From Mayamaea pseudoterrestris (lineage: Eukaryota > Bacillariophyta > Bacillariophyceae > Sellaphorales > Sellaphoraceae), in contig BROI01000013.1 of assembly GCA_027923505.1 (NCBI GenBank), forward strand, positions 858,796 through 922,795: 64,000 bases of DNA, written 5' to 3'. Of the stretch, positions 1-64,000 are shown piece after piece. The translations under genes were made by a program, and so were the position numbers. Below the pieces are notes generated by a model that did not search any database, was not told the origin of the DNA, and saw nothing but the letters and a program-made list of their open reading frames with translations. The first letter of the stretch is position 1; every line of letters starts with the position of its first letter.

Positions 1-3000
1 TGGCGAACCCGAATCTCGTTGGAGGTTCTCCATCATTGGCTTAATGTGCGACGTGTGACGTTCGCATGGATTTTGTTCTGGATGACCCGGTTCTGTGGTC
101 ACTTGAGGAATATTGTACATCCGACAGAGATCCTCACAGCCTTGCCAGTCTCCGACTTGGCATTGTCGCTGAGCAGTCCGTTAGGAGCGCCCACTTCGCG
201 GATAAAATCCTCTAACGCGTTTGACATTTCGCTCTCCGACTTCATCGGGTAGCCGCGCGTGTAAAAACTTTCTCGTCCAACAAAGAGCTGCATCTTAGTA
301 GCGCCCCCATGCCCTAGAATTCCATCATCCAAAGCTGGCGTGTCAGAGTGTATCGTGTCCGTGGCGAATAGTTCGCGCAACCGCTGAACGTTCGCGGCCG
401 GAAATCGTGATTTCGTGAGGTGTCGAAATGGTAATCGCGGGTGTGCGCTGAGATGATACCATGCTTCCGTGTGACGTAAAGTCTGTTGAACGCGCTCAGT
501 CGGGACCCATCCGAGGTACGGCCGAAGAGCATTATAGTCCGGTTCCTTGCTTCTTAGCTTCCGCAAATTAACGCGTGAAAACTGAGCGTGTCGCACGCAC
601 CGATTGATCAGTACGTCAAGTTCGTCGCCAGTGCGTGTCGGCGTGTGACGATTGCGGTGCGTGATACCGTCATCATCGAATCGTTCGTCGAAAGATCCAT
701 AATCGTGATCTCGTTCGTCGAAATCGTCGTGCGCGTGCTCGACATCGTAAACAGTCGAGTCCCACGGCACGTCCGACGTCATGATGACAGTCGGATACTT
801 ATCCAAATCATCGAACGTGGGTTTCGTCACGTCCAAGTACACCAGGCCATCGCGAATTGCCAATGGCAAAACGTAGCCTCCAATGTTCGTCGTAATTCGT
901 TGCGTTCCGCCAAACATGGTCGGAATATCGTCGACGCGATGTCCCATTGCGCGCAATTGATTCGGGCAATGAATCGTCGGTCCGTCTCGCTTTAAAGCAT
1001 ACTGGTGACACAGAAGCAGAATGGTTTCGCCACTAAGGGTCTTTGCCAGTCCAGCTGCAGTGCCAATCTTGAGAGCTGGGACAATATGATCGTCAATACC
1101 AGTCACATCCACCTCGGCGTTCGTTTCCGAAACGACGAGCATGTCTCCTCCGCATAAGCCTCCGTTCGCGCCGCTGTCGATGAGCGCGCCTTCGTTGATC
1201 CGCTCGTAGTGTGCGCGATTGACGCGCATACGACGATGCATGTTGAAGCTGAATGTACCTCGTCCGGTGTTATCAGTCGTCAACGATCCTGTCACTTGCT
1301 GAGTTGTAGTACTCGCATTGTTCGCTTGCAGAACCGATCGTGCAGCCGTTTGGACTGACATTCCACTATTGCCGGGCTGAATATTAATCGTGCCAGGAAC
1401 GCTTGCGTGATCGTTCGCTACAGATTCCGTCGCGTGACGCTCTTGATGCGCCGCGTTGACTTGCGTCTGCGTCGTAGCCGTGCCTCGTTGGTTGCGCGGT
1501 CGCCATCCGTTTTCGGGTGTCTTGGGCGCCGTCGCACGCTTGTCCTTCAACTGCTTTCGCTGATCAAACTTCATCTCCAACCAGACTTCATCCTTCACGC
1601 TCGCGTGAGGTTTCTTCATGATCGCTGCAAATCGTTCCGCCGATAAGCCGCTTGGAGTCGCGCCGCCATTGCCGCCGCCGCCTCCTTTCGTTCCACTAGA
1701 CTGCGCTTGATTGATTGTGCGCTTAGTCTTCGTCGTCGATGGGTGTTTCTTGTCATACTTGATGCAGCACTCTTCTAAGTGCGCGTACAACTGCGCGAAA
1801 TTGTCTTCCGAGTCGTGTTGCCCCATGTGTTTCTTGATGGCAATCATTCCGTCAAAACCTGCTAGTGATGCGCTGAATCCTGTGTGCTCGGAGAAAGCGT
1901 CGCGTAGCATGTCGTATCGTTGTAAACCTGTCAGAGCTTCTGCGTCCATTTCGAGCAGCCAGATGACTTTCTTGTAGAACAGTGCGAGAAATTCGATCGT
2001 CGGCCGTGACCACTTCTCGGTCAGCCGCATTCCCTGCAGTTCCGTTCGCGCGCGTTCCTTCTCGATGTGAGCAGTAGCGCCTTCTTCGTATCGCGTTCGC
2101 AATCGTTGGTAGACTTCGCGTCCGTCCATCGTCTTCTTGAACTGCTGTACTGCGAGTGATGCAGACGGAGTTCGACAGTGCGTGAGAAAGATCCTGTATA
2201 CAAACACATTCTTCTTTGCATACGCCTTCTGTTCTTTCGGTCCCTTTTCCTTCGGGTCATAATCGTCGTCAAAGACTTCGTGGAAGTCATGCAATGTAGC
2301 GATGACTTTCAACTCGGAAATCCACTGTTTCCACGAGGAATCCAGCTTCATTTCTTTACAATCCCTCGCCGAGAACTTGATAGACTTCGTAAATTGGTCT
2401 GAATACTTCTCGTCGTCTTCGTCGTCGCCGAGGTCCAGTACGGATGTCGGTGACTGCTTCGTGTCCACGTTCACGCTCGTCGGTGGCACCTTGTCGGCCG
2501 AGTCGGGCTTCGACTCGTTGCCTTCGTTCGTTAGCGTGGAGTCCTTGGATTCGTCCTTCTTGGATTCCGTTTCGCTTTCCTTCGCTGGAGGTTTCGCTCC
2601 GCTTCCGCTGCCCACGCTCGCAATGTTGCGCGCTTGGACTCGTTCCTTCGCTCGTGCTGTGACGAACGTCGCCAGCGTTTCGGTGGTCAGTTGCGACCAT
2701 GTCTTGATGTCCGGCGACTCTTGCGCCAAATACCATTCGATCGCGTTCGTGATCGTGCGTTGTTTCATCTTCGTTAGCGAGTGTTCGCTCGTTTCCTGCG
2801 TGACATTGTCGCCATCGTCAGTCGTCGTCGTTGTCGTCGTCGTGACGTTCCACTTCGTCGCGAAATCGTCGTACTCCATCTCGATCAGTTGCGTAAGCGA
2901 TTCTACTCCGAGTTCGTCGAATAACTCCTTGAACTGAGGATCTTGGAAAACGCCTACGTTCTCTTCGTAAACATGCGCAAACGCCGCGTCTTTCTGCGCG

Positions 3001-3014
3001 CGAGTTTCCGCCAT
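1..3014 (-). pseudogene. Copia-type retrotransposon polyprotein fragment (gag, protease, start of integrase), frameshifted
   Basis: The minus-strand frame runs open from an ATG at 3014 to a stop at 99. The first third is a gag-like charged region with Lys/Glu/Thr-rich low complexity. An aspartic protease motif, ALIDSGAN, lies near 1172-1190. Integrase core segments follow: an Asp within DTIHSD near 345-365 and LLSDNAKSE near 150-175. At about position 140 one base is missing; the shifted frame continues to the window edge with the typical integrase text PEQNPCERH, so the integrase is broken here but continues beyond the window. Gag, protease and integrase in that order fit Ty1/Copia. No zinc knuckle was found in this gag. 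Reverse transcriptase and RNase H would lie to the left of position 1. The frame is open further upstream to 3074, but without an ATG. Confidence 0.8.
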
Positions 3015-3718
3015 CGTTGTCGTCGTGACAATGTTCTTGCTATCACCTGCGGAACTTTCCGGGCCAAGAACCAACGTGCGTCCACGTTACTTCGTAAATC
3101 AATAGTACTCTTCGTCGATAAAGTCTCTATGCCGAGGCAATGAGTCTCAAGACAGTGTTAATCTTGTAACTTGTAAATCAAATCGTTGCACCTTTCGCTT
3201 GTAGCTGTCCTTGGATGGCCAATCCAAGCTTGCAGTTGCTACAATACGAGAGACGAATAAATCGCTTTCTTAACTCTTCAAGCTTAGTAAGTCTGCTTGT
3301 TTCTACTCTATATCGCACTAGTTTCAGCAATATACTTGTTGAATCGCTTCGAAGCCGTCGCTGCCACGCATCACGCGATCGTGAGGCTGTGGTGAGCCGC
3401 GAGTGCCGCTGTGTCACCCTATCGGACATTCGGTGTGACTTGCCCGATTTTCGCTGTTTTCGTTCGCATCCTGCAAAAGGAGCAACCGGGAAGGTCGAGT
3501 TGGACTGTATGAGTTGAATGCATTGTTGTTCCGTTGGGAACGTGGACTGTAAGACTTGGATTGGCCAATTGCTTGTCGGTGTATGGCAAGTGGCACGAGA
3601 TGTAGTGTCCAGTACATCCGGTATCTGCTATGGCTAGAGGTATAGGCGGGGAGGAGACATCAAGTTCATTTAACTCAAGCTTATTAAATGAACTACTTGT
3701 AGATGCCGTCCCTCCGGC
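3015..3718 (-). other. Leader and probable LTR of the first Copia; boundaries unresolved
   Basis: This stretch contains no convincing gene. By position it should hold the 5' leader and 5' LTR of the Copia element to its left (minus strand). I could not fix LTR ends because the partner LTR is outside the window, and no clear tRNA primer-binding site was recognised. A hairpin-forming inverted repeat lies at 3663-3694, with 11-bp arms AGTTCATTTAA and TTAAATGAACT and a 10-nt loop. It lies just past the 3' end of the neighbouring gag ORF, so it could mark the junction of two elements. Confidence 0.35.
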
Positions 3719-4840
3719 CTATTCTCCTTGCGCGCGACTGCGTTGGTTGCGGTAGACGAAATTGGTTTCGTTGCCGCCCATCTTGTTGGCACTGGTGGCT
3801 GCCTCTTGGTGGCCTGGACTGCGACGGTTGCACTGCATGCTTGTATGTCCACAGTAGCCATGAGAATGACAGTACTTCTTGACGCGAGGAGCGTTGTTGC
3901 CGTTGTTGTTGTTGCCTTGGTTGTTGTTGTTGCCATGGTTGTTGTTTGGCGGTGGCGGCGGATTTGCCGGCGCACGGTGTGTCGCAGCGATTTGCTCTCG
4001 GACAGCAGCTGCGACAGCGGATGCAAAGTTTGCCTGCGCCAAAAATCCAGCGTCTGCAACAGTCTTCTCTTGGCGGCGAGCTTTGTCCACACGCTTGAGC
4101 CAAGAGACAAAGGCTGGCCAGGTTTCAGCAGCTTGCCCTGGGATCTGTTGCTCAATGGCGCGAGCGTGCAAGTCGGCTTTGAACTGGCCAGTTGCAGCCA
4201 TGGCGGCCACGGCAAAACGGATGGAGGCGGCGTCCAACATCGGGTCGTTGGTTGCTGCAGCAAGGCAACGAATGCGCTCCATCTTGCCAGTGTACGTTTC
4301 GACAGAGTCACTGAGGTTGAACGGGTCGCTCGCCATGGCGTAGTTCGCCTCGATTTGCTGCGGCGTGGCGGTGCCGTACTCGTCCTTGATGTGCTGGCAA
4401 AGCTGAAGAATGGTGACTTCCTCCATACCCGTGGCGGGATCCTCCAAAGACTGAAGATAGATGGAAGGAATCGCCTTGACGACTTGCGCGATCAAAGCCG
4501 TGGCGACCAAGTTGTTCTTGTTGAAAGCAGTGAGGTCGGCGTTGAACGCGCGGTTGGCCTCGGCGATCTGGGCGCCAGTAGCTCCTGCTGGAATGTCGAG
4601 CACTGGGAATGCCACAGGAGCATAAACTTGCGCAGAGCGTAGAGCGTACTCAGCTGGTGTGACTACCAAGTGAACGTGGCCAGCGCTGCCGTTGCCGTAC
4701 TGACTGGTGACGGAGCGCGCGTTCTGGAGGAGCTCCTTGTCGAACTGGAGCGCCTCATCGAAGGTAATGGTGCCAGTAGAGCCAAGAACGGTGAGAGTTT
4801 CCAGCGGAAAGACAATCTTGGGGCTGCTTGAATCCGTCAT
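3719..4840 (-). CDS. Retrotransposon gag-like protein (solo gag)
   Basis: A 373-aa open frame. It begins MTDSSSPKIVFPLETL, has an alpha-helical Ala-rich body, then an Asn/Pro low-complexity linker near residues 290-320. It ends in a Cys/His cluster with C-x2-H-x3-C-x1-H-x4-C spacing (YCHSHGYCGHTSMQC) followed by GHQEAA and NKMGGN. This tail is typical of gag proteins of stramenopile LTR retrotransposons, where it acts as a nucleocapsid-like module. No protease, integrase or reverse transcriptase follows; downstream on the minus strand there is instead the 5' side of a different Copia. It is therefore a truncated element or a solo gag. The reading frame is intact. Whether it is expressed cannot be told. 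Confidence 0.65.
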   Translation of the reverse strand: MTDSSSPKIVFPLETLTVLGSTGTITFDEALQFDKELLQNARSVTSQYGNGSAGHVHLVVTPAEYALRSAQVYAPVAFPVLDIPAGATGAQIAEANRAFNADLTAFNKNNLVATALIAQVVKAIPSIYLQSLEDPATGMEEVTILQLCQHIKDEYGTATPQQIEANYAMASDPFNLSDSVETYTGKMERIRCLAAATNDPMLDAASIRFAVAAMAATGQFKADLHARAIEQQIPGQAAETWPAFVSWLKRVDKARRQEKTVADAGFLAQANFASAVAAAVREQIAATHRAPANPPPPPNNNHGNNNNQGNNNNGNNAPRVKKYCHSHGYCGHTSMQCNRRSPGHQEAATSANKMGGNETNFVYRNQRSRAQGE

Positions 4841-5404
4841 GGTGACGAAGGGAAGAAGAGCGGAGGATCACACTCGGAGGGAAGAGCTGTGGTGGCTCGA
4901 TTCGTTCAGTCGCTGGATGCAAAAGACGAAGGTGGTAACGTGAGTGCTCTTTAGATTGTTAAACGAAAGAGTCAATGATGTTACTTGCCGGATATTATCA
5001 TATAATTCACGTCTGTTGATGCCTCTATGGGGAGACACTAGGAATGATCAAAACGATTGACGTGAATTATTATGAGCGGCAATTGTCGCACTGCCTGCCG
5101 AGTTCTATCGCTACTTGTGACCGGTGGGAACCTCGGTTGGCTCGCTGATCTAACCGGCTGTCGCTGAGGCATAACTAAAACACATGTGCTAGGCAACGGT
5201 GGAGGCTTCACTTAGGTGGAAGCCGAGCCAGTGCAGCTTCCTTGGATACCGGATAAGGAACCCGGAAGTGGAGTATCAACATCAACACAATCGCGACAAT
5301 CCGCGACAGCTGTCAATCAGCACGATGGAGCGAGTGTGGCGTTTTAGGCAACATCTAACCGCACTACGTGACATAGACAACGACATGAAACATCAATCAT
5401 AATC
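4841..5404. other. Intergenic region with a 12-bp perfect inverted repeat
   Basis: No gene was recognised. The region separates the divergent solo gag and the glycosyltransferase. A perfect inverted repeat has arms ATAATTCACGTC at 5002-5013 and GACGTGAATTAT at 5059-5070, with a 45-bp spacer. It could be a tiny foldback element, a cruciform or paired regulatory sites; the right arm contains TGACGT when read with its flank. The last 200 bases before 5405 are open but look like a 5' leader rather than coding sequence. Confidence 0.4.
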
Positions 5405-6787
5405 ATGTATATTCTTGGCTTGATTCTCTTGCTTTCCACCACGTTTTGCGTGCGCTCCAAACTGCGGAACGTCGCACAAGCTGATGGAGCCCTCGTCGGG
5501 GCCAACGACGACTCTACCGACATATCATGTCCTCATCATTGTCTACAACAACATAGTTCGAACCATTCGACCAAAAAGCAAAACGGCTGTCGTATTTTCT
5601 ATCTCATTGTGGTTCACAACAACAGGACGCTCCATGACGCAGTGCATTTATTGCGTGCGATTCGAGATCCAAGAAACATCGTTGTTATACACGTCGACCA
5701 GAAAGCGAACGATCTGATAAAGAACAACGATTCCATTTTGCACAAGGAAGTAAAAGAATGTAGTTGCGGAAGCATCATGCGTTTGGAGTCTGTCTACAAT
5801 GTCAAGTGGAGTGAGTGGAGCATGAATTTGCCGACTCTATGGGGGTTGCAGTTGGCAGTGACAGAGTACAAGGATCAGTGGGACGTCTTTATCAACTTGT
5901 CTGGTGACACTGTACCAGTATACTCGACTGAAATTACGGCGACGATGCTTTCCGACCTTCCTTACAACTTTGTCACGAGCAGCTCTTGCGAGACTGGCCT
6001 GCTGCCGACAAACGTTTATACCTTTCCTTCCTACTGGCATAAGCGCGCGCATTACACGCATTCAGACACATTGGCCGATCCAATCATCGAGCACATCCAC
6101 CGAGTAGATAAATCCTGGCGGAACACGACGATACAGACATATTTTGGCAGCCAGTGGATGATTCTCCAACGCGACTTTTGTTCATGGGTGGTACAGCAAC
6201 TTGGCGACCCGCAGAGCCTAGCTTCGCAGTATCGAGAATATTTGGTTAGTTCTGGGTTTTTAATGACAGACGAAACCTTTTTTCCATCGCTACTCATGCA
6301 GGTCGATGAATTCTCACAGTCCCTGCCGCAGTTGGGTGTGGAGGGTCATCTTTTGTGGCGGAATGGATCGTCGTCGCAGATCAAGGCGGTGCGCTACGAA
6401 CGCATGGATGAACATGTACCATCCGCTTTTGGTCGCGTTCCATTGAACCAACGATATGAAGTGCCGAATGACACGAATGTCGATCAGCCTCGCCCATGGG
6501 GACCATACTTTCTTGGTGTGTACGACCTGGCTGGTGTTCGTGATTCTGGTGCCTTGTTTCTACGCAAAGTCTCGAGCCTCGTCGACCATAACATGGTTAA
6601 CCTTTTCCCCGTCAAGCATTCGAGTCTGATCCCGAATATTTCTTGGCCATTCCATGTGGAGCTAAGTGGCAAGCCTAACTGGGAACGGATCAAGGCGAAA
6701 ATGATGTTAGCACAGCGACAAGCGGCTGCCCATGACTTGAGCGAGCAGGATGAAATTGCTGAGGACATCGATGAAGAGGAATTGTAA
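5405..6787 (+). CDS. Family 14 glycosyltransferase (core-2/I-branching type)
   Basis: A 460-aa protein with an N-terminal hydrophobic stretch (residues 1-18, MYILGLILLLSTTFC), consistent with a signal peptide or anchor for the secretory pathway. From about residue 62 it shows the Branch domain layout of GT14 enzymes (core-2 beta-1,6-N-acetylglucosaminyltransferases and peptide O-xylosyltransferases). YLIVVHNN opens the domain, followed by NIVVIHVDQKA, a VKWSEWSMNLPTLWGL segment, DVFINLSGDTVPV, FGSQWMILQRDF, and SGFLMTDETFFPSLL. These correspond to nucleotide-sugar and acceptor site segments of the family. The likely role is sugar transfer to glycoproteins or proteoglycans in the Golgi; donor and acceptor cannot be deduced. 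It is a single exon and intact. The first ATG after an upstream stop begins the signal-like sequence, which supports the start. Confidence 0.8.
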   Translation: MYILGLILLLSTTFCVRSKLRNVAQADGALVGANDDSTDISCPHHCLQQHSSNHSTKKQNGCRIFYLIVVHNNRTLHDAVHLLRAIRDPRNIVVIHVDQKANDLIKNNDSILHKEVKECSCGSIMRLESVYNVKWSEWSMNLPTLWGLQLAVTEYKDQWDVFINLSGDTVPVYSTEITATMLSDLPYNFVTSSSCETGLLPTNVYTFPSYWHKRAHYTHSDTLADPIIEHIHRVDKSWRNTTIQTYFGSQWMILQRDFCSWVVQQLGDPQSLASQYREYLVSSGFLMTDETFFPSLLMQVDEFSQSLPQLGVEGHLLWRNGSSSQIKAVRYERMDEHVPSAFGRVPLNQRYEVPNDTNVDQPRPWGPYFLGVYDLAGVRDSGALFLRKVSSLVDHNMVNLFPVKHSSLIPNISWPFHVELSGKPNWERIKAKMMLAQRQAAAHDLSEQDEIAEDIDEEEL

Positions 6788-7511
6788 GCAAACGAATTAT
6801 TATAACCTTAATGCAAGCCTGCTGGTCTAGGAGATTGCTCGTCAAGGAAGCAAGAGTGATGCTTAAACGAGTTGCAGTGCGTCGGGTCGCGGCGATTATT
6901 CAAACGAGTTGGAAATACAACCTGCCGTAAAGGCTTACTCAATTTATTAAGTGCTTTGCGCGGTCTCTTCAGAGTGCTTTGTTCTAAAGCACGTTGGGGG
7001 CACAACGAAGCAGCGTGCTTTGTTACCGTTCTTCCGGCAACTGCTTTCCCAGCTTTAAGAGAGCTACTGGAGGGTTGGGCGTGTGTCACACTTGTCCCGA
7101 CTGATGTACCATCAAGCAGTCCATATCTTTCAAAACATATACGCCTGGTAAACAAGTGGATGATATATTGGGAGGCGCAGCTGCATGGGAGATGTGGATC
7201 GTACCGCAGCTGTGTGTCCCTCCTGCGATAACCGAGATGCATACTTAATGCAAATACAAATTCGGAGTGCCCACGAGCCCATGAGCAAATTCTACAAGTA
7301 AGTTTTGCAGCTGCGGAAATCAATGGAATGACAAGTAATGATGCATTTCTTAAGGAATAGCGATGAAATACATTAAAGTACAGTGCAAAAAACTTTTGTA
7401 GTGGACTGCGCGGCACCGCTGCACCCTTGGGCATTCTTCAAATTCACTCCCTGGTTGTCAACCCATCTCCAACGACCATGAGCTCCGTAAAACATGAGAA
7501 GTGTCGTCTCA
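6788..7511. other. Intergenic spacer between convergent genes
   Basis: About 720 bp lie between the stop codons of the glycosyltransferase (plus strand) and the nucleoporin (minus strand). Open frames here are composition artefacts without recognisable motifs. I see no RNA gene or repeat in it. Confidence 0.5.
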
Positions 7512-8417
7512 TTAAGCGACTAATGAATCGACAATGCCCAGCGAAGGGAAACGTTCGCCAACACCCTGCACGCGTTCGTCCTTTGGCTCCATCGTTTCAA
7601 CTTCGTCGTTTTCCACAGGAATGAGAGTCGGTCCTCCGGTAAGTTGTGGCAAATCGTCCTTTGACCCGTCAAACAGTATGATGGGATCGTTATCGCTTAA
7701 TCGTTTGACTCCGCAGTAGACTCCACTGTCAATCTGGATATCGTCGTGGCAGAGTGCTTTCTCTGCCTCCAATCGACTCTCATACTGCAACGCCAACCAG
7801 TTTTGCCGACTCTCACCACTTGGACTCTTGTAATCAACGACGCGACCGTAGCTACTAAACTCGTTGAGCAAGGTTTTGAATTGCTCATGGGTAGTGTAGC
7901 CGTATACAAGGATCCAACAACCACTCGTGCCGACGATATCGCTTGAAGCAGAACCCAACAGGAGAAGATTGCTCTTGCTAGGCTTAACATTCTGATAAAT
8001 GATGAAAAGGAGCTGCTGAGTCGTTCTTGCTACGATTGCAAAAATACAACAAGAGAGTTACTTTGCATCGCGACTCACCTCATTTGTGCCTGCATTAATG
8101 CTTCCAAAGTCACCACCATTTCCTAGGTAAATACTCGACTTTGGCGGCACAGATTTCTGATGGATGTTCTTCCGGTTGCGTAGTTCATTGGTTGGCGCAA
8201 TCTTGAGTGGCATTTGGAGCGATTGAGGAGTCGAGATGGGGCTGCTGACAGGGCTGTTGCTTTCGCCCTTGCTCGTCCGAACCAGGGGAAGTCCACGAGC
8301 CAGGAACGGATTCTCGAGTGAATTAACATCTTTCTTCTCGGACGAGGCCAACGGGGACTTGGAACGCTGCTTGAACAGAGCCGATGGCGGCGGCGAGGAG
8401 AAGGATGTGGACGCCAT
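7512..8417 (-). CDS. NUP35: Nup35/Nup53-type nucleoporin with RRM-like (MPPN) domain, two exons
   Basis: The product is 272 aa from two exons. Exon 1 is 8417-8079 (113 codons, ending in phase 0 after TNE). Donor GTGAGT and acceptor TTATCAG bound an 87-bp intron at 8078-7992, and exon 2 is 7991-7512. The N-terminal part is Ser/Pro-rich and disordered (SSPPPSALFKQRSKSPLAS), as in this nucleoporin family. From residue 139 there is the atypical RRM of Nup35/Nup53 proteins: WILVYGYTTHEQFKTLL, then FSSYGRVV, then NWLALQYESRLEAEKAL, then VYCGVKRL. In the family this domain dimerises and helps anchor the nuclear pore ring to Nup155/Nup93-type partners and the membrane. The C-terminus is short, and I see no clear terminal amphipathic membrane helix. 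The gene shares a 295-bp divergent promoter with the cyclase locus. Confidence 0.75.
7992..8078 (-). other. Intron of the nucleoporin gene
   Basis: GT-AG intron of 87 bp read on the minus strand: donor GTGAGT directly after codon GAG, acceptor TTATCAG directly before AAT. Both exons are in phase 0, so splicing joins them without changing frame; without splicing the frame stops shortly after the donor. Confidence 0.7.
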
Positions 8418-8712
8418 GGCGAAAAATAAAGTGCTGCCCCTCTCACTGTCAGTCCGTTAAGTCGGACGGCTGTCGCACAGTCACTTGAGACAACTGTATG
8501 AAAAAGAGTGGCGTCAAATGACTTTAAATACATATGCCTAGCTCTTTGACATTCGCCTTTGAATGACCGATCCAACCATCCGGCAGATTGGGCACCATGA
8601 TGATGTCGGATCGAACAACCTGTATCGGTAGCTCCGCATTCTATAACAACCGACAAGAGTATCGAAAGGAGTGCTTGTAGCAAAAGTGTGACTGGATCTC
8701 CACCAACTAAAC
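8418..8712. promoter_or_regulatory. Divergent promoter between nucleoporin gene and cyclase locus
   Basis: The 295 bp between the two start codons must contain both 5' leaders and promoters. No TATA box or other decisive motif was recognised. Confidence 0.45.
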
Positions 8713-11700
8713 ATGTCATTCCCGTCCCCACATTCGACCGCACTGGACGCAACAGTAGCAACCGAACCAACAGGGTTGCGTAGCTCAGCGGGGAGCAATC
8801 GAATTATCAACATGTTTCGACGGACAGCTCCTCCGCGACGTCAAGCATCCAATAACACTGCGGTCAGCAACTCTGCAACAGTGAGGACTACGCGAGAAGG
8901 CGACTATCAGCCGGGCCCAGAAACGTCCAGTGCTTTGGCTCGACGGAACATGTGCGCCTTGTTTTGGTACTATTCCATCTATCCAGGGGATGATCGCAAA
9001 ACGTTCTTGCAACATGTTTTAGACAATTGCATATGGAGGACACTGCTTATCGTATTGACGTTTATATTACTCTTTGGTGCACAGATTCGCGATATTGCCA
9101 TACCTCCTGACGGTGATGCAGCTTGCGACGGAATCTTCATGACCACATTTGTTTTATTGGTTATTGACATGCTTATGCGCATCGACTGTGAGCCTACCTA
9201 CTTTGTGTGTCGCTGTGGAGACAATGGGCACGATGGTGCAGAACGAACTTGGTTTAACAGCATACAAGTCGGTAGTTTTCTCTTTTGGTGCGATATACTT
9301 TCGACAATGACGCTTCTTACGGAAATATCTTTCATTAACAAAAGCGGCTTTGCGGCGGCATCGATTACTATTTACTTGGACCAATTCGGAATTCCGGTGA
9401 GTACGACCTGTATATCAACGCTTGTCGAGCGCAACATAGTCATGTGCACTGATTCTTTGATGCGCAATGTCGACAGTCGGATGGTCTCGACGAAGTAAAT
9501 CAAGCAGTGCCGGTGGAAGCAGATCTTGTTCTCCTAGTTGCCATTTGCAAGACGGCTCGGGTCGCGCGGTTTATTCGGTCCAATACGGCTCTCACAATTT
9601 CCAGCAAGGTTAATTGGTTCGCCTTGGTCAATCTCCTCAACCCATGTTGGTATTTGAGGGCCGTGATCCGGGCAATGGTGCTTGTCTGTGACTCCTGCGT
9701 CTCGTCGCGACGCAAAAATCGCAATGACCGACAGTCATCGGCGATGGACGATTTTTCGTCCAACGGTCTGGGAAAAGAGGACGAATCCCGCTTTCGACGC
9801 TCATCTTGGGGTGCGCTGGGGCTTGGAGCTCTGGCTGCCATACGCGAAAAGAATAGCACACTGGCAGATGTCCAGGTTGGTGTTAAATCTTGGCCGATCA
9901 GGGCGATGCGATTTATTGGATTGGCTCCTGCCAGTGATGAACAGTGGAGGCGCCATGTGGCTGCGACTAAAATTCAGCGTCTATGGCGACGGTACAAAGG
10001 AATGGATCCTGACTACCTTCTCGAGAGTGGCACAGGCTGGAAGCCTCTTGGTCGCGCGTCAAAGACAACGGATCAGGCATTACAGAAGAAATCGTCCATA
10101 ATGCACTTCTCTATCTCACGCGCTTTACCTGGTAGACGAGGCACTACCACAGCATCAGCTGCTGCAACGAAACCCTTAAATAGAAGTGGACGAAAGACTG
10201 TCAACCGGGAGTCCCAGGTTGGTACGGCTATGCGCGAGCTGACTGGACAGAGAGTCGCCATTGGCATCATTATTGGTTTGCTTTTGACTGTGCTGTTTAC
10301 CTACACGGAGGTTGATGCGACACGCCCAGCAACAATGATCGTTCTGCATAATCAGACGTCTTATCCTGCGTTTGCCAACCGCTCGCTCGAGGCGGCTATG
10401 AGCAGCTCCATTCCAGATCTTTACACGTACGTATTGGCCAACGGTCAGATCAAGAATTTTTCTATTTCCGAAATGCAGGCTGGAGAACGAGCCTTGCGCC
10501 CAAGAGAAACTTTAATTGTGACTATTCAAGGATATGACGGAAGCGCGACGACTGGCAAATTTGCGTTAAAGGACGAGCGACAGGAAGAAGCCCTTGTCGC
10601 GCTACTATCAACCATTTTTATTCTTGTCGTTTGGTTTTTCGGGGTAACGGCGTTTGCAGGCCCAGTCATGGTACTCGTCGTCATTCCCATAGAGCGCATG
10701 GTTCGACTCCTTGGGATGCTGATGGTGGATCCGCTTGGTTATGAAAATTCGCCGCGTTATAAGAACTTTATGAAAGAGGAGGATCAAATAACAAAAAACA
10801 CTCGTTGGACTAAAGAAGTTTTGAAAGGAATGGAAACGTCGTTCCTTATGTCAACGATTCTGCGCATCGGATCACTCATGAAGGTCGGCTTTGGTAGCGC
10901 CGGCGTCGAAATTATTCGGAACAATCTTGAGAAGGGACAAAACAAGAACAATCTGGCCTTGAATTCGCAGGGTTCAAGTGTTTCTTGTATTTTCCTCTTT
11001 TGTGATATTCGTCAGTTCACTGACGCGACTGTTCTTGCACGAAGAGGTTTTCGTTTTTACAAATAGAATGCCGCCGTAGTGCATTCAATCGTCACTGCAT
11101 ATGGTGGTTCTGCGAATAAAAATATTGGCGACGCATTTCTTTTGGCTGGCGACTGGACAAGCTGACCAGGACAACACTTTTGGCGGCGACGAGGAGACAT
11201 ACACAGCACATCACAACCAAGCCGACAAGGCTCTACTTGCTTGGTGAAGATATGCTGCCTTGCCGTTCGACGACTTTTACATTTCCACCACGAGCGAAAA
11301 TGCTCGCGCAGCCCTTCTCGTAAATTTGCAAAAAAGAAATGGTTTGGTCAGATGGGGTTCGGTCTGCTGCGGAAGCTTGCAGGGCTTGGGTCGCAACGTA
11401 AAATTGACGCGACTTATATTTCCGCCACGTCGAACGGCTGGGTTTTGGAATCCTCGACAAAGGAGTATGGCGTCAACATGTTAATGTCCGACGCTTTCAT
11501 CGTCTCCTTCACCCAAGCACCCGTCGCCGGTGCCGCAAGGTTGACCAACTACTTCTTTTAGAAGACGACGTTGACTTTGCTGAGATTACTTTGACGATGC
11601 AAATGCCCCGTCTCATTGGCTCTTCCTTCGACATGGATATTAATGCACTTTGGCGAGCACCGAAAAAGAAGGGACAGCGAGATGGCGGTGAATCGGACTC

Positions 11701-12215
11701 CTGTACAGGTTCTCAACGGGGTTTCTTCTCGACGAGATCTGACGAGAATATCGGGTGGCGTGGTGGAAGGAGTTCGACGACGCAGCGTCATGACTATCAA
11801 TGGAGAGAAGTGAAGACTTGAGCGACACATTCCCTGGAGCGACAGGAACTGGGCAGGGCGCACAAGGGCAATCGGAGATGATAAAGCCTGGTGTTGGTCC
11901 TTTCTACAGGACCGGCAATCTACAATGCGAATGTGTGGGTGAATGAGGACTTTGCGAAAGAAAGGGCCGCGCTTTTCAGATGGTCTCTTTTTCCAGAAAT
12001 TTAGCTCTGGCTTGCAAGCTTTCTACTCAAGGGTTGGGATTTTGCAAAGCAGTGTTTTTCAACAGATTTTGGATCGTTTTGAAGATGGACCATCTCGGCA
12101 CTTTTTGAATCAGATTGGTGAGCACAGCGGCGTGCCTCTAAAGGCTTTAAAGGTGGCATTCAGAGTAGCACCCAGCGTTGTCATTGTCGGCCCTACTGAT
12201 ACAAACAGACGTGAA
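8713..12215 (+). pseudogene. Membrane-anchored class III nucleotidyl (adenylate/guanylate) cyclase, decayed 3' half
   Basis: Exon 1 is 8713-9396 (228 codons). A GTGAGT...CGACAG intron occupies 9397-9476, and exon 2 stays open to 11066, giving 757 residues. The N-terminal domain has hydrophobic segments near residues 109-127, 139-157 and 189-208, followed by an Arg-rich segment, reminiscent of an ion-channel voltage-sensor module. An IQ-type calmodulin-binding motif, KIQRLWRRYKG, lies near residue 393. Two further membrane segments (about 487-505 and 598-635) flank a lumenal or extracellular region. The cyclase core starts near residue 729 with FLFCDIRQFTD. Its continuation AAVVHSIVTAYGGSANKNIGDAF is readable at 11069-11145 only after compensating frameshifts. 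Later pieces QADKALLAW, GSQRKIDATYIS, LESSTKEYGVNMLMSDAF, DMDINALWRAP and FFQKFSSGLQAFYSR appear in shifting frames up to about 12200. Many frameshifts and stops mark a pseudogene of a diatom multicopy cyclase family. Confidence 0.75.
9397..9476 (+). other. Intron retained in the cyclase locus
   Basis: GT-AG intron of 80 bp (donor GTGAGT, acceptor CGACAG). Splicing joins the GIP codons to SDGLDE in phase 0. It shows that the broken cyclase arose at DNA level, not by retrocopying. Confidence 0.6.
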
Positions 12216-13680
12216 TAATATATTGTAATAAGTTTAGGTTGGCATCATTTTTTGCAGCCGCGTTTTACTGAACATGCCTTTCGCACTTCCAACCTGCGAA
12301 GGAAGTAGGAAGTAGTACTCAAGTTGCGAAGTCCCATTCACAAGGTTGCCAACCACTGCGCATGGAAAGAGTAGTGTAAGTTTATATCACTGAATTCCGC
12401 AACCATGGAATGGAAATGTCGAGAGAGCACCAGGCAAAGAAACCGTGGAAGAAAAGACCGAAACAACCTCAGCGGATACAAACGAGTACATGCCGAGCAC
12501 CGGAACAAACTATCACCACTTGGTGTCAATCGTTTTTCTCGCTATGTGCCTTGCTAATGAACTCCTTCGTTATTCTCGCATCTGCATGGGTGACTGCTAT
12601 GTAACGTTGCGCCACGGATAAATCTATGGACGCAGCGACGTACCGAAAAAGATGCGAGTCACATCATTCCTCATTCATGCCTAATTTCCATAGCAAAAGT
12701 TACGCCAAAGTGAGAAAGGAAAGTGTGGCAGAAATACAAGCGTCATCAGGCGGTATATGAACACCGATAAAGTTAGCGATTTCGTCGTCACTCTGGCATC
12801 TCGGGAGTCCGATCATGGTATAAAATGCATCGTCGTCGGCATGGTGCAACATGCTATCCGCCAGGCGTTAAAGCAGCTAACTTTCGTACCTGATTACTTA
12901 GCGATCGTCCATGGGGCACCGGTATTGCCAGTTGACAGAAACGATGAATGGCACGCGGATGAGACAATACTGGCTGGAGCCTCGTGCTACTGTTTTCTGC
13001 TTATCCTCATTTTCGCATCACAAGTTTGGATGCCTGGGTTCATCAGTCGCTGGTCCGGATATGACAAGGCAGCTTGCTCGATCATGCAGTCTGATGCGTC
13101 AACGCACCCGGGACGAGAAGTTTGTGAAAGGTTTGAACTTTTTCGTGGTCTTCATGCAGTCGCGGTTTCTGTCGTAAGCTTAACCGGTACGACATCTCCA
13201 CCCTTGCCCGTGGATGATGACGCATGTGCCAATGTCAGCCGTTTTTCACGCCGCACGCAGCGCTGCCGCGGAGCGGCCTCGTTCGATTTGGCTCTCGTTT
13301 CTCCGTTCATCATTATTTGGTAAGAACAAGTTGGCCGCGTGCCGACCGTTCAGTTTTTGCAACCTTAACTTATTGACCATGTCGCGTCCAAAACAAGCGC
13401 CTGGAAGCCCCGCTGCCCGCCGGACGGTGTTTGGGGAGCCTCGACAAGCGAAATTTTCGATTCTCGGTCTGGCGGTATTGCAGCTTGACCACGATCATGA
13501 GGACGAGAAGCAAATACCGCGCAAACGCTTCGACAATGCTATTACCATCGATCTTCCTCGCGATTTCAACCATTGCTGTTTCAGTTGCTTGTCTTCAAGG
13601 CTGATACTGGAAACTTTCATAAGAGGAACAGCCGCTGTTGCATTCTCTTTCTGCTATTATACATCAAGAAGGAATTCAAA
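12216..13680. other. Unassigned stretch between two pseudogenes
   Basis: The only sizeable open frame is 12757-13323 (188 aa, plus strand). I do not recognise it: no domain motif, no low complexity, one hydrophobic segment (ASCYCFLLILIFASQVW). It may be another decayed gene or chance. Nothing else is supportable here. Confidence 0.3.
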
Positions 13681-13689
13681 TTATCAAAT

Positions 13690-14385
13690 AGTCAGCCGCA
13701 TGACTTGACGGCAGACCTAAGTAAGGTGCTCGAGCATTTGCACGTTCCTCTGACGGTCGCGGAGATGATCTACTGGGTTCCTTCTACGACTTGCTTGTCG
13801 GTTATCGGGAGAAACACGGACACGTATTGGTACCTCGTCTCAGTGAGGTTGGACTCAGTGATTGGTCACCGATATGCGCGAGCAGTACAAGGCTCTGTAA
13901 GAGTACCAGTCGATTTGTATATTTGAACTTGTTCTACAACGTTTGCAATCATATCTGTGGTTATTCACAGGAAGACGGGTCCAGGTTTCCCAGCTCACGG
14001 ATGATCGACGTGTAGCTGGGCAACGTTCGTCTGGCAAAGTGCAGTCGTCCCAATGGGACGCGCGATATAAACCTTGGTGCAAAGGTACGCCGTCTTTGTG
14101 TTTGCTATTGCTGACAATGCGCCACGACCACTGTCAGAGTGGAGCTGACTCGTCGGTGTTTCGCGTTGTAAAGGCGGTTCATGGAGACTGCAAGGTGCCT
14201 CAGCATTACAAAGGAGAATCGGGCGCTTGGGAAATGGACGGCAAAGCAGAGGGAACAATACAAAGAAAATGAAAGAAAGGAGAACATTCATTTCTGACGC
14301 ATATCGCTTGGAAAAGCGAGCAGCTCGGCTTTCTTGGCAAATTCGCACGTCCTTGGATCCTGATGATGCCGGCAGTTTCCAGCTT
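13690..14385 (+). pseudogene. Relic of a helicase-associated-domain (HA) protein
   Basis: Two successive HA-type domains are visible in shifted frames. The first reads FYDLLVGYREKHGHVLVP from about 13773 and GLSDW near 13849, then WVTDMREQYKAL one frame over. The second reads VKAVHGDCKVPQHYKGES near 14170-14220, then LGKWTAKQREQYKENE in the next frame, then SEQLGFLGKFARPW near 14320. Tyr-x-x-x-His-Gly-x-x-x-Val-Pro followed by Leu-Gly-x-Trp and an Arg-Glu-Gln-Tyr run is the family signature (PF03457-like). HA domains are frequent in diatom proteins of unknown function. Several frameshifts and stops make this a pseudogene. The upstream segment DLSKVLEHLHVPLTVAEM near 13710 may belong to the same gene. 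Confidence 0.6.
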
Positions 14386-14399
14386 TGCATGACGTAGTG

Positions 14400-15260
14400 C
14401 CAGTCAAGGTGGAAACGAACATGAAGTCAGTGGTAGATTCAGAGGCTCATCGAGATTCACCATGCGCATGTGCTTCAGTAAATGTCTAAAACGCTTTCGC
14501 TAGGGCCTGCTCGTGTTGGGACAGCAGCGCGTGTATTACTGGTACTGGCAGTTAGAGGTTAAAACAGTTTGATAGGTTGACTGTATATTGCTTACAAGAG
14601 TGTATGGATATACAATCTTGGAATGCCTGTGGTTGGAGCGACGTGCTGCGATGCCATTTTGAAGAAGCACTGTTATGTGCGGTAAGATGGGACCAGTGTG
14701 CGCCGTACGATGATCACCGCGCACACCCTATCGTCATATGCCCGTTGCTCTGTTTGGAATTGTATCCGACGAAAGCGTTACTAGTTGTTGGGTTCTATTT
14801 CAGCTTCTGTCTTGCAGTAATATAGCATGAATAAAGTTCTTCAATAGGGTAGCAGCAATGCAAACAGATCTTCCACCATGTCTGCTAATCTTTACGTTCG
14901 TTCTGGGACATTCACGTATATGACCAAATAATCAAGACTGCATTGGTTGAGGTCTATCCATCAACTTCTCCAGCATTTGGGCCAGGGTTATATACAAAGG
15001 ATACTCTGCCTTGTAGACCCCAACCACGAAGTCAAGCGTCGTTCATTTTATCAGAGTCATGGGTGGGATGTATGTATTCAGTAGAACTGCAACTGCGTGT
15101 TTTTACCTTTCCATCACCTTCCAGTTGGTACTGTTAATTGTGATCAGAAGCTAAGCTTAGCGTTTTGATGACGGCATTCGGTGACGCTTGAGTGGCGACG
15201 GCAGTCGGCAATGATATCATACACGGCGCTGGCACCTGAGCGGTGCTTTAAACTACAACG
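14400..15260. other. Region without recognisable gene
   Basis: About 860 bp between the HA-domain relic and the SAR1 relic. Only short chance frames are seen, and no repeat or RNA gene was recognised. Confidence 0.4.
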
Positions 15261-15271
15261 ACAAGCAAGTG

Positions 15272-15900
15272 TTTCAGCCTGTCGTTTACCCCGGACTGGT
15301 GGTACAGTATAGCGAGCCCTAGGTATGTGTTACTATGGCGAAATGTTAACAAGTGTTTTGCACAATGTCCTGACTTACCAGCGAACCTCCATTTCCATCC
15401 GTCGTCCTTCGTTGCGTGTGCACAGGACTCTACCATAAGAATGCCAAGATTCTCTTTCTCGGGCTCGACAATGGAAAGGCTACCTTGCTGCTACTATGCT
15501 AAGAACCATGTTCAGGTGCATGTTCCGACACTTCATCCGAGCAGTTGAGCTTGTATTGGCAATATCAAATTCTGGCGTTTGATGGTCTCAGCGGACTAGG
15601 ACAATGATCGATTGTGGCAGGATATTTTCCTGTTGATGGAGTAGTGTATTGGTGGATCTGGTGTGACCGTAGTGTTCCAGGAGTAGAGGAGCTTAACTGC
15701 TCAGAGGAGCTGCAAGACGTTCCATTCTTGGTGCTCGGTAATAAGATCGATATGCCCCATAGCATCGGAGGAAGAGCTAAAGTACGCGCTTGGCTTAATG
15801 GACACGTATGGTAAAGACAAGGTCCGGATGCGCAATCGGCAGTTTCGTCCCATCGAGCTGTACATGTGTTCGTCTGTTTGAAAAGTGGGTTATACCCTGA
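15272..15900 (+). pseudogene. SAR1 (pseudogene): SAR1-type small GTPase pseudogene with retained intron
   Basis: Exon 1 remnant: DWWYSI-AS near 15294-15320, the N-terminal segment of SAR1. Donor GTATGT at 15323 and acceptor CACAG at 15425 define a 103-bp intron. Exon 2 then reads YHKNAKILFLGLDN, but the P-loop is damaged: an Ala codon is missing and GKTT reads GKAT. QVHVPTLHP appears in another frame, followed by [23 protein letters not shown] (the NKxD guanine-specificity motif, near 15706-15760), and [15 protein letters not shown] and PIELYMCS in yet another frame. SAR1 is the COPII coat GTPase of the ER. At least four frameshifts and stops show a dead copy. The retained intron indicates segmental duplication rather than retroposition. 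Confidence 0.75.
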
Positions 15901-16139
15901 TAAGCTTCGTCTGGCTCCTCTCCAGTTCTTGACCGTAAATAAGTTAAGAAGAGAGAGAGAGAAGAAGAAAGCTACTAGGTGTTACTGATGGATTGTGATG
16001 GGATTACTTTTGGTTTGCTGCATCGTGCACATTGATATCGTGACTTTAATGCCTTATTTCTTAGCTTTTGCGCGACTCGCTACACGATTTTATACCAGAA
16101 TCCGATCGACCGTCACGCTCTGCCCATGATTTGCCGCGC
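15901..16139. other. Spacer with GA-rich microsatellite
   Basis: No gene. A short GA-rich run (GAGAGAGAGAGAGAAGAAG) lies near 15950-15968. Confidence 0.4.
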
Positions 16140-17065
16140 CTGTCCTGGTCGCGCGCGAAGCCGTTCGAACAGCAACCGCACAACGCAACCAATAAACAAA
16201 CAAACAAACAAGCAGCAGCAGAAGCTGGCCGCAAGGCGCGCGAATACCGAGCAAGCAGGGAGGCAAACCAGAGGAACAGACACCCGAGCAATCAAGCGAA
16301 TTAACAAGCAAGCAGGCGCGTGGACGACCGACCGACTGCTCCAGCAAGCCATTTAATTAGCAAGCAGGCAAGCGAGCAAATTAACAAGCAAGCAGGCGAT
16401 TTAATAAGCAAGCAGGCGAGTGGACGACCGACTGATGGCTCCAGCACGCCATTTAATTAGCAAGCAGGCAAGCGAGCGACTTAAAAAGCAAGCGGGCGAG
16501 GCGGACACCGACCCGACTGGCCGACCGACCGCTGCTCGAGCACGCCATTTTATTAGCAAGCAGGCAAGCGAGCAAATTAACAAGCAAGCAGGCGATTTAA
16601 TAAGCAAGCAGGCGAGTGGACGACCGACTGATGGCTCCAGCACGCCATTTAATTAGCAAGCAGGCAAGCGAGCGACTTAAAAAGCAAGCGGGCGAGTGGA
16701 CAACCGACCGTCTGGACGACCGACCGACTGCTCCAGCAAGCCATTTAATTAGCAAGCAGGCAAGCGAGCGATTTAACAAGCAAGCAAGCAATTTAATAAG
16801 CAAGCAGGCGAGTGGACGACCGACCGACTGCTCCATCAAGCCATTTAATTAGCAAGCAGGCAAGCGAGCGAGTTATTAAGCAAGTGGACGACCGACCGAC
16901 TGCTCCAGCAAGCCATTTAATTAGCAAGCAGGCGAACGAGCGAGTGACTAAGCAAGCAGGCGAGTGGACGACCGACCGACTACTCCAGCAAGCCATTTAA
17001 TTAGCAAGCGGGCGAGCGAGCGATTTAATAAGCAAGCAAGTCAATAAGCAAGCAAGCACACATGC
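16140..17065. repeat. AAGC-rich minisatellite upstream of the LINE
   Basis: Irregular tandem units of about 75-118 bp combine a GTGGACGACCGAC block, a CTCCAGCAAGCCATTTAATTA block and AAGCAGGCAAGCGAGCG runs. Two copies of a variant (GACTGATGGCTCCAGCACG, at 16427 and 16624) are exactly 197 bp apart, which shows multi-unit duplication. Open frames on both strands here (Lys/Gln/Ala-rich, or Ala/Cys/Leu-rich) are artefacts of the repeat. The array ends about 50 bp before the LINE ORF and may form its 5' untranslated region. Confidence 0.7.
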
Positions 17066-17113
17066 ACGGAGGTTAAGATTTAACCACGTAAACAAATCAG
17101 CCAGCAATCTACC

Positions 17114-20100
17114 ATGGTGGAAAGTGTTGGCATAAATAAGCACCGAAGCATGGGAAGAGCTGGACGACCTTCCCGGAATGCTCCTGTAAGTCCCTCCTCT
17201 TTAACGGCAGCCGAGAAAAGAGGAGTATTTGGACATGCACTAGTGGCTCCAGCAAGTGATCATGTTTGGTTACTGTTTGTTAACATTGGTGGGTTGTCGG
17301 CGGTTCCAGTATGTCAAGTGTGGCGACCTTGCGGTAGTTGTAAAGACTGCTTAATAAGATCCAAAGTTAACGAACTGCGTGTGGATGTGTTGGGTCTGTC
17401 CGAGGTGAACGTGAATTGGCGGCATGTGGCATCGCATCAGCGGTTGGAGCACAGGTCAAAGGGCTGGTTTGAAGCATGTCGAATCTCGTCTGCCTGCTTT
17501 GACGGATATCCAGGTCACAAGTCTGCAGTGTTGTACGGCGGAACATCTATATGGAGCGTCAACAAGATGGCAACCCGAGTGGACTTTCAGCTGACAATCC
17601 GCGACTCTTTGGGCAGATGGAGTGGCCATGGGTTTCGAGGAAGGCATGGAGCAGTTCTGGTGGCGTTAGTGGCGTATCGCCCAGTGGTTAACAAGAGTGG
17701 TGCCGAGTCAGTTTGGAGTCAGCAATACGCCCATTTTGCAGGCAAAGGCCAAGAGGTGGATCCTATAGCACGGTTTGACAGTGACCTGCAGGCAGTCATC
17801 CGCCAGCTCCAGAGCAACAACTGCCATATAGTCTTGGGCATTGATGCTAATGAAGATTTGGCTAAGGACAGCAGTGTCTTCCGGGGGAAGATGGAGGAAT
17901 TGGGGCTCCTGGAAACGATCCTCCAACAACACGGACCAGGACCTCCGACCATGTCTCGCGGTAGCACAAAAATTGATGGCTTGTTTGTGTCACCGTCACT
18001 CCAAGGCCTCAAATGCGGGTACACCGGCTGGATTGCAGATCACACGGGGCTATTTATGGATGTTCCAATGCATGTAGCCCTGGGTCACTCCGTTCCACCA
18101 ATCCTGCGCCCAGCCATGCGCCGTCTCAAGCTGCAAGATCCACGGGTAGTGGCTGCTTACTTGGCTTCCTACAAGGCGTCTTTGTTGGCAGCATCCAGCA
18201 TACCTGCTATGGCAGAGTTATGGGCCAAGGCAAAGCAACGATACCATCCACGTCAAACTGGCAGCTGCTTTCAGGAGTGGGAGCATTCCAAGTACGTTCG
18301 GTTGGATGCTCAATGCACCATGGCAATGCTGGAGGCTGAGCGTACATGTCGCAAGCTCTTCCTTGGGGCAGTCCCTTGGTCACCGGCATTCTTGGAGTTG
18401 CAACGCTACCAACAGCTTCTATACCTGGTGCTACGCCGGCGACGGGGCCACAAGATCAGATTGGCAACCATCTGGCGCCAAGCCAGGCGCTCCAGGAAGA
18501 CTGAAGTTATCAAATGGCCTCGTGCAAAACTGAAACGCGCACTGCTCCGGGTGAACCAGGAGATAAAAGATTTCAAGCAGCAATTAGCACAGCAGTCCCG
18601 CCGTACGCACAATGAGAAGCTGGTTGAAAGTCTGGCGGCTGCAAAGGGTATGGAGGCAACTGCTATCATCCGCCAAATCATAGTGAGAGAGGAAATGCGT
18701 GATAACGCTCGTATTATACGGTCTGCCTTGAAGCAAAGCCACAGTGGGGCGGTGGCAATGGTACAATCAACGACCTCGGAAGGTGATCTAGTTACTTGGA
18801 CTGGCAAGGAAGATATGGAGGCTGCCATCATGAAGGAGTGCAATGCTAGGTTCCGTCAAGCATCGAATACAGACTTCCTGACTGCACCATTGTATCAACA
18901 AGTGGGCCCCCTTGGTGTGTCTCCATTCTGTGACCGCATGTTAGCAGGCCAGTTGGACGATTCAGATCTTGTGGGTGTCTCTGAGTATGCAATCAAACTG
19001 GCACGCCAACTAGAACGCCCAGCGCCACTCCGTGATCGGTTCTGCCATCCGGTTCCGGATTTGTCAACGTTCCAATATGGCTGGAGAATTCAGAAGGAGC
19101 AAACGGGTGCCTATCCGGGGCGACACTTTGGACACATGATGGCAAATGTGCAGGATCCAGACATTGCTGAGTTTCATCGCCAGCTAGAGTACCTGCCAAT
19201 GCTTACTGGCCGCCCGCCTCCATCCTGGTGTAAGGCTGTTGATGTCATGATTGAGAAAAAGGCCGGCAATTTCCAAGTGGACAAGCTGCGTGCTATCTGT
19301 CTGTTTGACGCAGTAGCCAACCACTGCTTCAAGTACCTAGGCAAGGCAATGATGCTCACTGCAGAAGCTGACGGCTTGCTGGCTAAAGAGCAAGGTGGAT
19401 CACGCCGAGGTCATTGCGCTAATTTCATTGGCCTTGAGAAACGCCTCTCATTTGATATGTCTCGCCAACTCCGCCGGCCAATGGCTCTTTGTTCCAATGA
19501 TGCTCGCGCCTGCTATGACCGCATTGTTCACGCCGTGGCGGCATTGAGTTTACAGCGTGTTGGAGTTCCAAAACCAGCAGTGATATGCATGTTCTCCACT
19601 ATCCAGGGACTGGAGCACAATGTTCGGACCATTTACGGTGACTCCAAAGCATACTTTGGTGGGAGCCAGGATCAGCACTTATATGGAGTTCCGGTCTCAA
19701 CTATTGGTCAAGGCAATGGGGCAGGTCCTCAGATCTGGGCATTGGTCTCTACTCCTGTACTAAATATGCTCCGTGCAGAGGGACTCGCAATGGCATACCA
19801 AGGGGCTTTAACTGGCACAACTGTTAGCTTTGTTGGCTACTCCTTTGTTGACGATACCGATCTAGGAATTTGTGCGGCACACCTGCAAGACCCAGCACAT
19901 GTTGCAGCAGAAATGCAGCGGTCTCTCGACCATTGGGAAGGAGGACTCCGGGCTACTGGTGGCGCTATAGCTCCTGAGAAAACTTTCTGGTATCTCATGG
20001 CATATAACTGGCACGCAGATGGCTCTTGGTCTCTCAAGCCAGAAGGTGAATGCCCAGCACAGCTCCAAGTCAGGGACATGCACGGCGTTACTCAGCCAAT

Positions 20101-22912
20101 ACAGCGCTATCCAACAAACCATGCTGAGCGAACACTGGGTATCTATCTGGCTCCGGATGGAAGTGAGTCCAGGCAGGCGCAAGTTCTTTATGAGAAGTCT
20201 GTGGCATGGGCAAACAAGTTGAGAGCGAGTCATTTACCCCGTCATCTGGCCACCATTGCATATCGCACCACGATTGACAAGTCTTTCTCATATCCCCTGG
20301 TTGCCACCTGCCTCACTTGCAAGCAGTGCCAGCGTATCCAAGGACCAGCAATGACAGCAGCTTTGCAACTGTCTGGTATTGGCAGCGACACACCCAATGC
20401 AGTCCGGACTGGTCCTCTCAAGTTTCAAGGCCTGGGCTTTCCAGATATGTATACCACCCAATTGTACACCCACATTGAGGCACTGGCATTTGCTTCTGAG
20501 CATCCATCACGCAACACATCGCAACTACTCCACGTTAGCTCCGAGCAGTTGAAGCTGGAACTTGGTGTCAACGGTCCTTTGTTTGACGCCGATATGTCTC
20601 GAGTCTATACAACAACCAAAAGTTGGATTCAATTTACAGACGAGTGCTGCTATGACCATTCTATCCAACTCCTGGATGATTTGCCCACCTTCCAGCCACG
20701 GAGAGATGGAGACTTGCTCATTATGGAAGTGTTTCGCAACAATGCTGACTGGTCACCCTCTACCTTGGGTATCCTGAACCGCTGTCGCATCTTTCTTCAA
20801 TTGCTTTATCTTTCCGACATGGTGCACGCAGATGGTACCTATATCACGGAGGCAGCATGGAATGGACAAATTGACAAGTCACGCAATACTCCTTACTCCT
20901 GGCCAGCACAAGGTTCTTTGTCAGATCGCTGCTGGGCACTCTGGAGGACAGCACTGCAGCATCACTGGTGTAATCGCAACCGGCAGTTACGTCATAGTCT
21001 GGGGGCATGGGATGACATGGAGCCTACTACAAGGTTTTACTTTAGCCCAAGGCTGGATATTCTCATGGAGAAAGCTCCCACTGGCTGGTTTCAATATGGT
21101 TACAGTGGCACGGGTTGTCGTCGACGTGTCAGGGTATTCCAAAAGCTATTGTGGGCAGTGCCGCGGCCACCAGACTTAGCCAGAGCATCAGTACAAATGG
21201 TTACTCCCGTGGAGGTCCGGTTCAACAGTTGGGGTGCTTCCATGGCTGCTCCTTCTACTCCATCACTGTCTGTTCTGGCATCCATGCGTGTTTCCCTGCC
21301 TGAGCCATCTCGCTGGATTCTTGACCATGTTTCTCTGCCACCAGATGAAGGTGCTGCAATCGTCACGGCACTCCAAAATGGATTGGCTGTTGCTGTAAGT
21401 GATGGATCCTACGAGCCAACGTTGCAAACTGGAGCTGCAGCCACTACCATCCAAGGTGCCAACGCCACAAATGCTATCTTTGCCAGCTGCCTAGCTCCTG
21501 GCCAGCCTGCGGACCAAAGTGCCTACCGGAGTGAACTGATTGGCTTGTACCAAACTATTGTCCTTGTGCACCTGCTATGCCGACATTATAATGTGACAGA
21601 AGGGTCCCTTGAGCTTGCATGCGATGGCCTCTCAGCACTCAAACAAGCTAGCAAGGTTCAATCACAGACGCCATTGAGCCAGTCACATTTTGATATCATT
21701 TCTGCCTGTAAACGCCTGATGCGTGACACCCCCATTCAATGGAAAACACGGCATGTACTTGGTCACCAGCGCGAACGAGGCGGTTGGGAAGGCGCTCAAC
21801 TTGTGGGTCCCCTGGATCGCTGGGCCACTCTGAATGACTCCATGGATGAGGCCACCAAGTGTCACCGCCTTCAGTTTGCGGATCACTCCACGGGTTCAAT
21901 GCCTCATTTCCTCTATAAGGAAATAATTCCTATTTGCATTAATGGCATCAAACTGTGCAAGGACGTGCAGTCGGCAATACGTGAGCAAGTGAATGGGCCG
22001 CCTCTCCTAAATTACTGGCGCAGCAAGGGCAAATTTGGTGAATCCACGGAGGCGGCTGTGGATTGGCAAGCTTCTTTCAAAGCTATGAAAAGTCTGCCAC
22101 TGGGGCGTCAACAACACCAGACCAAAATGATCTCCAAGTTTGTGGCAGTCCGCCACCGCACCAAATTACGGAACCATTCCCAGGAAGACACTTGCCCATC
22201 CTGCCTGCAACTCCCTGTACCAGTCCAAGTCACAGAAACAGTTGACCATTTATATATCTGTCCAGGTGCAGACACCCTCTGGAATGAGCGCATGGAAGAA
22301 TTGGAGAGCAAGCTCGTTCACCTTGGTACACTTGGCCCTATTCGAATTGCAATTGTGGAGGGCCTAAAAGCATGGCGTTCCAACTCTACTCCGCCAGTTC
22401 AAACCACCGCATCAATCCAAGCTTTGATCACAGCACAGAATCACCTAGGGTGGCACGCAGCCTTTGAGGGGCGCTTTGCCATTGGATGGGCAGCAGCTCA
22501 GGAACATTACTATCGCCGCTCCAATGCTAAACCGTATCACAATGGGAGGCGCTGGCTATCTCAAATTATCATCAAACTATTTGAAATATCTTGGGATATG
22601 TGGTCACAGCGCAACGACGCTCTCCACCAACGGGAAACTGGCATCAGAGTCCTCGACCTGCGCCGGCAGGTTGATGAAGAATTCGCACTGGGCACCTCCA
22701 ACATTGCTCGTCTCCGCGACCTCATGAAGCCTGGAAAATCCCGTATCCAACAGCGTCTACCAACACAAATCGAATCCTGGCTCCATCAGGTCCGCACCGA
22801 GCGTCAGCTTCGATCAAAACAAACACCTGCCGAGAGGGTCGTTCAGCGTCAGCAATCTCTAATGCACCGTCTGTTCCGCCCATCTTTGCAAACAATACTT
22901 GAACATGGCTAG
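17114..22912 (+). CDS. Non-LTR retrotransposon (LINE) polyprotein: endonuclease, reverse transcriptase, RNase H
   Basis: One uninterrupted frame of 1932 codons. Residues about 55-315 form an apurinic-like endonuclease (EEP fold): VNIGGL, GLSEVN (Glu near 97), VLGIDANED (near 240), IDGLFVS and DHTGLFMDV (the Asp-His pair near 308). Reverse transcriptase spans roughly 710-970, with NDARACYDRI carrying the first catalytic Asp (about 795) and SFVDDTD as the YxDD-equivalent (about 911). An RNase H domain follows near 1425-1550: VSDGSY, YRSELIGLY and ACDGLSAL supply Asp, Glu and Asp. A Cys-Cys-His-Cys cluster (CPSC...HLYIC, about 1694-1716) resembles a zinc-binding tail. The order APE-RT-RNase H fits I-superfamily-like or algal LINEs; I cannot name the clade. 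The start is the ATG just after the minisatellite. All key residues are present, so the copy could be autonomous and young. Confidence 0.88.
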   Translation: MVESVGINKHRSMGRAGRPSRNAPVSPSSLTAAEKRGVFGHALVAPASDHVWLLFVNIGGLSAVPVCQVWRPCGSCKDCLIRSKVNELRVDVLGLSEVNVNWRHVASHQRLEHRSKGWFEACRISSACFDGYPGHKSAVLYGGTSIWSVNKMATRVDFQLTIRDSLGRWSGHGFRGRHGAVLVALVAYRPVVNKSGAESVWSQQYAHFAGKGQEVDPIARFDSDLQAVIRQLQSNNCHIVLGIDANEDLAKDSSVFRGKMEELGLLETILQQHGPGPPTMSRGSTKIDGLFVSPSLQGLKCGYTGWIADHTGLFMDVPMHVALGHSVPPILRPAMRRLKLQDPRVVAAYLASYKASLLAASSIPAMAELWAKAKQRYHPRQTGSCFQEWEHSKYVRLDAQCTMAMLEAERTCRKLFLGAVPWSPAFLELQRYQQLLYLVLRRRRGHKIRLATIWRQARRSRKTEVIKWPRAKLKRALLRVNQEIKDFKQQLAQQSRRTHNEKLVESLAAAKGMEATAIIRQIIVREEMRDNARIIRSALKQSHSGAVAMVQSTTSEGDLVTWTGKEDMEAAIMKECNARFRQASNTDFLTAPLYQQVGPLGVSPFCDRMLAGQLDDSDLVGVSEYAIKLARQLERPAPLRDRFCHPVPDLSTFQYGWRIQKEQTGAYPGRHFGHMMANVQDPDIAEFHRQLEYLPMLTGRPPPSWCKAVDVMIEKKAGNFQVDKLRAICLFDAVANHCFKYLGKAMMLTAEADGLLAKEQGGSRRGHCANFIGLEKRLSFDMSRQLRRPMALCSNDARACYDRIVHAVAALSLQRVGVPKPAVICMFSTIQGLEHNVRTIYGDSKAYFGGSQDQHLYGVPVSTIGQGNGAGPQIWALVSTPVLNMLRAEGLAMAYQGALTGTTVSFVGYSFVDDTDLGICAAHLQDPAHVAAEMQRSLDHWEGGLRATGGAIAPEKTFWYLMAYNWHADGSWSLKPEGECPAQLQVRDMHGVTQPIQRYPTNHAERTLGIYLAPDGSESRQAQVLYEKSVAWANKLRASHLPRHLATIAYRTTIDKSFSYPLVATCLTCKQCQRIQGPAMTAALQLSGIGSDTPNAVRTGPLKFQGLGFPDMYTTQLYTHIEALAFASEHPSRNTSQLLHVSSEQLKLELGVNGPLFDADMSRVYTTTKSWIQFTDECCYDHSIQLLDDLPTFQPRRDGDLLIMEVFRNNADWSPSTLGILNRCRIFLQLLYLSDMVHADGTYITEAAWNGQIDKSRNTPYSWPAQGSLSDRCWALWRTALQHHWCNRNRQLRHSLGAWDDMEPTTRFYFSPRLDILMEKAPTGWFQYGYSGTGCRRRVRVFQKLLWAVPRPPDLARASVQMVTPVEVRFNSWGASMAAPSTPSLSVLASMRVSLPEPSRWILDHVSLPPDEGAAIVTALQNGLAVAVSDGSYEPTLQTGAAATTIQGANATNAIFASCLAPGQPADQSAYRSELIGLYQTIVLVHLLCRHYNVTEGSLELACDGLSALKQASKVQSQTPLSQSHFDIISACKRLMRDTPIQWKTRHVLGHQRERGGWEGAQLVGPLDRWATLNDSMDEATKCHRLQFADHSTGSMPHFLYKEIIPICINGIKLCKDVQSAIREQVNGPPLLNYWRSKGKFGESTEAAVDWQASFKAMKSLPLGRQQHQTKMISKFVAVRHRTKLRNHSQEDTCPSCLQLPVPVQVTETVDHLYICPGADTLWNERMEELESKLVHLGTLGPIRIAIVEGLKAWRSNSTPPVQTTASIQALITAQNHLGWHAAFEGRFAIGWAAAQEHYYRRSNAKPYHNGRRWLSQIIIKLFEISWDMWSQRNDALHQRETGIRVLDLRRQVDEEFALGTSNIARLRDLMKPGKSRIQQRLPTQIESWLHQVRTERQLRSKQTPAERVVQRQQSLMHRLFRPSLQTILEHG

Positions 22913-23164
22913 GAGAGCTACCACAGCATGTTCAAAACCAAGCACCATTTGATGTTATATGTTCCATTGTTATCTCATGTCCAGCCAAGAACCTTCTGTC
23001 TGGTGTCCAACATGAATGTACCGCTCGTGTCGTCTCTCAATTTGGGATACAACCCTTTCGTCGGGCAGTTTTGACTGCACTGATGGCGGGAGCGACAATA
23101 AAGCCGCACAGGCTGCTTTGTAGATAGTTAACTACCACAAAGTAAATCATTGAGTTATTATTAT
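22913..23164 (+). other. LINE 3' untranslated region with (TTA)n tail
   Basis: About 250 non-coding bases follow the LINE stop codon and end in a short TTA microsatellite (GAGTTATTATTATTG). Such short tandem tails mark the 3' end of several LINE clades. The sequence passes directly into the middle of a sat1 monomer at about 23165, so this is the insertion boundary between LINE and satellite. Confidence 0.6.
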
Positions 23165-26100
23165 TGCAACTTGTGGTGTTGGCCATACCCACAGTGGAGG
23201 CCATACCCATGGTGTCAGCCTCCAGGCAGTCCTTTTTGCACCATTTGAGACTATGCACCTGTCAATGGCATACCCTGGACATGTTTTGCCTGACTCATTG
23301 GGTATTTGGGTGGCCAGGGCATGGGGCGTTTGACAGGGATGAATCTGCAACTTGTGGTGTTGGCCATACCCACAGTGGAGGCCGTACCCATGGTGTCAGC
23401 CTCCAGGCAGTCCTTTTTGCACCATTTGAGACTATACACCTGTCAATGGCATACCCTGGACATGTTTTGCCTGACTCATTGGGTATTTGGGTGGCCAGGG
23501 CATGGGGCGTTTGACAGGGAAGAATCTGCAACTTGTGGTGTTGGCATAACCACAGTGGAGGCCTTACCCATGGTGTCAGCCTCCAGGCAGTCCTTTTTGC
23601 ACCATTTGAGACTCTGCACCTGTCAATGGCATCCTCTGGACATGTTTTGCCTGACTCATTGGGTATTTGGGTGGCCTGGGCATGGGGCGTTTGACAGGAA
23701 AGAATCTGCAACTTGTGGTGTTGGCCATACCCACAGTGGAGGCCGTACCCATGTTGTCAGCCTCCAGGCAGTCCTTTTTGCACCATTTGAGACTATGCAC
23801 CTGTCAATGGCCTACCCTGGACATGTTTTGCCTGACTCATTGGGTATTTGGGTGGCCAGGGCATGGGGCGTTTGACAGGGAAGAATCTGCAACTTGTGGT
23901 GTTGGCCATACCCACAGTGGAGGCCGTACCCATGGTGTCAGCCTCCAGGCAGTCCTTTTTGCACCATTTGAGACTATGCACCTGTCAATGGCATCCCCTG
24001 GACATGTTTTGCCTGACTCATTGGGTATTTGGGTGGCCAGGGCATGGGGCGTTTGACAGGGAAGAATCTGCAACTTGTGGTGTTGGCCATACCCACAGTG
24101 GAGGCCGTACCCATGTTGTCAGCCTCCAGGCAGTCCTTTTTGCACCATTTGAGACTATGCACCTGTCAATGGCATACCCTGGACATGTTTTGCCTGACTC
24201 ATTGGGTATTTGGGTGGCCAGGGCATGGGGCGTTTGACAGGGAAGAATCTGCAACTTGTGGTGTTGGCCATACCCACAGTGGAGGCCGTACCCATGGTGT
24301 CAGCCTCCAGGCAGTCCTTTTTGCACCATTTGAGACTATGCACCTGTCAATGGCATACCCTGGACATGTTTTGCCTGACTCATTGGGTATTTGGGTGGCC
24401 AGGGCATGGGGCGTTTGACAGGGAAGAATCTGCAACTTGTGGTGTTGGCCATACCCACAGTGGAGGCCGTACCCATGTTTTCAGCCTCCAGGCAGTCCTT
24501 TTTGCACCATTTGAGACTATGCACCTGTCAATGGCATACCCTGGACATGTTTTGCCTGACTCATTGGGTATTTGGGTGGCCAGGGCATGGGGCGTTTGAC
24601 AGGGAAGAATCTGCAACTTGTGGTGTTGGCCATACCCACAGTGGAGGCCGTACCCATGTTGTCAGCCTCCAGGCAGTCCTTTTTGCACCATTTGAGACTA
24701 TGCACCTGTCAATGGCATACCCTGGACATGTTTTGCCTGACTCATTGGGTATTTGGGTGGCCAGGGCATGGGGCGTTTGACAGGGAAGAATCTGCAACTT
24801 GTGGTGTTGGCCATACCCACAGTGGAGGCCGTACCCATGTTGTCAGCCTCCAGGCAGTCCTTTTTGCACCATTTGAGACTATGCACCTGTCAATGGCATA
24901 CCCTGGACATGTTTTGCCTGACTCATTGGGTATTTGGGTGGCCAGGGCATGGGGCGTTTGACAGGGAAGAATCTGCAACTTGTGGTGTTGGCCATACCCA
25001 CAGTGGAGGCCGTACCCATGTTGTCAGCCTCCAGGCAGTCCTTTTTGCACCATTTGAGACTCTGCACCTGTCAATGGCATACCCCTGGACATGTTTTGCC
25101 TGACTCATTGGGTATTTGGGTGGCCAGGGCATGGGGCGTTTGACAGGGAAGAATCTGCAACTTGTGGTGTTGGCCATACCCACAGTGGAGGCCGTACCCA
25201 TGTTTGTCAGCCTCCAGGCAGTCCTTTTTGCACCATTTGAGACTATGCACCTGTCAATGGCATACCCTGGACATGTTTTGCCTGACTCATTGGGTATTTG
25301 GGTGGCCAGGGCATGGGGCGTTTGACAGGGAAGAATCTGCAACTTGTGGTGTTGGCCATACCCACAGTGGAGGCCGTACCCATGTTGTCAGCCTCCAGGC
25401 AGTCCTTTTTGCACCATTTGAGACTATGCACCTGTCAATGGCATCCCCTGGACATGTTTTGCCTGACTCATTGGGTATTTGGGTGGCCAGGGCATGGGGC
25501 GTTTGACAGGGAAGAATCTGCAACTTGTGGTGTTGGCCATACCCACAGTGGAGGCCGTACCCATGTTGTCAGCCTCCAGGCAGTCCTTTTTGCACCATTT
25601 GAGACTATGCACCTGTCAATGGCATACCCTGGACATGTTTTGCCTGACTCATTGGGTATTTGGGTGGCCAGGGCATGGGGCGTTTGACAGGGAAGAATCT
25701 GCAACTTGTGGTGTTGGCCATACCCACAGTGGAGGCCGTACCCATGGTGTCAGCCTCCAGGCAGTCCTTTTTGCACCATTTGAGACTATGCACCTGTCAA
25801 TGGCATACCCTGGACATGTTTTGCCTGACTCATTGGGTATTTGGGTGGCCAGGGCATGGGGCGTTTGACAGGGAAGAATCTGCAACTTGTGGTGTTGGCC
25901 ATACCCACAGTGGAGGCCGTACCCATGGTGTCAGCCTCCAGGCAGTCCTTTTTGCACCATTTGAGACTATGCACCTGTCAATGGCATACCCTGGACATGT
26001 TTTGCCTGACTCATTGGGTATTTGGGTGGCCAGGGCATGGGGCGTTTGACAGGGAAGAATCTGCAACTTGTGGTGTTGGCCATACCCACAGTGGAGGCCG

Positions 26101-29100
26101 TACCCATGGTGTCAGCCTCCAGGCAGTCCTTTTTGCACCATTTGAGACTATGCACCTGTCAATGGCATACCCTGGACATGTTTTGCCTGACTCATTGGGT
26201 ATTTGGGTGGCCAGGGCATGGGGCGTTTGACAGGGAAGAATCTGCAACTTGTGGTGTTGGCCATACCCACAGTGGAGGCCGTACCCATGTTGTCAGCCTC
26301 CAGGCAGTCCTTTTTGCACCATTTGAGACTATGCACCTGTCAATGGCATCCCCTGGACATGTTTTGCCTGACTCATTGGGTATTTGGGTGGCCAGGGCAT
26401 GGGGCGTTTGACAGGGAAGAATCTGCAACTTGTGGTGTTGGCCATACCCACAGTGGAGGCCGTACCCATGTTTTCAGCCTCCAGGCAGTCCTTTTTGCAC
26501 CATTTGAGACTATGCACCTGTCAATGGCATACCCTGGACATGTTTTGCCTGACTCATTGGGTATTTGGGTGGCCAGGGCATGGGGCGTTTGACAGGGAAG
26601 AATCTGCAACTTGTGGTGTTGGCCATACCCACAGTGGAGGCCGTACCCATGTTGTCAGCCTCCAGGCAGTCCTTTTTGCACCATTTGAGACTATGCACCT
26701 GTCAATGGCATACCCTGGACATGTTTTGCCTGACTCATTGGGTATTTGGGTGGCCAGGGCATGGGGCGTTTGACAGGGAAGAATCTGCAACTTGTGGTGT
26801 TGGCCATACCCACAGTGGAGGCCGTACCCATGGTTGTCAGCCTCCAGGCAGTCCTTTTTGCACCATTTGAGACTATGCACCTGTCAATGGCATACCCTGG
26901 ACATGTTTTGCCTGACTCATTGGGTATTTGGGTGGCCAGGGCATGGGGCGTTTGACAGGGAAGAATCTGCAACTTGTGGTGTTGGCCATACCCACAGTGG
27001 AGGCCGTACCCATGGTGTCAGCCTCCAGGCAGTCCTTTTTGCACCATTTGAGACTATGCACCTGTCAATGGCATCCCCTGGACATGTTTTGCCTGACTCA
27101 TTGGGTATTTGGGTGGCCAGGGCATGGGGCGTTTGACAGGGAAGAATCTGCAACTTGTGGTGTTGGCCATACCCACAGTGGAGGCCGTACCCATGGTGTC
27201 AGCCTCCAGGCAGTCCTTTTTGCACCATTTGAGACTCTGCACCTGTCAAGGGCATACCCGGGAAATGTTTTGCCTGACTCATTGGGTATTTGGGTGGCCA
27301 GGGCATGGGGCGTTTGACAGGGAAGAATCTGCAACTTGTGGTGTTGGCCATACCCACAGTGGAGGCCGTACCCATGTTGTCAGCCTCCAGGCAGTCCTTT
27401 TTGCACCATTTGAGACTCGCACCCACCCCCTGGACATGTTTTGCCTGACTCATTGGGTATTTGGGTGGCCAGGGCATGGGGCGTTTGACAGGGAAGAATC
27501 TGCAACTTGTGGTGTTGGCCATACCCACAGTGGAGGCCGTACCCATGGTGTCAGCCTCCAGGCAGTCCTTTTTGCACCATTTGAGACTATGCACCTGTCA
27601 ATGGCATACCCTGGACATGTTTTGCCTGACTCATTGGGTATTTGGGTGGCCAGGGCATGGGGCGTTTGACAGGGAAGAATCTGCAACTTGTGGTGTTGGC
27701 CATACCCACAGTGGAGGCCGTACCCATGTTGTCAGCCTCCAGGCAGTCCTTTTTGCACCATTTGAGACTATGCACCTGTCAATGGCATCCCCTGGACATG
27801 TACATGTTTTGCCTGACTCATTGGGTATTTGGGTGGCCAGGGCATGGGGCGTTTGACAGGGAAGAATCTGCAACTTGTGGTGTTGGCCATACCCACAGTG
27901 GAGGCCGTACCCATGTTTTCAGCACCAGGCAGTCCTTTTTGCACCATTTGAGACTATGCACCTGTCAATGGCATACCCTGGACATGTTTTGCCTGACTCA
28001 TTGGGTATTTGGGTGGCCAGGGCATGGGGCGTTTGACAGGGAAGAATCTGCAACTTGTGGTGTTGGCCATACCCACAGTGGAGGCCGTACCCATGTTGTC
28101 AGCCTCCAGGCAGTCCTTTTTGCACCATTTGAGACTATGCACCTGTCAATGGCATACCCTGGACATGTTTTGCCTGACTCATTGGGTATTTGGGTGGCCA
28201 GGGCATGGGGCGTTTGACAGGGAAGAATCTGCAACTTGTGGTGTTGGCCATACCCACAGTGGAGGCCGTACCCATGTTGTCAGCCTCCAGGCAGTCCTTT
28301 TTGCACCATTTGAGACTATGCACCTGTCAATGGCATACCCTGGACATGTTTTGCCTGACTCATTGGGTATTTGGGTGGCCAGGGCATGGGGCGTTTGACA
28401 GGGAAGAATCTGCAACTTGTGGTGTTGGCCATACCCACAGTGGAGGCCGTACCCATGTTGTCAGCCTCCAGGCAGTCCTTTTTGCACCATTTGAGACTAT
28501 GCACCTGTCAATGGCATACCCTGGACATGTTTTGCCTGACTCATTGGGTATTTGGGTGGCCAGGGCATGGGGCGTTTGACAGGGAAGAATCTGCAACTTG
28601 TGGTGTTGGCCATACCCACAGTGGAGGCCGTACCCATGGTGTCAGCCTCCAGGCAGTCCTTTTTGCACCATTTGAGACTCTGCACCTGTCAATGGCATCC
28701 CCTGGACATGTTTTGCCTGACTCATTGGGTATTTGGGTGGCCAGGGCATGGGGCGTTTGACAGGGAAGAATCTGCAACTTGTGGTGTTGGCCATACCCAC
28801 AGTGGAGGCCGTACCCATGTTGTCAGCCTCCAGGCAGTCCTTTTTGCACCATTTGAGACTATGCACCTGTCAATGGCCTACCCTGGACATGTTTTGCCTG
28901 ACTCATTGGGTATTTGGGTGGCCAGGGCATGGGGCGTTTGACAGGGAAGAATCTGCAACTTGTGGTGTTGGCCATACCCACAGTGGAGGCCGTACCCATG
29001 GTGTCAGCCTCCAGGCAGTCCTTTTTGCACCATTTGAGACTATGCACCTGTCAATGGCATACCCTGGACATGTTTTGCCTGACTCATTGGGTATTTGGGT

Positions 29101-32100
29101 GGCCAGGGCATGGGGCGTTTGACAGGGAAGAATCTGCAACTTGTGGTGTTGGCCATACCCACAGTGGAGGCCGTACCCATGTTGTCAGCCTCCAGGCAGT
29201 CCTTTTTGCACCATTTGAGACTCTGCACCTGTCAATGGCATCCCCTGGACATGTTTTGCCTGACTCATTGGGTATTTGGGTGGCCAGGGCATGGGGCGTT
29301 TGACAGGGAAGAATCTGCAACTTGTGGTGTTGGCCATACCCACAGTGGAGGCCGTACCCATGTTGTCAGCCTCCAGGCAGTCCTTTTTGCACCATTTGAG
29401 ACTATGCACCTGTCAATGGCATACCCTGGACATGTTTTGCCTGACTCATTGGGTATTTGGGTGGCCAGGGCATGGGGCGTTTGACAGGGAAGAATCTGCA
29501 ACTTGTGGTGTTGGCCATACCCACAGTGGAGGCCGTACCCATGTTGTCAGCCTCCAGGCAGTCCTTTTTGCACCATTTGAGACTCTGCACCTGTCAATGG
29601 CATCCCCTGGACATGTTTTGCCTGACTCATTGGGTATTTGGGTGGCCAGGGCATGGGGCGTTTGACAGGGAAGAATCTGCAACTTGTGGTGTTGGCCATA
29701 CCCACAGTGGAGGCCGTACCCATGTTGTCAGCCTCCAGGCAGTCCTTTTTGCACCATTTGAGACTATGCACCTGTCAATGGCATCCCCTGGACATGTTTT
29801 GCCTGACTCATTGGGTATTTGGGTGGCCAGGGCATGGGGCGTTTGACAGGGAAGAATCTGCAACTTGTGGTGTTGGCCATACCCACAGTGGAGGCCGTAC
29901 CCATGTTTTCAGCCTCCAGGCAGTCCTTTTTGCACCATTTGAGACTATGCACCTGTCAATGGCATACCCTGGACATGTTTTGCCTGACTCATTGGGTATT
30001 TGGGTGGCCAGGGCATGGGGCGTTTGACAGGGAAGAATCTGCAACTTGTGGTGTTGGCCATACCCACAGTGGAGGCCGTACCCATGGTTTCAGCCTCCAG
30101 GCAGTCCTTTTTGCACCATTTGAGACTCTGCACCTGTCAATGGCATCCCCTGGACATGTTTTGCCTGACTCATTGGGTATTTGGGTGGCCAGGGCATGGG
30201 GCGTTTGACAGGGAAGAATCTGCAACTTGTGGTGTTGGCCATACCCACAGTGGAGGCCGTACCCATGTTGTCAGCCTCCAGGCAGTCCTTTTTGCACCAT
30301 TTGAGACTCTGCACCTGTCAATGGCATACCCTGGACATGTTTTGCCTGACTCATTGGGTATTTGGGTGGCCAGGGCATGGGGCGTTTGACAGGGAAGAAT
30401 CTGCAACTTGTGGTGTTGGCCATACCCACAGTGGAGGCCGTACCCATGTTGTCAGCCTCCAGGCAGTCCTTTTTGCACCATTTGAGACTCTGCACCTGTC
30501 AATGGCATTGTCAGCCTCCAGGCAGTCCTTTTTGCACCATTTGAGACTATGCACCTGTCAATGGCATCCCCTGGACATGTTTTGCCTGACTCATTGGGTA
30601 TTTGGGTGGCCAGGGCATGGGGCGTTTGACAGGGAAGAATCTGCAACTTGTGGTGTTGGCCATACCCACAGTGGAGGCCGTACCCATGTTTTCAGCCTCC
30701 AGGCAGTCCTTTTTGCACCATTTGAGACTATGCACCTGTCAATGGCATACCCTGGACATGTTTTGCCTGACTCATTGGGTATTTGGGTGGCCAGGGCATG
30801 GGGCGTTTGACAGGGAAGAATCTGCAACTTGTGGTGTTGGCCATACCCACAGTGGAGGCCGTACCCATGGTTTCAGCCTCCAGGCAGTCCTTTTTGCACC
30901 ATTTGAGACTCTGCACCTGTCAATGGCATCCCCTGGACATGTTTTGCCTGACTCATTGGGTATTTGGGTGGCCAGGGCATGGGGCGTTTGACAGGGAAGA
31001 ATCTGCAACTTGTGGTGTTGGCCATACCCACAGTGGAGGCCGTACCCATGTTGTCAGCCTCCAGGCAGTCCTTTTTGCACCATTTGAGACTCTGCACCTG
31101 TCAATGGCATACCCTGGACATGTTTTGCCTGACTCATTGGGTATTTGGGTGGCCAGGGCATGGGGCGTTTGACAGGGAAGAATCTGCAACTTGTGGTGTT
31201 GGCCATACCCACAGTGGAGGCCGTACCCATGTTGTCAGCCTCCAGGCAGTCCTTTTTGCACCATTTGAGACTCTGCACCTGTCAATGGCATCCCCTGGAC
31301 ATGTTTTGCCTGACTCATTGGGTATTTGGGTGGCCGGGGCATGGGGCGTTAGGGAAGAATCTGCAACTTGTGGTGTTGGCCATACCCACGGGAGGCGGGT
31401 GGGGGCGCCCAGGGCCTACCCATGTTGTCAGCCTCCAGGCAGTCCTTTTTGCACCATTTGAGACTCTGCACCTGTCAATGGCATACCCTGGACATGTTTT
31501 GCCTGACTCATTGGGTATTTGGGTGGCCAGGGCATGGGGCGTTTGACAGGGAAGAATCTGCAACTTGTGGTGTTGGCCATACCCACAGTGGAGGCCGTAC
31601 CCATGTTGTCAGCCTCCAGGCAGTCCTTTTTGCACCATTTGAGACTCTGCACCTGTCAATGGCATCCCCTGGACATGTTTTGCCTGACTCATTGGGTATT
31701 TGGGTGGCCAGGGCATGGGGCGTTTGACAGGGAAGAATCTGCAACTTGTGGTGTTGGCCATACCCACAGTGGAGGCCGTACCCATGTTTTCAGCCTCCAG
31801 GCAGTCCTTTTTGCACCATTTGAGACTCTGCACCTGTCAATGGCATACCCTGGACATGTTTTGCCTGACTCATTGGGTATTTGGGTGGCCGGCCGTGACG
31901 GGAAATCGCCTGGGGGCGCACTGTGTTTGGCCAACCCACAGTGGAGGCCGTACCCATGTTGTCAGCCTCCAGGCAGTCCTTCAACCCACAGTGGAGGCCG
32001 TACCCATGTTGTCAGCCTCCAGGCAGTCCTTTTTGCACCATTTGAGACTATGCACCTGTCAATGGCATACCCTGGACATGTTTTGCCTGACTCATTGGGT

Positions 32101-35100
32101 ATTTGGGTGGCCAGGGCATGGGGCGTTTGACAGGGAAGAATCTGCAACTTGTGGTGTTGGCCATACCCACAGTGGAGGCCGTACCCATGTTTTCAGCCTC
32201 CAGGCAGTCCTTTTTGCACCATTTGAGACTCTGCACCTGTCAATGGCATACCCTGGACATGTTTTGCCTGACTCATTGGGTATTTGGGTGGCCAGGGCAT
32301 GGGGCGTTTGACAGGGAAGAATCTGCAACTTGTGGTGTTGGCCATACCCACAGTGGAGGCCGTACCCATGTTTTCAGCCTCCAGGCAGTCCTTTTTGCAC
32401 CATTTGAGACTCTGCACCTGTCAATGGCATACCCTGGACATGTTTTGCCTGACTCATTGGGTATTTGGGTGGCCAGGGCATGGGGCGTTTGACAGGGAAG
32501 AATCTGCAACTTGTGGTGTTGGCCATACCCACAGTGGAGGCCGTACCCATGTTGTCAGCCTCCAGGCAGTCCTTTTTGCACCATTTGAGACTCTGCACCT
32601 GTCAATGGCATACCCTGGACATGTTTTGCCTGACTCATTGGGTATTTGGGTGGCCAGGGCATGGGGCGTTTGACAGGGAAGAATCTGCAACTTGTGGTGT
32701 TGGCCATACCCACAGTGGAGGCCGTACCCATGTTGTCAGCCTCCAGGCAGTCCTTTTTGCACCATTTGAGACTATGCACCTGTCAATGGCATACCCTGGA
32801 CATGTTTTGCCTGACTCATTGGGTATTTGGGTGGCCAGGGCATGGGGCGTTTGACAGGGAAGAATCTGCAACTTGTGGTGTTGGCCATACCCACAGTGGA
32901 GGCCGTACCCATGGTGTCAGCCTCCAGGCAGTCCTTTTTGCACCATTTGAGACTCTGCACCTGTCAATGGCATCCCCTGGACATGTTTTGCCTGACTCAT
33001 TGGGTATTTGGGTGGCCAGGGCATGGGGCGTTTGACAGGGAAGAATCTGCAACTTGTGGTGCTGGCCATCCCGCGCCACATCGCGCGGTGGCCCCAGGGT
33101 GCGTACCCATGTTGTCAGCCTCCAGGCAGTCCTTTTTGCACCATTTGAGACTCTGCACCTGTCAATGGCATCCCCTGGACATGTTTTGCCTGACTCATTG
33201 GGTATTTGGGTGGCCAGGGCATGGGGCGTTTGACAGGGAAGAATCTGCAACTTGTGGTGTTGGCCATACCCACAGTGGAGGCCGTACCCATGTTGTCAGC
33301 CTCCAGGCAGTCCTTTTTGCACCATTTGAGACTCTGCACCTGTCAATGGCATACCCTGGACATGTTTTGCCTGACTCATTGGGTATTTGGGTGGCCAGGG
33401 CATGGGGCGTTTGACAGGGAAGAATCTGCAACTTGTGGTGTTGGCCATACCCACAGTGGAGGCCGTACCCATGTTGTCAGCCTCCAGGCAGTCCTTTTTG
33501 CACCATTTGAGACTCTGCACCTGTCAATGGCATACCCTGGACATGTTTTGCCTGACTCATTGGGTATTTGGGTGGCCAGGGCATGGGGCGTTTGACAGGG
33601 AAGAATCTGCAACTTGTGGTGTTGGCCATACCCACAGTGGAGGCCGTACCCATGGTGTCAGCCTCCAGGCAGTCCTTTTTGCACCATTTGAGACTCTGCA
33701 CCTGTCAATGGCATACCCTGGACATGTTTTGCCTGACTCATTGGGTATTTGGGTGGCCAGGGCATGGGGCGTTTGACAGGGAAGAATCTGCAACTTGTGG
33801 TGTTGGCCATACCCACAGTGGAGGCCGTACCCATGGTGTCAGCCTCCAGGCAGTCCTTTTTGCACCATTTGAGACTCTGCACCTGTCAATGGCATCCCCT
33901 GGACATGTTTTGCCTGACTCATTGGGTATTTGGGTGGCCAGGGCATGGGGCGTTTGACAGGGAAGAATCTGCAACTTGTGGTGTTGGCCATACCCACAGT
34001 GGAGGCCGTACCCATGTTGTCAGCCTCCAGGCAGTCCTTTTTGCACCATTTGAGACTCTGCACCTGTCAATGGCATCCCCTGGACATGTTTTGCCTGACT
34101 CATTGGGTATTTGGGTGGCCAGGGCATGGGGCGTTTGACAGGGAAGAATCTGCAACTTGTGGTGTTGGCCATACCCACAGTGGAGGCCGTACCCATGTTG
34201 TCAGCCTCCAGGCAGTCCTTTTTGCACCATTTGAGACTCTGCACCTGTCAATGGCATACCCTGGACATGTTTTGCCTGACTCATTGGGTATTTGGGTGGC
34301 CAGGGCATGGGGCGTATGAGGGGTAAGAATCTGCAACTTGTGGTGTTGGCCATCCCACAGGGGAAGGCCGTCCCATGGTGTCAGCCTCCAGGCAGTCCTT
34401 TTTGCACCATTTGAGACTCTGCACCTGTCAATGGCATACCCTGGACATGTTTTGCCTGACTCATTGGGTATTTGGGTGGCCAGGGCATGGGGCGTTTGAC
34501 AGGGAAGAATCTGCAACTTGTGGTGTTGGCCATACCCACAGTGGAGGCCGTACCCATGTTGTCAGCCTCCAGGCAGTCCTTTTTGCACCATTTGAGACTC
34601 TGCACCTGTCAATGGCATACCCTGGACATGTTTTGCCTGACTCATTGGGTATTTGGGTGGCCAGGGCATGGGGCGTTTGACAGGGAAGAATCTGCAACTT
34701 GTGGTGTTGGCCATACCCACAGTGGAGGCCGTACCCATGGTGTCAGCCTCCAGGCAGTCCTTTTTGCACCATTTGAGACTCTGCACCTGTCAATGGCATA
34801 CCCTGGACATGTTTTGCCTGACTCATTGGGTATTTGGGTGGCCAGGGCATGGGGCGTTTGACAGGGAAGAATCTGCAACTTGTGGTGTTGGCCATACCCA
34901 CAGTGGAGGCCGTACCCATGGTGTCAGCCTCCAGGCAGTCCTTTTTGCACCATTTGAGACTCTGCACCTGTCAATGGCATACCCTGGACATGTTTTGCCT
35001 GACTCATTGGGTATTTGGGTGGCCAGGGCATGGGGCGTTTGACAGGGAAGAATCTGCAACTTGTGGTGTTGGCCATACCCACAGTGGAGGCCGTACCCAT

Positions 35101-35617
35101 GTGGTGTCAGCCTCCAGGCAGTCCTTTTTGCACCATTTGAGACTCTGCACCTGTCAATGGCATCCCCTGGACATGTTTTGCCTGACTCATTGGGTATTTG
35201 GGTGGCCAGGGCATGGGGCGTTTGACAGGGAAGAATCTGCAACTTGTGGTGTTGGCCATACCCACAGTGGAGGCCGTACCCATGGTGTCAGCCTCCAGGC
35301 AGTCCTTTTTGCACCATTTGAGACTCTGCACCTGTCAATGGCATACCCTGGACATGTTTTGCCTGACTCATTGGGTATTTGGGTGGCCAGGGCATGGGGC
35401 GTTTGACAGGGAAGAATCTGCAACTTGTGGTGTTGGCCATACCCACAGTGGAGGCCGTACCCATGGTGTCAGCCTCCAGGCAGTCCTTTTTGCACCATTT
35501 GAGACTCTGCACCCGTCATGCCCCTCTTTTTGCCTGACTCATTGGGTATTTGGGTGGCCAGGGCATGGGGCGTTTGACAGGGAAGAATCTGCAACTTGTG
35601 GTGTTGGCCATACCGAC
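23165..35617. repeat. sat1: 181-bp tandem satellite array, about 69 copies
   Basis: Head-to-tail units repeat every 181 bp over 12.4 kb with very high mutual identity. Recognisable blocks are CTGCAACTTGTGGTGTTGGC, CCACAGTGGAGGCCGTACCC, CAGCCTCCAGGCAGTCC, GCACCTGTCAATGGCAT, GACATGTTTTGCCTGACTC and GTATTTGGGTGGCCAGGGC. A few sites vary between units: GGTGTC/GTTGTC/GTTTTC after ACCCAT, CTATGCACC/CTCTGCACC, and ATACCC/ATCCCC. Because 181 is not a multiple of three, apparent open frames of 62-209 residues recur on both strands; they shift with the period and are not genes. Irregular units occur near 25080, 27410, 30503, 31350, 31890, 33060 and 34310. Confidence 0.97.
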
Positions 35618-36080
35618 AGTAGGGAGAAAAGACGTTTCAAGCCTAAAGCCGGGCTTGAATCCTTGTTAGTACCTCTTGAGACGAAAGTCTGCACCTGTCA
35701 GCGCATCCCCTGGCATGTATATTGTCTACCGTTCGTGTATTTGGTGGCCATCCCGTAGGCGGATGGCTCGTCCGTTTCAAATTGGCAGTATAGTCTTCAC
35801 TGCTGGTGGTGTTTGCACGGCTTCGCTCTGTAGAGTCCGAACATTCGCTGTGTCCGCCGGTTCCGGTTCTGATGTACCTGCGGTAGTCTTTCACGTTGTC
35901 AGTCGTGAATTCTTCGGTACGGTGAAGTGTGTAGGGTTTGGGCCAGTGGCTGACTTTCATCTCGCCTCGTCGTAGGAGTGTGGTCGTGAACGGGATGTTC
36001 CGTGTCTTGGTGCCGCTGGGACCGTGTCGATGTCCTTTTCAATGTTGCTTTGTTCGTCGGCCAAAACGGGGATCCCAGCA
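35618..36080 (-). repeat. 3' LTR of the second Copia element
   Basis: Matches the 5' LTR at 46109-46619 in the same orientation. On the minus strand it starts TGCTGGGATCCCCG, right after a polypurine tract, and ends ...TTTTCTCCCTACT, so the usual terminal CA is not evident. Shared landmarks include the segments around GGCCATCCCGTAGGC, TGGCAGTATAGTCTTCACTG, GTGTAGGGTTTGGGCCAGTG and GTTCGTCGGCCAAAACGGG. It is 463 bp against 511 bp for the partner, with many single-base indels. The last about 140 bp (35618-35757) diverge strongly from the partner and resemble sat1. The end of the RNase H frame reads into this LTR. Confidence 0.85.
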
Positions 36081-36092
36081 CCCTTCCCTTGG
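36081..36092 (-). other. Polypurine tract of the second Copia
   Basis: On the minus strand the bases immediately before the 3' LTR read CCAAGGGAAGGG, a purine-rich primer site for plus-strand synthesis. Its position directly against the LTR start TGCTGG fixes that LTR boundary. Confidence 0.7.
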
Positions 36093-38447
36093 AGAGCGAT
36101 GGCTTCAGGCATTGAATCCATCTTGTAGTACTCATCCTCTCCAACTAGGATCCGTGCATGGCGATTGAAGGTAGAAAGGTCCAAGTTCTTGGTGAAGATG
36201 TCGGCAGTGTTCTTCTTGGTTTCAATGTACTTGACAAGGAGGATGCCGTGTTCTTTGAGCTCTCGAGCGAAGTTGTGGCGTACGTCAACATGGCGTGTGC
36301 GCCCTCCTGTCTTCCAGCTGTTGATGATGTCGATTGCGCCGCTGTTGTCCATTTCCAAGACCATTGGCAGTTGGACTTTGAGGCCTATTGACTGAAGAAT
36401 GGCATGTGTGTGTAGCATGTCTTGTATGACGTCGGTACCTGCGGACATTTCAGACTCAGTTACTGAAAGGGAGACGTGTTTCTGTAGGCGGCAAACTCTC
36501 GCGGACGGAACACCTTCAGGTAGGTGATGCCACCGGAATGACTCTTGTGCTTGTCGGGATCCTTGGCGTAATTTGAGTGCGCTTCTGGCGCTGAGATAAA
36601 GACGTGGTTTGGGCCGGTATACTCGCGGTTTGGGAGGAACAGTCTGCCTCTCTTTGGTGTTGCACACATGTAGCGGATGGCTCGGCACGTCATGGCTTTC
36701 CCTGGGCTTTCTTCCCGTTTTGCTGATCATTTATGGCGTAGAGGTGTCTCTGGTCGAGACCATCGGGCGAGGTAAAGTAGTTTGCCTAGGCCTTGTCGAA
36801 GAGTCTCTGTTTTGTTGCTAGCGGAGCCCTTTGACGCATGGTACCTACAGTGGTGCAGGACCATGCCTCTTGGCGTTCGCCGGGGATGACTCGTCTTGTA
36901 AGCTTTGTAGGAGGACTGGTTGCGTCCATCGCATGTAGTTTTCGCCTCGTTCATCTTGCAACCGATGTATTCGTCCATTGCGCCGTCCCCTCTTCGCCGT
37001 CAAAGTGCTGTAGAAGTCTGTTTCTTTGTCTTCAATCATGTCTCGGGGCCGCTTAACAGGAGATCGTCGATGTGCGAGACGATGTGCATGTGGCGGTCGC
37101 CATCTTGTTTGTAAAACAGGCAAGGGTCGGCAACGCTCCGTTCAAAACCTATTTGTCGAAGTGCTTTGACCAGTTGGTCCCAGAACGCTCGCGCAGCTTG
37201 TTTAGTTCCGTATAGCGTGCGCTTGAGTAGCCAAACGTGATTGGGTGGATAGTCGTCTTGGAAACCTTCAGGTATGTGCATGTAACACTCGTGGCCTTCG
37301 TCAAACGTGTGTGAGGAATGCTCCGCTTATATCGAAGATGTGTGGCTCGTATCCCATCATGATGGCAAGAGTTGTGACAATCTTGATGGACGTTGGCGAT
37401 GCTACTGGAGATGAGATCTTGTTGCTGTCGTAGTGGATTCCGTCTTCTTGTTCGTAGCCTCTTGCTGTGATTCGTGCTTTGTATGTGCCGTTTGACTTCT
37501 TCTTGAGCACCCACTTGCTTGTCATGCACTTTGTTCGAGGTGGTATCATGCTGCGTGAAACGACTTGGAATGTGCCGTGCTTGATGAGGTTGTCCTTCTC
37601 CTTGTGAATTGCCTTGATCCATTCGGGACGCTCTGGACTGCCCATGGCTTGCTTGAATTTGATCGTATGCAACTCTTCTGTGTTGATGAATCCGCCTCCA
37701 ATGCCTGCTCCAACGCACGCAAACTCTCCGAGTGTGGGAATGGGAGACGCGTCGTAGAAGATGCTTGCACTAGACGGCGTGCTGGGCATGTCGCGGAAGA
37801 AGTATTCAAAGGTGGAGTTCGTGGGTTCGTTTGGTGGTTCGCTTGTCTCGTCGAGGTTTAAATGGATTTCTGCAGGGATCAAGTCGGCGCTATGGAAGCT
37901 TTGTTGATCTTCATGGTCGTTTTCTTGTTGGTATGGCGAATCATGAACGGATGTATGTGTGTCGTCGTGAATCGTTGAAGAGGGAACGTGTAGGAGGTCG
38001 GCCATGATGGCAAGTTGTTCTGGCGGTAGATCGATTTGCTGGTTTGTCGACTCGTCGCTTTCGTCTTGTGTCTCGGTGACTAGTATAGATGTTTTATCTT
38101 CATGGTCATCTGGGTTGAAACCCTTCCCGAGTTGAAGAGTCGGGCTGCAAACATTGGAGACTCGAGTCGTGATCACTGTTTCGATAGACGCTTGAGGTGC
38201 GGCTGGTTGAGGTGCGGGACGTCCATTTGCTCGTGTGAGCTCTTCTTCATATTCATCGTCGTCTGCATTAATGTCCCACAGCCCGATTGCTTGACTGTCT
38301 CCTGCACTGCTATGGTCGTCGGCTCTTGGGACTAAGTCGGGTATGGAATCATTTAATGATACGGAGTCGTCGTCGCGCTCGTGTGATGGCTCGTAGGCAG
38401 CTTCGTAACGTTGATCTTGTGTAGGCAAACAGAAACTATCTTCGTTG

Positions 38448-38840
38448 CACCTGTCAATGGCATACGCTGTCACATGCGCTGCTGTACTCGGTATTTCGGG
38501 GTACCAGGGCATGGGGCGTTCGACGAGACTGATTCTGCATCTTGTGGTCGCCATGCCCACAGTGGAGTACCCTGCTTTTCAGCCTCGCAGTACTTTTTGC
38601 ACATTTGGACTCTGCTGATCTGTCACTGGCATACCGTTGGCAGTTTTTTGCCTGACTCATTGGGAATTTGGGTGGCCAGGCATGGCGGCGAATGTTGCAG
38701 GGACTGATCGGTCAACTCGTTGGTGTTCTTGGCCTTTCTCACGTGGTGCGAGGCCACCATATTGTCGTGAGCCTGGCAGATGATCTTGAGCTTTGCGATC
38801 CTCGTGAGTGATTTGAGACTATGCACGTGTCTTTGAATTG
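38448..38840. repeat. Two diverged sat1-like units inside Copia pol
   Basis: Collinear blocks of sat1 appear in order: GCACCTGTCAATGGCATAC, CCAGGGCATGGGGCGTT, CCCACAGTGGAG, then in a second unit TTTTTTGCCTGACTCATTGG, ATTTGGGTGGCCAG, and finally TTTGAGACTATGCAC. Unit starts at 38448, about 38618 and about 38824 give lengths of about 170 and 206 bp. The blocks are separated by unrelated bases. They straddle the break between the integrase frame (ending 38623) and the reverse transcriptase frame (starting 38560). Confidence 0.75.
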
Positions 38841-40674
38841 CGTTTGCTTGGCGATCGGCGATTGTAGTATGCGCTCTTGGAGATTGAGGCGTATTGAGTA
38901 TGTCTGTTCCTTCTTCTTGCGCGCTTGTTGGTGCATTCGCATTTGGGTGGTATATTGTAAGTGCAGTTGGATTGAAGGTGTCGGGCGCTGATTGGATTGA
39001 GTTTGTTGGTGAGGCTTCCGATGCTTCTGGAGTGTCATGGTCAATCAGATCAATCAGCGAGGTAGATCGTGTCAGGATGCGCTTTGTATGGAACGTTGGT
39101 TTCTTCTTGTTCTTGTCGTCTGGAGATTTCGCGGGTGGCGGCGGCAAATTCTCATGGTGATGCGGTGAGAAAAGACTGCTGTAGTTGCTGCTGCAGGAAA
39201 TGACGTCAACGAGTGGTGTAGTGACGATTTCGTGACGCGGGGGCTTAGGTTGAAAGTACGGTCGGTGAAGAAATGTGACGTCCTTGACGTCATGTACGCG
39301 ATTGGTCTCGGGATTGAAGACGCGATAGCATCTGCTCGGGTGATTTTTGCTGTAGCCGACAAAGATGCCTTGGAATCCTTTAGGTGCAAGATGAGACTTT
39401 AATCCGGATATCACGACAGTGACTGCTTCGCCGTATGGATGTAGATTCTTGATGATGGGCGACTCGGTGCCGTAGAAGTGTTTGAATCGAGTTGCTAGAG
39501 TGCCCTTGTGCTCGACGATAGCAAGATTGTCCATGTCGGTTGAGTATTCGAAGGCAGACGGTGCCAAATGAAACCGAATTGAAGGTGGAATGTTTTGGGC
39601 TGTGAATATGGCGCGCGTGCGGTTGGTAAGCGTCGGGAATCCAATCTCGACAAGACTGTTCTGCTGTGGAGTGTCTCTTGCCGTCCATTCAATCTCGATT
39701 GGCAATTTCCAAGCGGAGCTCTTCATTGACTTGGCTAATGCTTGGTTCTCTCCGGCGTTGTCCATTCGAAGGTATTTGACTGTAATGCCGCGTTGGATGA
39801 GATAGTAGAGCATCTGGCATGTCGGCTCGACGATTTCCCCTTTGGTGCGGTACATGGCGCTATGCTTGTAGCCTGTCGCTTCATCGACAATGAGTTGCCA
39901 TTGCGGTTGAATGGAGGAGAATCCAAGTTCTGATTTGCTCTTCATGACTCTGAATGACGAAAGATCCATGTAGAGTCGCTCGCCTGGCTCTGTGGCTCGG
40001 ATGCGCGGCGATATTTGAGGGACCGGTTGCTTCTTGGCTTTTCCTATTGCGCAGGCGACGCACTTGTTCTTGGACGATCCGTGTATTTCCCATCTGAAGT
40101 GTTTGGCAATTGCGAGTGTCATTTGAGGGCTTTGATGTCCACACAGCTCGTGCATTTGTTTATAGGAGAGACGGCGTGTCGGAAGCAAGTTGGCTGCAAT
40201 CATGGCGAACTCGTTGCGAGGCGCTTGAACTAATGGCATTGGAATGACTCGTCTCAAGTACATGCAGTAAAGATGACCTCGCTTGGTAGGAATCAGCAAG
40301 TCGAAGACGATGGAGTGTTGGTTTTCTTTTTCTAGCCAGATCTTCTTGTTGCCGCTGCGGAGGTTCCATCCTGTCGCTAAACGTTGAGTGATGCTGAATA
40401 GATTGAAGGCACAGTCTGCAACGCATACCCGAGAGTGGAGGGCGTCGACCGAAGCTAATTGCCATGGTTTAAGTCGGCGAGCGACTTTTGATTTCCCATT
40501 GTGATGCCTTCATTTCGTATCTGTCGGGCATCGAACAGGCCTTCTGGAGATGTGTGCAGTCGACGGTTGCTGCGTGTCCGGATTTCGGAATGCTTCAGTA
40601 GCCAAGTTGGGGACACGTATGGATCGTGGATAGATTGCGGACGATTGTTGGTGTTGTTTCCCGCGTGGATGGCG

Positions 40675-43600
40675 CTACCGGTGTACCTCAGGATGCATTG
40701 GCTCTGGTAATGATTGTTTGTTGTGTTGGGTTGCGGGGCTGGAATCTGCGCCGCTGCGCTTCGCTGCGTGTCTGCCTCCGCCTTTTGCACGAGGGTCTAG
40801 TAGTTCCTGTCGTTCTGCTTCTCTCTCGCTTTCTGGAAATTGGTCGAGGTAGTTGAAAGTCGTTAAGTCTTTGCTGAATTCCAAGCCGACGTTGCGGAGG
40901 TCTTCTTCTAGTGTGCTGCGCGTTCGCAATGTTCCTTCGAGTGCTCGTCTTTTGACTTCCTTGGCAATTGCATGATCGATGACGACTTTTAAACGTTCGT
41001 CAAACAGTGCTTCCTCGTCTTCTTCATTGATTTCTTCGAACCAGAAGATGAGATCCTTGAGGAAACGCCTTTGGCTGAAACGTTCAAGCATGCACAGTCG
41101 TGCGGCGCTTGCAGGGTTTGTCTCGATGTCTTGCTCATCCTTCTTTATTTGTTGGATGGTGGTTTCGTAGCGCGCTCGAGAAACGACATGCTCAGGCGCT
41201 TGATTGCGGTGTTCCCAGGATTGAAGAAAAGCTTGATAGCCTTCATAGGTGAAGGAGTCTGATCCGTAGCTTTGACTGCTCGGGTACGCATCTGAATCGT
41301 AAGTTGCGTCGTCTGAGTTGGTTTCTTCGTCGCCAGGATTGCTCATGATGATTTCGACTCGCTCTGTATCCCAGACTCGGAGACCAGTGAATTGGTAGTA
41401 GCGGTCTCGCGTTGAGTCGATTGCTTCTTGATGCGTAAAGGCGTGTGGCATGGCTATGTGCTCGAGAAAGAACTCTTGTAGATCGGCAAACATCACTTTT
41501 ATGGCGTCTGACAGCTCGTATAGTGGGGGATTGATGAACAGGACGCTTTGCAAGACGTGGAATGGCGGTAGATCATTCGAGTTGGCTTGTGGCGGAATGT
41601 TGTTTGGAATTCTTGGAGCAAAGGTTGGATACAAGTGCTCGACTTCTTTTAGCTCGTCTGCTGTAAGGAAGTCTTTGGGTAGCCAGTCTCCTCGCCATTG
41701 CGCAAAGCTTGTCGCTACAAGTTCTTCTACACTTTCTTCTTCTTTCAATTCAATTGGAGGACTTGTTGTTGGAGTTGAATCCTTGTCGGCGCTGCAAGTT
41801 GTGACGTTGTCGGTGCGCTCATGTGTGTCGCATTCGTTGGCGTTTGTGGTTGTTGGCTCAAGATTAGTGGCTTCAGTTGTGTCGCTGCTCGTTGTGACGT
41901 TATTGGTGCTTTGCGTAGCGTCGTAGCCATGGTAGGAATCGTTGAGGTTGCTTGCTTGTTCTTCAATTGATGTGTGGACTTGTTGCTCCGATTTACTTGG
42001 CTCGTCTTGTTTGTGAAATGGCAGACCCTTCCCGTCTTCTTGCTTCGTTTGCTCAAGTGTTTCAATGTTTTGAATTAAAGTGCTGAAGTGTCTCCGTTCT
42101 TGCTCGGTTGGAGTCTTGCTGTTGACAAATTCGTCTTCAAAGTCACTTTCTTCTTCATCACTTGTGCTTGGGTCGCCGCATATGGATGCCCAACTGCGTC
42201 CATTGAGATTTGACGATGGAAGATTTGGCTTTGGCTTTGGTGACTCACTCGTTGCGGACGACTTTGTTAAAGACACTAATTCGACGGCTTGCTTCTTGTT
42301 GGTGGAGCTTGACGTTGGTCTTGCACGTTTCGTTCGAGTTGTTGGTGGTGCTGGAGGCTGCTCGATTGATGAATCGTCTTCTGATGAATAGTCTTTAATC
42401 TGATGTGGCTGTAGACCGCGCCAATTGGTTTGTGGATATAAAGGCGACTGTGTTGGAGCTGCAGGAGTGCGAGTAGGGAGTGCTGGATAAGTTTCATCAA
42501 CTAAGTCGGCATGTATGAAGGCAAATTCGCTCCTTGAGTTTGTAGAAGGATACCGGCGGCTTGAAGAGGAACGTTGCGAAGAGGAACGATGCGATCGCTG
42601 AGTCAACTGAAGGGCTTCGTGTACTGCTGCAAGTCCTTGTTCGAGTAGTAATGGCGCTTGACGAGGCACTTGTTCACGCATAATGGTTCGCGGGTGAGGT
42701 TCTTGATGATGGTTTTGATGATCAAGTTGGCGCGGTTGCTCTTGTTGATCTCGGCGACGATAATCATTGTCTCTTGGTTGGTCTCTTGCGCGCTCGTTGT
42801 TGCGATTCTGTCGATAACGACGGTCTTCTTGCTGATCATCTTGTGGAAGACGACGATCTTGCTGTCGATTTGAATTGCGAGGACGCTCTCTTGGTCGTTC
42901 TAAACCACGCTCTTGTTGCTCTCGTGCTTCTTCATCTTCCAATTGACGACGAGCTTCGATTGACAGGCGAGTGTTCCATCCTCGAGGACGACGATGGGCG
43001 TTTTCGACTCGTTCAAAGCAGTCGGCGCTTCGATGATATGGTTGATGGCAAAGGTAGCATTTGAATGATGGTGGATTTCGCGTGTTGTTATAGTTGGTTT
43101 GCGGGCGTTCATTGCGAGTTGGTGGTGCTTGATGTTGACGAGTGTTTTGTTGGCGTGAAGTTTCTTGTTGCGGCGGTTCTGGTTGCGCTGCATATAGAAC
43201 AATCTCGTTGACTCCTTGTATTAAAGCTTCTTCATCTTCTGCTGCGTAAATCGTTTGGTAGATAGTCGACACGACGCCTTCCATTTCGGTCTTGGTCAGG
43301 GCGCGTTGCTTGGTCTTTTGCTCTTGCGCTAGAGCGAGGCAGTATTGAGGCGGCAGCTTGTTCATGAGCGTAGCCATCAGGTCTTCTGCAAGAAGTGTTT
43401 GGTTGAACTTGATGGCTTGCGATTGCATGAGGTCGATGAGGTCTTGAGGATTTGCTGTTGGTCGTTCGAGCTTGAGATTTTGAATGCTTCGTTGGTAAAG
43501 TGTTGGCGCCATGAACTTGTCTGGAGAGAACTTGATTTCCAATGCGTTGATAACTTTCCAAGCTTCGCCTCCTGGGTACTCGGTTGATTCTGCTCCGACA

Positions 43601-43923
43601 AGATGGTCGTTCAACTCAGGGAATGGCGACAGTGCGATGGAGAGCATTTGCATGAGCGTTTCGTTTTGCTTGCGTTCCGCTTGTTTGTTTCGAATGATTT
43701 GGATTTCGTCTGCTGTTGAGTTAGCTGTAGGATCAGTAATGACTTCATTTTGAGTAGCTGGTAAATGCTCGGGTCGACTGCCTCTTATAGGACGGCGACA
43801 GCCTGCAATTCTTGCATGATTCTTGAACTGGTTGAACCATGATGGAAAGGCTTCGATGGTGTTGGTTATCTTTGGCGTTTTGTAGAGCGCATTCATAGTG
43901 ATATCTTCTTGTTGGTCGGTCAT
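40675..43923 (-). CDS. Very long Copia gag (1082 aa) with zinc knuckle
   Basis: Begins MTDQQEDITMNALYKTPK. The first about 260 residues form a Ty1/Copia gag domain (SWFNQFKNHARIAGC, EAWKVINALEIKFSPDKF, MATLMNKLPPQYCLAL). A CCHC zinc knuckle follows near residue 300 with C-x2-C-x4-H-x4-C spacing (CYLCHQPYHRSADC), the nucleic-acid-binding motif of nucleocapsid. Instead of ending there, the frame continues for about 760 residues: an Arg/Gln/Asp-rich segment, Ser/Thr/Pro-rich segments, a Glu/Thr-rich acidic region, and a more ordered C-terminal part (ERFSQRRFLKDLIFWFEEI). Such a long extension is unusual for Copia. The stop lies in the same frame as downstream pol, with a further in-frame stop near 40520. 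Intact. Confidence 0.8.
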   Translation of the reverse strand: MTDQQEDITMNALYKTPKITNTIEAFPSWFNQFKNHARIAGCRRPIRGSRPEHLPATQNEVITDPTANSTADEIQIIRNKQAERKQNETLMQMLSIALSPFPELNDHLVGAESTEYPGGEAWKVINALEIKFSPDKFMAPTLYQRSIQNLKLERPTANPQDLIDLMQSQAIKFNQTLLAEDLMATLMNKLPPQYCLALAQEQKTKQRALTKTEMEGVVSTIYQTIYAAEDEEALIQGVNEIVLYAAQPEPPQQETSRQQNTRQHQAPPTRNERPQTNYNNTRNPPSFKCYLCHQPYHRSADCFERVENAHRRPRGWNTRLSIEARRQLEDEEAREQQERGLERPRERPRNSNRQQDRRLPQDDQQEDRRYRQNRNNERARDQPRDNDYRRRDQQEQPRQLDHQNHHQEPHPRTIMREQVPRQAPLLLEQGLAAVHEALQLTQRSHRSSSQRSSSSRRYPSTNSRSEFAFIHADLVDETYPALPTRTPAAPTQSPLYPQTNWRGLQPHQIKDYSSEDDSSIEQPPAPPTTRTKRARPTSSSTNKKQAVELVSLTKSSATSESPKPKPNLPSSNLNGRSWASICGDPSTSDEEESDFEDEFVNSKTPTEQERRHFSTLIQNIETLEQTKQEDGKGLPFHKQDEPSKSEQQVHTSIEEQASNLNDSYHGYDATQSTNNVTTSSDTTEATNLEPTTTNANECDTHERTDNVTTCSADKDSTPTTSPPIELKEEESVEELVATSFAQWRGDWLPKDFLTADELKEVEHLYPTFAPRIPNNIPPQANSNDLPPFHVLQSVLFINPPLYELSDAIKVMFADLQEFFLEHIAMPHAFTHQEAIDSTRDRYYQFTGLRVWDTERVEIIMSNPGDEETNSDDATYDSDAYPSSQSYGSDSFTYEGYQAFLQSWEHRNQAPEHVVSRARYETTIQQIKKDEQDIETNPASAARLCMLERFSQRRFLKDLIFWFEEINEEDEEALFDERLKVVIDHAIAKEVKRRALEGTLRTRSTLEEDLRNVGLEFSKDLTTFNYLDQFPESEREAERQELLDPRAKGGGRHAAKRSGADSSPATQHNKQSLPEPMHPEVHR

Positions 43924-43931
43924 GATTGCGA

Positions 43932-45938
43932 TTAGAATGAGTAGTAAAAGTTTTGGCTATTGGTCGGACGTTGATAGCTAATGTTGGTGTCGGCGGATGG
44001 AAATTGACGGTTTGGGGTAGCTAAACGTTGCTGACGTGGCCAATTGAGTTGCTGATGTGACGGAGTTTGAAAACGTGAACGAGCGTGGAACTGCTGAGCG
44101 TGTTGATCGCGACGATGGACACGTTGTTGATTTGTCACTTGTCGATTTCGTTGAGCTTGTAAGTGCAGCTGTCGTTGTTGTTGATTAAGAAGATGATTTA
44201 AACGAGTTACTTGAGCTTGAAGACTGTTTATATCGCGTGTATGATGAGTTGTAGTGTTGCGCGTGTCGTTGATGCGAGGTTGGACTCGAAGGATTGGATT
44301 GGAGGTTCGGTTTTGCTGTCGGGTTGGCGTGACAATTCGATTCGCTTGTTGCTGTCTTAAACGCTGCTGGTAAGGACGATTGCTGTTCGTTTCGTTGCGA
44401 CGTTGATTGCGTCTTTGACTAACAGTGATTCGATTGCGTTGAAGATTGATCGAAGCTTGTTGCGTTGTTGATGCGCGCTCTTGACTTGCTTGTCGCTGTC
44501 TGTTTCGTTGTTGAAGAAGTGCTTGACGACGGTCTGCAACGCTTTGAACTGCTGCGATGCGAGATGCTTCTTGGTAAGTGCTTGAAACGTTCTGAGAGCG
44601 AAGAGTTTGTTGCGATGGTCTCGTGTCTTGGCGATGCGCTTGTCTAACTGGCGCTTGATTTGCTTCTTGTTGGCGAATTGAATTGATTGATCGGCAAGTA
44701 TGCGTCGTGCTTGTTGGCGATGTCTCTAATTGCTCGTTGACTGGCGATGAGTTGCTGCTTGGCGAGGGTACGTGTGTTTGCGTATTGGCGATGCACACAG
44801 AACAAGCGCACGTCGTCTCTGTGTTTATATCTGGTACTTCAGAAAGTCTTTGCAAGTCTTGACGTCTGTTTTCTTCGTCCTTTTGAAGCAGGAAACGAGT
44901 CTTCTTGAGGAAGTAAAGAGTTACTGGATGCGATAGGTCTTTTGCTTCGAATTCGTCTCGCTCGTTGCGCAAAGTGTCTTCTAGTAGAAGAATCTCCTTC
45001 TCTTCGGGCGTGAAAGGATTGTTCGGTCGGCAAAGATCAAGGCTCTTGTAAAAGTCTGCTCGCTTTTCGTCAAGGAAGATTAATGACTTTGGAGAAAAGA
45101 TGAAGGCTTTGAGAAAGGGTACGTTGCTGTCGATGTAACTTGTTTCGACGCCTGATTGTGCGGTTGACTCGGCAACTTTTGCTAATCCTTCTTCTTTGAA
45201 TTCTTCCGCAATGTGACTGTAAAACACTTCGTTGTTGGCAAGGTCTTTAAACTGATTGAAGCGCTGCTCACAAGCTTGTTCCGGGTCGATTGGCTTTGAT
45301 GAAGGCGGCGGTAGAATGCCTCGAAAGATCCAGGCGAAACGCTTGTCTTCTTCGTCCCAAGTCCAAGGGGTTGGAGGAGAGACGCGCGGGTCGTAACGAT
45401 ACCAGCCGTATCGAACGTTCGGGTGGTTGTAGACTGCTTTCTCTTCGTCAGTGGCGGGTCGTCCAGTTAGATGCCAGTCTTCGGGGTTGTTTGGTGAAAG
45501 ACGACGAAGGCTGTCGCGCGGGTTGGACTCGGTTGAAATGCGCTCTCGTTCTTGATTGCTTGCAATTTGATCGGCGGCGGTAAGTCGGATTACTGGGCGG
45601 CCTTCTGGAGCGACCGATTGGAGACTTGAAGGGTTGAACTCGTGTAAAGTAATGTTGATGAAGAGGACGACGACTTGTAGAAGGCGTCGTGAAGAATTAA
45701 AGACTTGGCGGCTTGTGCTGAAGCGGCGAAGGAAACTGTAAAGAAGGCGCGTGACTTGTGGAGTGAGAGGCGACTTGGAAAGAAGAGTGCTCGGCAGACT
45801 AGGTAAAGTAGTTCTGCTCAACTGATGGAGACTTGAAATCTGCTCGACGACGTTGGCCTTGATCAAACGCTTGATCCGACTCGAGGTAAACTGAAAGATA
45901 AAGGCAAAAGGGTCGCTTGTAGGCTTGCTCTTGCTCAC
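43932..45938 (-). CDS. Extra upstream ORF of the second Copia (668 aa, function unknown)
   Basis: Lies between the 5' LTR and gag on the element strand; its stop is eight bases before the gag start. I do not recognise a family. Residues 1-120 are basic and partly hydrophobic. About 125-370 look folded, with a Trp/Tyr-rich patch (WHLTGRPATDEEK, YGWYRYDPRVSPPTPWTWDE, FAWIFRGILPPP) and charged helices. About 370-400 include CACSVC. The rest is Arg/Gln/Asn-rich low complexity with a predicted coiled stretch (INSLQAQVTRLNHLLNQQQR) and an Asn/Tyr-rich end, suggesting RNA binding or assembly. The tight spacing suggests a bicistronic genomic RNA with reinitiation or internal initiation at gag. Intact. 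Confidence 0.75.
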   Translation of the reverse strand: MSKSKPTSDPFAFIFQFTSSRIKRLIKANVVEQISSLHQLSRTTLPSLPSTLLSKSPLTPQVTRLLYSFLRRFSTSRQVFNSSRRLLQVVVLFINITLHEFNPSSLQSVAPEGRPVIRLTAADQIASNQERERISTESNPRDSLRRLSPNNPEDWHLTGRPATDEEKAVYNHPNVRYGWYRYDPRVSPPTPWTWDEEDKRFAWIFRGILPPPSSKPIDPEQACEQRFNQFKDLANNEVFYSHIAEEFKEEGLAKVAESTAQSGVETSYIDSNVPFLKAFIFSPKSLIFLDEKRADFYKSLDLCRPNNPFTPEEKEILLLEDTLRNERDEFEAKDLSHPVTLYFLKKTRFLLQKDEENRRQDLQRLSEVPDINTETTCACSVCIANTQTHVPSPSSNSSPVNEQLETSPTSTTHTCRSINSIRQQEANQAPVRQAHRQDTRPSQQTLRSQNVSSTYQEASRIAAVQSVADRRQALLQQRNRQRQASQERASTTQQASINLQRNRITVSQRRNQRRNETNSNRPYQQRLRQQQANRIVTPTRQQNRTSNPILRVQPRINDTRNTTTHHTRDINSLQAQVTRLNHLLNQQQRQLHLQAQRNRQVTNQQRVHRRDQHAQQFHARSRFQTPSHQQLNWPRQQRLATPNRQFPSADTNISYQRPTNSQNFYYSF

Positions 45939-46108
45939 TCAATACTCCGCTTGTTGCTGCAGAGCGTTGGAAATTCGAGGTTGACAGAAAGGGCTTGAAG
46001 AAATCCGCGTCCGGTTTTGTTCAATGCTTTGGAAACTTGGTAAAAAGATCTTGGTTCAATCGGCAAGTAATTACTTTGCTTGAGATCCAAGATGAAGGTC
46101 CGTACGGA
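45939..46108 (-). other. 5' leader of the second Copia
   Basis: About 170 bp lie between the 5' LTR end and the first ORF. A tRNA primer-binding site should be next to the LTR, but none was recognised with confidence. A TCCGTACGGA palindrome lies at the boundary (46099-46108). Confidence 0.4.
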
Positions 46109-46619
46109 AGTAGGGAGAAAAGACGGTTTAAACGCTAAAAGACTGGGGAAACTTTGAATCTATTGTTAGTAGATCCTCTAGAATGAGACGAAAGTGAAGC
46201 GGTCGATTTCGCATCCAAGAGTGGCTTCTCATTCATACGTATGTATATTGTCTACCGGTCGTGTCATTTTGTACTGGCCATCCCGTAGGCGGGATGGCTC
46301 TCGTCCGTCTACAGAACTGGCAGTATAGTCTTCACTGCTGGTAGTGTTTGCACGGCTTCGCTCTGTAGAGGCCCAACATTCGCTGTGTACGCCGGTTCCG
46401 GTATTCGATGTACCTGTGGTAGTCTTTCTACGGTTGTCAGTCGTGAATTCTTCGGGTACGGTGAAGTGTGTAGGGTTTGGGCCAGTGGCTGACTTTCTAC
46501 TCTCGCCGTCGTAGGAGTGTGGTCGTGAACGGGATGTTCCGTGTCTTGGTGCCGCTGAGACCGTGTCGATGTCCTTTTCAATGTTGCTTTGTTCGTCGGC
46601 CAAAACGGGGATCCCAGCA
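46109..46619 (-). repeat. 5' LTR of the second Copia element
   Basis: 511-bp copy matching 35618-36080 in the same orientation. On the minus strand it begins TGCTGGGATCCCCG at 46619, directly abutting sat2 on the plus-strand side. It contains more single-base insertions relative to the 3' copy (for example GGCGGGATGGCTCTCGTCC against GGCGGATGGCTCGTCC). Such small indels dominate the LTR difference. Confidence 0.85.
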
Positions 46620-49600
46620 AAGCCCTGTAGGTGCCCAAAATACACCAGAATGGTGCCAACATCATTATTCAGGCTGCGCTACAAGATGGTAGGCTTGGCT
46701 GGTGTCTCAGGGGATGGCAATGTATTTGGTGACAACTTGTCACCAGTCTCAGCCCGCAGATGCCTGGACATTCAAACACCCCTACAGCAAGCCCTGTAGG
46801 TGCCCGAAATACACCAGAATGGTGCCAACATCATTATTCAGGCTGCGCTACAAGATGGTAGGCTTGGCTGGTGTCTCAAGGGATGGCAATGTATTTGGTG
46901 ACAACTTGTCACCAGTCTCAGCCCGCAGATGCCGTGACATTCAAACGCCCCTACAGCAAGCCCTGTAGGTGCCCAAAATACACCAGAATGGTGCCAACAT
47001 CATTATTCAGGCTGCGCTACAAGATGGTAGGCTTGGCTGGTGTCTCTGGGGATGGCAATGTATTTGGTGACAACTTGTCACCAGTCTCAGCCCGCAGATG
47101 CCGGGACATTCAAATGCCCCTACAGCAAGCCCTGTAGGTGCCCAAATTACACCAGAATGGTGCCAACATCATTATTCAGGCTGAACTACAAGATGGTAGG
47201 CTTGGCTGGTGTCACAGGGGATGGCAATGTATTTGGTGACAACTTGTCACCAGTCTCAGCCCGCAGATGCCGGGACATTCAAACGCCCCTACAGCAAGCC
47301 CTGTAGGTGCCTGAAATACACCAGAATGGTGCCAACATCATTATTCAAGCTGCGCTACAAGATGGTAGGCTTGGCTGGTGTCTCAGGGGATGGCAATGTA
47401 TTTGGTGACAACTTGTCACCAGTCTCAGCCCGCAGATGCCGTGACATTCAAACGCCCCTACAGCAAGCCCTGTAGGTGCTCAAAATACACCAGAATGCTG
47501 CCAACATCATTATTTAAGCTGAGCTACAAGATGGTAGGCTTGCTGGTGTCTCAGGGGATGGCAATGTATTTGGTGACAACTTGTCACCAGTCTCAGCCCG
47601 CAGATGCCATGACATTCAAACGCCCCTACAGCAAGCCCTGTAGGTGCCCAAAATACACCAGAATGGTGCCAACATCATTATTCAGGCTGCGCTACAAGAT
47701 GGTAGGCTTGGTTGGTGTCTCAGGGGATGGCAATGTATTTGGTGACAACTTGTCACCAGTCTCAGCCTGCAGATGCCAGGACATTCAAACGCCCCTACAG
47801 CAAGCCCTGTAGGTGCCCAAAATACACCAGAACGGTGCCAACATCATTATTCAGGCTGCGCTACAAGATGGTAGGCTTGGCTGGTGTCTCAGGGGATGGC
47901 AATGTATTTGGTGACAACTTGTCACCAGTCTCAGCCCGCAGAAGCCGGGACATTCAAACGCCCCTACAGCAAGCCCTGTAGGTGCCCAAAATACACCAGA
48001 ATGGTGCCAACATCATTATTCAGGCTGAGCTACAAGATGGTAGGCTTGGCTGGTGTCTCAGGGGATAGCAATGTATTTGGTGACAACTTGTCACCAGTCT
48101 CAGCCCGCAGATGCCGGGACATTCAAACGCCCCTACAGCAAGCCCTGTAGGTGCCCAAAATACACCAGAATGGTGCCAACATCATTATTCAGGCTGCGCT
48201 ACAAGATGGTAGGCTTGGCTGGTGTCTCAGGGGATGGCAATGTATTTGGTGACAACTTGTCACCAGTCTCAGCCCGCAGATGCCTGGACATTCAAACACC
48301 CCTACAGCAAGCCCTGTAGGTGCCCGAAATACACCAGAATGGTGCCAACATCATTATTCAGGCTGCGCTACAAGATGGTAGGCTTGGCTGGTGTCTCAAG
48401 GGATGGCAATGTATTTGGTGACAACTTGTCACCAGTCTCAGCCCGCAGATGCCGTGACATTCAAACGCCCCTACAGCAAGCCCTGTAGGTGCCCAAAATA
48501 CACCAGAATGGTGCCAACATCATTATTCAGGCTGCGCTACAAGATGGTAGGCTTGGCTGGTGTCTCAGGGGATGGCAATGTATTTGGTGACAACTTGTCA
48601 CCAGTCTCAGCCCGCAGATGCCGTGACATTCAAATGCCCCTACAGCAAGCCCTGTAGGTGCCCAAAATACACCAGAATGGTGCCAACATCATTATTCAGG
48701 CTGAACTACAAGATGGTAGGCTTGGCTGGTGTCTCAGGGGATGGCAATGTATTTGGTGACAACTTGTCACCAGTCTCAGCCCGCAGATGCCGGGACATTC
48801 AAACGCCCCTACAGCAAGCCCTGTAGGTGCCCAAATTCACCAGAATGGTGCCAACATCATTATTCAGGCTGAACTACAACATGGTAGGCTTGGCTGGTGT
48901 CTCAGGGGATGGCAATGTATCTGGTGACAACTTGTCACCAGTCTCAGCCCACAGATGCCGTGACATTCAAACGCCCCTACAGCAAGCCCTGTAGGTGCCC
49001 AAAATACACCAGAATGGTGCCAACATCATTATTCAGGCTGCGCTACAAGATGGTAGGCTTGGCTGGTGTCTCAGGGGATGGCAATGTATTTGGTGACAAC
49101 TTGTCACCAGTCTCAGCCCGCAGATGCCGGGACATTCAAACGCCCCTACAGCAAGCCCTGTAGGTGCCCAAAATACACCAGAATGGTGCCAACATCATTA
49201 TTCAGGCTGCGCTACAAGATGGTAGGCTTGGCTGGTGTCTCAGGGGATGGCAATGTATTTGGTGACAACTTGTCACCAGTCTCAGCCCGCAGAAGCCGGG
49301 ACATTCAAACGCCCCTACAGCAAGCCCTGTAGGTGCCCAAAATACACCAGAATGGTGCCAACATCATTATTCAGACTGCGCTACAAGATGGTAGGCTTGG
49401 CTGGTGTCTCAGGGGATGGCAATGTATTTGGTGACAACTTGTCACCAGTCTCAGCCCGCAGATGCCGGGACATTCAAACGCCCCTACAGCAAGCCCTGTA
49501 GGTGCCCACAATACACCAGAATGGTGCCAACATCATAATTCAGGCTGCGCTACTAGATGGTAGGCTTGGCTGGTGTCTCTGGGGATGGCAATGTATTTGG

Positions 49601-52600
49601 TGACTATTTGTCACCAGTCTCAGCCCACAGATGCCGTGACATTCAAACGCCCCTACAGCAAGCCCTGTAGGTGCCCAAAATACACCAGAATGGTGCCAAC
49701 ATCATTATGCAGGCTGCGCTACAAGATGGTAGGCTTGGCTGGTGTCTCAGGGGATGGCAATGTATTTGGTGACAACTTGTCACCAGTCTCAGCCCGCAGA
49801 TGCCGTGACATTCAAACGCCCCTACAGCAAGCCCTGTAGGTGCCCAAAATTCACCAGAATGGTGCCAACATCATTGTTCAGGCTGCGCTACAACATGGTA
49901 GGCTTGGCTGGTGTCTCAGGGGATGGCAATGTATTTGGTGACAACTTGTCACCAGTCTCAGCCCGCAGATGCTGAGACATTCAAACGCCCCTACAGCAAG
50001 CCCTGTAGGTGCCCAAAATACACCAGAATGGTGCCAACATCATTATTCAGGCTGAACTACAAGATGGTAGGCTTGGCTGGTGTCTCAGGGGATGGCAATG
50101 TATTTGGTGACAACTTGTCGCCAGTCTCAGCCCGCAGATGCCGTGACATTCAAACGCCCCTACAGCAAGCCCTGTAGGTGCCCAAAATACACCAGAATGG
50201 TGCCAACATCATTATTCAGGCTGCGCTACAAGATGGTAGGCTTGGCTGGTGTCTCTGGGGATGGCAATGTATTTGGTGACAACTTGTCACCAGTCTCAGC
50301 CCGCAGATGCCGTGACATTCAAACGCCCCTACAGCAAGCCCTGTAGGTGCCCAAAATACACCAGAATGGTGCCAACATCATTATTCAGGCTGCGCTACAA
50401 GATGGTAGGCTTGGCTGGTGTCTCAGGGGATGGCAATGTATTTGGTGACAACTTGTCACCAGTCTCAGCCCGCAGATGCCGGGACATTCAAACGCCCCTA
50501 CAGCAAGCCCTGTAGGTGCCCAAAATACACCAGAATGGTGCCCAAATCATTATCAAGCTGCGCTACAAGATGGTAGGCTTGGCTGGTGTCTGAGGGGATG
50601 GCCATGTATTTGGTGACAACTTGTCACCGGTCTCAGCCCGCAGATGCCGGGACATTCAAACGCCCCTACAGCAAGCCCTGTAGGTGCCCAAAATACACCA
50701 GAATGGTGCCAACATCATTATACAGGCTGCGCTACAAGATGGTAGGCTTGGCTGGTGTCTCAGGGGATGGCAATGTATTTGGTGACAACTTGTCACCAGT
50801 CTCAGCCCGCAGATGCTGGGACATTCAAACGCCACTACAGCAAGCCCTGTAGGTGCCCAAAATACACCAGAATGGTGCCAACATCATTATTCAGGCTGCG
50901 CTACAAGATGGTAGGCTTGGCTGGTGTCTCAGGGGATGGCAATGAATTTGGTGACAACTTGTCACCAGTCTCAGCCCGCAGATGCCGGGACATTCAAACG
51001 CCCCTACAGCAAGCCCTGTAGGTGCCTGAAATACACCAGAATGGTGCCAACATCATTATTCAAGCTGCGCTACAAGATGGTAGGCTTGGCTGGTGTCTCA
51101 GGGGATGGCAATGTATTTGGTGACAACTTGTCACCAGTCTCAGCCCGCAGATGCCGGGACATTCAAACGCCCCTACAGCAAGCCCTGTAGGTGCCCAAAA
51201 TACACCAGAATGGTGCCAACATCATTATTCAGGCTGCGCTACAAGATGGTAGGCTTGGCTGGTGTCTCAGGGGATAACAATGTATTTGGTGACAACTTGT
51301 CACCAGTCTCAGCCCGCAGATGCTGTGACATTCAAACGCCCCTACAGCAAGCCCTGTAGGTGCCCAAAATACACCAGAATGGTGCCAACATCATTATTCA
51401 GGCTGCGCTACAAGATGGTAGGCTTGGCTGGTGTCTCAGGGGATGGCAATGTATTTGGTGACAACTTGTCACCAGTCTCAGCCCCCAGATGCCGGGACAT
51501 TCAAACGCCCCTACAGCAAGCCCTGTAGGTGCCCAAAATACACCAGAATGGTGCCAACATCAATATTTAAGCTGCGCTACATATGGTAGGCTTGGCTGGT
51601 GTCTCAGGGGATGGCAATGTATTTGGTGACAACTTGTCACCAGTCTCAGCCCGCAGATGCCGTGACATTCAAACGCCCCTACAGCAAGCCCTGTAGGTGC
51701 CCAAAATACACCAGAATGGTGCCAACATCATTATTCAGGCTGAGCTACAAGATGGTAGGCTTGGCTGGTGTTTCTAGGGATGGCAATGTATTTGGTGACA
51801 ACTTGTCACCAGTCTCAGCCCGCAGATGTTGTGACATTCAAACACCCCTACAGCAAGCCCTGTAGGTGCCCAAAATACACCAGAATGGTGCCAACATCAT
51901 TATTCAGGCTGAACTACAAGATGGTAGGCTTGGCTGGTGTCTCTGGAGATGGCAATGTATTTGGTGGCAACTTGTCACCAGTCTCAGCCCGCAGATGCCG
52001 GGACATTCAAACGCCCCTACAGCAAGCCCTGTAGGTGCCCAAAAACACCAGAATAGTGCCAACATCATTATTTAAGCTGAGCTTCAAGATGGTAGGCTTG
52101 GCTGGTGTCTCAGGGGATGGCAATGTATTTGGTGACAACTTGTCACCAGTCTCAGCCCGCAGATGCCGTGACATTCAAACGCCCCTACAGCAAGCCCTGT
52201 AGGTGCCCAAAATACACCAGAATGGTGCCAACATCATAATTCAGGCTGAGCTACAAGATGGTAGGCTTGGCCGGTGTCTCTGGGGATGGCAATGTATTTG
52301 GTGACAACTTGTCACCAGTCTCAGCCCGCAGATGCTGGGACATTCAAATGCCCCTACAGCAAGCCCTGTAGGTGCCCAAAATTCACCAGAATGGTGCCAA
52401 CATCATTATTCAGGCTGCGCTACAAGATGGTAGGCTTGGCTGGTGTCTCAGGGGATGGCAATGTATTTGGTGACAACTTGTCACCAGTCTTAGCCCGCAG
52501 ATGGCGTGACATTCAAACGCCCCTACAGCAAGCCCTGTAGGTGACCAAAGTACACCAGAATAATGCCAACATCATTATTCAAGCTACGCTACAAGATGGT

Positions 52601-52832
52601 AGGCTTGGCTGGTGTCTCAGGGGATGGCAATGTATTTGGTGACAACTTGTCACCAGTCTCAGCCCGCAGATGATGTGACATTCAAACGCCCCTACAGCAA
52701 GCCCTGTAGGTGCCCATATAACTCCAGAATGGTGCCAACATTCAATATTCAAGCTACGCTACAAGATGGTAGGCTTGGCTGGTGTCTCAGGGGATGGCAA
52801 TGTATTTGGTGACAACTTGTCACCAGTCTCAG
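46620..52832. repeat. sat2: 169-bp tandem satellite array, about 37 copies
   Basis: Units repeat every 169 bp. Blocks are GCAAGCCCTGTAGGTGCCC, ACACCAGAATGGTGCCAAC, CTACAAGATGGTAGGCTTGG, GGGGATGGCAATGTATTTGG and CAGTCTCAGCCCGCAGATG. Each unit carries two perfect inverted repeats: GGTGACAA-C-TTGTCACC (first at 46728-46744) and CCTACAG/CTGTAGG with a 6-nt loop. The recurrent 88-residue frames (MSQGMAMYLVTTCHQ...) result from the repeat: 169 leaves one base over per unit, so frames rotate. Private variants are shared between units nine or 22 periods apart, showing block duplication. The array ends mid-unit at CAGTCTCAG. Confidence 0.97.
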
Positions 52833-53915
52833 GATTGATGGAGCAAGACTACAATTGGGGGTAGATTTGGAAGGCCATGCCTTGTAGCACCATGGAGCTC
52901 GTTCCTGTGTGGATGTCTGGATTGCCCTCCCATACCATAGCTGCTAGGAATCAGCTATGGATAATTGTTTTGCACCAATATCACCGCAAGCATGACCCCA
53001 AGCATAGTCATACGGGATTGATGAAGCAAGACTACAATTGGGGGTAGATTTAAAAAGCCCATGCACTGTAGCACCATGGAGCTGGTACCTGTGTAGGTAT
53101 CTGGATTGCCCTCCCATACCATTGCTGCTAGGAATCCGCTATGGAAGGTTTTTTGCACCAATCTCACCGCAAGCATGTCCCCAAGCATAGCCAAACAGAA
53201 TTGATGGAGAAAGACTACAATTGGGGGTAGATTTGGAAGGCCATGCCTTGTAGCACCATGGAGCTCGTTCCTGTGTGGATGTCTGGATTGCCCTCCCATA
53301 CCATTGCTGCTAGGAATCCGCTATGGAAGAATTTTTATGCACCAAACTCACAGCAAGCATGTCCCCAAGCATAGCCAAACAGGATTGATGGAGCAAGACT
53401 GCAATTGGGGGTAGATTTGGAAGGCCATGCATTGTAGCACCATGGAGCTGGTACCTGTGTGGATGGCTGGATTGCCCTCCCAAACCATTGTTGCTAGGAA
53501 TCCGCTATGGAAAATTTTTATGCACCAATCTCACCGCAAGCATGTCCCCAAGCATAGCCAATTGGTATTGATGGAGGGAGACTACAATGGGGGGGAGGTC
53601 TGGAAGGCCATGCACTGTAGCACCATGGAGCTGGTACCTGTGTGGATGGCTGGATTGCCCTCCAATACCATAGCTGCTTTGAATCAGCTATGGATGATTT
53701 TTTTGCACCAATCTCACCGCAAGCATGTCCCCAAGCACAGCCAAATGGGATTGATGGAGCGAGACCACAATTGGGGTTCGATTTGAAAGGCCATGCACTG
53801 TAGCACCATGGAGCTGGTTCCTGTGTGGATGTCTGAACTGCCCTCCCATACCATACGAGTAGCTTCGAGGAAACAGCTAAGGAAGTTTAATTTTGCACCA
53901 ATCTCCAGGCATTCT
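52833..53915. repeat. sat3: 183-bp tandem repeat, about six copies
   Basis: Unit starts (GATTGATGG or a close form) at 52833, 53016, 53199, 53383, 53566 and 53749 give a period of 183-184 bp. Blocks include GCAAGACTACAATTGGGGG, GTAGCACCATGGAGCTGG, GGATTGCCCTCCCATACCAT and CACCGCAAGCATGTCCCC. Units differ by several percent, more than sat1 or sat2 units. The junction with sat2 is abrupt and shares only CAG. Frames across it (for example 53427-53786) are repeat artefacts. Confidence 0.9.
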
Positions 53916-53939
53916 ATCTGGTAGCGCAGAGTGAACAAT

Positions 53940-54300
53940 GGTGCTGTCACTATTGCTGGGTGATTCAGGTGTAGAAATGGCCTGGTATATTCAGGCATCT
54001 ACATGGCTTGATGATGGGGCACTTGAATGTCAAGACATCTGCAGACTGAGACTGGCGTTAATTCTCAACCGTCACTATGCAGTCTACTGAAATACCTTGT
54101 TGGCACCATCCTTGGGTGATTTGGGCATCTATGTGGCTTGATGTATGAGCGTTTGAATGTCAAGGCATATCTGGGCTGGGACTGAGGACAAATTCTCAGC
54201 TGTCACATTGCAATCTACTGAGACACCAGCCAGGCAATTTGCATCTTGTACCGCACCTTAGATACGGATGTTGACACCATTCTGGCTTGCTTTGGACAAA
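53940..54300 (-). repeat. Inverted, decayed sat2 monomers
   Basis: About two sat2-like units in reverse orientation. The minus strand of sat2 is recognisable in GCGTTTGAATGTCAAGGCAT, CTGGGCTGGGACTGAGGAC, CTACTGAGACACCAGCCAGG and TGACACCATTCTGG (54148-54285). A second, more diverged unit precedes it (53960-54115: CACTTGAATGTCAAGACATC, GACTGAGACTGGCG, TGGCACCATCCTTGGG). They lie beyond sat3 and are old relative to the main array. Confidence 0.7.
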
Positions 54301-54600
54301 CGCATAACGCTAGGTATTAGCATTTGTATAACATAGCTGATGGTTGGAACGGTATTCAATCGCATGAACAATGACGACAACTTGACCATGGCCACGCAAA
54401 AATGAGTGCTCATCAGCCGCCCGTTCTTACGCACCCTGATTACAAGCAATAATTACCAGTGACATACAGCCACGATGCAAGCTATACATAGAATCAGAAT
54501 AACTTCTAGCAGATGTCTGCAACAATTGATGCAACAATCAAAAGTCATTGTCTCTAATACATCATGACTACCATCACCATCAGTTCATTTCATTTGATGG
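54301..54600. other. Spacer upstream of the ferredoxin
   Basis: No confident feature. If the ferredoxin has an upstream exon for its mitochondrial presequence it should lie here, but I could not define one. Confidence 0.3.
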
Positions 54601-54603
54601 CAC

Positions 54604-54985
54604 GGAGGCGGGCCTGGAGCCGATGCTCCCACCATTACAGTTTCCTTTCGCCTTGCCAATGACTCGATTAAAACAGTCAAAGCTCGGATTGGCAAGTTAC
54701 TACTACAAATGGCACACCGCCACGACGTGGACTTGGAAGGCGCCTGCGAAGGTGTTTGTGCCTGCAGCACCTGCCACTTGATATTTCCGGCAAGCATTTA
54801 CAATCAGCTACCGGAACTATTGGAATATGAAGAAGATATGCTGGACATGGCATTTGGATTAACTGAAACGAGTCAACTTGGGTGTCAGGTCATTGTCATC
54901 ACCGGAAATGGAGAATGCAGTATCGGAGTTGCCCAAGGCGGCGATAAACTTTTATGTGGATGGGCATGTCCCAAAGCCGCCTTAG
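54604..54985 (+). pseudogene. Mitochondrial (adrenodoxin-type) [2Fe-2S] ferredoxin, frameshifted near C-terminus
   Basis: The frame reads APTITVSFRLANDSIKTVK, then MAHRHDVDLEGACEG, then the cluster ligands C-x5-C-x2-C (CEGVCACSTC), then EDMLDMAFGLTETSQLGCQV with the fourth Cys. This is the adrenodoxin/mitochondrial ferredoxin signature; the protein donates electrons in Fe-S cluster assembly. After GCQVIVIT (near 54905) one extra base shifts the frame. The expected C-terminus ELPKAAINFYVDGHVPKPP with a stop at 54983-54985 is present one frame over. Only this single indel breaks it, so it is either a recently broken copy or a sequencing error. The N-terminus has no ATG before MAHRH in frame, so a 5' exon with the targeting peptide is probably missing from this call. 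Confidence 0.65.
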
Positions 54986-55011
54986 GGAGTCAAGAGGGAA
55001 GTGGAGCTTGA

Positions 55012-56920
55012 TGATTGAGGATGTGGCAATGTTTAGAGAACGAAGCTTGGCTAAATTATTGACCTTGGAATTGGATCAGGGAGAGCGGCAAACAAGCTGA
55101 TTCTTGTCATGTAACTAACATACATTAGCACAATATTATACTATACACTGTTCCTATTATTGCCTCAAAACGGAGTGGAAGCAAGCACTTGAAGAAACGG
55201 ATGCAATGCGACCAAAATGGTGCCGCGGCGGGACCAATATAGCTCCGATGACAATAACAATTACACCGTTCGATGCCGCTTCATTTACTTAGTAGATCTA
55301 TAGTGTTTTAAATCAATGCTAGAGTCCAAGTGTACGCTTTAAAAGACGAGAAAGGATCCTTGGCGGCGGTGGGAAAAAAGAGGTGCGCGTTTCAAAGTTT
55401 AACGAAAACCCCAGCTTTTGAGCGAGTATGCATTGTGATGTGTTTGCTATACTTGAGTCGAATTACTAATGACAGTAAACTCGTTCTCCCGCCAAACGCA
55501 GGGCAAGGTCTCGTCGAACTTGCTCACGTAAAGACGCGGTTCGATCGCATTCACACTACACCTCACTAGGCGGAGCGACCAAGGCACCCCACACGTAGCT
55601 AAACAGGAATCGTTAGCCACGATTGCATGCTCTGCAGGTCCGTCGCAAATCGTCGCCATGGCTGACAACCTTGTTCCTACTCGGAAGCGCCAAGCAGATG
55701 GACGCATAGGAATCGCAACGCTGCATACATTCCATGCAGATGGCAATGCGTTAGGAGCGACGTCGAAAAACGACGGGTTGATAGCTTTGTTTGTATGTAG
55801 ATTGCTTGCGCAAGTCGTGCGGTTGGTGATATGGCAGCATCGTTGCCGCCATCGAGGGATCACGCCATTTCGAATTTCTGCATGCAGCGTTTCGTAACGG
55901 AACCAACGCAGCAGCACGGGTTCCAAGCAGATGGTCAGTTGACGACGTGCAGCGTCAATGGGGTGCTCATGGGAGGTTGCATGCAAGTCCTACAAAGTAC
56001 AACGTTGGCGTCGCCAAAGGATTTATCAGATTCTGCATGCAGCGTTTGCAACATTTTCGAAAGTAAAGGAATTTCGCTTCGTCGCCATGGTTCGCGGTTG
56101 CAGTTGGATATATTGACCAGCAGCTGTCGTTTCCTTTGTTCGCCTATTCCGGAGGCTTCGCCGTCGTCAATGTGAAGCGTTGAGCGATTAAAAAGTTCCG
56201 GCAGCAAGGTGAGTAAGTCCGAATGTGCCTGCCGCGAGTTGTTGTCGCGCTTTCGTCGCTGGCGACGCGTCGTTGCATCCCCATGGCTCATATCGGTTGA
56301 ATCTTTGTCCTTGACAATCCTGCATACAGCGTTTCCTCAACCTCCATGATGCGTCACATGGGCGTAAGTAAGGAGAAGAGGTGCGCCGTTTGATAACTGC
56401 AGTCGTAACGGAGCGCCATAACAACTTGCTATGCCCCGTTTTCTTCGAAAGTCGAGGTATGGCCGCATTCTGTTCCTCGCCTCGAGGCAATAATGAAATG
56501 ACAGAGAAGAGCATGTCATCACCTCACGCTTACTAAAGCCCCAACGCACGTGGCTCAGAAAAGAAAGATCAGGATCCAGTACTCCCCATTCATGTGTGAT
56601 TGACGGACGCAACCGCGAGTGCGTCGAAACCGAATAATGTCGAACGATGCAGAGTATGTCACGCTGTAAGGTCGACGCCGCGACGGATAAATAATCGTGC
56701 TTTTTGTTTTCGTTCCGCTTCGTCAAGGCTTGTCGACAACAACGTCTATATGCAAGCAAGAGGATCACGAATCACGGTTCGTTTGACTATCGAATCCTCG
56801 AGAAATATTTGGTGGCTTGTGTGCATCTGCTCAGCAATCGTGGCGAACATCAGACTCCAGAGATTGGCAAACCACACTTTCGACTTCACAAATTCAGCGC
56901 AACGCAAACCAACGTATAAG
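55012..56920. other. 1.9-kb region without recognisable gene
   Basis: The longest frame (55447-55986, minus strand, 179 aa) has no motif I recognise. A degenerate repeat is visible: TCTGCATGCAGCGTTT at about 55877 and 56030 (153 bp apart), with looser copies near 55728 and 56316. The last 300 bases before 56921 are presumably the bZIP promoter and leader; that frame is open further upstream but lacks domain-like sequence. Confidence 0.4.
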
Positions 56921-58138
56921 ATGAACAGAGACAACGGCAGCGCCCCAGACCAGCATCACAAGGCAAGCAAGAAAGAAGACAATCATAATAACATGAACAA
57001 CAACTCCAAACTCCCCGCCGAGATTGACGACAAGGAGTCGGACGACAGTGAAAGACACAACAACGACACGGACGACAATGACATGGACGACCATGACGAC
57101 AACGACGATCGCGGCGTCGTGAGCACTGGCGATGAGCAGCAGCAGGAGCATCACAATCAAACACACGGCGACGGCCAGTCTCGCAAACTCAAGCGCCTCC
57201 ACATGAACCGCGAGTCGGCGCGGGCCCGCCGCAAGCGCAAGAAGGTATTGATGGAGTCGCTCGAGCAGCAAGTGTCCGACCTGATGAAGCGCAACCAAGT
57301 TTATAGGCTCGTCAACGAGTCACTCACGACGCAGGTGCAGCAATTGGAGTCGGACTTGGCTGTCGCCAATGCTACCATTGTCATGCTGCGGACGAATAGT
57401 GGCAATGCTGCTGCTGCCAATGGTTCCAACAATGGATCATTGTCGTCGTCACAGCAGCAGCAGCAGCAGCAACACTTGTTTGGTGGAGGAAACGCCGCCA
57501 ATGTATCATCTGCCGGAGACATGATGAGCTCCCACAGCGCCAGTAGCAGCAACGACTCGGCCATTCATCGCTTCTTGGCGTCGCAGCATTCGCGCCGGGC
57601 CAGTGGCAACTTGTTTCACAACACGGCACTCTCGGCGCAAGACTATGGACTCTTTGGGAATAGCAACAGAAGCGGTAACAACGTTGGTGGTGGATGCAGC
57701 AGCAGTCAGGATAATATGCAGCAGCAGCACCGCCAGCGGGATTTACAGTCGCAGCTTTCGCAGGTGAACATTGATCGAGTGCTTGCCAATCTGCTGCAGC
57801 AGCAACAGCAGCATCACTTGGCAGCGTCGCCGCGACATGATCGTGTTGCGGTGAACCAATACTCGTCCCTTCCTCCCAATGATACATTGGCATCGGCAGT
57901 GGAAATGGGACGTTTGCGAGCCATTGGGCAGCGACTGGATCACGTTAGCGGCGGCGCCGACGTTGCTGCTTTGGATAGTCCCACCGTGGCCGACGACTCG
58001 CGCCGCAAGGCGTACGATGCCATATTAAAGTACCAGCAGCAGCAACAGCAGCAGTATCAGCAACAACATCAGCAGCAGTTTCACAAGCAGCAGCATTACG
58101 AGCATGGCAAACAAAAGGACCATGACAACAACCTCTAA
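56921..58138 (+). CDS. bZIP transcription factor with Gln-rich C-terminus
   Basis: A 405-aa protein from ATG 56921. Residues 1-85 are Asp/Asn/His-rich and acidic. The basic region (about 86-108) reads KLKRLHMNRESARARRKRKK with the invariant Asn-x7-Arg. A leucine-zipper coiled coil follows (about 110-155: LMESLEQQVSDLMKRN, LVNESLTTQVQQLESDLAV). The remainder is low complexity with several poly-Gln runs, Ser/Asn/Gly stretches and a Gln/His-rich end, typical of a disordered transactivation region. It should bind ACGT-core DNA as a dimer in the nucleus. The frame is open upstream to 56600, with another in-frame ATG near 56750; the later ATG is chosen because sequence before it lacks domain character. 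The CAG repeats could vary in length between alleles. Confidence 0.8.
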   Translation: MNRDNGSAPDQHHKASKKEDNHNNMNNNSKLPAEIDDKESDDSERHNNDTDDNDMDDHDDNDDRGVVSTGDEQQQEHHNQTHGDGQSRKLKRLHMNRESARARRKRKKVLMESLEQQVSDLMKRNQVYRLVNESLTTQVQQLESDLAVANATIVMLRTNSGNAAAANGSNNGSLSSSQQQQQQQHLFGGGNAANVSSAGDMMSSHSASSSNDSAIHRFLASQHSRRASGNLFHNTALSAQDYGLFGNSNRSGNNVGGGCSSSQDNMQQQHRQRDLQSQLSQVNIDRVLANLLQQQQQHHLAASPRHDRVAVNQYSSLPPNDTLASAVEMGRLRAIGQRLDHVSGGADVAALDSPTVADDSRRKAYDAILKYQQQQQQQYQQQHQQQFHKQQHYEHGKQKDHDNNL

Positions 58139-58325
58139 GGCAATGGAGCCGACAGGACCCAGTATATGTAAATGTGTGAATGTAGCCGAAAAAGGCTTTC
58201 GCGTTGCTCGGAATCTTTCCATGCAGCTGCAGATTAGTGAATCATCTTAATAACTTAGAGAGAAAACGTTTTTACATTGGAACATACTTTACATACAGTA
58301 GCACCATCAATACATAGCTAGACAA
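58139..58325. other. Short spacer between convergent bZIP and GRWD1 genes
   Basis: 187 bp hold both 3' ends. No clear polyadenylation signal was identified. Confidence 0.35.
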
Positions 58326-59840
58326 TTACAAGTTTGACGGTATAAACACTGAATAGCCCGATAGTGCAGTCGCCATGAGGCAGCTCGATATTTGCGGATG
58401 CCAGTGAACCTCCTTAAACTGCTCGCTGCCGCAGTGGACGAACAACAGTTGCGGTGGAATCTCCAAATCCTTGGTAGTAGCATCCTCTTCCACCGACAAG
58501 TCGTAAACGTAGGCACCGCTATCATCACTGGCAGCCAACATGCTTTCATCCGTTGGATGCCATTCGACGGATGTAATGGGTGTCTTGTGAACGGTGAAGC
58601 GAGCCAGTGGATCAGGACTCTCCTTGCTAAAGTGACGAAGATCCCATACGGAAAGAGTTCCATCATCACCACCAGTGGCCAGTAAATTGGAAACGAGTCG
58701 ATTCCACGACAAGACATTGACATCGGCTCCATTCGCATGAATCTTGTGACCAAGCATGGCCTTGTGGGGCGCTCGCGTGTCAAAGATCCGAATGTAGCCG
58801 CCGCATTCGGCAGCGCCAAAGACGGTCGCTTCCGTCGGACTCCACTGCAAGTCTTCCACGGACGGATTCACGTCAACTAATCGATCAGTCGTATTGCTGC
58901 TTTCGTAAAAGCTAGAGACGGCGTAGCTGCCTTCCTCGCGGGGGTTCCAAAGGTGAATGCTTCCGGAGCAGTCGCCCGATGCGAGCAAGCCTTGCTTTTG
59001 AAGGGACCAGTCGAGTGCATAACCTTCCGTTGAGTGACCCTTGTACGAGAAGAAGGGTTTCTTTGGAATGTCATTCATCTTGGTCGTTTTGCCTTCGGAT
59101 GTGGAGAATCGCTGCAATATGGAAGAAACATTAAACAGGTTGACCGTCCCTTGGTCACTCCAAGTAGCAACAATTTCCGTTCGTTGCGGCATGCATCGAA
59201 CGCGATTGACGCCTCCATAGTGCGGTATCGAGTAGTGTTCCATGATTGGATCCAAGTCAACTTCGTCGTCAGACTCTTCATCGGCTGATTCATCATCCTT
59301 TTCGGGGTCATACTCCTCGCCCAAAATGTCGTCGTCAGTTTCCTGCTGCACCTTGCTCAAGTCGGCTAGTTTCATGACAGTCAAACTATTTTGTCCAGCT
59401 CGATCTGCTTGCGTTCCAATGGCGGCAATGAGAGAATGTGGAAACTTGGTCCGAGCGTCGCCAAGATCGTCTCGTATAAAGTCAAACGAAAGTGATGGCC
59501 ATTCGCCCGTTAAAAAATGAACCATTTTATATGCCGACGGATCCATTTCCAGCTTTCCAGGTTCCAACGGCTCGCCAGTGAGAGGATTCCAGGATTGAAT
59601 CACTTCCATGCCGTCTCCATCGCCACCTTCATTGCCTTGGTCGTCGTCAACATCGTCGGCATCTTCCCACTGCTCGTCGTCTTCGTCTTCAGCGACGATT
59701 TCTGGAAATGGATCTTCGAAACGCAAATTATCCTTCGTTTCTTCCTTTGCTTCTCGAAGAGCTGGAGCTAAAGGTGATTTGGATTTTGAATCGTTGTTGT
59801 CCGCCTTGGCGGGACGATTTCGCTTGGTTTTCTTTCCCAT
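58326..59840 (-). CDS. GRWD1: GRWD1/Rrb1-like glutamate-rich WD40 protein (ribosome biogenesis)
   Basis: A 504-aa intact single-exon protein. A basic N-terminus (MGKKTKRNRP) precedes an acidic stretch (about 45-78: EDEDDEQWEDADDVDDDQGN). Next comes the conserved N-terminal module of the CAF1-subunit-C/RbAp48/GRWD group (SAYKMVHFLTGEWPSLSFDF, IAAIGTQADRAGQNSLTVMK). A second acidic insert (DDDILGEEYDPEKDDESADE) leads into WD repeats ending in WSDQGTVNLFNV, LASGDCSGSIHLWNP, FGAAECGGYIRIFDTR, LATGGDDGTLSVWDLR and LAASDDSGAYVYDL. In yeast and human, Rrb1/GRWD1 is a nucleolar chaperone for ribosomal protein L3 in 60S assembly and also binds histones. The length is close to the family norm. Transcribed divergently from PGK across a 259-bp shared promoter. 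Confidence 0.85.
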   Translation of the reverse strand: MGKKTKRNRPAKADNNDSKSKSPLAPALREAKEETKDNLRFEDPFPEIVAEDEDDEQWEDADDVDDDQGNEGGDGDGMEVIQSWNPLTGEPLEPGKLEMDPSAYKMVHFLTGEWPSLSFDFIRDDLGDARTKFPHSLIAAIGTQADRAGQNSLTVMKLADLSKVQQETDDDILGEEYDPEKDDESADEESDDEVDLDPIMEHYSIPHYGGVNRVRCMPQRTEIVATWSDQGTVNLFNVSSILQRFSTSEGKTTKMNDIPKKPFFSYKGHSTEGYALDWSLQKQGLLASGDCSGSIHLWNPREEGSYAVSSFYESSNTTDRLVDVNPSVEDLQWSPTEATVFGAAECGGYIRIFDTRAPHKAMLGHKIHANGADVNVLSWNRLVSNLLATGGDDGTLSVWDLRHFSKESPDPLARFTVHKTPITSVEWHPTDESMLAASDDSGAYVYDLSVEEDATTKDLEIPPQLLFVHCGSEQFKEVHWHPQISSCLMATALSGYSVFIPSNL

Positions 59841-60099
59841 GGTGACGGATTTTAAAGAAGGAAGGAACGAAACCTTGAATGGCGTTCATCCTCTCCAAGC
59901 GGTCGATGGTCAGACGCTTCTAGAATGTGAGTACCGTTCAGACTCGACACATGGTACGTCATCGACCTGATGACGTCGCGGCGAGCTGACTGCGCGCGGC
60001 GCGGCGGAGGCGTACGCACGACGCCGATTGTTTCGTTTCGACTGCAACCCCTCACATCTTTCGTCTCCTTCGCACTTGTAAACCATTCAATTGACCAAC
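59841..60099. promoter_or_regulatory. Divergent GRWD1-PGK promoter with inverted CCRE-like pair
   Basis: A perfect inverted repeat at 59956-59976 has arms ACGTCATC and GATGACGT with a 5-nt spacer. It places ACGTCA and TGACGT head to head about 125-145 bp upstream of the PGK start and about 115-135 bp upstream of the GRWD1 start. TGACGT and ACGTCA are the diatom CO2/cAMP-responsive elements (CCRE1 and CCRE2), known from the Phaeodactylum PtCA1 promoter and bound by bZIP factors. Function here is inference. Confidence 0.5.
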
Positions 60100-61628
60100 A
60101 TGAAATTCTCCCAGGCCTTCCTCGTCGCCCTTGCTGCATCCAGTGCATCTGTCAGCGCCTTTGCGCCTGTCCGTAAGTCTTGAATCGGAGGAGTGGATCC
60201 TTTGCGCGCACGTCAGCCTGAGTGTCGTCAAAATTTGTGAATCTTTCTTGCAATTGCATTCTAACGCACATTCTCATCATCAGGCCCTCAATTGAGTGTC
60301 CGCGTCCCAACCTTTGACTCTGTGTTCGAGCTCGAGGCCAAGAAATCCATTGAAGACCTCAGTGATGCCGAACTCAAGGGCAAGAAGGTTCTTATCCGAT
60401 GTGACGTTAACGTTCCACTCGACGGCAAGACGATCACGGACGACACGCGCATCCGCGCCTGCATTCCCACCATTCAATACTTGACAAAGAAGGGAGCGAT
60501 CGTTTCCGTCTGCTCGCACTTGGGACGCCCCAAGGACGGACCAGAGGACAAGTTCTCCCTTGCTCCTTGCGCCGACCGCATGGGCGAGCTTCTCGGACAG
60601 ACTGTCACTCTCGCACCGGACTGCATTGGTGAGGAGGTAACCAAGATTGTTGATGCCGCCAAGGAGGGTGATGTCATCATGCTTGAAAACACTCGTTTCT
60701 ACAAGGAGGAGACCAAGAACGAGCCTGGATTCGTTGAAAAGCTTGCCGCTCCGTTTGACCTTTTCGTCAACGACGCCTTTGGTACTGCCCACCGCGCCCA
60801 TGCCTCCACGGAAGGTGTCACCAAGTTCCTTCAACCGTCAGTTTCTGGCTTCTTGCTTGCCAAGGAACTCGAGTACCTTGATGGAGCCGTCAAGAACGGA
60901 AAGAAGCCCATGGCTGCCATTGTTGGTGGATCCAAGGTCTCATCCAAAATTACCGTCCTTGAGGCCCTTCTTGACAAGTGCGACAAGATTATTATTGGAG
61001 GAGGCATGGTCTTCACCTTCTTGAAGGCCAAGGGTCTTGGAGTTGGTTCGTCCCTTGTCGAGGACGACTACGTTCAGACTGCCAAGGATGTTTTGGCCAA
61101 GGCCGAAAAGCTTGGAAAGGAAATCCTTTTGCCAATTGACATTGTCATTGCCGACAAGTTTGCCCCGGACGCCGAGTCCAAGGTTGTCCCGGTTGATGCC
61201 ATTCCTGATGGCTGGATGGGACTTGACAACGGTCCGGAGACGACCGCACAACAAAAGGAGGCACTCAGCGACTGCAAGACTGTCATGTAAGTTCCTGAGT
61301 GGCTGTGATTTTCGTGGCTAAAATGATTGTTGTGGCAGGTTTTGCTAATTTTACAAACTTTTTTCTACAACGCAGCATGAACGGACCAATGGGAGTGTTC
61401 GAATTCGAAAAGTTCGCAGCCGGAACATTGGGAATTGTCAACATCCTCGCCGACTTGACCAAGGAAAAGGGTGCCATCACCATCATCGGAGGAGGAGACT
61501 CTGTTGCCGCCACTGAGCAATCTGGACGTGCCGGAGACATGTCTCACATCTCCACGGGAGGAGGTGCTTCCCTAGAACTTTTGGAGGGCAAGGTTCTTCC
61601 AGGCGTTGCCGCCCTGAACGACAAATAG
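60100..61628 (+). CDS. PGK: Plastid phosphoglycerate kinase, three exons
   Basis: Exons 60100-60172, 60284-61286 and 61376-61628 give 442 aa. Introns are GTAAGT...CATCAG (111 bp) and GTAAGT...CGCAG (89 bp); without splicing the transit peptide and the last 84 residues are lost. The N-terminus [20 protein letters not shown] is a signal peptide, followed by FAPV: the Phe after the cleavage site is the ASAFAP plastid-import signature of diatoms. The kinase body shows [79 protein letters not shown] and [13 protein letters not shown], covering the 3-phosphoglycerate and nucleotide sites. It catalyses ATP-dependent phosphorylation of 3-phosphoglycerate to 1,3-bisphosphoglycerate in the Calvin cycle. 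All motifs are intact. Confidence 0.95.
60173..60283 (+). other. PGK intron 1
   Basis: 111-bp GT-AG intron (GTAAGT to CATCAG) just after the signal peptide and plastid motif, in phase 1. It separates the targeting exon from the catalytic exons. Confidence 0.85.
61287..61375 (+). other. PGK intron 2
   Basis: 89-bp GT-AG intron (GTAAGT to CGCAG), phase 2; splicing restores [13 protein letters not shown]. Confidence 0.88.
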
Positions 61629-61698
61629 ATTATGCGGACGGCCTACCTACCGGTGCCTGCATGATTCCACGAGACTGTAGTCTATAACCACACGCTGT

Positions 61699-61704
61699 AA
61701 TAAA
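61699..61704 (+). terminator. Candidate PGK polyadenylation signal
   Basis: AATAAA about 70 bp after the PGK stop codon. Diatoms do not always use this hexamer, so it is only a candidate. Confidence 0.35.
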
Positions 61705-61892
61705 TTCTTATTGGATTCAAACTTTAGTTACTGTCTTGTAAATGTGACGAGTTTATTTTTCGCATACTTTAACAACACGACGTCATGTCACGTCAACAAC
61801 AAAATTGCAACTGAAGAAACAAGTGGTTCTTTCGGCAGTAATCTAAAACAGAAGTGTGCACCCCAAACAGGAAACAGTTTGATTCGCGAAGC

Positions 61893-63871
61893 TCACAAGG
61901 CAGCCGGCTCTAGTAATGGCTTGTTTCCTTGCATTGAACCGAGTTGCCATCGCAAAGCATTAGACAGTCTTGCCAATGGCGTCATAGTGACAACTTGCAA
62001 TTTCGGTGCATGATGTGGAACATAATCAACCTCAATGCCGCCTTCATCACTAATTGATGCTTCAGCAGCTGCTTCGCTCTCATCGGTGCTTGATCCTTGT
62101 CCATCGGCACGCAGTAGTCGATCGCTCTTGGCTTGCTCTGCCAGCTTCAGCCCCTCCTGCGCCATGGCGCACCATGCCTGGGAAACTTCCACAAGTGTGC
62201 TAAACGCTTGGCGTTTTATTTGATACTCGAACGGGCAAGATTGCACAAACACAACGTCGCAGCTTGCCTTGACGACGCAAGTGTATCGCTGCTGTGATGG
62301 TTGATTGTCGCCAACAAGTACATCATTCGGCAAGCAGGTAGGTTCAGACTCTTCCTTTTCGGCTCGTACAAGCCATCGCTCCACGACGCAGAATCGGTCA
62401 TTGAACGGAATATCGGCAAAAGTGGTTTTCGATTCGAGGATTGCTAACCGCTTGGAGAGGACGATATACCGCTGCGTCTTGGTTGTCGACGCGAATGGAG
62501 GCCCTAGCAACGAATGCGTCTTGGCCTTGAATGATATCGATCGTTCCTGCATGAATTCAATGGCTATTCTGTAGTTGTGATTATGTCTTTGCCGATCAAC
62601 TGTCGCGCTTGCCGGATGCAGCGAGGTGCACGCAACTGCCATGACATCGTTTGAAGCAACATTCTTCCATGGTCCGTAGCAAATGTCCACATCGCCTCGC
62701 TTCCGTTGACAGTCGATAAAGTTGTATGGCGCATCATACGCGTAAAAGACGCTGAAAACTCAATGACGTTAAGTCCGACGAAACGTTCGCCCGCCTCGTT
62801 GCAAATCAAGTTGGTACCAAGCGGAGGATAATACATGTTGATCCAGTCCTCGTCTGAGATCTCCAATTGAGCGTTATGGTGATGAGATTGATTCAGTGGT
62901 GACGCGAGGATGTCATCTATCCCTTCCAAGTCATCTCTCTCAACAGAGTCAATAGCATTGTATGCCGCCTCGTCGCGATCTTCCTCCTCCATGGGCAAGC
63001 CTTTATCATTCACGTCCAGCGCACTATCATGAGCATGCCCGCATAGCCACCGAATTGCCCTTGGTTTCTTCGCGTCCTCACTGCCTTTGGCAGCTGTCGC
63101 GTCGTCGTCATCGTCCTTCGGATAGTAGTACTTGTAACCTGCTCCAGCCGCCTGCGCCGTGAGCGCACCCACGAGAAAGAGCCATGGATGCGTCACGGCT
63201 GTCATGACTGCCAATATGGCAACGCCAACGTTCGGCGCCGTGACATGCGACTGTAGCGTTCTTGTCCAATGGACTTTTTGAAAGTCGGAAGGTGAAAAGT
63301 AGGGAATGACTGAATCCGAGTCAGAGTCGCTGTCACGTGAATTGTTTCGCCTTTTACGTCTATTGCTGTTCAAAAGTGAGCTGAGTGATGCTAGTCGGTA
63401 ATGATTGTCGTCGTCATCCTGCGGGCCGAGCCAGTCCGTGACGCAAGTTGTAGTGCTTCGCGAGGCAAGCTGCCGATTGTGGTGGTCGATCTTTGCAACT
63501 GCTGACTTTGTAGCGTTGCAAGGTGACAGTGAATTGACAATTTGCTTCCCCTGCGGCTCATCCGATGTCTTCTTTTCTTCAAGCGAGGATACTTCGCTTT
63601 CATTAAACGACTTGTCGAGATATTGTTGCGGCTGTTTCGCATTGCAGCAGCTGTCGTTGCAGTAGTCAGCACTGGCACTACTTTGATTGGGTAGATCAAA
63701 TTGAACGTAGATAACTGGATCCCGTATAATCGGAGCCGTTTGATGACGAAAGGGACGGCCTTTTTTACGATGCTCCGATGGAGGCGAGGATGCCAATTCA
63801 AGTTCGACGGCGTTGCTTGTTTCGTCTGCCGTTTCAGACGGAGTTGTTCTACAGTTCATCGGCATTACCAT
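61893..63871 (-). pseudogene. VASt-domain (START-like lipid transfer) protein with one frameshift
   Basis: The first frame (start 63871) encodes about 370 residues: Ser/Asp-rich disordered sequence, a hydrophobic segment (VGVAILAVMTAVTHPWLFLV) that may insert in or contact a membrane, a second acidic region, then FVGLNVIEF. At 62755-62758 a run of four A (T on the coding strand) seems one base short; the next frame continues with SVFYAYDAPYNF, RKRGDVDICYGPWKN, TTKTQRYIVL, FADIPFNDRFCVVERW and an amphipathic helix end (TLVEVSQAWCAMAQEG). That order (aromatic start, GD-x-D-I-x-x-GPW, VPYND-like) is the VASt domain of GRAM/Aster-Lam sterol transporters. No GRAM domain was recognised. With only one homopolymer indel over about 660 codons, this may be a functional gene with a sequencing error. 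A likely role is lipid transfer at membrane contacts. Confidence 0.6.
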
Positions 63872-64000
63872 GGCTGTAATGCTGAATCAGCTTTTGCTAA
63901 TTGCAAGAACGACTTGGCCAAAATTTTCTTTACTTTATGCAATCTGCTACCGATAGTCTCAATATAGTCTCAATCTACTAAACGACGCTCGGATCCTTCT
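63872..64000. other. Upstream flank of the VASt gene
   Basis: 129 bp to the window edge; presumably promoter or leader of the minus-strand gene. Nothing specific was seen. Confidence 0.3.

Follow-up and report, generated by a model that had tools for sequence, protein, structure and literature searches.

How a Copia retrotransposon comes to lie exactly between two unrelated satellite arrays, and whether it truly does so in the genome, is the question that this locus raises. The window, the whole stretch of 64,000 nucleotides analysed here, forms the terminal 64 kb of contig C13, which belongs to an assembly of 30.6 Mb and 41 contigs; the contig end coincides with the window end (position 64000), and no telomere-like repeat was seen by eye in the 1.5 kb before it. 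The genome gave 53 matches to Chloroa_b-bind; the nearest Protein Data Bank entries of one light-harvesting protein are fucoxanthin chlorophyll a/c proteins, and those of another are headed by an entry named LHCI-11, with a protein of diatom type lower in the ranking, which is consistent with a diatom. An earlier note on this DNA had reported different satellites on the two sides and no target-site duplication, and had offered three origins for the arrangement: insertion at a pre-existing junction followed by loss, recombination between two Copia copies, or misassembly through a repetitive Copia.

Layout of the locus and the missing duplication

The two flanks are indeed different satellites by TRF. 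On the left, an array with a 181-bp unit (sat1) occupies positions 23165 to 35617 of the plus strand (TRF rows 23165 to 35620, together with the sequence), degraded from about 35500, and on the right an array with a 169-bp unit (sat2) occupies positions 46620 to 52832, also on the plus strand (TRF 46615-52832, together with the sequence). The element between them is on the minus strand, and its 3' LTR therefore faces sat1 and its 5' LTR faces sat2. Its internal region (36081 to 46076), with reading frames that are broken by indels relative to the clean copy on contig C32, encodes a Copia-type reverse transcriptase (RVT_2, E 2e-14, in the protein of 37304-38578 minus) and, upstream of it on the same strand, a retroviral SH3-like domain (SH3_retrovirus, E 3.2e-11); an integrase core found no match in the five proteins scanned. 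The right, 5' LTR (46077 to 46619, minus strand) is complete and clean, with 543 bp, intact TG...CA ends (TGCTT...CAGCA) and one mismatch to the LTRs of the C32 copies. It ends at 46619 and sat2 begins at 46620, the first base beyond it, just as the earlier note had stated.

Outside the element and its two flanking arrays, a third tandem array with a 183-bp unit (52832-53854) directly follows sat2, and its unit (one unit tested) had no match among 20 compared loci. Left of sat1, after a 100/196-bp tandem repeat, lies a 1932-aa open reading frame (17114-22912) that had no Pfam match at E 0.001.

Ty1/copia LTR retrotransposons leave a short target-site duplication of about 5 bp on insertion. Such duplications of 5 bp flank each of the three family members whose outer ends are both clean, namely CAACT (a tandem pair on C32, counted as one element), GACGC (C3:1250k) and TTGCC (C22). 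In the window, the five bases in the expected place beyond the 5' LTR are AAGCC (46620 to 46624), a sequence with 0 occurrences in sat1 from 23165 to 35500, and a genome search that allowed up to one mismatch found AAGCC joined to the LTR start nowhere. The degraded left end makes the missing duplication unreadable from that side as sequenced; that no target duplication joins the flanks, as previously claimed, follows instead from the absence of AAGCC in sat1, and the flanks therefore do not derive from one simple insertion. The missing duplication concerns the locus, not the assignment of the element to its family.

Satellite letters within the left part of the element

At the left junction the picture differs from the one first drawn, in which sat1 ran up to the 3' LTR: the LTR is incomplete and the junction is not clean. 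Aligned with the clean 543-bp LTR, the left LTR (35618 to 36080, minus strand) is recognisable from 35618 onwards, some 30 bp short of the true LTR end, its outer bases being unrecognisable, and many small deletions relative to the right LTR reach to about 35970. Degradation affects the whole interval between about 35500 and 35970, with sat1 letters mixed among LTR letters over some 350 bp of the LTR. The first 149-150 bp of this LTR score 46.5 against sat1 in the phase of the array, whereas the true LTR scores 21 and shuffled sat1 22.6 ± 4.5; because other rotations of sat1 score equally or higher (up to 55.5), this alignment shows sat1 content and no exact phase.

Small indels extend into the body of the element. 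Relative to the clean C32 copy, 232 of the 234 indel columns between 35715 and 44100 fall within four patches, P1 to P4 (13 columns in the aligned part of P1, then 60, 59 and 100), and the other two lie near 37.31 kb. The reading frame of 2809 codons that is single and open in the C32 copy has breaks here within P2, P3 and P4 and a further one near 37.30 kb, outside the patches and beside the two stray columns. We compared the bases in each patch that do not match clean Copia with sat1, taking 200 dinucleotide-shuffled sat1 sequences as the null. The clearest case is P3 (38420 to 38850), where the Copia body is blended with about two sat1 monomers: 365 of its 431 bases equal clean Copia, and 63 of the remaining 66 equal sat1 (null 44.6 ± 4.3, maximum 55), with a sat1 score of 400 against a null of 118.4 ± 8.6. 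The alignment of this patch to Copia covers its full length, that to sat1 positions 26-422 of the 431, and in a comparison of donors sat1 read in the same direction as the adjacent array reached z 31, with minus-strand sat2 as runner-up at z 3.8. P4 (40410 to 40800) behaves similarly, with 38 of 43 non-Copia bases equal to sat1 (null 25.9 ± 3.5, maximum 35) and z 6.9 for sat1 in the cluster test described below. For P1, the blended LTR itself (35618 to 35970), the count of 20 of 25 stands against a null of 13.9 ± 2.7 whose best shuffle also reached 20, and the sat1 score of 164 lies above every shuffle (84.8 ± 7.2, maximum 109); z was 9.9 in the donor comparison and 3.1 for the part covered in the cluster test.

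P2 (36480 to 37050) is a cluster of small indels in which 20 of 29 non-Copia bases equal sat1 (null 15.8 ± 3.0). Its sat1 score exceeds the shuffles (z 3.8), but so does the almost equal score of the clean copy (156 vs 168), and for this reason we do not count the score of P2 as evidence of a blend; a donor sought among sat1, sat2 and a third satellite, sat3, gave no clear candidate. Five clean control segments gave z values of -0.9 to 1.8 for plus-strand sat1, and two further clean segments were likewise without sat1 excess. A derivation of sat1 from Copia, under which the blend would be homology, was rejected, as the best sat1 match to clean Copia has an E value of 8.4.

The letters of two unrelated repeats are thus interleaved, in the order of both templates, clearly in P3 and P4 and by score in P1. 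From P1 through P3 to P4 the sat1 phase drifts within the patches. A consensus built from mixed reads gives this kind of sequence, in which two unrelated templates alternate every few bases across 400 bp, and we know of no biological process that produces such a letter-by-letter blend. In clean-copy coordinates the indel clusters begin at 1142, 3138 and 5140, about 2000 apart, a spacing not seen in the lists for other copies; one polisher has a default window of 500 bp, and the cluster starts are suggestive of such windows in this copy only.

Other Copia copies and satellite boundaries in the genome

A genome search with the left LTR found at least 17 places, and we fetched flanks for those outside the window and larger pieces for most copies. 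That sat1 and sat2 are neighbours is in itself nothing special, since they adjoin without any Copia, 3-29 bp apart, at C13:606 kb, C16:86 kb and C18:27 kb. At C13:548-564 kb the topology of the window recurs, with sat1, a blended left LTR, Copia and sat2, the right LTR being missing. The Copia there differs from that of the window by 158 substitutions in 4832 shared clean sites (3.27%), which rules out that the two elements are one duplicated locus. At C23:424-431 kb sat1 lies on both sides of Copia in opposite orientations. Not every copy that adjoins a satellite is odd, because a copy on C22 with clean ends and a proper duplication has sat2-like sequence beside each of its LTRs (64 bp at 81% next to one of them).

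Indel clusters in the other copies, taken from alignments of 1000 bp or more and comprising 10 or more indel columns, were compared with both strands of sat1 and of sat2 (60 shuffles per comparison). Counting repeats once, a satellite blend at z of at least 4 was found in 2 of 14 distinct clusters, and 12 were negative. The cluster at C3:502k matches sat1 (z 4.0), and 540 bp of sat1 then follow the element; that on C22 matches minus-strand sat2 (z 5.0), and sat2 adjoins the element. From these pairings, the donor, where a blend is found, is the neighbouring satellite. Most indel patches in the other copies have another cause or no known cause.

Several further arrangements were encountered among these loci. 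The stretches fetched from C13:548-643 kb carry, in order, sat2(-), Copia(-), sat1(-) and then sat1(+) and sat2(+), the sat1 array switching strand near 577 kb in what resembles a large inverted arrangement, real or assembled. The LTR-sat1 junctions at C13:563.8 kb, at C23:431 kb and at 35.6 kb of the window lie near one place in the sat1 monomer, around GTGTTGGCC, although the exact bases are uncertain, two of the junctions being blended and the third having a deletion within the LTR. At C32:18580-41065, two Copia copies stand head to tail with 0 bp between their LTRs and a single CAACT duplication flanking the pair; the two agree at all 9243 aligned bases, another alignment of 1559, which overlaps in part, has 1 mismatch, and the pair represents either the integration of a dimer or a duplication in the assembly. 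The 60 bases beyond the right LTR are identical at C2:1867 kb and C22:4.2 kb, the clean Copia sites of which differ by 1.48% (18/1219), a likeness that reflects either a duplicated region or shared reads.

A probable assembly error and its rivals

Of the three origins proposed for this locus, misassembly through a repetitive Copia is the best supported, the left LTR and two internal patches being blends of Copia and sat1. Judging from the letters of the assembly, we put at roughly three in four the probability that the locus is a Copia sitting in sat2 that was wrongly joined to sat1 and given a blended consensus, an assembly error and no biological event. In this reading the right half is real, a Copia inserted in a sat2 array, as the clean LTR end observed at sat2 shows, and the left junction would be an artefact of noisy long-read assembly in which a sat1 array was joined to Copia. 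Reads of sat1 may have stacked on the left 5 kb of the element, which would account for the letters of both repeats seen in the consensus. The true left neighbour would probably be more sat2, ending in AAGCC and missing from the assembly, and the false join would fall at some point in the interval from about 35.5 to 40.9 kb. The abundance of sat1 (858 exact 19-mers) and the start of contig C4 within it both count, in our view, for misassembly. This reading is further favoured because both other loci where the Copia family touches sat1 are also odd, the one at C13:563k in its blended left LTR and absent right LTR, and the one on C23 in having sat1 on both sides in opposite orientations.

Several results weaken the case for misassembly. 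The arrangement of sat1, Copia with its LTR and sat2 recurs at C13:548-564 kb, as a recurrent real structure would, and this, the strongest argument that the structure is real, must be set against the damaged junction there. The base count of P1 is matched by the best shuffle, and P2 has no clear sat1 blend; one frame break, near 37.30 kb, lies outside the patches; only 2 of the 14 patches in other copies are blend-like; and on C22 a copy that adjoins sat2 shows clean LTR ends together with a proper duplication. Moreover, a bad consensus does not in itself prove a false join, and a true join with a ruined consensus remains the alternative on present sequence.

One real event that could have made such a join is ectopic recombination between a Copia in sat1 and a Copia in sat2, fusing the arrays through a chimeric element, with the patches as the result of poor polishing. 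It predicts flanks from two insertions with no common duplication, and Copia copies adjoin sat1 and adjoin sat2 elsewhere. This option, raised in the earlier note, also gains from C13:548-564 kb, where sat1 adjoins the LTR side of a different Copia copy and sat2 its opposite side; it is weakened by the internal blends, since recombination alone leaves sat1 letters 2.8 and 4.8 kb from the junction unexplained, and its reciprocal product, AAGCC at a left LTR, was not found in the genome. We consider it unlikely. More doubtful still is the idea that this Copia family prefers one position in the sat1 monomer and repeatedly fuses sat1 to sat2, the loci at C13:548-564 kb and C13:894-905 kb being real, independent and poorly polished junctions. 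Insertion at an existing sat1/sat2 boundary with later loss of the duplication has the Copia-free boundaries on C13, C16 and C18 in its favour, but it demands an exact hit on the boundary, loss of the left duplication and loss of the outer 30 bp or so of the LTR, it leads one to expect AAGCC at the end of a sat1 flank whose array has none, and it too leaves the internal blends unexplained; we disfavour it as very improbable. Ordinary decay, in which the left part would be old and eroded by small deletions, accords with the plentiful small deletions in the patches, but with merely two of 234 indel columns outside them, and with the non-Copia bases of P3 tracking sat1 in order at 63 of 66, it is scarcely credible.

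If the locus is misassembled, a tempting case of Copia-mediated satellite fusion is removed. The comparison also offers a simple check that needs sequence only, namely to align an element to a clean sister copy and ask whether its foreign bases track the neighbouring satellite. Where retrotransposons lie near satellites in assemblies of this kind, a frame break may stem from consensus error, and without reads it should not be counted as decay.

Our search of titles and abstract beginnings in the literature on such chimeric junctions found no description of this case. The element itself resembles the diatom Ty1/copia elements of the CoDi groups, as the portion of PMC8147415 on which we draw presents them, in its Copia reverse transcriptase, SH3-like domain, TG...CA LTR ends (complete on the right in the window copy) and, at clean copies, 5-bp duplications; unlike them, the window copy has a damaged 3' LTR and unpaired flanks. 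For the junction, the part of PMC7545148 used here offers precedents both for polishing by reads that come from another copy of a repeat and for a mosaic consensus with frameshifts. The likeness lies in a consensus that corresponds to no real molecule, in broken frames and in reads assigned to the wrong repeat. The cases treated in that part concern alleles or copies of one repeat, whereas in the window two unrelated neighbouring repeats are blended.
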